In this document: one piece after another, positions 1 through 35,219 of the stretch | Layout of the letters: each line of letters begins with the position of its first letter | Position numbering within the stretch: the first letter of the stretch is position 1 | From: an uncultured Alistipes sp. | GTDB lineage: Bacteria; Bacteroidota; Bacteroidia; Bacteroidales; Rikenellaceae | DNA length: 35,219 nucleotides | Assembly (NCBI GenBank): GCA_944321955.1 | Contig: CALUNG010000021.1 | Span: 1 to 35,219 of the forward strand | Direction: 5' to 3' | Translations under genes and position numbers: made by a program | The notes under the pieces: generated by a model | Told to the model about the DNA's origin: nothing | What the model saw: only the letters and a program-made list of their open reading frames with translations | Database searches by the model: none

Positions 1-74
1 GGTGTAATTGGTAGCCACGTCAGACTTAGGATCTGATGCCGAAAGGCGTGGGGGTTCGAGTCCCTTTATCCGCA
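1..74 (+). tRNA. tRNA-Leu (anticodon UAG), 5' end cut by the window
   Basis: The D-arm lies at 2-18 (GTG pairs with CAC), the anticodon stem at 20-24/32-36, and the 7-base loop at 25-31 holds the anticodon TAG at 27-29, which reads CUA and related leucine codons. A long variable arm (TGCC, GAAA, GGC at about 37-47) marks a class II tRNA, as expected for leucine. The T-arm is 50-54/62-66 with the loop TTCGAGT. The 3' acceptor strand TATCCGC is at 67-73 and the discriminator A at 74. About eight 5' bases (acceptor strand and base 8) lie outside the window. The next bases are CCG, so the CCA end is not fully encoded. Confidence 0.95.
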
Positions 75-80
75 CCGCAT

Positions 81-110
81 GGGAGCTTTCGAAAGATGGC
101 TCCTTTTTTT
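81..110 (+). terminator. Intrinsic terminator after tRNA-Leu
   Basis: GGAGC (82-86) pairs with GCTCC (99-103), with the self-complementary CTTTCGAAAG inside the loop, and is followed directly by seven T residues (104-110). It lies six bases past the tRNA and should end that transcript. Confidence 0.75.
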
Positions 111-314
111 GCAGGCCAACCGTAATGCTGCGGACGGATTTTTACATGCTGCCTTTTACTGGAAAGTCGTCGGAAGCATCCGCCGCGCGGCACATGCCGC
201 ACAAAAAAGCAATACCCCACCGAACGTATTCAGCCCGATCAGACTCATGGCACACAGGAGAGTCGCATATTGCATCGTGACGGATATCGGCCGTCGAAGA
301 TGACTACAGCCAAT
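111..314. other. Intergenic stretch with no supported gene
   Basis: Reading frames crossing this stretch are short, lack recognisable protein features, and either start inside the tRNA or continue antisense into the neighbouring regulator gene. I see no RNA gene, repeat or clear promoter here. Confidence 0.5.
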
Positions 315-350
315 AAAAAGGCTTCCCGCACTGAGGGGAAAAACCTTTTT
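315..350 (-). terminator. Terminator of the DUF6377-type regulator gene
   Basis: Read on the minus strand, AAAAAGG, a TTTTTCCCC arm and GGGAAGCC form an A/T-flanked hairpin: TTCCC 323-327 pairs with GGGAA within 335-340, and AGG 319-321 with CCT 344-346. A T run follows on the minus strand (TTTTTATT). It sits 20 bases beyond the stop of the minus-strand gene. The A/T flanks are symmetrical, so it could work in both directions. Confidence 0.6.
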
Positions 351-369
351 GACAACGTGCCGCGCACCG

Positions 370-2046
370 TCAATGGTGCTGCGGGTTGAAGGCACCGATG
401 GTCTTGATGCGCTCCTCGAAATCCTCGCGCGACACGACAGTATGGTTCTTGATCTTCGAGCGGTAGTTGTAGATTGTGGTGGTCGAATAGCGCAGCAGTG
501 CCGCAATCTTCGAGGAGTCGCGTATGCCGAGGCGTATCAGGGCAAAAATACGCAGTTCGGTTGTCAGAAGCTCACCCTTCTTGGGCTTTATGCGCGCCTC
601 GCTGTCGAGCAGAGAGTTGAAATCCTCGATGAACGTTGGATAGAGATGCAGGAACGTCGTATCGAAATTGTGGTAGAACTCCTCGAGTTCCCGCTTGTTG
701 GGTTCGGGCGAAGAGAACTCCTTGCGCAGCTCGGCGATACGTCCGTCGACAAGCATGCGACGTACATGACGGCGCGCACCCATGATCCTGTCGATATACT
801 CCGAACACATGGTCAGGAAGATGCCGATATACTCCTCCTTCACCTCGTTGGCCTCCGAGAGCTGGTCGTTGAGTGACAGCAGTTTCTCGTTGAAGCGGTG
901 CAGACTGTCATTCGAGATGTTGAGCCGCACATTGGCCTGCTGCAGCTGCATCCGCGCAAAGTTGAGCTTGCTGTTCTGGCGACGAAAGAAGAGCAGGCCG
1001 CCGACGGCCAACAGCAAGACAAGTCCCACCGATATGAAAAATGTATTGTACAGCAGTCCGACACGCTCCTGACGGTCGACATAGGCCTTCTCAATGCTGT
1101 ACATCACGGTCATGTCCTGCCACGGCCGCAGCCACGAATTGAAGAATCGGGCATCGTCCATAACAACGCGCACGTAACGCATGGCGCGTGTCACGTCATC
1201 GTCGAGCAGGGTGATGGCAAGGCTCTTGAGGGCCGAATTGTCGCGTATGGCCAGCCGTATGTCGGTCGTGGCGGCACGGGCATACCACAGCTGCGTGGCC
1301 TCACGGTCGTCGAAACGTTCGGCCACCAGAGCCATCATGTGCGCCGCAATGGCATAGTCGCGCGTCAAAGGCTGCTGTCCCTGACAGAAACGTCTGGCAT
1401 AGTCGGCCGCAAGTACATTCTCCTTGCGGTCGAGCGCCCGCCACAACCTGAACTGCAGATTGACAAGCGAATCGGCATCGGTATTGTCAATTATCTTGCC
1501 GGCATAATAGTCAGCAAGGGCGTGCGAACGGCGTTTCTGCACCGTATCGCGGGAATAGAGCAGCAACTCGTCGTTGAGCTTGTGACGGGCCGTATAGTAA
1601 TCGATCATCCCCACGCTGCACAGCGATGCGGTATCGACCTGATCCAGAAGGTTGGCTGCCTCGAGATATATGCCGGCCGAACTGTAGAGATACGAGAGCT
1701 GTATGCGGCTGCGGTCCTCAAGGGCGCGATCCCCCAACCTGCCGCAAAGAGCTATGTTCGAATAGAGATACTCGATCGCCGAATCGACCTGATAGGGGAC
1801 ATACTCGTCGATGAGCTGCTGGTTGAGCATCACGCGCTGATCGTCCGAAAAATCGGACTGGCCGAGAATGTTCTTCAGCGAACGGATGCGCTGTTCACGG
1901 CTTGCGATGTAAGTATCGCGGTTGTCTATCGCCGCATCCAGCCGTGCAAGCTCGGCATCGAGCTTGCCTCTCCTGCGTGAACAGGAGAGCGACAACAGCG
2001 GCATTACCGACAGAAGCAGCAACGTAAGTCTGAGAAGATATTTCAT
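370..2046 (-). CDS. Membrane-anchored TPR/DUF6377-type transcriptional regulator
   Basis: Probable one-component sensor and regulator of the divergent PUL, 558 aa. Residues 1-22 form a signal or anchor segment with a lipobox-like LSLSC. Residues about 25-325 are alpha-helical and TPR-like, probably periplasmic. A transmembrane helix spans about 331-354 and is followed by a coiled coil (about 357-405, rich in L, N and Q). The cytoplasmic C-terminus (about 493-533) reads as a LuxR-like helix-turn-helix (TTELRIFALIRLG, then TTTIYNYRSKIK). This architecture matches the Bacteroidetes DUF6377 family, recognised from the overall pattern. It lies head to head with SusC 1 across a 328-bp AT-rich region, the usual position for a PUL regulator. 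Its ligand is unknown. The start is the first ATG, after a TATCTTTG -7 box. The assignment as regulator is strong; the link to the glucan genes is inferred from position. Confidence 0.8.
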   Translation of the reverse strand: MKYLLRLTLLLLSVMPLLSLSCSRRRGKLDAELARLDAAIDNRDTYIASREQRIRSLKNILGQSDFSDDQRVMLNQQLIDEYVPYQVDSAIEYLYSNIALCGRLGDRALEDRSRIQLSYLYSSAGIYLEAANLLDQVDTASLCSVGMIDYYTARHKLNDELLLYSRDTVQKRRSHALADYYAGKIIDNTDADSLVNLQFRLWRALDRKENVLAADYARRFCQGQQPLTRDYAIAAHMMALVAERFDDREATQLWYARAATTDIRLAIRDNSALKSLAITLLDDDVTRAMRYVRVVMDDARFFNSWLRPWQDMTVMYSIEKAYVDRQERVGLLYNTFFISVGLVLLLAVGGLLFFRRQNSKLNFARMQLQQANVRLNISNDSLHRFNEKLLSLNDQLSEANEVKEEYIGIFLTMCSEYIDRIMGARRHVRRMLVDGRIAELRKEFSSPEPNKRELEEFYHNFDTTFLHLYPTFIEDFNSLLDSEARIKPKKGELLTTELRIFALIRLGIRDSSKIAALLRYSTTTIYNYRSKIKNHTVVSREDFEERIKTIGAFNPQHH

Positions 2047-2068
2047 GGGTCAGCAGTTTCTTTCAAAA

Positions 2069-2076
2069 CAAAGATA
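2069..2076 (-). promoter_or_regulatory. -7 box of the DUF6377-type regulator gene
   Basis: The minus strand reads TATCTTTG, an exact match to the Bacteroidetes -7 consensus TAnnTTTG, 22 bases before the start codon. I found no good -33 TTTG at the expected distance, so the promoter is only partly supported. Confidence 0.45.
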
Positions 2077-2266
2077 TTAAATTTCTTGAAATATCGTATC
2101 GCAGGCATTTCGACACGGTCCCGCCACGCATGTACGAAGCCCCATATTCATTTTCGCCAATCTACCTATTTTCCCGAATATTCAAGAGACAAAATATTGG
2201 TTACAAACAGCTTACGATTACATAAAATATTTATTGTCTACTTATTTCAATCTTTTTTTCCTTAAT

Positions 2267-2304
2267 CGCTCCGAATTTATTAATTTTAGATAAAATACGG
2301 AGCG
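2267..2304 (+). promoter_or_regulatory. Inverted repeat around a -7-like box before SusC 1
   Basis: CGCTCCG (2267-2273) and CGGAGCG (2298-2304) are perfect inverted copies. The pairing resumes inward with ATTTAT (2275-2280) against ATAAA (2290-2294), giving near-symmetrical arms of about 14 bases. Between the arms lies TAATTTTA (2281-2288), a 7-of-8 match to TAnnTTTG, with a poor T-rich -33 (TTTC around 2257) about 20 bases upstream. The site is about 70 bases before the SusC start. It could be the operator for the divergent regulator. The remaining intergenic DNA (2077-2266 and 2305-2374) is AT-rich with no gene. Confidence 0.45.
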
Positions 2305-2374
2305 GTTATATAAAAACATACCGACCTGATAAACCTATTTATTATAAACCTTATTAACTTCAAAACTTATCCGT

Positions 2375-5300
2375 ATGACAAGTTTCAACTCAAAACTGCG
2401 GCCTGAACGCCTGAACGGATATCGGACACTGCTCTTCACGGCACTGTTCATTCTCTTCGGGACGGCAGCAATGGCCCAAGAAGAGGTGACCGTCACTGGT
2501 ACCGTCACCGATCAGTCAGGACAACCGGTCATCGGAGCCACCGTAGTCGAGGATGGTACGACAAACGGTACGGCTACCGGCCTGGATGGCACTTACACGC
2601 TGAAAATCAAGGGGGGGGGAAGTTCCGCACCCACTTTGACCTACTCATCACTCGGATACGTTGACCAGAAGATTCCGGTAAACGGACGTACACTGATCGA
2701 CGTCAAGCTTACGGAGAGCGCCGTGGAACTCGATGCCGTAGTGGCAATCGGTTACGGTACCGTCAAGCAGAAGGACATCACCACTGCAGTATCCATCGTA
2801 AAGACCGATGACCTGGACCGCCGTCCGATATCGTCGGTATCGGCAGCCCTGCAGGGCAAGGCCGCCGGCGTACAGGTGGTTCAACCTAACGGAGCGCCTG
2901 GTCAGGGCATGGTCATCCGCGTGCGCGGAGCATCATCGATCTACTCGGCTTCGACCAACGAACCGCTCTTCGTTGTCGACGGAGTGCCCGTCGGCACCGG
3001 CAGTTCGGCAATCGCCTACCTCTCGCCCAACGAAATCGAGACCATGCAGGTCCTCAAGGACGCCTCGTCGGCCGCCATCTACGGATCGCGCGCCGCAAAC
3101 GGCGTGGTGCTCATAACCACCAAGCAGGGAAGCGCCAAGAAGGGACCAGAGGTTACGTTCTCGACCTATGTCGGCATCTCGCAGGTCACCAAAAACTACG
3201 ACGTGCTCAACGCCCAGCAGTACCGCGACCTCATGGAGGAGACCGGAGCCGTTTCGGGCCTGCCCGACGTAATAATGGACGTTACCGACTGGTTCGACGA
3301 GACCTACTCAAACGGTATCAACCAGAACTACCAGTTCTCCATATCTGACGGCAACGACAAGTCGTCGTACTACCTCGGCGGCGGTTACACCAGCGAAAAG
3401 GGTGTGATCAGGACAACCTCGGCCGACCGCTACAACGTCAAGGCCAGCTTCGACCGCAAGATCTTCAAGTGGCTGTCGGCAAGCGCCTCGACAACCTTCT
3501 CGCACTACTCCTCGAAGGGTTCGATCATCTCGGGACAGGGCGCCAACCGCGCCGGCGTGGTCGTATCGGCCATCACCACCCCGACATACGCACCAATATG
3601 GGATCCCGAGAACCCCGATCAGTTCTACAACAACTTCTACGGAGCCAACCTCACCTCCCCGCGTGAGAACATGGCCCGCACCGACTACGACAAGTACATC
3701 ACCGACCGCCTTATCCTGTCGGGCAACCTGAACTTCTTCCTGGCAAAGGGACTCACATTCAAGTCCACGGTAACCATGGACCGCTCGTGGGCGCACAACT
3801 CGACGTTCCTCGACCCAATCCGCACCACCCACGGACGTACCGAGCACGGAACGGCATCGGATACCCGTTCGGACGACTGGCGAATGGTCTATGACAATAT
3901 TCTCACATGGCAGGCCAAGTTCAACCGCCACAGCCTCGAGCTGATGGGAGGTACCTCGGCCACCGTTTCGGTATGGGAACAGCTGACGGGTTCGCGTTCA
4001 TACTTCTCGACCACCAACGGCAACGCCATAACCAATATCAACGGCGGTAACAACGGCGGTCTGCGCGGTCAGAGCGTCAGCAAGGACGAATGGTCGATCA
4101 TGTCGTACCTGGCACGCGTATCGTACAACTACGACGACCGCTACCTGCTGACAGCCAACTTCCGTGCCGACGGTTCGTCGAAACTGTCGCCCGGCAACCG
4201 CTGGGGCTTCTTCCCCTCGGTATCGGCCGCATGGCGCATCTCGCAGGAAAAGTTCCTCAAGGACGTGATGTGGATCAACGACCTCAAGCTGCGCGTAGGC
4301 TGGGGACAGACCGGTAACCAGTCGGGTCTTACATCCTACGGCTGGATGCAGCTCTACAACACCAACTACTACAACTGGACCGAAGACGCCTATACGCAGG
4401 CCGTTCCGACCGTAGGTTCGAAGAGCAACATCCAGAACAAGGACCTCACGTGGGAGACCACCACGCAGACCAACGTCGGTGTCGACTTCTCGGTACTCAA
4501 CAGCCGACTGAGCTTCACCCTCGATCTGTATTATAAATATACCAAAGACATGCTCATGAGCGTGCCGATGCCTTCGCCCTACCCCAACATCATCCGCAAC
4601 GAGGGCGAAATGTCGAACATGGGTATCGAGTTCCAGATATCGTCGGTCAACATAGCCCGCAAGGACTTCACCTGGACCACCGACTTCAACATCTCGGCCA
4701 ACCGCAACCGCCTCGAGAAACTCGACCTGCAACAGGTTTACTACTACGCCAAGACGGCCGACGTGGTCAACGACTTCGTCATCCGCATGACGCCGGGCCA
4801 GCCGCTGTCGAAGTTCTGGGGTTACATCTCCGACGGAGTTGACCCCGAAACGGGTGACCTCATCTACCGCGACATCAACGGCGACGGCGACATTACCCCG
4901 TCGGACAAGACGTGGATCGGCGACGCCAACCCGAAGTTCACCTTCGGCATGACCAACACCTTCTCGTGGAAGGGTCTGTCGCTGAGCATCCTGCTCACCG
5001 GTTCGTACGGCAACGACATCTTCAACGCCTCGCGTATCGAGACCGAAGGCATGTACAACGGCAACAACCAGACCACGACCGTACTGCGCCGCTGGCGTAT
5101 TCCGGGACAGATCACCGACGTGCCCCGCGCTACCACCGACGCCTACAACGTCAAGAACTCGACCCGCTGGGTAGAGGACGGTTCATACCTCAAGGTCAAG
5201 AACATCACCCTTTCGTACGACATCACCTCACCGAAACTCCGCCGAGCCTACATCGCACGCATACAGCCCTACATATCGCTGCAGAACTTCATCACCTGGA

Positions 5301-5440
5301 CCAAATATTCGGGTTACGACCCCGAAGTCAGCCAGTGGGACAGCGCCACGCAGATGGGTGTAGACTGGGGAACATACCCCAACGTACGCACGGTAGTGGT
5401 CGGACTCAATATTACCATGCAAACATCCTCTAAAAAATAA
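2375..5440 (+). CDS. SusC-type TonB-dependent outer-membrane transporter (PUL 1)
   Basis: Imports oligosaccharides across the outer membrane, powered by TonB; 1021 aa, a normal SusC length. A signal peptide ends near AMAQ (about residue 35). A carboxypeptidase-D-regulatory-like domain follows (about 38-115, with GTVTDQSGQPVIGATV and a SSLGY turn). The TonB-box/plug region starts at VVAIGYGTVKQKD, and the plug has the family motifs VRGASSI, PLFVVDGVPV and AAIYGSRAANGVVLITTK. The remainder is a beta-barrel ending in an aromatic-rich C-terminus. The SusD gene starts 5 bases after the stop, so the two are surely cotranscribed. Odd feature: nine consecutive G residues at 2611-2619 encode the end of a Lys codon and Gly-Gly-Gly (codons 79-82), where a slip would abolish the protein. 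The substrate, beta-1,6-glucan, is inferred from the enzymes next to it. Confidence 0.97.
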   Translation: MTSFNSKLRPERLNGYRTLLFTALFILFGTAAMAQEEVTVTGTVTDQSGQPVIGATVVEDGTTNGTATGLDGTYTLKIKGGGSSAPTLTYSSLGYVDQKIPVNGRTLIDVKLTESAVELDAVVAIGYGTVKQKDITTAVSIVKTDDLDRRPISSVSAALQGKAAGVQVVQPNGAPGQGMVIRVRGASSIYSASTNEPLFVVDGVPVGTGSSAIAYLSPNEIETMQVLKDASSAAIYGSRAANGVVLITTKQGSAKKGPEVTFSTYVGISQVTKNYDVLNAQQYRDLMEETGAVSGLPDVIMDVTDWFDETYSNGINQNYQFSISDGNDKSSYYLGGGYTSEKGVIRTTSADRYNVKASFDRKIFKWLSASASTTFSHYSSKGSIISGQGANRAGVVVSAITTPTYAPIWDPENPDQFYNNFYGANLTSPRENMARTDYDKYITDRLILSGNLNFFLAKGLTFKSTVTMDRSWAHNSTFLDPIRTTHGRTEHGTASDTRSDDWRMVYDNILTWQAKFNRHSLELMGGTSATVSVWEQLTGSRSYFSTTNGNAITNINGGNNGGLRGQSVSKDEWSIMSYLARVSYNYDDRYLLTANFRADGSSKLSPGNRWGFFPSVSAAWRISQEKFLKDVMWINDLKLRVGWGQTGNQSGLTSYGWMQLYNTNYYNWTEDAYTQAVPTVGSKSNIQNKDLTWETTTQTNVGVDFSVLNSRLSFTLDLYYKYTKDMLMSVPMPSPYPNIIRNEGEMSNMGIEFQISSVNIARKDFTWTTDFNISANRNRLEKLDLQQVYYYAKTADVVNDFVIRMTPGQPLSKFWGYISDGVDPETGDLIYRDINGDGDITPSDKTWIGDANPKFTFGMTNTFSWKGLSLSILLTGSYGNDIFNASRIETEGMYNGNNQTTTVLRRWRIPGQITDVPRATTDAYNVKNSTRWVEDGSYLKVKNITLSYDITSPKLRRAYIARIQPYISLQNFITWTKYSGYDPEVSQWDSATQMGVDWGTYPNVRTVVVGLNITMQTSSKK
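2611..2619 (+). repeat. Poly-G (9 G) tract inside the SusC 1 reading frame
   Basis: Nine G residues occupy the end of codon 79 to codon 82 of the transporter. Gaining or losing one G would shift the frame and stop translation early, before the plug domain. The tract is in frame in this copy. Confidence 0.85.
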
Positions 5441-5445
5441 CTGTC

Positions 5446-6987
5446 ATGAAAAAGATATTATCATATACCGCAGTTTTGCTTGCGACAGGCTTGACGTTCG
5501 GATCGTGCAGTCTGGAGAAGCTTCCCGAGACGGATTATCACGAATTCAACACCACAGGCACCGAGGATACCGAGACGGCCATAACCACGCGTGAGGACCT
5601 CGAAGGACAGCTCGCAACCATGTACAACTACATGAAGGGCGACCTGCAGACATACTGGTACCAGCTGACCACCATGGCCGAAGCACGTGCCGACAATGCT
5701 TACGGTGGCAACATGGGTGAAGCGAAGGTCGTGGCCGTAGAATCGAACAACATCGACAGCGACAACGAGTTTGCCGTCAACATGTGGAACTACTCGATGT
5801 ACGCCGTAGACTATGCCAACCAGGTCATCTGCAACATCGATACGGTCAAGGCCAACGACCCGACACTGACCGAAAAGGAGTATCAGGAGTGGCTGTCCGA
5901 GGCACTGGCCTGGAGAGCCTACATCTGGGTAAACTTCATGCAGATGTTCGGCGACATACCGATGCTGACCGAGATTCCGGAGGCCATCACCTCGGAGAAT
6001 GTCGAGGAGGTCTATCCGCTCTACTTCCCTTCGCGCGTATCGAAGGAGGAAGTCGCCGCGCAGATCATCGACGATCTCGAAAACTACGCCTGCAAGTATG
6101 CGCCCGACATGGATGCGACCAACAAGTTCAAGATCTCCAAGGGCTTTGCCTACGGCGTACTGGCACACCTCTACGCCATGCGCGAATTCCGTAACTGGGA
6201 GAAGGTAAAGAGCTGCTGCGAGGCCATCGAGTCGATGGGATACTCGCTCTGCGAGGACTACGGCGAGATGTGGGCATACGACGACAACATGGCCAACAAC
6301 AACACCAGCGAGTCGATTTTCGAGGTCAACTGGCCCAACCAGAGCTCCGGAAACTGGATCTGGATGATGTACCACCGCAACGCCTACAAGCCCAACGACA
6401 GTTACGACTGGGCCAAGTGGTGCACGCCGTCGCGCAACCTTACCGCCGCATACGATGCCGAGAATGACACCGAGCGCAAGAATGCAAGCATCATATACGA
6501 CGAGTGCACGTGGTCGTTCCACTATCCCAAGGAGGCATACGCCTTCATGCACAAGTGCCCGACCAACGTAACGCCCGTCTACGTGATGCGTCTGGCCGAG
6601 ATCAAGCTTCTGCATGCCGAGGCTCTGGCCAACCTCAACGATCCGGGAGGCGCCGCCGACCTTGTGGACGAGATACGTTCGCGCGCCGGTATCAAGCCCC
6701 TCACCGCACAGCAGCGCGGTTCGGCCGAGCTCATGCGCGAGGCAGTACTCCACGAGCGCCGTCTGGAGCTGGCGTTCGAGGGCTACCGCTGGTTCGACCT
6801 GATGCGTTACGGCGACGACTACTCCAAGCTCAAGCAGATATGCGACGGAGTGAACATTCCCGGTTCGGAGTCGTACGACTCGTACTATCAGGTACGCAAG
6901 CCCATGGATGACAACCATATCCTGCTGCCAATCCCGACCACCGTACTGGACAACAACCCCAACCTGCAACAGAATCAGGGTTATTAA
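5446..6987 (+). CDS. SusD/RagB-family glycan-binding lipoprotein (PUL 1)
   Basis: Surface lipoprotein that caps the SusC pore and binds oligosaccharides; 513 aa, typical for SusD. The signal peptide ends in a lipobox with Cys at residue 21 (TFGSC). The N-terminal half has the TPR-like helices (EWLSEALAWRAYIWVNFMQM and the FGDIPM segment after it). The C-terminal SusD/RagB domain is clear from YVMRLAEIKLLHAEALANL, RSRAGI, LHERRLELAFEGYRWFDLMR and the end HILLPIP followed by NPNLQQNQGY. It starts 5 bases after SusC and is followed 19 bases later by GH30. Many Trp and Tyr residues in the middle (QSSGNWIWMMYHR) could line the sugar site, but the binding residues cannot be assigned by eye. Confidence 0.96.
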   Translation: MKKILSYTAVLLATGLTFGSCSLEKLPETDYHEFNTTGTEDTETAITTREDLEGQLATMYNYMKGDLQTYWYQLTTMAEARADNAYGGNMGEAKVVAVESNNIDSDNEFAVNMWNYSMYAVDYANQVICNIDTVKANDPTLTEKEYQEWLSEALAWRAYIWVNFMQMFGDIPMLTEIPEAITSENVEEVYPLYFPSRVSKEEVAAQIIDDLENYACKYAPDMDATNKFKISKGFAYGVLAHLYAMREFRNWEKVKSCCEAIESMGYSLCEDYGEMWAYDDNMANNNTSESIFEVNWPNQSSGNWIWMMYHRNAYKPNDSYDWAKWCTPSRNLTAAYDAENDTERKNASIIYDECTWSFHYPKEAYAFMHKCPTNVTPVYVMRLAEIKLLHAEALANLNDPGGAADLVDEIRSRAGIKPLTAQQRGSAELMREAVLHERRLELAFEGYRWFDLMRYGDDYSKLKQICDGVNIPGSESYDSYYQVRKPMDDNHILLPIPTTVLDNNPNLQQNQGY

Positions 6988-7006
6988 CGGATAATACGAT
7001 CAGAAA

Positions 7007-8527
7007 ATGAAATACTCGATAAACGGAAACATACGACTACTGTTTCTCGGAGCGCTGGCCATGGGTTTGATCTGCTGCTCGGGCAAGAACAACGGCGACA
7101 ACCCCAAACCGGTGCCCGACCAGCCGGCCGAGCCTGCGGCCTCCGACGTGTACGCCTATGTCACCTCGGCCAACGGCAGCTTCCTCTTCCGTGAAACAGG
7201 CATCGACTACTCGAAAGTCTCGATGTCGCCCTACAAGGTGACGCTCGACCCGTCGACCACGTACCAGACGATCGACGGTTTCGGGCCGGCCGTGACCGGC
7301 GCCACGTGCTACAACCTGCTCAAGATGACACCGCAGGACCGCACCGCGCTGCTCAAAAAGTGTTTCGATCCCCAGACCGGCGCCGGCTTCAGCTTCATTC
7401 GCGTGCACATCGGCGGTTCGGACTTCTCGATGGACGAATATACGTGCTGCGACAGGGAGGGCATCGAGTTCTTCGCCATACCCGACATCGAAAAGGAGGG
7501 AATATTCCCCGTACTGAAGGAGATCCTCGAGATCAACCCCGAAGTCAGGATTCTCGGTTCGCCGTGGTCCTGCCCCAAGTGGATGAAGGGACAGGTGAAT
7601 GATCCGTCGAAGCCTTACGATTCGTGGACGAGCGGACGTCTCAATCCCGCCTGCTACGACGACTATGCCGAATATTTCGTGCAGTGGGTGACCGAGATGG
7701 AGGCCAACGGCTTCCCGATCTACGCCATCACCATGCAGAACGAGCCCCTCAACCACGGCAACTCCATGTCGCTCTACATGCCGTGGGAGGATCAGGCGGC
7801 CTTCGTCAAGCATCTGGGTCCCGCCTTCGAGAAGGCCGGAATCGACACCAAGATCCTCTGCTACGACCACAACTACAACTACGACAACGTCGCCGGTCAG
7901 GACAACTACCCGTTGCACCTCTATGCCGACGCCGAAGCATCGAAGTGGATCTACGGATCGGCCTGGCACAACTACGGCGGCGACGTGTCGGAACTCGACG
8001 AGATAGCCGCTGCGGCACCCGACAAGGCGATCTACTTCACCGAAGCATCGATCGGTTTGTGGAACTACAACTTCGAATCATGCGTGATAGTCGATTTCGA
8101 GTCGATATTCATGGGTACTATGAGCCGCGGAGGCAAGGGTGTACTGTTGTGGAACATGATGCTCGACGATCAGGGCAAGCCCTATCGTCCGGGCGGATGC
8201 TCGACATGCTACGGCGCCATCGAGATCAGCTCGTCGGACTACCGGACCCTGAAGTACAACAGCCACTTCTACGATCTGGCACAGTGCTCGAAGGTTATAC
8301 GTCCGGGAGCCGTACGCATCGGCGCATCGGGATACACGGCCGCAGGGCTTTCGTATCTGGCATTCCGCAATCCCGACGGTTCGATGGCTCTGGTAGCCCT
8401 GAACAACTCGAACGAGGAGCGCACGATCGCCGTTTACGAGACGGCCGACCGCTCTTTCAAATATGACATTCCGGCCAAGTCGATAGCCTCGTTCCGCTGG
8501 GGCATTCCGGCCGAAAACCAACTTTAA
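7007..8527 (+). CDS. GH30 endo-beta-glucanase lipoprotein (probable beta-1,6-glucanase)
   Basis: Retaining glycoside hydrolase of family 30, 506 aa. The signal peptide has a lipobox at Cys 23/24 (LICCSG), so the enzyme is probably on the cell surface. The (beta/alpha)8 barrel is recognised from TIDGFGPAVTGA, RVHIGGSDFS, ILGSPWSCPKWMKG and AITMQNEPLNHGN. The acid/base is Glu 246 in the NEP motif and the nucleophile is Glu 346 in YFTEASIG. A short C-terminal beta-domain follows (VALNNSNEERTIAV). Overall it resembles the GlcCerase-like GH30 subfamilies 1 and 3. A beta-1,6-glucanase role (GH30_3) is favoured because the order SusC, SusD, GH30, binding protein, GH3 is that of the B. thetaiotaomicron beta-1,6-glucan locus. 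Glucosylceramidase activity is the main alternative. Family is certain; the linkage is inferred. Confidence 0.92.
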   Translation: MKYSINGNIRLLFLGALAMGLICCSGKNNGDNPKPVPDQPAEPAASDVYAYVTSANGSFLFRETGIDYSKVSMSPYKVTLDPSTTYQTIDGFGPAVTGATCYNLLKMTPQDRTALLKKCFDPQTGAGFSFIRVHIGGSDFSMDEYTCCDREGIEFFAIPDIEKEGIFPVLKEILEINPEVRILGSPWSCPKWMKGQVNDPSKPYDSWTSGRLNPACYDDYAEYFVQWVTEMEANGFPIYAITMQNEPLNHGNSMSLYMPWEDQAAFVKHLGPAFEKAGIDTKILCYDHNYNYDNVAGQDNYPLHLYADAEASKWIYGSAWHNYGGDVSELDEIAAAAPDKAIYFTEASIGLWNYNFESCVIVDFESIFMGTMSRGGKGVLLWNMMLDDQGKPYRPGGCSTCYGAIEISSSDYRTLKYNSHFYDLAQCSKVIRPGAVRIGASGYTAAGLSYLAFRNPDGSMALVALNNSNEERTIAVYETADRSFKYDIPAKSIASFRWGIPAENQL

Positions 8528-8539
8528 AAAACCAAAACC

Positions 8540-10606
8540 ATGAAAAATCTGAAATATATAGTCTTGTCTCTGCTGGCAACAGCCGCTCTGCTCGGTTGCA
8601 AGAAGGATCCCGAGCTGGCCGTAACGGACGTGGGTCCCGAGATGAGCGTGATATCGGTCGATGAGAAGGCCTACTTCGGAGCCGCCATTTCGTTCGAGGT
8701 ATCGATGCAGGACCGTCTGCCTCTCTCGACACTCAAGGCACAGGTATTCTTCGACGACGAAATGGTCGCCGAGGAGGTGATCCGCACAAAGACGAGCGGA
8801 ACATATGAAGGGAGCGTCGTGGTTCCCTATTACAAGGATATTCCCAACGGCGACGCCACGCTGCGCTTCGTGGGACAGAACATCGAGTTCGGACTTACCA
8901 CCATCGAGCAGACGATACCGGTATCGCGTCCCGAACCCGCATACCTGACATTCGTCCTCGACGACAAGGAGTACCGCATGGAGCCCACCGGCACCAAATA
9001 CGAATACGCCGTCACCGACAACTTCCCGCAGAAGGCTTCGGGATACATTACCACTCCCGAACTCGACGAAGCGGGTTCTGTCGTTACCTTCGGTTACGAT
9101 ACGGCAGCCGGAGGCGTGGTTGCGGGCTCGACCGACCCCATACCCTTCTCGAACTCCAATGCCGGCGAATACACCATCACCTTCAACATTCTCACGTTTG
9201 CAGGTTCGCCCTTCACCACGCTGACCTTCAACGGCACGGAGATGGCGATGGTCGACTCGGACAACTACTCGATCGTCACCACGCTCACCCAGAACGAGGT
9301 TTACGAGATGAGCGGCATCGCCGACTTCGCAACGTGGGACATCGACCGCGACTACTTCGAGCGCGCCGACGCCGCCAACCCCGAAGCCCTCACGTTCCTG
9401 CCCATGAGCGGAACCTACAAGGTTACGGCCAACTTCAAGTTCAACTACCTCAAGATCGAGGCCATGAACTCCGCAACCGAGCTGGGCACCCTTTCGGCCG
9501 ACGGTTCGGGTACTGCAATATGGGTGATCGGCGATACCAACGTCGGCAAGCCCTCGACATCCAATGCTGCAAGCTGGAATCCCGAGAACGGAGGCTTGTG
9601 CATGGCACGCGTGGCCGACAGGAAGTATCAGATCACGCTTGTGGCCGGCACTTCGATCAACGCTTCGAAGTTCGATTTCAAGTTCTTCTGGAAAAAGACA
9701 TGGGACAACGGCGAGTTCCTCGGCAAGGATGACCCGACATTCAAGAATCCCTACGGTGTGGTCACGACCGACAGCGACATCATCAAGCTTTCGGATTCGG
9801 GCAACGTGGGTCTCGTCGAAGGCAAGACGCTCGATCTGGGCGGCGTATACCGCTTCACGCTCGATGTTTCGGGCGGCACCATGGCGGCTACCCTTTCGCT
9901 GGAGAAGATCGGCGAAGAGGCTCTGCCTGCAGCCGACCTCACCATCAACGGCACCAAACTCGAGCAGGTGGATTCGAGCAACTACACCATCGACCTCGAC
10001 CTGACGCAGGGACAGACCCTGACATTCGGCGGCAGCGACATGTTCATGCCGGCATGGATCAATCCCGACTTCTTCGCCATAACGTCGATGACCACGGCGA
10101 CGCTGGTTCCCGTATCGGGCAAATACCGCATCACGGTCGACGTTTCGACAAGCGTGATCGATGCTCTGGTACTCAATGCCGACGGCACGGGACTGGCCAC
10201 GCTCGATGACAGCGGACACGGAGCCGTCTACTTTATAGGTTACGGTCTGGGCTCGCCTGCAGCAGCCAACGAACCGGGCTGGACCACCGAGAAGGGTATC
10301 TGCGTACCCGAAGCCGAACCGGGCATCTACCGCATGACGGCGCAGGCAGGACAGGAGGGCAGCACGGTTCTTGGACAGCGTTTCCGCGTAAACGGCTGGA
10401 GCGGCAAGTTCTACAAGAGCCGCGGCTGGAGCGATCTGGGCACGCTCACCCTGAGCGAGGGCAGCGACGCCTACTTCCAGATCGTCAGCGGAGGCAACAT
10501 CGAGATGGCTACCGGCGTATCGCTCGAGGAGGGCGCAACGTACGTACTGACGCTCGACGTTACGGGCGGCAACGACAAGCCCGTTCTGACAATGCAGAAA
10601 CAATAG
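8540..10606 (+). CDS. Two-repeat surface glycan-binding lipoprotein (SusE/F-position, DUF5125/DUF5121-like)
   Basis: Predicted outer-membrane lipoprotein of 688 aa that binds glycan; Cys 20 follows a LLG lipobox. Residues about 25-135 form an Ig-like domain (SVISVDEKAYFGAAISFEV, and ATLRFVGQN near its end). The rest contains two tandem related modules of roughly 230 and 215 aa. The first begins LTFNGTEMAMVDSDNYSI and the second LTINGTKLEQVDSSNYTI. Each then has an SGxYxxT segment, a Trp-containing stretch (SWNPENGGLCMA versus GWTTEKGICVP) and a closing YxxTLDV(S/T)GG. The arrangement recalls the DUF5125/DUF5121 proteins found beside GH30 in beta-1,6-glucan loci; this family name is from memory, not a search. 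It lies between GH30 (12-base gap) and GH3. No catalytic motif is seen. Confidence 0.82.
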   Translation: MKNLKYIVLSLLATAALLGCKKDPELAVTDVGPEMSVISVDEKAYFGAAISFEVSMQDRLPLSTLKAQVFFDDEMVAEEVIRTKTSGTYEGSVVVPYYKDIPNGDATLRFVGQNIEFGLTTIEQTIPVSRPEPAYLTFVLDDKEYRMEPTGTKYEYAVTDNFPQKASGYITTPELDEAGSVVTFGYDTAAGGVVAGSTDPIPFSNSNAGEYTITFNILTFAGSPFTTLTFNGTEMAMVDSDNYSIVTTLTQNEVYEMSGIADFATWDIDRDYFERADAANPEALTFLPMSGTYKVTANFKFNYLKIEAMNSATELGTLSADGSGTAIWVIGDTNVGKPSTSNAASWNPENGGLCMARVADRKYQITLVAGTSINASKFDFKFFWKKTWDNGEFLGKDDPTFKNPYGVVTTDSDIIKLSDSGNVGLVEGKTLDLGGVYRFTLDVSGGTMAATLSLEKIGEEALPAADLTINGTKLEQVDSSNYTIDLDLTQGQTLTFGGSDMFMPAWINPDFFAITSMTTATLVPVSGKYRITVDVSTSVIDALVLNADGTGLATLDDSGHGAVYFIGYGLGSPAAANEPGWTTEKGICVPEAEPGIYRMTAQAGQEGSTVLGQRFRVNGWSGKFYKSRGWSDLGTLTLSEGSDAYFQIVSGGNIEMATGVSLEEGATYVLTLDVTGGNDKPVLTMQKQ

Positions 10607-10628
10607 AGGTTAGCAATTCATTCTGCGC

Positions 10629-10658
10629 GGAGTGTGCGGTCCGCGGACCGCACACTCC
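10629..10658. repeat. Perfect 30-bp palindrome between binding protein and GH3 genes
   Basis: GGAGTGTGCGGTCCG (10629-10643) is followed immediately by its exact reverse complement (10644-10658). In RNA this gives a strong hairpin with at most a small CGCG-type loop. Only TT follows, so it is not a typical intrinsic terminator. It lies 22 bases after the stop of the binding-protein gene and 26 bases before the GH3 ATG. It may block 3' exonucleases, cut GH3 expression, or bind a dimeric protein as DNA. Confidence 0.8.
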
Positions 10659-10684
10659 TTACAACCACGCATTCACATCTCAAC

Positions 10685-12919
10685 ATGACAATCAAACTAT
10701 TGAAAAACACACTTGCGGCATTGGGCGCCGTCGCCATCCTGTGCGGAGCCGGCTGCCGCGAGTCACATGACGACACGCCGATCTACCTCGACAAGTCGCA
10801 GCCCATGGAGAAGCGCGTCGAAGACGCCCTGTCGCGCATGACCCTCGAGGAGAAGGTGGCGCTGCTGCATGCGCAGTCGAAATTCTCGTCGGCAGGCGTA
10901 CCGCGTCTGGGCATTCCCGAAGTATGGTGCACCGACGGTCCTCACGGCATACGTCCCGAGGTTCTGTGGGACGAGTGGGACCAGGCAAAATGGACCAACG
11001 ACTCGTGTACGGCCTTTCCGGCGCTGACGTGTCTGGCCGCAACGTGGAATCCCGGGTTGTCCGATCTCTACGGACAGTCCATCGGCGAAGAGGCGCGCTA
11101 CCGCGAGAAGGACGTGCTGCTGGGTCCAGGCGTAAACATCTACCGCCTGCCTCTCAACGGCCGCAACTTCGAGTACATGGGCGAGGACCCTTATCTGGCA
11201 TCGCGCATGGTCGTACCCTACATCCATGGAGTACAGCGCAACGGCGTGGCCGCATGCGTCAAGCACTTCGCCCTGAACAATCAGGAGACGCGGCGCAACT
11301 CGGTCAATGTCGTGGTCGACGACCGGGCTCTGTACGAGATCTACCTGCCGGCATTCAAGGCCGCCGTACAGGAGGGAGGAGCATGGGCCGTCATGGGTTC
11401 GTACAACCGCTACAAGGGCGAGCACTGCTGCCATAACAGCTATCTGCTCAACGACATACTCAAACGCGACTGGGGTTTCGACGGCGTGGTGATCTCCGAC
11501 TGGGGAGGCGTCCACGACACCCGTCAGGCCGCCGCCAACGGGCTGGACATGGAGTTCGGCACCTGGACCGACGGACTGAGGGACGGAGCCTCGAACGCAT
11601 ACGACAACTACTATCTGGCACAGCCGTACCTCAAGCTGCTGCGTGAGGGCAAGGCCGACATGGCCACGCTCGACGACAAGGCCCGCCGCGTGCTGCGTCT
11701 GATATTCCGCACGGCCATGAATACCGACAAGCCCTTCGGCTCGCTCAATTCGCCCGAGCACATCGCCGCCGCACGCCGCATCGCTGGCGAAGGCATGGTA
11801 CTGCTCAAGAACGATGGCGACGTACTGCCGCTCGACACCGAAAAGTGCCGCACGATTCTCGTGGTAGGCGAAAACGCCATCAAGATGATGACCGTCGGAG
11901 GCGGCTCGTCGTCACTCAAGGTGCGTCACGAATACACTCCGCTGGAGGGTATCGAGGCGGCCGTAGGCGATGACGTAAAGGTTGTCTACGAACGCGGTTA
12001 CGTCGGCGACGTCACAGGCAGCTACAACGGCGTGGAGACCGGACAGGATCTCGCAGACAACCGTTCCGAGAAGCGGCTCATTGCCGACGCCGTGGCTGCG
12101 GCCAGAAAGGCCGATGCCGTAATCTTCGTGGGAGGGCTCAACAAGAGCGGCCATCAGGATTGCGAAGGCGCCGACCGCAAGCAGCTCGGGCTGCCGTACG
12201 GACAGGACAAGGTGATCGAGGCTCTGGCCGAGGCGAATCCCAATCTGGCAGTTGTGATCGTTTCGGGCAATGCCGTGGCGATGCCGTGGATCGATCGCGT
12301 ACCGGCCGTAGTCGAGGCATGGTACAGCGGTTCGGAGGCGGGCAACGCTCTGGCCGACGTGATCTTCGGCAAGGTCAACCCCTCGGGCAAGCTGCCGTTC
12401 ACGTTCCCCGTACGCCTCGAGGACAACGCCGCAATAGCCATGGGCGAATACCCCGGAGGCGCGAGCGTCGAGTACCGCGAAGGCATATTCGTGGGCTACC
12501 GCTGGCACGACACCAGACACATCGAGCCGCTGTTCGCCTTCGGACACGGATTGAGCTACACCACATTCGAGATAGGCAATGCACGCATCGACCGTACGAC
12601 GCTCACCGACGGCGGCACCATACGCCTCTCGGTGGAGGTGACCAATACGGGCAAGCGTGCCGGTGCCGAGGTCGTACAGCTCTACATCGGCGACGACTCC
12701 TCGTCGCTACCGCGACCGGTGAAGGAGCTCAAGGGCTTCGAAAAGGTTGCGCTCAACCCGGGCGAGACCCGCACGGTGACATTCGACATAACCCCCGAAG
12801 CGCTGCAGTTCTATGACGACACACGCGGTCAGTGGGTAGCCGAAAAGGGAACCTTCACGGCATACGTGGGTGCCGCTTCGGACGACATACGCGCAAGCGT
12901 CGGTTTCGATCTTGAATAG
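10685..12919 (+). CDS. GH3 beta-glucosidase lipoprotein
   Basis: Exo-acting beta-glucosidase, 744 aa, likely releasing glucose from beta-1,6-gluco-oligosaccharides. The ATG at 10685 is chosen because it directly precedes a lipoprotein signal (Cys 24 in CGAGC); an upstream in-frame GTG lies inside the palindrome and would add 17 residues unlike a signal peptide. The N-terminal GH3 domain shows WCTDGPHGIRPEV, GRNFEYMGEDPYLASRM, CVKHFALNNQE and DGVVISDWGG with the nucleophile Asp 272. The GH3 C-terminal domain follows (GMVLLKNDGDVLPL, and WYSGSEAGNALADVIFG with NPSGKLPFTFP). A fibronectin-III-like domain ends the protein (GAEVVQLYIGD, PVKELKGFEKV). It is the fifth gene in the same order as the known beta-1,6-glucan locus. 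The lipobox suggests a membrane anchor, facing the periplasm or surface. Confidence 0.95.
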   Translation: MTIKLLKNTLAALGAVAILCGAGCRESHDDTPIYLDKSQPMEKRVEDALSRMTLEEKVALLHAQSKFSSAGVPRLGIPEVWCTDGPHGIRPEVLWDEWDQAKWTNDSCTAFPALTCLAATWNPGLSDLYGQSIGEEARYREKDVLLGPGVNIYRLPLNGRNFEYMGEDPYLASRMVVPYIHGVQRNGVAACVKHFALNNQETRRNSVNVVVDDRALYEIYLPAFKAAVQEGGAWAVMGSYNRYKGEHCCHNSYLLNDILKRDWGFDGVVISDWGGVHDTRQAAANGLDMEFGTWTDGLRDGASNAYDNYYLAQPYLKLLREGKADMATLDDKARRVLRLIFRTAMNTDKPFGSLNSPEHIAAARRIAGEGMVLLKNDGDVLPLDTEKCRTILVVGENAIKMMTVGGGSSSLKVRHEYTPLEGIEAAVGDDVKVVYERGYVGDVTGSYNGVETGQDLADNRSEKRLIADAVAAARKADAVIFVGGLNKSGHQDCEGADRKQLGLPYGQDKVIEALAEANPNLAVVIVSGNAVAMPWIDRVPAVVEAWYSGSEAGNALADVIFGKVNPSGKLPFTFPVRLEDNAAIAMGEYPGGASVEYREGIFVGYRWHDTRHIEPLFAFGHGLSYTTFEIGNARIDRTTLTDGGTIRLSVEVTNTGKRAGAEVVQLYIGDDSSSLPRPVKELKGFEKVALNPGETRTVTFDITPEALQFYDDTRGQWVAEKGTFTAYVGAASDDIRASVGFDLE

Positions 12920-12993
12920 GCGTCGGCGCCGCATGGCGCACAACGCCCGATAACGAAAGAGAATAGAAAAACCGCTAAAACCAATTGAACCTT

Positions 12994-15312
12994 ATGAAAC
13001 GTTTTCTGTATCTGTTTCTCGCCTTGTTGACGTTCGGTTTCGGATCGTGCACGAACGAGGAAGAGACCAAGACCATCGACTTCAAACTGACGGATTCGAC
13101 GGGCGCAACACCCGCCGCGCAGATCCGTATCGGAGCCGCGGCTTCGAGCTTCAGTCTCAACATCCAGTCCAATGCGCTGTGGGCCGTAAGCGTCACCGGC
13201 GAGTGGCTCAGCGTAAATCAGGTCTACGGCGAAGGCAACGGCACCGTCGAGTTCACGGCCGAAGCCAATACGCTCGAGGAGTTCCGCGACGCAACGGTCA
13301 TCTTCTACGCCAACAACCAGAAGATGGTTGAACTGACCGTACGTCAGGATCCCGACGGCGTCTTCATAGTCGTGGAACCCGAGACGGGCAACGTACCCGT
13401 AGACGGCGGCGACATCACGATAACCGTCTCGACCAATGCGGCCGAATGGTCGTACACGATACTCGACGAGGCCGGCAGCTGGCTGCACGAGGCCGAGAAG
13501 AGCGATACCTCGATCACGTTCACGGCCGACGCCAACACCGAAAATGCCGAACGTACGGCTACGGTCGAATTTGCAGTCATGGACGGATCGGAGCGCGTAA
13601 CGAGCCAGGCGGTCATCACCCAGAAGTTCGGTTCGGACTACAGTCTGCTGCTCGACGTGGTATTCAACAACGACGGTACGGCATACGACGCTTCGCCATC
13701 GAAGCGCAACATCGAGACGCTGGCCGGTTCGGCACTGCTGACATACCCCATCGAGAGCTACGGGCTCAACGCCGCACGCTTCAACAACAGCGAACCGGGC
13801 AACACCGTGACCTCGGGATACTACAAGGCCGACTATTCATCCGACACGGCATTCCAGAACAGTCTGGCCGACGGTCACTCGCTCGAGGTGCTCTTCATGT
13901 ACGATTACGGCTCCATAGACAAGGAGATCAAGATGTTCAGCTCGATGGAGTCGGGCGGCACGGGCTTCCTGCTCGGCAAGAACGATCGCGGCAACTCGAT
14001 CATCTTCCTGCCTCACACCGGCAGCTGGAACTGGGCAAACAGCAACGTCGTTCCGCAGCAGGGCGTCTACTACCACGTCATCGGAGTATTCGACCCGCAG
14101 AACCAGAAGGCCTCGATCTATGTCGACGGCGAAAAGAAGGCCGAAGTGGCCACATCGAGCAATACCTTCAAGTTCCCGTCGTCGGGCAGCTACTGGTTCG
14201 GTGTCGGAGTCGACGCGTCGAGTACGAACGGACAGGCCTGCTGGAAGGGTGATGTCGTCATCGCCCGCGTCTACGACGACGTGCTCACCGGCGACGACGT
14301 AACCAAACTCTGGGAGAAGGTCAAGGACAAGAAACCTGCGGCCCCGAGCTTCTCGATCGCCGATCCGATGTTCCTTTCGGATATCGAGGTTGGCGCCGGT
14401 TCGAAGTACAAGGTCATAGCTCAGGGCTTCCAGCAGGGCGACGAGATACGTTTCGAGTCGCTGACCGACGAGAACACCTCGTACACGCCCGCAACGAGCC
14501 GCGTGACCGACTACTTCATCGAGGTTGAGATTCCGGCCGACTTCAAGTCCGACCGCTACCGCATAACGGTCGTACGCGACGGCGTCGCCGCACCTCTCGG
14601 CTTCGTAACGCTCACCATGTCCGCTACACCCACGCAGTTCACGCTGCCAAAGGTGATAGCTCACCGCGGATACCACACCACCAACGGCGCCGGCGAGAAT
14701 ACCGAAGAGTCGTTCCAGGCAGCTCTCGACGAGGGCTTCTACGGCTCCGAGGCCGACTTCTACATCACGGCCGACGGTTATATCGTATCGAATCACGACG
14801 CTTCGTACAACGGCGTGACCATCGAGACGGCCCAGTATTCGCAGGTCAGCACGCTGCCCACGCTCGACGACTACCTCACCATGCTCAAGGCCTCGACGAC
14901 ACCGACCAAACTCGTCCTCGAGTTCAAGTCCTCGAGCGAAGCCATAACGACCAAGGCTCTCGAAACCATCCGTGCCGCCGGTCTCGAGTCGAAAGTCGAC
15001 TACATAGCCTTCAACTACGACGTCTGCAAACGCATGGCCGCCGCCGGCATCAGCGGAGCCACCGTCGGCTACCTCAACGGCGACAAGGCTCCCTCGACGC
15101 TCGATGAAGGCATCTCGCTCGACTACAACATGTCGGTGCTGAAGGCCAATCCCGACTGGATCGATCAGGCCCACGAACAGGGTCGTTCGGTCAATGTATG
15201 GACGGTCAACACGGCTCAGGACATGCTCTACTTCATCTCGCACGGCGTGGACTACATAACTACCGACTATCCGGCAGATCTCATGCTGCTGCTGACGGTT
15301 CTGGCGATGTAG
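12994..15312 (+). CDS. BACON-BACON-LamG-IPT-GDPD multidomain phosphodiesterase lipoprotein
   Basis: Lipoprotein of 772 aa with Cys 19 (FGSC); the ATG at 12994 is preferred over an in-frame TTG at 12985. Domains read by eye: two BACON-type beta-domains (about 38-117 and 125-212, each with the ANT/ANTENAERTATV pattern), a LamG/concanavalin-like domain (about 215-440, LEVLFMYD and KASIYVDGEKKAEV), an IPT-like domain (about 452-545), and a C-terminal glycerophosphodiester phosphodiesterase domain (about 551-770). The GDPD active-site pattern is intact: HRG at 557-559, Glu 586 and Asp 588 (SEADFY), His 601-Asp 602, Glu 643 and Lys 645, and Trp 736. The domain would hydrolyse a phosphodiester; BACON and LamG suggest carbohydrate attachment. 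It follows GH3 by 74 bases and may be cotranscribed. The true substrate is unknown. Confidence 0.88.
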   Translation: MKRFLYLFLALLTFGFGSCTNEEETKTIDFKLTDSTGATPAAQIRIGAAASSFSLNIQSNALWAVSVTGEWLSVNQVYGEGNGTVEFTAEANTLEEFRDATVIFYANNQKMVELTVRQDPDGVFIVVEPETGNVPVDGGDITITVSTNAAEWSYTILDEAGSWLHEAEKSDTSITFTADANTENAERTATVEFAVMDGSERVTSQAVITQKFGSDYSLLLDVVFNNDGTAYDASPSKRNIETLAGSALLTYPIESYGLNAARFNNSEPGNTVTSGYYKADYSSDTAFQNSLADGHSLEVLFMYDYGSIDKEIKMFSSMESGGTGFLLGKNDRGNSIIFLPHTGSWNWANSNVVPQQGVYYHVIGVFDPQNQKASIYVDGEKKAEVATSSNTFKFPSSGSYWFGVGVDASSTNGQACWKGDVVIARVYDDVLTGDDVTKLWEKVKDKKPAAPSFSIADPMFLSDIEVGAGSKYKVIAQGFQQGDEIRFESLTDENTSYTPATSRVTDYFIEVEIPADFKSDRYRITVVRDGVAAPLGFVTLTMSATPTQFTLPKVIAHRGYHTTNGAGENTEESFQAALDEGFYGSEADFYITADGYIVSNHDASYNGVTIETAQYSQVSTLPTLDDYLTMLKASTTPTKLVLEFKSSSEAITTKALETIRAAGLESKVDYIAFNYDVCKRMAAAGISGATVGYLNGDKAPSTLDEGISLDYNMSVLKANPDWIDQAHEQGRSVNVWTVNTAQDMLYFISHGVDYITTDYPADLMLLLTVLAM

Positions 15313-15339
15313 TGCCACGGGCCGCACAGCCTGCAACAA

Positions 15340-15371
15340 CAAGGGCGTCCGACACATGTCGGACGCCCTTG
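15340..15371. terminator. Hairpin between convergent GDPD and GH89 genes
   Basis: CAAGGGCGTCCGAC (15340-15353) pairs with GTCGGACGCCCTTG (15358-15371) around the loop ACAT: 14 perfect base pairs. The T tracts are weak on both sides (TCTCACATT on plus, TTGTTG on minus), but the place, midway between convergent genes, suits a bidirectional terminator. Confidence 0.6.
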
Positions 15372-15391
15372 TCTCACATTATGGCATCAAA

Positions 15392-17953
15392 CTATTTCAT
15401 CAGCTCGATGAGCGCATAGGAGTCGCAGCCGACCGAAGTCTTGTCGAGCACCACATGCAGGTAGGTATCTCCCAACAGCTTGTCGGACTTGATTACGTCG
15501 AGCGGAACCTCCACGACGGGATGCTCGCTGTCGACAACCAGCTCCACGTCGGCCACGGCACGAACCGTACCGCCGCCATTGAGCTGCACCTTCTTCAGCA
15601 CGACGGCATCCTTGCCACGCGACCAGCGTATGCGCACGCCGCGGATATCGTTCATCACCTTCGGGTCGATGATGTGTACGAAACGAGTCGAACCGTCGGC
15701 AAGTTCCATGGGCGTCCATCCAGAAATCTCATCCTTGCTGCAACCGTCCATTTCGCGTGTGATATAGCGGCTCGAAGCGATCAGTTCGCGCGCAGCCTCG
15801 ACCGTATCGTCGTAGGGCTCGACTGGCGATACGCCGCGCTGCTCCTCGACATACTTGTACTCCCAGGCGTTGTAATCGAAGGGCTCGCCGCTCTTCATCG
15901 ACTCGAAATAGTGCTCCCAGCGCGGGATGTAGTAGTCGCGTATCACGCCCGACCATACGCGGCAGGCGTAGTCGTTCAGGCCGTCGGGGCCCTTGCCGGG
16001 TCCCCATGTGGTGATCAGTCGCCGTGCGTTGGCCTCGTAGGCGTCGCTCTGCTCCGGGGTATCGCCCCACGAACGGGCAAAGTCTATCCAGCGCTCGATG
16101 CGGTAATCGGGGTACGACTCCATGAAGCGGTCGGCGGCCTTCATCAGGCGGACGAACTCCTGCTCGTATTCGGCAGCCTTCTGCTTCTCGCCCAGTATGT
16201 AGCAGCGGTGTATCTGTTCGGCCAGCAGGTCGGCCTTGCCGAAGGCATAGAATCCGGCCCACATCGACAGATCCATAAGATATGTCTTGTTTCTGCCGAG
16301 TTCATCAGCGGCATCCACAAAGGCCTCGATGGCCTCGAAATGGGCAGGGCTGACATCATAACGGCCTCCGATGATGTCGTAGGGGCGCTTCTGTATGCGA
16401 TACTGCGCGCGGTTCGAACACATCGAGTAGGACGACTCGAGCATCTTGTCCCAGAAACGCTCCATGGCGGCCGTATTCTTGCCGTAACGCTGTTCGGTAT
16501 AGTGTTTCAGCCAGTCGCGCACGTCGATCTTCTCCTGCGACCATGCGGCGTCGCAGATGGCTTCATAGATGACTTCGTTGTTCTCGACGCCCTCGGGCGA
16601 AGTGCCGAAGCCCACGAGATTGCCGCGGTTGGGCGAGTTCAGCGCACGCAGGTGTCCGTTGAGATAGAAATCGACGTCGCCCATGGGACACGAACGTCCG
16701 CCGAAGTTGGGTACGGTGCTGTATATCCAGTGCTTGCCGTAGAGTGCCGGGGCATAGTTCCACGTATATTCGTTGCGCCAGATACCGTAGTTGAAGTCGA
16801 CGCTCAGGTCGATCAGCAGCAGCTTGTCGTCGGGCAGTTTCGAGAAGAGAGCCTCGATGCTCTCGGGATCCCAGATGTAGCGCTGGTATCCGAACATCCA
16901 CCCCTGCAACACCCATACGGCATCGGGATTGGCCGCCGTGATTGACTTGTAGATGGACTCGCCATAGGAGGCCAACTGATCGAAACGCTCCCTGGTGCCG
17001 CGCGGGGCGAAGGGAACCTTCATCTCGTTGAAGCTGTCGGCCAGATAGTATTTGCCTTTGCCGAACTCGCGCTCCCACTCCTCTATGTATTTTTTGGCTA
17101 TGGTACGGAAGAGCTCCGTCTCGGGCGATATGAAGTGCGAGACGTAGTATTCGCCGCCGCCCCAGCCAGTCTTGAAGAACTCGACGTCGGGACAGATGCG
17201 CTTGATGCTCTCGGGTACGAAGCCCGCAAAGGCATTGTAAACGGGTTCCATGCCCAACTCGCGCATGCGGTCGATGATACGGTGCTGCAGGGCGATGGTC
17301 TTGTCGTAGTAATCCTGCGAGAGAGGTCCGTCGAGACGGGTCATGTTGCCCATGCGGAACCAGGGCAGATGGGCGGGGCCGGTGACGAATTCACCTATCT
17401 CCTCCTCGGTCAGGCCCATGTCGCGCCATACGCGGGCGTATATCGCCTCGCTGGCTATCGGAGCCAGCGGCATGTCGATGCCGTGGAACGCCATCCAGTC
17501 GAGTTCGCGTTCCCAATCCTCCCACTGCTTGTACGGATGTGTATAGCCCATCGTGCATACATTCATGTATAAACGGTGCTGGAACGGCGTCACGACCTTG
17601 TGCAACGGCTGATCGGGGAATCTGCGCGGAAGTTTCACCGTATTGGCCGACCATGTGACCATACCGTAACCGTGACGCTTCACATAGTCGTAGAATCCGC
17701 GGCAGGCGGCTACGGGCGTACTGCCGCGAAGCGTCAGACGGCCGTCGGCAGCCTCGGTCGAAAAGTAGTCACGGCCGAGCGAGTCGCGGCCCGTAACCTC
17801 GATGGCAAGACGGCGCGGAGAGTAGCCCAACGTTCGTTCGATCACGTCACGTACGGCCTTTGCCTGCGGCGTATCGTTCTGCGCTTCGCGGTCGGCGCAC
17901 GACGGCAGCAACAGCACGAGCATAAGAGCGAACGGGAAAAATTTGAGTTTCAT
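15392..17953 (-). CDS. GH89 alpha-N-acetylglucosaminidase lipoprotein
   Basis: Glycoside hydrolase of family 89 (NAGLU type), 853 aa, removing terminal alpha-linked GlcNAc from heparan-type or mucin glycans. The signal has a lipobox with Cys 19 (LLPSC). An N-terminal alpha/beta domain (about 30-120; GSTPVAACRGFYDYVKRHG) is followed by the catalytic barrel: LDWMAFHGIDMPLAP, TGPAHLPWFRMGN, FKTGWGGGEYY and YYLADSFNEMKVP. By alignment with human NAGLU, acid/base Glu 310 (FNEM) and nucleophile Glu 454 (SPEG) are present. An all-helical domain follows to about residue 700, then a C-terminal beta-rich domain (about 720-853) that may bind sugar. It is convergent with the GDPD gene and divergent from the HTCS across 260 bp. 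Its substrate class differs from PUL 1, so it probably does not belong to the glucan pathway. Confidence 0.95.
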   Translation of the reverse strand: MKLKFFPFALMLVLLLPSCADREAQNDTPQAKAVRDVIERTLGYSPRRLAIEVTGRDSLGRDYFSTEAADGRLTLRGSTPVAACRGFYDYVKRHGYGMVTWSANTVKLPRRFPDQPLHKVVTPFQHRLYMNVCTMGYTHPYKQWEDWERELDWMAFHGIDMPLAPIASEAIYARVWRDMGLTEEEIGEFVTGPAHLPWFRMGNMTRLDGPLSQDYYDKTIALQHRIIDRMRELGMEPVYNAFAGFVPESIKRICPDVEFFKTGWGGGEYYVSHFISPETELFRTIAKKYIEEWEREFGKGKYYLADSFNEMKVPFAPRGTRERFDQLASYGESIYKSITAANPDAVWVLQGWMFGYQRYIWDPESIEALFSKLPDDKLLLIDLSVDFNYGIWRNEYTWNYAPALYGKHWIYSTVPNFGGRSCPMGDVDFYLNGHLRALNSPNRGNLVGFGTSPEGVENNEVIYEAICDAAWSQEKIDVRDWLKHYTEQRYGKNTAAMERFWDKMLESSYSMCSNRAQYRIQKRPYDIIGGRYDVSPAHFEAIEAFVDAADELGRNKTYLMDLSMWAGFYAFGKADLLAEQIHRCYILGEKQKAAEYEQEFVRLMKAADRFMESYPDYRIERWIDFARSWGDTPEQSDAYEANARRLITTWGPGKGPDGLNDYACRVWSGVIRDYYIPRWEHYFESMKSGEPFDYNAWEYKYVEEQRGVSPVEPYDDTVEAARELIASSRYITREMDGCSKDEISGWTPMELADGSTRFVHIIDPKVMNDIRGVRIRWSRGKDAVVLKKVQLNGGGTVRAVADVELVVDSEHPVVEVPLDVIKSDKLLGDTYLHVVLDKTSVGCDSYALIELMK

Positions 17954-18013
17954 GATTGGTAGTTTTTATGATTATTCGTACATTTACGGGTAACATGCCC
18001 TGTTTTGCGAATA

Positions 18014-18049
18014 CAAAATTATGCAATCGTCAGCCGCCCGAACGACAAA
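18014..18049 (-). promoter_or_regulatory. Candidate promoter of the GH89 gene
   Basis: The minus strand has TTTG (18049-18046) and TAATTTTG (18021-18014), matching the Bacteroidetes -33 TTTG and -7 TAnnTTTG boxes. The 24-base spacing is slightly longer than usual. The -7 box is about 60 bases before the start codon. Confidence 0.45.
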
Positions 18050-18155
18050 TTAGTACAATTTAAGGCCAATATACGCGCCGCAACGGCTTTCCGCTGCGGT
18101 ACTTGACTCGGCAGAGGAAGGTATTGTGTACGTTATTTTCAAAAACGGGGACAAT

Positions 18156-18191
18156 TTTGTTGTCGCAGGCCGGCCTTTATGGCTAAATTTG
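18156..18191 (+). promoter_or_regulatory. Candidate promoter of the HTCS gene
   Basis: TTTG (18156-18159) and TAAATTTG (18184-18191) match the Bacteroidetes -33 and -7 boxes with 24 bases between them. The -7 box lies 22 bases before the ATG, giving a very short leader. The palindrome GGCCGGCC (18168-18175) sits between the boxes. Confidence 0.5.
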
Positions 18192-18213
18192 TAAACCGAC
18201 CCGAACTTACCGC

Positions 18214-21200
18214 ATGAAGAGACTTCTGCAACGATACGCCGCATGTGCGCTGCTGTTCGCGCTCCTGCTGCCGACAGGCGGCAAGGCTGCGGCCGCCGAG
18301 ACGCATACCGTCAGCAAATACATCCACACGCGCAACTACACCGTTGCCAACGGACTATCGTCGAACCATGTCTACGGCATAGTCCAGGACAGCGACGGGT
18401 TCATCTGGTTCGGCACCAACAACGGACTCTGCCGTTTCGACGGCCGCGGATTCCGCAGCTACACACACTCCGAGAACGACAGCACAAGCATCTCGAGCAA
18501 CAACATCCGCCGTCTGATGATCGACAGCCGAGGGCTGATATGGATATCGCTCGACAACGGCGTCGACATCTTCGACACGGCCACCGACCGTTTCCGTCAC
18601 TTCGACGTACGCACCGACGACGGCGTCGGCATCGAGGGGCAGACCATCGAGATCATCGAGGACAGCGACGGCGAGATCTGGATCTCGACCGTCAATTCGG
18701 GCATATTCCGCTACAATCCCGACAGCGGCCTGCTCACGTCGTACCGCCACGATCCCGACGACGAATACTCACTTTCGCAGGACTACGTGTCGATACTCTA
18801 CCAAAGCAAGGACGGCACCATCTGGGTCGGCACATACAGCGAGGGTCTCTGTGCCTTCGCCAAACGCGACGGACGCTTTACCCGTTACCGCAAGGGCGAC
18901 GGCGGCGGTTCGGGTCTCTCGAGCGACTCGATCGACGCCATCACCGAGGATTCGTACGGCAATCTGTGGATCGGTACCGTCAACAACGGCCTCGACCGTT
19001 TCGACCGCAATGCAGGCACATTCACCAACTTCGGCCCGCAGAGTTTCGACCATCACCTGCTGCGAATACACCTGCTCGCCGAGACCGCTCCGGGCGTGCT
19101 GCTCGCATGCTCCGAGAACGGAGCCATGCGCTTCCGCATATCGGAACTCGGCATAACGCCATTCACCGACGAGAAGACCAACTTCACCGGATACGACTCG
19201 AGTACATATTCGTTTCTCAAGGACCGTGACGGCAACTTCTGGTTCGGCACGCTCAACAACGGAGTGAAATTCTATCCCGCCGCCGACAACTTCACCTGCT
19301 ACATCATAAACGACGGCAACGACTCCAATTCCAGTTCGGACATCTACTCCGTCTGCATGCTCTCGGAGGGCCGTTACCTGTTGGGTACGCGCAACAACAA
19401 TCTGCTGCTCTTCAACGAGCGCCGCGGAACGATCTCCACATACCGCGGCAGCCGCTATGCCGACGGTTCCGGATCGAACATCATGGCGCTGCTGGTCGAC
19501 GACGGACGGTTGTGGGTATCGTCGTTCCAGCGCGGACTCGAGGCCGTCGACCTCAAAAGCGGCCGTTCGCGCTTCTACTTCACCGACCCGACAGACCCGA
19601 ACTCACGCGTCTTCGAGCTCTATCGCAGCAACGAAGGGCGCATCTGGGCCGGTACGGCCACGGGCCTCTACAGCTACGAACGCACCGAAGACCGTTTCGT
19701 CAAACGCGGACCCGACACGCGCATCACTGCCATTACGGAGGACCTCGACGGCGTCATGTGGATAGGCACGGCCGCTGACGGACTCTTCTGCTACAACGCG
19801 CGTACGCGCGAGAGCAAACACTACATGTATGACCCCGACGACAAGAATTCGCTGATCCGCGACAACATAATCACCCTGGCCGTAGACCGCAACAACCGGT
19901 TGTGGATCGGCACATCGGGATACGGCATCTGCCGCTACGACAGCGACAACGACCGTTTCGTGCGCTATGACCGGCTGCCGCTTCCGAGCCTTCTGATTTC
20001 GAAGATAATACCCGATGAAGACGCTCTGTGGATCACGACCGACAACGGTCTGGCAGTCTTCTTCCCCGAAACCGGAAGTCTGCGGTGGTTTACCCGCGGC
20101 GACGGGCTGTGCGAAGACCAGTTCGTAAACAACGTGGGTCTGCACACGCCCGACGGGCGAATAATGATATGCGGCATATCGAGCATCTGTCTGTACAACC
20201 CGCACGACATTCTGGAACACGGTTCGGTGCGCCCGGCCGTAATCACCGACTTCCGGATTGACAACCGTTCGATACGCCCCGACGCCTCGCAGCCCGATTC
20301 GCCACTGAAGGCCCCGATAGAACGTACCGACCACATAACGCTGCATCCGTGGCAGAATGCCATAGGCTTCGACTTTTCGACGCTGAGTTATCCGTTGCCG
20401 AGCAACATACGATACAGATACCGTCTCGACGGTCTCGATGACAAATGGCACGTCACCGACAGCCGCAACGCTTCGGTAAGCTACAACAACCTCGCACCGG
20501 GCAAATACCGTTTCCGTGTACAGGCGGGCAGCGGCGAGAACAACTGGGATACGGCCGAAACAGCTCTCTCGATCGAGATCATGCCTCCGTTCTTCCGTTC
20601 GAAAACGGCATGGGCGATATACGCCGTACTGATCGTCGCAATCCTCGCATGCAGCGTAATGCTGTTGCTGCATCTCTCGGAGAAGCGGCACAGAGAGAAG
20701 ATCGAGCAGATACGACGCGAAAACGAACACAAACTATACAACCAGCGCCTCAACTTCTTCACCAACATAGCACACGAGATCCGAACGCCGCTCAGCCTGA
20801 TAATCGGGCCTCTGGAATACGTGATGAAGTCGCGGCAGATGAACGACCGCTACGGCGACTACCTTTCGGTCATCGAACGCAACTACCACAGGCTGCATAC
20901 GCTCGTAAACCAGTTGCTGGACTTCCGCAAGGTCGATTCGTCGACCTACTCGCTGAGTTACGACGTCTGCGACGCTGGCGCCGTGGCGCGCGAACTTGTC
21001 GGGATGTTCCGACCCGCGGCCGAACAGCACGGCATACGTATCACGGAACATATTCCCGACAACGGCTCGCGAATCGTCACCGACCGCGAAGCCCTGACCA
21101 AGATCATCAGCAACCTGCTGTCGAACGCCGTGAAGTTCGCACGCAGCGAGATCGTCATAAGCATCGAAGGCTCCGCAAGCGGCATCTCCATAGAGGTCGA

Positions 21201-22371
21201 GGATGACGGTCCCGGCATACCGGCCGACGAGCGCGAAAAGATTTTCGACGCCTTCTATCAGGCCAGCAACAACGACGTGAAGGAGGGGCGCGGCGGCGTA
21301 GGCATCGGCCTGCACATGTGTCGCACCTACATTTCGCTGATGCACGGCACGATAAGCGCCTCGACACGCCATGACGGAGCTTCGGGAGCACTGTTCTCGA
21401 TCTTTATTCCGCATCCCGTATCGGAAGCGGCACGCGAGATCGAGGAGCGGGCCCGGCTGGAAGAGGCCGGGGAGAACTCCGCACAAGACCCGGCGACGGT
21501 TAAGGAGCCGGACATGGAGGCCGATACCTCCGAAACACCCGACACCGCCACGGATGCCGACGCGGAGCAGACACCGTCGGCACGCAGCAGGTCGGTTCTG
21601 GCAGTCGACGACAACGCCGAGATTCTCGACTTCCTGACACGCATTTTGGGCGAGGAGTGGTTCGTGCTCTCGAGCACGAGCGGCGCACAGGCCCTCGAGC
21701 TGCTGCGCAACAACGATCCCGACATCATCGTCAGCGACGTAATGATGGAGGGCATCGACGGCATCGAACTGTGTCGGCGCATAAAGAACGACATCAATAC
21801 CAGCCACATACCCGTCATCCTGCTGACGGCCAGAACCGATACCGGCACCAAGATCGCCGGTCTCGAGTGCGGCGCCGACGCCTATATCGAGAAGCCATTC
21901 TCGCCCGAGCACCTCAAGGCGCAGATAACGAACCTGCTGAACAAGCGCGACGAAATACGGCGCCACTACGCCAACGTCCCCATGAGCGAATTCCGCACCA
22001 TGTCGCACAACCGTCTGGACGAGGAGTTCATCGGCAAGTGCCGCACGGCCATCATCGCCCACATGAGCGATCCGGAGCTCTCGGTCGACATGCTCGCCCG
22101 CGAGCTGGCCATGAGCCGAACGTCGGTCTTCAAGAAGCTGAAGGCCGTGACGGGCATGACCCCCAACGACTTCATGAAACTGATACGTCTCAAGGAGGCA
22201 TCGCGGCTGCTGGCCGAAGGGCGTTACCGCATCACCGAGATAGGCTTCATCGTCGGCTTCAGCTCGTCGTCCTACTTCGCCAAATGCTTCGCCAAGCAGT
22301 TCGGCGTACTGCCCACGGAATTCATCAAAAACCTCGACCGCCGTCCCGGACAGAAGGATGGAACGGAATGA
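18214..22371 (+). CDS. Hybrid two-component system sensor/regulator (HTCS)
   Basis: Single-protein sensor, kinase and transcription factor, 1385 aa, full length for the family. A signal peptide (about 1-28, GGKAAAAE) is followed by a periplasmic double beta-propeller (about 35-690) with many Reg_prop repeats of the form DGxIWFGTxxGLxRFD, then a Y_Y_Y domain (about 700-785, RYRYRLDGLDDKW). The transmembrane helix is at about 797-818. The HisKA domain carries phospho-acceptor His 854 in AHEIRTPLSL; the HATPase domain has NLLSNAVKFA, DDGPGIP and GVGIGLHM. A receiver domain has Asp 1175 in VSDVMMEG. An AraC-type HTH ends the protein (LARELAMSRTSVFKKLKAVT, GFSSSSYFAKCF). An acidic linker of roughly 45 residues separates HATPase and receiver. 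It probably activates the BACON-SusCD locus just downstream; GH89, divergent, is a second possible target. Confidence 0.97.
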   Translation: MKRLLQRYAACALLFALLLPTGGKAAAAETHTVSKYIHTRNYTVANGLSSNHVYGIVQDSDGFIWFGTNNGLCRFDGRGFRSYTHSENDSTSISSNNIRRLMIDSRGLIWISLDNGVDIFDTATDRFRHFDVRTDDGVGIEGQTIEIIEDSDGEIWISTVNSGIFRYNPDSGLLTSYRHDPDDEYSLSQDYVSILYQSKDGTIWVGTYSEGLCAFAKRDGRFTRYRKGDGGGSGLSSDSIDAITEDSYGNLWIGTVNNGLDRFDRNAGTFTNFGPQSFDHHLLRIHLLAETAPGVLLACSENGAMRFRISELGITPFTDEKTNFTGYDSSTYSFLKDRDGNFWFGTLNNGVKFYPAADNFTCYIINDGNDSNSSSDIYSVCMLSEGRYLLGTRNNNLLLFNERRGTISTYRGSRYADGSGSNIMALLVDDGRLWVSSFQRGLEAVDLKSGRSRFYFTDPTDPNSRVFELYRSNEGRIWAGTATGLYSYERTEDRFVKRGPDTRITAITEDLDGVMWIGTAADGLFCYNARTRESKHYMYDPDDKNSLIRDNIITLAVDRNNRLWIGTSGYGICRYDSDNDRFVRYDRLPLPSLLISKIIPDEDALWITTDNGLAVFFPETGSLRWFTRGDGLCEDQFVNNVGLHTPDGRIMICGISSICLYNPHDILEHGSVRPAVITDFRIDNRSIRPDASQPDSPLKAPIERTDHITLHPWQNAIGFDFSTLSYPLPSNIRYRYRLDGLDDKWHVTDSRNASVSYNNLAPGKYRFRVQAGSGENNWDTAETALSIEIMPPFFRSKTAWAIYAVLIVAILACSVMLLLHLSEKRHREKIEQIRRENEHKLYNQRLNFFTNIAHEIRTPLSLIIGPLEYVMKSRQMNDRYGDYLSVIERNYHRLHTLVNQLLDFRKVDSSTYSLSYDVCDAGAVARELVGMFRPAAEQHGIRITEHIPDNGSRIVTDREALTKIISNLLSNAVKFARSEIVISIEGSASGISIEVEDDGPGIPADEREKIFDAFYQASNNDVKEGRGGVGIGLHMCRTYISLMHGTISASTRHDGASGALFSIFIPHPVSEAAREIEERARLEEAGENSAQDPATVKEPDMEADTSETPDTATDADAEQTPSARSRSVLAVDDNAEILDFLTRILGEEWFVLSSTSGAQALELLRNNDPDIIVSDVMMEGIDGIELCRRIKNDINTSHIPVILLTARTDTGTKIAGLECGADAYIEKPFSPEHLKAQITNLLNKRDEIRRHYANVPMSEFRTMSHNRLDEEFIGKCRTAIIAHMSDPELSVDMLARELAMSRTSVFKKLKAVTGMTPNDFMKLIRLKEASRLLAEGRYRITEIGFIVGFSSSSYFAKCFAKQFGVLPTEFIKNLDRRPGQKDGTE

Positions 22372-22453
22372 CACACCCCGCCCGAAGCGGGTCCCGGAAG
22401 CCTTTCACGCAGGCAAATCCGATTTTATCGTAAAAATGAATTATATTGTCGTT

Positions 22454-22499
22454 TCGGTAAAACGGCATGGAGTAATTTTATCATCGGAAAAACGACATG
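22454..22499 (+). promoter_or_regulatory. Direct-repeat pair upstream of the BACON-SusCD locus (candidate HTCS operator)
   Basis: TCGGTAAAACGGCATG (22454-22469) and TCGGAAAAACGACATG (22484-22499) agree at 14 of 16 positions, and their starts are exactly 30 bases apart, about three helical turns. AraC-type HTCS regulators commonly bind direct repeats. The 7-of-8 -7-like octamer TAATTTTA (22473-22480) lies between the copies. The region (22372-22596) holds no gene. Confidence 0.5.
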
Positions 22500-22596
22500 C
22501 ACGAAAGATACCCGCAGCGACCCGCCGTGCCATGGTCGGACCCGGAACGAAACAACGAAACAAACAGAATAAATCTAACCTTAAACACCAGCTTCA

Positions 22597-23691
22597 ATGA
22601 AAAAATTTCTACTTTTACTCATGATGGGTGCCCTCGGATTCACCGCCTGCACGAAAGACGGCGACGGCGATTCCGTCACTTCAATAACTCTCGGCACGCC
22701 TTCGCAAACCGCGTTCGACTACAAGGGAGGTCTGGGCAGCGTCGAGGTATATGCCGGCAGCAAGAGCGTTACGGCCGAATCCAGCGCTCCGGACTGGTGC
22801 CGCGTAACGGTTTTCGACAACAAGTCGGTTGCCTTCAATCTCTACCAGAACTCCGATCCCAACAACGAGCGCAGCGCGACAATCACCGTTAAGGCCGAAG
22901 GCCTGCCTTCGGTACATTTCGACGTTACGCAGGACCGTCTCCGCGGAATCATCGTATCGCCTACCGTGGTGAACTTCTCTTCGGAGCAGCTCACACAGTC
23001 CATCGAAGTGCTCGCGTCGGGCGATTACACCATAGTCGCTGACGTCAACCCCGACAATACCTTTACATGGGAAAAGAGCGCCAACGGCCGCTCGGTAACA
23101 TTCTCGTCGCAGGACCCCGGCTTCTATGTAGTCGAAGGCCGCGTGAGCCTGGTACCCGAAGAGGGCGAAGGTGAGCCCGTGGCAATCACGCTCCTGCTCG
23201 AGAAGATGAACACCTACGACCTGCTTCTGGGTGAATGGGAAGTCACCACGACAGACGACGAAAAGCTCACACGCGTGATATTCACCGAAAAGGTATGGGG
23301 ATACACCTATAACGTATATCTGCAGGGCATCCCGCAGGTCGGCGACAACTACCCCGTAACCATGGAGTATATCGACGGCAAGGTCTACCTGCCGACCGGA
23401 CAGTCGCTCGGTTTCGACGGTACATATTATTATACGCTGCACTTCAACGGCCGCAACAGCGGCAGCGGCTGGAATACATGGACGGCGCCCGGAGCCTGCT
23501 CGTGGGTATCCGACGTCAACGTCGACGAACTCACCAGAAAGATAACCCTCTCGTTCGCGGACAGCAGCGGCGGTTACGGATATCAGGCCGAAGACCTCAC
23601 CTTCTGGAAATGTAAGGGCGGATACTTCAGCTTCAGCACCGGTGAGAACATCTTCTATTCAACCAAACTCGACATCGTCAAAAACTATTAA
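22597..23691 (+). CDS. BACON-domain surface lipoprotein of unknown function
   Basis: Predicted lipoprotein of 364 aa with Cys 18 (FTAC). Residues about 28-115 form a BACON-type beta-domain (VEVYAGSKSVTAE, PDWCRVTV, NNERSATITVKAEG, FDVTQD). A second Ig/BACON-like segment covers about 118-208 (VSPTVVNFSSEQLTQSIEV). The last 155 residues begin LLLGEWEVTTTDDEKLTRV, are rich in Tyr, Trp and Gly, and resemble a lipocalin-like or DUF5004-like beta-barrel, though I cannot name the family. It is the first gene after the HTCS, behind the direct-repeat pair, and is followed by SusC 2 after 96 bases. BACON domains are associated with glycan or mucin binding, so a surface ligand-binding role is likely. 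No catalytic motif is seen. Confidence 0.78.
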   Translation: MKKFLLLLMMGALGFTACTKDGDGDSVTSITLGTPSQTAFDYKGGLGSVEVYAGSKSVTAESSAPDWCRVTVFDNKSVAFNLYQNSDPNNERSATITVKAEGLPSVHFDVTQDRLRGIIVSPTVVNFSSEQLTQSIEVLASGDYTIVADVNPDNTFTWEKSANGRSVTFSSQDPGFYVVEGRVSLVPEEGEGEPVAITLLLEKMNTYDLLLGEWEVTTTDDEKLTRVIFTEKVWGYTYNVYLQGIPQVGDNYPVTMEYIDGKVYLPTGQSLGFDGTYYYTLHFNGRNSGSGWNTWTAPGACSWVSDVNVDELTRKITLSFADSSGGYGYQAEDLTFWKCKGGYFSFSTGENIFYSTKLDIVKNY

Positions 23692-23787
23692 CATGTCCCG
23701 CATACCTTTGCCCGGGCCCGTACGACGCATCGACACCACGGACGTCGCCGGTCCCGGACGAAAGGGACAAAACCCAATTTGCCGCTC

Positions 23788-26700
23788 ATGAAAAAAATCA
23801 TAATACTCACCCTGATGTTCACCGGGATGCTCGGGTATGCCCTGGCCCAGGATTCCCGCGTGGTGACGGGTCGCGTGCTCGACGAGAACGGTATGCCGAT
23901 GATGGGCGCCGTCGTCGAGGTCCTCGGTACAAACAACGCGACGACCACCGACATCGAAGGTATATACACGCTCAAGGGCGTACCCGAAACCGCTACCCTG
24001 CGTGCCTCGTTCCTCGGATACGAGAACGTCGACAAAAAGGCCGACGACGTACGCATAGACTTCGAACTGAAGGCCAGCACCCAGGAGATCGCATCGGTCG
24101 TGGTAACCGGTATGCAGAAGATGGACAAGCGTATCTTTACCGGAGCCACCGACCAGCTCATGGCCGAAGACGTCAAACTCAACGGTGTGGGCGAAATCAG
24201 CCGAAGCCTCGAGGGACGTTCGGCCGGCGTATCGGTACAGAACGTGTCGGGTACGTTCGGCGCCGCACCCAAGATCCGCGTACGCGGTGCATCGTCGATA
24301 TACGGCGACTCCAAGCCGCTGTGGGTTGTCGACGGAGTGATCATGGAGGACGTGGTCGACGTCGACGCCAACTCTCTATCGTCGGGCGACGCCACAACGC
24401 TTATCAGTTCGGCCATCGCAGGCCTCAACGCCGAAGATATCGAGAGCTTCCAGATCCTCAAGGACGGTTCTGCTACATCGATATACGGAGCCCGCGCCAT
24501 GGCCGGAGTGATCGTCATCACCACCAAGAAGGGTCGTGCAGGTGAAACCCGCGTAAGCTACACGGGCGAATATACCATGCGCATGGTCCCCTCCTACGCC
24601 AACTTCAACATCATGAACTCGCAGGAGCAGATGGCCGTCTATCAGGAGATGTTCGACAAGGGATGGCTCAACTATGCCGACAAGATGTTCTCGTCCGAAA
24701 GCGGCGTCTACGGCAAGCTGTCGCAGCTGATCAACTCGTACGACCCCGAGACCGGTTACGGTGTGCCCAACACCGAAGAGGGGCGCAACGCCTACCTGCG
24801 CAAGGCCGAATACCGTAATACCGACTGGTTCAAGGAGCTCTTCCGTCCGAGCGTACAGCACTCCCACTCGGTGAGCATCTCGTCCGGTTCGGAAAAGGGT
24901 TCGTACTATGCATCGCTCGGCGCCCTGGTCGATCCGGGATGGACCGTGCAGAGCAAGGTGAACCGCTACACCGCGCTGTTCAACACCACGCAGAACATCC
25001 TCAAGGACAAACTCTCGCTCAACATCATAGCCAACGCTTCGTACCGCCAGCAGACGGCTCCGGGTTCGCTCTCGTCGGAGGTGGATCCCGTCTACGGTAC
25101 CGTGACGCGCTACTTCGACATAAACCCCTACTCGTATGCCCTGCGCACGTCGCGTACGCTCGACCCCGATGAATACTACACGCGCAACTACACGCCGTTC
25201 AACATCAAGGACGAGCTGTCGAAGAACTACATGGACCTGAACGTCGTAGACACCAAGTTCCAGGCCGAACTCAAGTGGAAGATCACCCCGAAACTCGAGG
25301 TGTCGGCCCTCGGAGCCGTCAAGTACTCGACCTCGTCGACCGAACACCACATAAAGGAGGGTTCGAACCAGGCCGAAGCATACCGCATGATGGACAACTC
25401 CACCATACAGGCACTCAACCCCTACCTCTACGACAACCCCGACATCTCCTCGGAGAAGTACTCGATACTGCCCGAAGGAGGTATCTACCGCCGCAACGAC
25501 TACCGTTCGCTCAGCTACGACTTCCGTGCGTCGGTAAGCTACAACAACATATTCGACGACAAGCACATATTCAACTTCTACGCCGCCACCGAGATCAACG
25601 CCCTCAACCGTTCGTCGTCGTCGTTCACGGGCTGGGGTCTGCAGTACGCCATGGGCGAGTCGCCGTACTACATACTCGACCTCTTCAAGAAGCAGATCGA
25701 GGACAACACGCAGTATTACGGCATCTCGAACACCCGCGAACGCAACGCCGCCTTCGCCGCTACGGCATCCTACTCGTACGACTACCGCTACACCATCAAC
25801 GGAACAATACGCTACGAAGGATCGAACCGTCTGGGACGTTCGCGCAAGGCCCGCTGGCTCCCGACATGGAACGTTGCCGGCAAGTGGTCGGTGGATCAGG
25901 AGGACTTCTTCGAGAAGCTGATGCCCGCATTCTCGACCCTCGCGCTGCGCGTATCGTACTCGCTGACGGCCGACCGCGGTCCCTCGTGGGTCAGCAACTC
26001 GACCGTGACGATCTATCCGACGTCACCGTGGCGCGGCGATACCGACATTACCGAATCGGGACTGGGCATTTCGGCCATCGAGAACTCGGAACTCACCTAT
26101 GAGAAGAAACACGAGCTGAACATAGGTCTGGACATGGGATTCCTCGACAACCGCATATCGCTCTCGATCGACGCCTACAAGCGAAACAACTTCGACCTCA
26201 TAGGCAACACCATAACCATGGGTCTGGGCGGCTTCATTAACAAATACGGCAACGTGGCTGCCATGAAGTCGAGCGGTGTCGAGCTGTCGCTCTTCACGCG
26301 CAACATCCAGCGCAAGGATTTCTCGTGGGAGACCAGTTTCATCTTCTCGTGGATGAAGAACACGGTTACGCGTCTCGATACGCTCACCCGCACCATCGAC
26401 TTCCTGACGGGTACCGGTTACTCGATGGAGGGCTATCCGCGCGGAGCGCTCTTCTCGCTCAACTTCCAGGGTCTCGACCACATGGGCATACCGACTTACA
26501 AGCTCGGTGACGGAACGATCACCTCGACCGGCGTCAACTTCCAGGGTGCCGCCGAGGAGGCGGGTCTGGTATACGAAGGCCCCTGCGACCCGACGTACAC
26601 CGGCAGCTTCGGTAACATATTCCGCTACAAGGGATTCACGCTCAATATCTTCATCACCTATTCGGGCGGTAACAAGGTGCGTCTCGACCCCATCTTCGCA

Positions 26701-27105
26701 AGCAGCTATTCGGACCTCACGGCCACGCCGCGCGAGTTCGCCGACCGCTTCATCAACCCGGGCGACGAGAAGCGCACGAACATCCCCGTAATAGCCAGCG
26801 CGCGTCAGGTCAACGAGATACCGAATCTCTACATAGCCTACAACGCCTACAACTACAGCACGGCACGTGTGGCCAACGGCGACTTCATCCGCATGAAGGA
26901 GATATCGCTGACCTACGACTTCCCCAAGTCGATAGCCTCGAAACTCCGCATGAGCGGACTCTCGCTCAAGCTTCAGGCCACCAACCCGTTCCTGATCTAC
27001 TCCGACAAGAGGCTTCAGGGACAGGACCCCGAGTTCTTCAACACGGGAGGTGTGGCCACGCCTATGCCCAAACAATTCACCATGACGCTCAGAGTTAGTT
27101 TCTAA
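23788..27105 (+). CDS. SusC/RagA-type TonB-linked outer-membrane transporter (locus 2)
   Basis: TonB-dependent importer, 1105 aa from the ATG at 23788; an in-frame TTG at 23779 would add three residues and is less likely. The signal peptide ends at ALAQ (residue about 21). A carboxypeptidase-like domain (about 25-100, GRVLDENGMPMMGAVVEV, SFLGYENV) precedes the TonB box region (IASVVVTGMQKMDKR) and the plug (VRGASSIYGDSKPLWVVDGV, SIYGARAMAGVIVITTKKG). The barrel ends QFTMTLRVSF. It is longer than SusC 1 and diverges from it in the plug. The SusD gene follows 18 bases downstream. With two protease genes and no sugar hydrolase behind it, the load is more likely peptide or glycopeptide, as for RagA, than free sugar; this is inferred. 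Confidence 0.96.
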   Translation: MKKIIILTLMFTGMLGYALAQDSRVVTGRVLDENGMPMMGAVVEVLGTNNATTTDIEGIYTLKGVPETATLRASFLGYENVDKKADDVRIDFELKASTQEIASVVVTGMQKMDKRIFTGATDQLMAEDVKLNGVGEISRSLEGRSAGVSVQNVSGTFGAAPKIRVRGASSIYGDSKPLWVVDGVIMEDVVDVDANSLSSGDATTLISSAIAGLNAEDIESFQILKDGSATSIYGARAMAGVIVITTKKGRAGETRVSYTGEYTMRMVPSYANFNIMNSQEQMAVYQEMFDKGWLNYADKMFSSESGVYGKLSQLINSYDPETGYGVPNTEEGRNAYLRKAEYRNTDWFKELFRPSVQHSHSVSISSGSEKGSYYASLGALVDPGWTVQSKVNRYTALFNTTQNILKDKLSLNIIANASYRQQTAPGSLSSEVDPVYGTVTRYFDINPYSYALRTSRTLDPDEYYTRNYTPFNIKDELSKNYMDLNVVDTKFQAELKWKITPKLEVSALGAVKYSTSSTEHHIKEGSNQAEAYRMMDNSTIQALNPYLYDNPDISSEKYSILPEGGIYRRNDYRSLSYDFRASVSYNNIFDDKHIFNFYAATEINALNRSSSSFTGWGLQYAMGESPYYILDLFKKQIEDNTQYYGISNTRERNAAFAATASYSYDYRYTINGTIRYEGSNRLGRSRKARWLPTWNVAGKWSVDQEDFFEKLMPAFSTLALRVSYSLTADRGPSWVSNSTVTIYPTSPWRGDTDITESGLGISAIENSELTYEKKHELNIGLDMGFLDNRISLSIDAYKRNNFDLIGNTITMGLGGFINKYGNVAAMKSSGVELSLFTRNIQRKDFSWETSFIFSWMKNTVTRLDTLTRTIDFLTGTGYSMEGYPRGALFSLNFQGLDHMGIPTYKLGDGTITSTGVNFQGAAEEAGLVYEGPCDPTYTGSFGNIFRYKGFTLNIFITYSGGNKVRLDPIFASSYSDLTATPREFADRFINPGDEKRTNIPVIASARQVNEIPNLYIAYNAYNYSTARVANGDFIRMKEISLTYDFPKSIASKLRMSGLSLKLQATNPFLIYSDKRLQGQDPEFFNTGGVATPMPKQFTMTLRVSF

Positions 27106-27123
27106 AGAATTTCCGTAAGAACC

Positions 27124-28791
27124 ATGATAAATATCAAGAAAACAGCGTTCAGCATACTTGTGGCCTGCTCGTGCCTCTGCATGCTTCCGGCATGCGGCGA
27201 GTTCCTCGACGAGCTGCCCGACAACCGTGCGGAACTCGACACGGAGGAGAAGATATACAAACTGCTGGTATCGGCATATCCGGACCGTTCGTTCACACGC
27301 ATGTGCGAGTTGTCGTCGGACAACGTCGACGACATGGGCGAAGAGTTCGACTACTCGCGACTGCTGGAACAGATAGCCCTCTGGACCGACATCATCGACG
27401 CCGAAAACGAGAGCAACCAGAACATCTGGGAGAACTACTTCACGGCGATAGCCCACGCCAACACGGCGCTCGAAGCCATCGAGAAGCTCGGCACCCCCAC
27501 AACACTGCTGCCCGCCAAGGGCGAAGCTCTGATGTGCCGTGCATACTCGTACTTCTGCCTGACGATGATGTACTGTCTGCCATATCATCCCGAGAAGAGT
27601 TCGGAATACCTCGGCCTGCCATATCTGACCGAACCCGAAACCACGCTCAACCCCAAATACGAGCGCGGCAACCTCAAGGATGTCTACGAACACATCGCCG
27701 CCGATATCGAGGAGGCCCTGCCGCTCATCGACGACAACGTCTATTCGGTACCCAAGTACCACTTCAACCGCAGTGCCGCATACGCCTTCGCCGCACGCTT
27801 CTACCTCTACTACATGAAGTGGGACCGCGTCATCGAGTGCGCAAACGAGGTACTGGGCAGCGACCCGTCGCTCGTGTTGCGCGACTGGACCGACGCCTCG
27901 AAGGTCGATTGGGGACGTCAGGCGTTCGACTACATCGACTCGTCGCACGAATTCAATCTGATGCTCATAGCGCTGGTGTCGAACAACGGCAACATCTTCA
28001 ATGCATGGAGCAACTCAGGTTCGCGCTTCACCCACAACTACCGCATATCGAAGCAAGAGACCTATCGTGCCAAACGGCCGATGGGAGGCCGTTACGACAT
28101 CGGCGGAAACATGACAATGACCATGTATCAGTACGAACCGTACCACAACGACAACTGCATGAAAATATACATGCCCAAATGGCCGTCGCAGTGGGAGGTT
28201 ACCGACGCCATTACGGGCGTTGGTATCGGACGCTCGACGATGGTGGCCTTCACCACCAACGAGACGCTGCTCTGCCGTGCCGAGGCCTACATCCATCTCA
28301 AGCAGTACGATCTGGCCGTCGCCGACCTCGACATGTGGAACTGCTCGTACTACAAGGTAGGCGAAAACGGCGTCGAGCACCTAACGCGCGAACGCATCAA
28401 CGATGTCTACGGAAACCCCAACTCCGAAGACTACATCGCCGAATATACATCCACAGCCCCCACGTCACGCAAGCCCCTGCATCCGCACGGCTTCACAGTC
28501 GAGCCCGGCGAACAGGAGTACATGATACAGTGCCTGCTCTTCTGCCGCCGCATCGAGACCATCGCCGACGGTCTGCGCTGGGGTGACATCAAGCGTTACG
28601 GCATCGTCATCGACCGCTTCGACAACACCAACTACGACGACAGCAGGACATCCGGCTTCCAGGTTGCCGACACCCTCGACGAAACAGACCTGCGCCGCGC
28701 CCTGCAGCTGCCGCTCGATGTCCGCTATGCCGGTCTGGAGGGCAACCCGCGCAATGCCGATGCCCCAAACCACCCGTTCCGTCAACAATAA
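27124..28791 (+). CDS. SusD/RagB-family lipoprotein (locus 2)
   Basis: Surface lid and ligand-binding lipoprotein of the second SusC, 555 aa. The lipobox is LPAC with Cys 24. TPR-like helices are visible (ALMCRAYSYFCLTMMYCLPY, HFNRSAAYAFAARFYLYYMK). The SusD pattern continues with LGLPYLTEPET, TTNETLLCRAEAYIHLKQYD and FCRRIETIADGLRWGDIKRY, and ends in the short LPLDVRYAG segment that replaces the usual LPIP. An extended region with GRYDIGGNMTMTMY is not typical of glucan-binding SusD proteins. It is followed by the metalloprotease gene after 22 bases. What it binds is unknown. Confidence 0.93.
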   Translation: MINIKKTAFSILVACSCLCMLPACGEFLDELPDNRAELDTEEKIYKLLVSAYPDRSFTRMCELSSDNVDDMGEEFDYSRLLEQIALWTDIIDAENESNQNIWENYFTAIAHANTALEAIEKLGTPTTLLPAKGEALMCRAYSYFCLTMMYCLPYHPEKSSEYLGLPYLTEPETTLNPKYERGNLKDVYEHIAADIEEALPLIDDNVYSVPKYHFNRSAAYAFAARFYLYYMKWDRVIECANEVLGSDPSLVLRDWTDASKVDWGRQAFDYIDSSHEFNLMLIALVSNNGNIFNAWSNSGSRFTHNYRISKQETYRAKRPMGGRYDIGGNMTMTMYQYEPYHNDNCMKIYMPKWPSQWEVTDAITGVGIGRSTMVAFTTNETLLCRAEAYIHLKQYDLAVADLDMWNCSYYKVGENGVEHLTRERINDVYGNPNSEDYIAEYTSTAPTSRKPLHPHGFTVEPGEQEYMIQCLLFCRRIETIADGLRWGDIKRYGIVIDRFDNTNYDDSRTSGFQVADTLDETDLRRALQLPLDVRYAGLEGNPRNADAPNHPFRQQ

Positions 28792-28813
28792 TGTAAAAAA
28801 TGAAGATCAAGAT

Positions 28814-29704
28814 ATGAAAAAGACGTTTTTCAAACCTTACCTGCTTGCCGCTCTCTGCGCATCGACGCTGCTGGTATCGTGCTTCAAGGAGGAGCTGAAT
28901 CCCACGAGCGTCATCGTCGACACGGAAGAGGTGAAAAGTCAGTTCGACCTTTGGCTCGAACGCCACTACGTCGAACCCTACAACGTGAACTTCGAATACC
29001 GCATGCCTGACCGCGAAACCCACTTCAACTACTGGGTTACGCCGCCGCCAATCGACAAGTCGATCGAGATAGCCAAGCTCATCAAGTTCGTACTGCTCGA
29101 CGGCATGTCCGAACTGATGTCCGATGAGGAGAACCCCACGCTTCTGGCCAAGACCTACTTCCCGCGACTGCTCTTTCTGGTGGGCAGCTACGAGATGGAC
29201 AGCAACAACACGGTAGTACTCGCTTCGGCCGAGAACGGCATACAGATCAACCTGTTGGGAGTCAATTATTTCGACCGCGAGACCGGATGTTCCGGCATCA
29301 CCGGCACGATGATCCACGAGTTCGCCCACATCCTCGACGGCAACATTGCCGTCCCCATCGAATTCGACCTCATCACCAAGGACGGATATATAGGCGACTC
29401 GTACAGCAGCGCCCCGAACGACTATCTCGAGAACGGATTTCTGAGCAACTACGCACGCTCGACACCGGCCGAGGACATAGCCGTGACGACGGCCGCCCTC
29501 GTCGGCGAGACCCCCGAATGGTGGGAATCGACTCTCAACTCGATAAAGAACGCTGAAGCCCGCGCCAAGATCGAAAAGAAACGCGACATGATCATCTCGT
29601 GGCTCAAGAGCGAATTCTCGATCGACGTCTACAAATGGCGCGACATCTACCAGGGCCGCCTCAATCGTGTCGGTGAAATAGACTGGTACAACCTTGACGA
29701 TTAA
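28814..29704 (+). CDS. Peptidase_Mx1-type zinc metalloprotease lipoprotein
   Basis: Putative zinc-binding metallopeptidase of 296 aa, probably on the cell surface. The ATG at 28814 is chosen because it begins a clear lipoprotein signal (LVSC, Cys 23); a longer in-frame opening upstream overlaps the SusD gene and lacks a signal. The zinc motif is His 168-Glu-Phe-Ala-His 172, and Glu 220 in the downstream PAEDIA motif fits the distal ligand region of this family. Such proteins are usually found next to SusCD with DUF4302 proteins, as here. It might cut proteins at the cell surface to supply SusC 2. The family is recognised from motif and context, not from a search. Confidence 0.85.
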   Translation: MKKTFFKPYLLAALCASTLLVSCFKEELNPTSVIVDTEEVKSQFDLWLERHYVEPYNVNFEYRMPDRETHFNYWVTPPPIDKSIEIAKLIKFVLLDGMSELMSDEENPTLLAKTYFPRLLFLVGSYEMDSNNTVVLASAENGIQINLLGVNYFDRETGCSGITGTMIHEFAHILDGNIAVPIEFDLITKDGYIGDSYSSAPNDYLENGFLSNYARSTPAEDIAVTTAALVGETPEWWESTLNSIKNAEARAKIEKKRDMIISWLKSEFSIDVYKWRDIYQGRLNRVGEIDWYNLDD

Positions 29705-29723
29705 CAAACCCGAACCGCACAAG

Positions 29724-30683
29724 ATGAAACACATAACCAACATAGTGGCTCTACTGGCAGCAACACTGCTGCTGGCCACATCATGCCGCTCGGACGATTC
29801 GATTTTCGAAGAGTCGGCCGCCGAACGCATACAACAGGGACTGGATTTTTACGAAAAGGCACTGCTCGACGGTCAGACATGGATCATGGAGTACTTCCCC
29901 AGCGAGGACCTCAAATACGGAGGATGGATCTATGTACTCACCTTCAATGCCGACCATAACGTACGCGCCTGGTTCGAAGGCGAGACCTTCGTCGACGACC
30001 AGAACTATCTCGAGACGCCCTACGCCGTCGAGTATTCGACCGGTCCGATGCTCAAGTTCGTCAACTTCAACTCGTTCCTGCACTACTTCGCGATGCCCAA
30101 CTACGAGCACGGATATCAGGGACTCGAAGGCGAATACGAATTCTCGTTCCTTGGCATAACGGCCGAGCCCGAGATCCTGCTCTACGGAATCAAGACCGAC
30201 AAGACGATGAAACTGCGTCTGCTGCCGGGCGACTACACCCCCGAGGAGTATGTCGAGGCCGTACGCGAAAGCCAGCGCATCGTCCGTCCCACGACCCTCA
30301 AGCTTATGGTCAACGGCAAGGAGTACGGTACGCTCACGCGCGCCAACGCCTTTCAGGATGACACGTTCGAGGGATACATGCAGAGCAAGGTATGGACCTT
30401 ATCCTACAACTACCGACAGCAGCAAACCGACCCGACCGGTGCTCCGGTATACGACGACGAAGGCAATCCCGTCTACGAGGAAGTGGCCGTCAACGACCGG
30501 CTGTCGTTCATACACTATCCCGACAACACGATGAAGCTCTACGAGCCCTACACATTCAAGGGCGAATTGGAGGGCCTCTCGGGACAGACCATGCAGACGC
30601 TCGAGTGGAAGATCGGAACCGCTCCGCTTTCGGACAAGTTCGTGTGTCTGGATTCGTTCCTCGAGATCGAGTTCGTACAGTAA
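29724..30683 (+). CDS. DUF4302-type lipoprotein
   Basis: Lipoprotein of 319 aa, lipobox LATSC with Cys 21. The start at 29724 gives a proper signal peptide; an in-frame TTG at 29694 overlaps the protease gene. The start of the mature protein (SDDSIFEESAAERIQQGLDF, then WIMEYFP, GGWIYVLTFN) is the hallmark of the DUF4302 family, which travels with Peptidase_Mx1 and SusCD. Later segments include PYAVEYSTGPMLKFVNFNSF and a C-terminal beta-rich region. No catalytic motif is visible, and the function of the family is unknown. A substrate-binding or accessory role in the surface complex is likely. It lies 19 bases after the protease gene and before a terminator-like hairpin. Confidence 0.85.
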   Translation: MKHITNIVALLAATLLLATSCRSDDSIFEESAAERIQQGLDFYEKALLDGQTWIMEYFPSEDLKYGGWIYVLTFNADHNVRAWFEGETFVDDQNYLETPYAVEYSTGPMLKFVNFNSFLHYFAMPNYEHGYQGLEGEYEFSFLGITAEPEILLYGIKTDKTMKLRLLPGDYTPEEYVEAVRESQRIVRPTTLKLMVNGKEYGTLTRANAFQDDTFEGYMQSKVWTLSYNYRQQQTDPTGAPVYDDEGNPVYEEVAVNDRLSFIHYPDNTMKLYEPYTFKGELEGLSGQTMQTLEWKIGTAPLSDKFVCLDSFLEIEFVQ

Positions 30684-30710
30684 GTTCATGATTATGTTTC
30701 AATCATACGG

Positions 30711-30743
30711 GTCCGGAGGCCGGCAACGGCTTCCGGACATTTT
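30711..30743 (+). terminator. Intrinsic terminator or attenuator between DUF4302 and S8 genes
   Basis: GTCCGGAGGCCG (30711-30722) pairs with CGGCTTCCGGAC (30727-30738), one G-U pair included, around a GCAA tetraloop; ATTTTC follows. The hairpin is 12 bp and stable. It ends 17 bases before the S8 start, so it may lower read-through into the last two genes. Confidence 0.65.
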
Positions 30744-30755
30744 CGCAATTAAAGG

Positions 30756-33107
30756 ATGAAACGATACCTCATACTGCCCATGATGTTGCTGGCGTGGGGA
30801 TGCACCGCCGAGATGCCGGTGCACACGGCAGCACCCGAAGCCCCGACCGAGGAGGAGATCTGCATCGGCGGCGTGTTCCGCGTAAAACTCGCCGATACGG
30901 CCGCCGATCTCGACACCGGAGCCTTCACCCGCAACGGAGGTTCGGGAAACCTCGGATTCGACATGGCGGCGGCGCGTGTCGGGGCCACATCGCTCGAGAG
31001 AGTCTTTGCCGACGGCGGCCGTTTCAGCGAACGGCGCCGCAAGGCAGGTCTTCATCTGTGGTACAGCGTACGCTTCGACGCCGACATACCGGTAAGCGAG
31101 GCCATCCGCCGCTTCGGCATGCCCGAAGGCGTGGCATGCGTCGAGCCTGTTTACCGCATGGTGGCGGCCTGGGAGAACGAACCGCGAGCCGCGGCGAATG
31201 CCGCCGGCGAGCCCTCGATCACCTTCAACGACCCTCTCTCTTCGAACCAATGGTATCTGCTCAATGACGGGTCGCTTACCGGCAGCGTTGCCGGAGCCGA
31301 CATCGGCGCGGCGGCCGCATGGAGCGTTGCGACGGGCCGCAACGACGTAATCGTGGCGGTGAACGACGGCGGCATAGACTACACCCATCCCGACATTGCA
31401 GCCAACATGTGGGACGACGGCGAGGGTCACTGCGGCTACAACTTCAACATGCACACCTACGACATAACCCCCAGCGACCACGGTACAGCCGTGGCTGGCA
31501 TAATCGGGGCCGTCAGCAACAACGGCACGGGCATCTGCGGCATAGCCGGGGGTGACGGCAGCGAAGGCAGCGGCGTGAAGCTGATGAGCTGTCAGGTCTT
31601 CGACGATGAGGGGAGCACCGACATCGTCGAGCTGATGGCATGGTCGGCCGACCACGGGGCCGTCATCAGCCAGAACAGCTGGAACTACGTGGGTCTCACC
31701 GATCTTTCGCAGGCGGGCAAGGATGCCATCGACTACTTCATCGAATATGCCGGCTGCGACGAGAACGGCAACCAGACCGGTCCCATGAAGGGCGGCATCG
31801 TCATCTTCTCGGCCGGCAACGAGAACATCGGCACACCGCAATATCCGGCCGCCTACGAACCTGTAATAGCGGTGGCGGCACTCGGTGCCGACATGCGCAA
31901 GGCCGACTATTCGAACTACGGTTCATGGGTCGACATCGCGGCTCCGGGCGGCGACGCCAACGACGGCAGCGAACGCTACATGATCTATACCCTCGGCGTG
32001 GACGGGCACTACGGCTACACGTCGGGAACATCACTGGCCAGTCCGATGGTTGCGGGCATGGCGGCTCTGGCCGTCGCCAGATACGGCGGTCCGGGCTTTA
32101 CAAGCGAGATGCTCAGGGAGCTGATTTTGGGATCGGGACGCCGCGAGCAGACCGAAGCGTGCAATCCGCAACATGCGGGCGAACTGGGCGCCGGTCTGAT
32201 CGACGGAGAGTACATCTTCTACCGCGACGCGCGTCCGCAACCCGTAACTGCGGTCGAGGCCGAAGGCTACCGCTCGCGGCTGCAGCTCTCATGGCAGGTT
32301 ACGGCCGACCACTTCGGCCGCCCGGTAAAGGCATACGACATCTACGTGTGCGACGAGGACTTCACGGCCGGTACGGTCGAAGAGATTCCGGCCTCGGCCA
32401 AAGTGTACCACGCCGACTGCGGCGAAGTCTCGCTCGGCGAGGAGGTATCCTTCTCGGCCGACGGGCTGCAGCCGATAACCGGCTACCACTGCGCCATCGT
32501 TGCTGTCGGCAAGTACGGTACGGCATCGCTTCCCATGCAGTTCGAGGCCGCCACGTCGGACAATACGCCGCCCGAAGCTACCATGGCCCTGCCCGACATC
32601 TTCCTCAGCAGCAGCAATACGGATGGCATAACCATTCCGCTCGACGGATATTTCCACGACGACGATGCCCCGGACGATACGCTGACGTACTTCGTGTCGT
32701 TCGACGGCAGCAGCACGGTCGAAGGGCGTCTCGACGGCACGGAGTTGCTGCTCAGACCGCGTGCGACGGGACTTGCGACAGTCACGGTCATAGCACAGGA
32801 CAGCAACGGCGCGAAGGCTTCGTCGCCCATGAGGATTACGGTCGACGGAACGGGTGCCACGGTGGAGCTCTTCCCAAATCCGTGCGACGACCGTCTCAAC
32901 ATACGCATTCCGGGTGCTACGGGCGACTTCCGCATGGAGTTCCGCGACCGCTCGGGACGTTACGTCTACGGCGCAACCGTGACCGTAGGCCCCGAAGAGA
33001 ACGGCAATACGGGCTGGCTGAACGTCTCGGGACTCGCTCCGGGCGTCTATACCTGCACGGTCGACTACTTCGGTCAACGCATCGAACACGACATCATCAA
33101 ACGATGA
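30756..33107 (+). CDS. Subtilisin-like S8 protease with T9SS C-terminal sorting tail
   Basis: Serine protease of 783 aa. It has an SPII-like start (AWGC, Cys 16), then a prodomain-like region (about 35-140: GVFRVKLADTAADL, VEPVYRM). The S8 catalytic domain runs from about 150 to 490. The triad is complete: Asp 204 (VAVNDGGIDYTHPD, where most have DTG or DSG), His 242 (DHGTAVAG), Asn 355 of the oxyanion hole (FSAGNEN) and Ser 426 (TSGTSLASPMVAG). Next come fibronectin-III-like (about 495-600) and cadherin-like (about 605-700) segments. The last 80 residues are a type-A T9SS sorting domain (VELFPNPCDDRLNIRI, LAPGVYTCTV, ending in DIIKR). It overlaps the next gene by 4 bases if the latter starts at 33104. 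It may digest proteins outside the cell for the SusCD importer. Confidence 0.92.
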   Translation: MKRYLILPMMLLAWGCTAEMPVHTAAPEAPTEEEICIGGVFRVKLADTAADLDTGAFTRNGGSGNLGFDMAAARVGATSLERVFADGGRFSERRRKAGLHLWYSVRFDADIPVSEAIRRFGMPEGVACVEPVYRMVAAWENEPRAAANAAGEPSITFNDPLSSNQWYLLNDGSLTGSVAGADIGAAAAWSVATGRNDVIVAVNDGGIDYTHPDIAANMWDDGEGHCGYNFNMHTYDITPSDHGTAVAGIIGAVSNNGTGICGIAGGDGSEGSGVKLMSCQVFDDEGSTDIVELMAWSADHGAVISQNSWNYVGLTDLSQAGKDAIDYFIEYAGCDENGNQTGPMKGGIVIFSAGNENIGTPQYPAAYEPVIAVAALGADMRKADYSNYGSWVDIAAPGGDANDGSERYMIYTLGVDGHYGYTSGTSLASPMVAGMAALAVARYGGPGFTSEMLRELILGSGRREQTEACNPQHAGELGAGLIDGEYIFYRDARPQPVTAVEAEGYRSRLQLSWQVTADHFGRPVKAYDIYVCDEDFTAGTVEEIPASAKVYHADCGEVSLGEEVSFSADGLQPITGYHCAIVAVGKYGTASLPMQFEAATSDNTPPEATMALPDIFLSSSNTDGITIPLDGYFHDDDAPDDTLTYFVSFDGSSTVEGRLDGTELLLRPRATGLATVTVIAQDSNGAKASSPMRITVDGTGATVELFPNPCDDRLNIRIPGATGDFRMEFRDRSGRYVYGATVTVGPEENGNTGWLNVSGLAPGVYTCTVDYFGQRIEHDIIKR

Positions 33108-33124
33108 ACGAAATACCTTGCACA

Positions 33125-34105
33125 ATGAGACAACACTCCATATTGAGATATGCGGCGGCCACCATGCTGACAATTGCCGGCTGCCACGCCGCCACGGCGC
33201 AGGAGAACGTCGCCTCGATGCCGTTCCTGCGCATGGAGACCGATGCTCGCACCGCCGGCATGGGCGGTGCAGGGTCGCTGCTGCCCGACAATCCGGCCGC
33301 CATATACGGCAACGCCGCCGCAATTGTATTGGGCGACACGCATGCAGGCGCCGAACTCTTTACCGGCCCGTGGGGCAATGCCGCGTCGGACAGCGGCCAT
33401 GACGCCCTCTACGGCGCTGCCGGATACTGGAAACCTGACGCGCGGAACGGCATAGTCGCCGGCGTACGCTACTACGGCGGCAGCCGCCTGGCGCTGAGCG
33501 ACGATGCGGGATTTCCGGCCGGCACGGCACGTCCGTGGGACCTCTCGGCCGAAGCCGGCTATGCACGCCGTTTCGGCAAGCACGTGGCCGTATCGCTCAC
33601 CGCCCGATACATGCGTTCCGACTTCGGAACGGACATAGCCCCGATGCAGGGAGTTGCATTCGACGTGGGGGCCGCATTCCGCGGCAGCATGGGGTCGCAG
33701 CGCAGGTTTTCGTGGCTTGCCGGTATCCACATCTCCGACATAGGCCCCAATCTCAAAGGGTCGGACGGCACTGCCCTGCACCTGCCTTCACGCGTGTCAA
33801 TAGAGGGAGCTTTGCTGATGCCTTTCAGCAAAAACCATGAGATAAACATGGCCGCCGATGCCGGTTGCTGCTTCTACGGAGGCGAAATCTACGCATCGCT
33901 CGGTGCCGAATACCGGTTTCTGCGTCACGGTGTCATACGGGCCGGATACCACGTCGAGAGCAGCAGCGGCGCAGGCAACTATCTCTCGGTAGGTTGCGGA
34001 TTCTCGGTCGGACCGGTGCATTGCAATGCGGCATACCGTCTCGGAGGCTCCGATACCGACCCGCGGAACAACAGCGTTGTAGTATCGGTAGGATTCGTGC
34101 TCTGA
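33125..34105 (+). CDS. PorV/PorQ-family outer-membrane protein
   Basis: Predicted beta-barrel of 327 aa in the PorV/PorQ family, whose known members help the type IX secretion system pass and attach tailed cargo. The start MPFLRMETDARTAGMGGAG after the signal is the family hallmark, followed by alternating beta-strands with a C-terminal GFVL. The start at 33125 gives a standard signal (RQHSILRY..., cleavage near ATAQ). An alternative ATG at 33104 overlaps the S8 stop as ATGA and adds seven residues; translational coupling makes it possible. The signal also contains IAGC, a lipobox match, which is unusual for a barrel. Linked to a T9SS-tailed protease, it is a good candidate for a dedicated partner of that protease. 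Whether it is PorV- or PorQ-like is unsure. Confidence 0.8.
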   Translation: MRQHSILRYAAATMLTIAGCHAATAQENVASMPFLRMETDARTAGMGGAGSLLPDNPAAIYGNAAAIVLGDTHAGAELFTGPWGNAASDSGHDALYGAAGYWKPDARNGIVAGVRYYGGSRLALSDDAGFPAGTARPWDLSAEAGYARRFGKHVAVSLTARYMRSDFGTDIAPMQGVAFDVGAAFRGSMGSQRRFSWLAGIHISDIGPNLKGSDGTALHLPSRVSIEGALLMPFSKNHEINMAADAGCCFYGGEIYASLGAEYRFLRHGVIRAGYHVESSSGAGNYLSVGCGFSVGPVHCNAAYRLGGSDTDPRNNSVVVSVGFVL

Positions 34106-34116
34106 CGAACCCGGCA

Positions 34117-34160
34117 TGAAAAAGAGCCGCCCCACTCGAATGAGTGGGGCGGCCCGTTTA
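34117..34160 (-). terminator. Terminator between PorV-like and FISUMP genes
   Basis: GCCGCCCCACTC (34126-34137) pairs perfectly with GAGTGGGGCGGC (34142-34153) around GAAT. On the minus strand TCTTTTTC follows the hairpin, so it ends the FISUMP transcript well. On the plus strand only CCGTTTATA follows, so termination of the PorV gene is likely but weaker. Confidence 0.75.
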
Positions 34161-34174
34161 TATACGACGAGTGG

Positions 34175-35219
34175 CTACTCTATTCTGACGCATCGTACGG
34201 GATAACCGAACGAGGTGATGTAATGACCCGTCTCGAAGGTTATGGTACGGCTGCCCATGCCCGTCTCTTCATCAATGACATTGGCGCTGAGCTTGATATA
34301 GGCAACACCCGACTCGCTGCCGCTGATAAGCGTCGAGGAGGGAAGATGATATCGTATTTCAGCCGCATCATCGCCGTAGATGGCATTCGCATCGGGAGAC
34401 CCTCCGTAGTTGCGCATCGAGTAGGCGAGAAAATCGTGTCCGTCAATCTTCACTACCTGACCGGTGGTAGTGTCCAACTCGGCAACGGCATCGGTCGTCA
34501 GCGCCGTCCATGCATTGTGCGTCATCACGCGCCAACCCGCAGGACACGGATCGTAGATGGTCTTGGAGGCGAACGCATCGTCATCGCTCCAGACATCGCC
34601 GATAAAGCCGTTGGGCAGATAGTGCCAATTGAAGATGTCGCTCGACTTCGAGGCCCAGCGGTGAGGCGCCTTGGCGTCGAGGAAGGCGAAGAGCTCCTGT
34701 CCCGTATATTCGGTGCCGATCAGATCCTGGAAGAAGACACCGATCGTCTCGCGCGAACGTCCGAATATCTGGTTGTAGATACCAGTGTTGTTGACGTTCC
34801 CGTAATCCAGTGCCGGTACTGGCGTATAGGTCGGCGTAAACCACAACGGATTGTAGGCCGACGGACGGTAGCTGTACTCCATGAGCGTCGGGAAGGGATC
34901 CTTGCGCCCGTACTGGTAGTAGTTGCCCAGAGCCTGATAGAGCAGCACGTTGTTGACCTTGCCGTCGATTACGGCCTGCTCGGGATCGATAAGAGCACCG
35001 ATATTGCGGTTCATGAACGTATAGCCGCCCTTGCTGAAGGCCGTAGCCTCGTAGTCGTATCCCTCGGCCGCAACGATGTTCCAGCTCCAAAGTACGTTGG
35101 TGTTGGTAAAGGTGTGATACGTCGACTCGACCTCGATCTGGTCGTAGTCGAGATCCTCGTCGATGGCGACAATCAGGGCGTTGCCCGGAACAAATTCGGC
35201 CGGCGTCTGGAAGTAGATG
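34175..35219 (-). CDS. FISUMP-domain surface protein, C-terminal part only
   Basis: The frame stays open to the window edge, so the 5' end is missing; about 348 residues are present. A methionine at 35014 is inside the domain and is not the start, because the upstream sequence (for example YHTFTNTNVLWSWNI, then GYTFMNRNIGAL) continues the fold. Hallmarks of the FISUMP family (Fibrobacter succinogenes major paralogous domain) are FMNRNIGA, LGNYYQYGRKDPFP, IYDPCPAGWRVM and the end GYPVRCVRIE. Bacteroidetes often use this domain at the end of large surface or fimbrial-tip-type proteins. The function here is unknown. It is convergent with the protease locus and belongs to another transcript. Confidence 0.85.
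   Translation of the reverse strand, partial: IYFQTPAEFVPGNALIVAIDEDLDYDQIEVESTYHTFTNTNVLWSWNIVAAEGYDYEATAFSKGGYTFMNRNIGALIDPEQAVIDGKVNNVLLYQALGNYYQYGRKDPFPTLMEYSYRPSAYNPLWFTPTYTPVPALDYGNVNNTGIYNQIFGRSRETIGVFFQDLIGTEYTGQELFAFLDAKAPHRWASKSSDIFNWHYLPNGFIGDVWSDDDAFASKTIYDPCPAGWRVMTHNAWTALTTDAVAELDTTTGQVVKIDGHDFLAYSMRNYGGSPDANAIYGDDAAEIRYHLPSSTLISGSESGVAYIKLSANVIDEETGMGSRTITFETGHYITSFGYPVRCVRIE

What the first reader, a model, noticed from the sequence alone, without database searches (positions are those of the whole stretch)
22372..34105. SusCD locus coupling two protease classes, DUF4302 and a T9SS/PorV pair under an HTCS
Gene order is HTCS, BACON lipoprotein, SusC/RagA, SusD/RagB, Peptidase_Mx1-type zinc protease, DUF4302, T9SS-tailed S8 protease, PorV-like protein. 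No glycoside hydrolase is inside it. Seen: the motifs and order. Known: RagAB-type SusCD can import peptides, and PorV supports T9SS cargo. Inferred: a surface machine that digests proteins or glycoproteins and imports the peptides, controlled by an HTCS of the kind usually tied to glycans. This is the best candidate in the window for a poorly described system.
Basis: partly seen in the sequence, partly recalled or inferred. Interest (0 to 1): 0.75.

Follow-up and report, generated by a model that had tools for sequence, protein, structure and literature searches.

The report
Glycoprotein-eating locus with leftover secretion pair
A gut bacterium's gene cluster looks built to cut up glycoproteins at the cell surface and import the pieces, and it carries a protease and a membrane barrel that resemble parts of a secretion machine whose main channel was not found in this organism.

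Summary
The reported genes and order are real. The order HTCS, BACON lipoprotein, SusC, SusD, Mx1, DUF4302, S8, PorV-like recurs in 6 of 80 fetched Mx1 loci (Alistipes, Candidatus Cryptobacteroides, other Bacteroidales); three more fit but are cut by contig ends. The core SusC-SusD-Mx1-DUF4302 is in 79 of 80, so that part is a common, already named module (TIGR04549). The HTCS link gains a conserved box in the HTCS-BACON gap. A divergent GH89 gene (15392-17953, minus), outside the given coordinates, belongs to the locus.

The T9SS reading fails: the translocon SprA was found in 0 of 120 genomes of this family (139 of 149 in the order) and the sortase PorU passes its cut-off in 0 of 61. Yet S8 proteases with a T9SS-type tail persist with a PorV-fold barrel. 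All 37 examined carry a lipoprotein-type signal and a C-terminal lysine; all 16 genomes with such tails have a PorV-family gene, against 18 of the other 104.

Best reading: an HTCS-controlled glycoprotein locus whose protease is a surface lipoprotein docked by its tail on a stand-alone PorV-type barrel. Docking, surface exposure and substrate are inferred.

The parts
15392..17953 (-). GH89 alpha-N-acetylglucosaminidase (NAGLU), lipobox-like N-terminus (LLLPSC), divergent from the HTCS
   Evidence: PF05089 E 4e-115, PF12972 E 5e-49, PF12971; same place in Alistipes sp. An66 (L080/L238) and upstream of BACON in L166 and L167; nearest solved 4xwh, 363 bits
18214..22371 (+). hybrid two-component system regulator (HTCS), 1385 aa
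   Evidence: Reg_prop x9, Y_Y_Y, HisKA, HATPase_c, Response_reg, HTH_18 all over cut-off
22421..22447 (+). conserved box GATTTTATCSTAAAWATGRAYRATWTT, candidate HTCS operator
   Evidence: only match in the window, expected 0.00; aligned in the HTCS-BACON gap of window + 7 loci; strict form in 6 of 80 Mx1 loci, all of them cassettes
22597..23691 (+). BACON lipoprotein, 364 aa
   Evidence: PF13004 31 bits over 25; lipobox GFTA|CTKDGD
23788..27105 (+). SusC/RagA TonB-dependent transporter
   Evidence: TIGR04056 619 bits over 368, TIGR04057
27124..28791 (+). SusD/RagB lipoprotein
   Evidence: PF14322 E 5e-38, PF07980
28814..29704 (+). Peptidase_Mx1 zinc metallohydrolase lipoprotein, HEFAH
   Evidence: PF15890 E 1e-64; TIGR04549 E 2e-65; solved relatives 9urd, 4l7a; HEFAH
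29721..30683 (+). DUF4302 lipoprotein, short form (320 aa)
   Evidence: PF14135 E 1e-32; found with Mx1 in 80 of 80 loci; AF2 pLDDT 85.7, no PDB fold match at E <= 1e-3
30756..33107 (+). S8 subtilase, lipoprotein-type signal LLAWG|CTAEM, motifs NDGG/HGT/GTSL, T9SS type-A-like C-terminal domain ending IIKR
   Evidence: PF16361, PF00082; tail 28.2 bits; motifs; lipobox and Lys
33125..34105 (+). PorV-type outer-membrane barrel, 326 aa
   Evidence: NF033709 167 bits over 90, NF033710 134 below 250; AF2 pLDDT 89.9; Foldseek best 8gl6_F and 6h3i_F (chain identity as PorV is recalled)
34175..35218 (-). convergent fimbrillin-like/Fib_succ_major protein (cut by window end); Mfa_like and GDSL genes sit here in relatives; loosely linked
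   Evidence: PF09603 18 bits, below its cut-off; 187 bits to the Mfa_like/Fib_succ protein in the same place in An66

Best explanation
The locus is an HTCS-controlled glycoprotein or glycopeptide utilisation system of gut Bacteroidales. A ligand, probably a released glycan, is sensed in the periplasm by the HTCS, which binds the conserved box before BACON and turns on the BACON-to-PorV operon and perhaps the divergent GH89 gene. On the surface GH89 trims terminal alpha-GlcNAc, the Mx1 and S8 lipoproteins cut the protein, BACON and DUF4302 bind substrate or brace the complex, and SusCD imports the fragments. The S8 reaches the surface as a lipoprotein. Its T9SS-type tail is not a secretion signal here, because no translocon was found; [quoted passage not shown] Shown: gene content, conserved order and box, absence of SprA and PorU from the searches, lipobox and tail on the S8 family, PorV fold, co-occurrence of tail and barrel. 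Inferred: surface exposure, tail-barrel binding, substrate, import of peptides, and HTCS binding to the box.
For: Order in 6 of 80 loci and consistent in 3 contig-cut ones. GH89 in both complete cassettes whose upstream DNA is held (window, An66) and in both HTCS-less variants L166 and L167. Box. SprA in 0 of 120 family genomes against 139 of 149 in the order; PorU over cut-off in 0 of 61, control 11 of 13 SprA+ genomes. 16 of 16 genomes with S8-type tails have PorV_fam over cut-off against 18 of the other 104, Fisher p 7e-11; S8 core seen in 15 of the 16 (G153 in a separate frame; G180 cut by its contig). 37 of 37 S8-tail proteins have a lipobox-like Cys, a Lys in the last five residues and an S8 core match of at least 229 bits. 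PorV fold: best hit is in the CTD-bound T9SS complex 8gl6, TM 0.78, against 0.52 for the chain I take as BamG. PMC10994853 (passages): the near-invariant C-terminal CTD lysine contacts PorV. PMC5562754 (abstract): in porU mutants immature cargo accumulates bound to PorV.
Against: No binding, localisation or substrate data. In T9SS structures SprA contributes more of the CTD interface than PorV (about 1,000 against 850 square angstroms), and the authors note that the lysine's contacts are not conserved and its main role may lie elsewhere (PMC10994853), so PorV alone may bind weakly. The published mark of surface export, two or more acidic residues in the six after the Cys (PMC12578637, passage), is met by 19 of 37 and not by the window S8, which has one. 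The window S8 tail is sub-threshold in Pfam and NCBIfam protein scans. In six genomes of genus g2 the tail genes lie away from the PorV gene. 18 genomes have PorV_fam without a tail over cut-off; 17 PorV-like genes of the window's genus form a clade with no S8 seen in about 1.5 kb of flank, so the barrel has other uses. In one SprA+ genome (L255) tail genes also lie beside a PorV gene. Nothing shows that this SusCD imports peptides. GH89 scores higher with 4xwh (recalled as human NAGLU) than with 2vc9 (recalled as the Clostridium enzyme), 363 against 262 bits, so a heparan-type substrate is open. L166 and L167 keep the locus without HTCS, S8 and PorV, so those are not essential to it.
Confidence: 0.5

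Rival explanations
1. The S8 tail and PorV-like barrel are relics. After T9SS loss the S8 became an ordinary lipoprotein and the tail is just a beta-sandwich domain; the barrel is a general FadL-type porin that travels with it by operon inertia.
For: SprA contributes much of CTD binding in true T9SS (PMC10994853). Tail scores are modest. 17 PorV-like genes of the genus have no S8 seen nearby.
Against: SprA was found in 0 of 120 genomes of the family, so the loss looks old, yet tails keep the terminal Lys in 37 of 37 (partly selected by the tail profile) and tail genes reach 4-8 copies in six genus-g2 genomes, each with a barrel. Same pairing in G106, from another family, also without SprA and PorU matches over cut-off.
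Confidence: 0.25
2. The barrel is a dedicated exporter for the S8 lipoprotein: it flips or threads the tail-bearing lipoprotein to the surface, a two-part secretion system.
For: Co-occurrence and adjacency. FadL-family BamG binds a surface lipoprotein in the Bacteroidota BAM complex (PMC12611786, PMC12578637, passages).
Against: A 14-strand FadL-type barrel is too narrow for a folded protein (recalled). The other lipoproteins of the locus have no such tail or partner. The model matches PorV, a carrier, better than BamG.
Confidence: 0.12
3. A plain glycan-utilisation locus: SusCD imports oligosaccharides released by GH89 and the esterase; the peptidases only clear protein out of the way.
For: HTCS are usually tied to glycans (recalled); GH89 and GDSL genes are linked; among the nearest solved SusCs, 5t3r scores above RagA (5t3r is recalled as a levan SusC).
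Against: In 69 other Mx1 loci the SusC-SusD-Mx1-DUF4302 core stands without a GH89 or GDSL match at E <= 1e-10 in the held flanks, so the core itself is peptidase-linked.
Confidence: 0.3
4. A working T9SS exists but was missed, and the S8 is an ordinary cargo.
For: The genome is 92% complete in 30 contigs. The motor proteins PorK-N were not searched.
Against: SprA 0 of 120 and PorU 0 of 61 over cut-off in the family, 72 and 38 of them at least 90% complete, with working positive controls in the order. The S8s have lipoprotein-type signals.
Confidence: 0.03

Closest known systems
SusCD-Mx1 loci (NCBIfam TIGR04549; B. thetaiotaomicron BT3958-BT3961 region)
   Same: SusC, SusD, Mx1, DUF4302 (79 of 80 loci). 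PMC10434189 lists BT3958-59 as TonB-dependent receptor and SusD and BT3961 as DUF4302 (passages). Six of the 69 generic loci also have a BACON-like match.
   Different: Of the 80, S8 and PorV-like genes were seen only in the window-like loci (7 with both, 2 more with the start of S8); GH89 and GDSL matches only in those and L166/L167. DUF4302 is the short form (320 aa; L172 has 455). That BT3960 is Mx1 is inferred from order, not tested.
Type IX secretion system, PorV and type A CTD cargo
   Same: PorV fold, type-A-like tail with terminal Lys, PorV family match.
   Different: SprA and PorU not found; the protease is a lipoprotein; PorV equivalog cut-off not reached (134 of 250 bits).
BamG-BamH of the Bacteroidota BAM complex
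   Same: FadL-family barrel that binds a surface lipoprotein (PMC12578637, PMC12611786, passages).
   Different: Structure is nearer to PorV than to BamG (TM 0.78 against 0.52); association with BamA not tested.
RagAB of P. gingivalis and BT2263-2264 (peptide-bound SusCD)
   Same: SusCD family; peptide import or binding is reported there (PMC11992087 passages).
   Different: Sequence is not specially close (RagA 167, BT2264 97, best 324 bits).

Membership tests
Type IX secretion system | SprA/Sov translocon | tested here: not met
   0 of 1 own genome, 0 of 120 family genomes; control 139 of 149 in the order
Type IX secretion system | PorU sortase | tested here: not met
   0 of 61 family genomes over cut-off, 3 weak partial matches; control 11 of 13 SprA+ genomes, 1 of 12 SprA-
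Type IX secretion system | PorK/L/M/N motor and ring | not tested
Type IX secretion system | cargo with type-I signal peptide | tested here: not met
   37 of 37 S8-tail proteins show a lipobox-like Cys by a simple script; that true cargo has type I is recalled
T9SS type A CTD | Por_Secre_tail profile and terminal Lys | tested here: inconclusive
   window 23.3 bits (cut-off 27) as protein, 28.2 in genome scan; 11 of 15 S8-tail relatives scanned pass; Lys present
PorV/PorQ family (NF033709) | curated score cut-off | tested here: met
   167 bits over 90
T9SS PorV proper (NF033710) | curated score cut-off | tested here: not met
   134 bits, cut-off 250
BamG | fold nearest to BamG | tested here: not met
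   8gl6_F and 6h3i_F rank 1 and 2; 9hiv_F of the BamADG entry ranks 23; which chain is PorV or BamG is recalled or taken from length
HTCS | propeller, Y_Y_Y, kinase, receiver and AraC-type domains in one chain | tested here: met
SusCD pair | TIGR04056 SusC next to SusD-like lipoprotein | tested here: met
TIGR04549 import-associated zinc metallohydrolase | profile cut-off, HExxH, beside SusCD | tested here: met
   221 bits over 75; HEFAH; SusD in 79 of 80 loci
RagAB-type peptide importer | peptide as transported ligand | not testable with these tools
   needs structure or uptake assay; sequence distances do not decide
GH89 | NAGLU N, barrel and C domains | tested here: met

The most novel reading that the evidence does not exclude
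T9SS-less Bacteroidales keep a stand-alone surface-display system: tail-bearing lipoprotein proteases (single genes in operons, or sets of 4-8 per genome) that dock through a T9SS-type CTD on one PorV-type barrel, which sorts or holds them at the outer membrane without translocon or sortase. In this locus it has been recruited to place a protease beside a SusCD importer.
Probability: 0.45. Interest if true: 0.78.

Novelty: new variant of a known kind. Interest (0 to 1): 0.6.

Why it matters
If the pair works as proposed, the CTD-PorV contact can act without T9SS. This would separate carrier from translocon in a system where the two are hard to study apart, and it would warn against reading 'T9SS sorting domain' annotations as proof of T9SS secretion. 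It would also add a tractable locus, in Alistipes sp. An66 (recalled as a cultured chicken isolate), for how gut bacteria take apart glycoproteins with a glycosidase and two proteases.

Tried and rejected
T9SS cargo reading: rejected on SprA and PorU. BamG reading of the barrel: rejected on fold rank. Plus-strand ORF 15356-16945 as a gene: rejected; it and the An66 counterpart are shadows of the minus-strand GH89 gene. DUF4302 function from fold: no match at E <= 1e-3; weak lipocalin-like rows (Bla g 4) were not trusted. Terminators: 9 terminator-like sites found against a mean of 10.9 in shuffles, so the scan as a whole says nothing. Whether the S8-barrel pair also occurs in T9SS+ genomes: I looked only at 15 fetched neighbourhoods of secondary or extra PorV genes in SprA+ genomes (in one, L249, my barrel profile found nothing). 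None holds a strong S8-plus-tail gene; L248, L250 and L255 have weak matches (22-53 bits) that look like tails alone, L252 a weak tail; in L255 they lie beside the PorV gene. This is not a full search. Literature: searches with DUF4302+SusC, 'zinc metallohydrolase lipoprotein', 8YPT/8YPU/9URD, PorV with lipoprotein signal peptide, T9SS with Alistipes or Rikenellaceae, surface lipoprotein export, Mx1/DUF4302/BACON gave no listed title or abstract start, nor any passage I read, describing this locus or a T9SS-free CTD-PorV pair. Only open-licence PMC text was searched. The 80 Mx1 loci are a biased sample: two peptide patterns, best 80 of 86 kept.

Counting notes: L168 is the same contig as G201 and L165 the same as G177, so they are not independent. 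Among the 16 S8-type genomes, G153 has S8 core and tail in separate frames and G180 shows only a tail in a gene cut by its contig; its label 'S8-adjacent' in the tree is assumed. Three tail genomes without PorV_fam over cut-off (G158, G173, G221) were set aside: their tail genes show no S8 core; with them kept the association is 16 of 19 against 18 of 101, p 4e-8. G168 matches the tail only below cut-off and counts on the no-tail side, as does G201, which has the cassette but no tail match. The own genome also has two tail matches below cut-off (E 0.04 and 0.08). One lipobox among the 37 (L154, 9334-9522) was called by script at an early Cys; a likelier one lies five residues on. The terminal Lys is partly selected for by the tail profile itself.
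Full report
What is there. The window lies in a 2.06 Mb genome. From BACON to the barrel they lie on one strand with gaps of 16 to 96 bases; a GC-rich hairpin of 12-14 pairs sits at 34124-34155 between the barrel and the convergent next gene, though terminator-like sites as a whole are no more frequent than in shuffles (9 against 10.9).

A missed part. The gene left of the HTCS is on the minus strand, 15392-17953: a GH89 alpha-N-acetylglucosaminidase with a lipobox-like start. I first mistook its shadow for a plus-strand gene. The same GH89 stands in the same place in An66, and it precedes BACON in two loci (L166, uncultured Bacteroidales; L167, Rikenellaceae) that lack S8 and barrel and in which no HTCS match was seen. 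Upstream DNA of the other complete cassettes was not held. In the other 69 Mx1 loci no GH89 or GDSL match was found at E <= 1e-10 in the held flanks. Downstream, fimbrillin-like and GDSL genes recur: codirectional in L159-L162, convergent in L164 and An66.

How conserved. A scan of one genome for each of 84,980 species with an Mx1 alignment gave 80 loci (best 80 of 86). SusC and SusD are in 79 of 80 (the 80th contig starts at Mx1) and DUF4302 in 80 of 80. This core is therefore common, and its link to import is already in the NCBIfam name TIGR04549. The window's type is rarer: the eight-gene order in L159, L160, L161, L162, L164 and L168; S8 and barrel in L165 with the 5' end cut; S8 start only in L158 and L163, cut by contig ends; L166 and L167 have BACON and the core only; 69 have neither S8-plus-tail nor barrel within the held flanks. 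The HTCS of the fetched cassettes reaches the edge of the held stretch, so only its later part was seen.

Regulation. The HTCS-BACON gap of the window and seven cassettes shares a box of about 27 bases. It occurs once in the window (expected 0.00), and its strict form occurs in 6 of the 80 loci, all cassettes; L159 has a variant. A TA-rich TTTG-like element follows in most, which I recall as the Bacteroidetes -7 motif. The GH30/GH3 locus to the left has no copy, so the HTCS most likely serves the right-hand operon. Binding was not tested.

The T9SS question. SprA is found in 139 of 149 sampled genomes of the order but in 0 of 120 of this family. PorU is over cut-off in 0 of 61 and, in a control set, in 11 of 13 SprA+ genomes and 1 of 12 SprA- ones (G127, 82% complete). 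PorK-N were not searched. The own genome has two tails over cut-off (two more far below it) and two PorV-family genes, and these form two adjacent pairs. In the family, 34 of 120 genomes have a PorV_fam gene over cut-off and 19 of 120 a tail over cut-off. Sixteen of the 19 have PorV_fam; in 15 of these 16 an S8 core goes with the tail (in G153 in a separate frame), and in G180 the gene is cut by its contig. Of the other 104 genomes 18 have PorV_fam (Fisher p 7e-11). The three tail genomes without PorV_fam carry tails without an S8 core. Six genomes of genus g2 carry 4 to 8 tail genes, clustered in five and scattered in G113, away from the barrel gene; the seven of these genes scanned with Pfam (four of G184, one of G113, two of G192) are all S8_N plus S8 plus tail, three of the seven tails being over cut-off.

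The S8 proteins. All 37 examined, from the window, its relatives and g2 genomes, match the window's S8 core (at least 229 bits), start with a lipoprotein-type signal by a simple script, and have Lys in the last five residues. Two or more acidic residues in the six after the Cys, which PMC12578637 (passage) takes as an export signal, are present in 19 of 37; the window S8 has one. Catalytic motifs are present in the eight cassette S8s checked.

The barrel. AlphaFold2 gave a confident model (pLDDT 89.9). Its best solved matches are chain F of 8gl6, the T9SS complex with a bound substrate CTD, and of 6h3i (TM 0.78 and 0.75; recalled as PorV); FadL rows give 0.49-0.60 and 9hiv_F of the BamADG entry 0.52. 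In a tree of 36 barrels those of the window, An66 and G177 form one clade (100/100) and 17 genes with no S8 seen in about 1.5 kb form another (100/99).

Mechanism. In T9SS, PorV carries type A cargo away from the translocon by its CTD, and a near-invariant C-terminal Lys touches PorV, though its contacts vary and the authors suspect another main role for it (PMC10994853, passages). In P. gingivalis porU mutants, immature cargo accumulates bound to PorV (PMC5562754, abstract). An organism without PorU might be expected to keep such a complex. The proposal is that the S8, brought to the surface as a lipoprotein, stays docked on the barrel. Against it: SprA supplies about half of the CTD contact in T9SS. 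No binding was tested here.

Substrate. GH89 enzymes act on GlcNAc-alpha-1,4-Gal of class III mucins (PMC3313936) or on heparosan oligosaccharides (PMC8225759; title and abstract starts in the listing). The window GH89 scores higher with 4xwh than with 2vc9 (363 against 262 bits), recalled as human and Clostridium enzymes. With two protease classes the parsimonious guess is a glycoprotein or proteoglycan; which one is open.

DUF4302 stays unexplained: fair model (pLDDT 85.7) but no solved fold match at E <= 1e-3.

Verdict. The core is ordinary, the cassette is a rare extension with a GH89, and the most unusual part is a T9SS-like tail and PorV-like barrel that persist together where the T9SS translocon and sortase were not found.

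Noticed in passing
window 2375-15312: Separate SusCD locus with GH30, a DUF5016/DUF5125/DUF5121 protein, GH3 and a GDPD protein with BACON and LamG domains; looks like a beta-glucan-type locus (recalled association), no copy of the HTCS box.
   Followed up: partly
window 15356-16945 (+): 529-aa shadow ORF antisense to GH89; a longer antisense ORF lies opposite the GH89 gene of An66.
   Followed up: yes
L032 9149-12614 (own genome, contig C2): Second S8-tail plus PorV-like pair, beside DoxX, YtfJ-like and EptA/sulfatase-type genes.
   Followed up: partly
L145, L146, L154, L157: Clusters of S8-tail lipoprotein proteases (up to 8 per genome) in genomes of genus g2 without SprA, with one PorV_fam gene over cut-off elsewhere in each.
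   Followed up: partly
L047, L049, L052-L064, L107, L108: Clade of 17 PorV-like genes in the window's genus with no S8 seen nearby; partner and role unknown.
   Followed up: no
L034 6178-9968 (G106, another family): S8-tail lipoprotein plus PorV-like pair downstream of BNR-repeat and Calx-beta proteins, also in a genome without SprA and PorU matches.
   Followed up: partly
L084 1229-13674 (G171); S8-barrel pair also in L109 (G186): SusC, SusD, 305-aa protein, S8-tail, PorV-like, a 499-aa protein and a BACON protein: another SusCD plus S8-barrel combination, with no Mx1 match in the stretch.
   Followed up: partly
window 370-2046 (-): DUF6377 protein (PF19904 E 3e-77); a DUF6377 gene also lies upstream of GH89 in L166.
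   Followed up: no
L068 (G153): Mx1 frame with an internal TAA in an 82% complete genome; pseudogene or assembly error.
   Followed up: no
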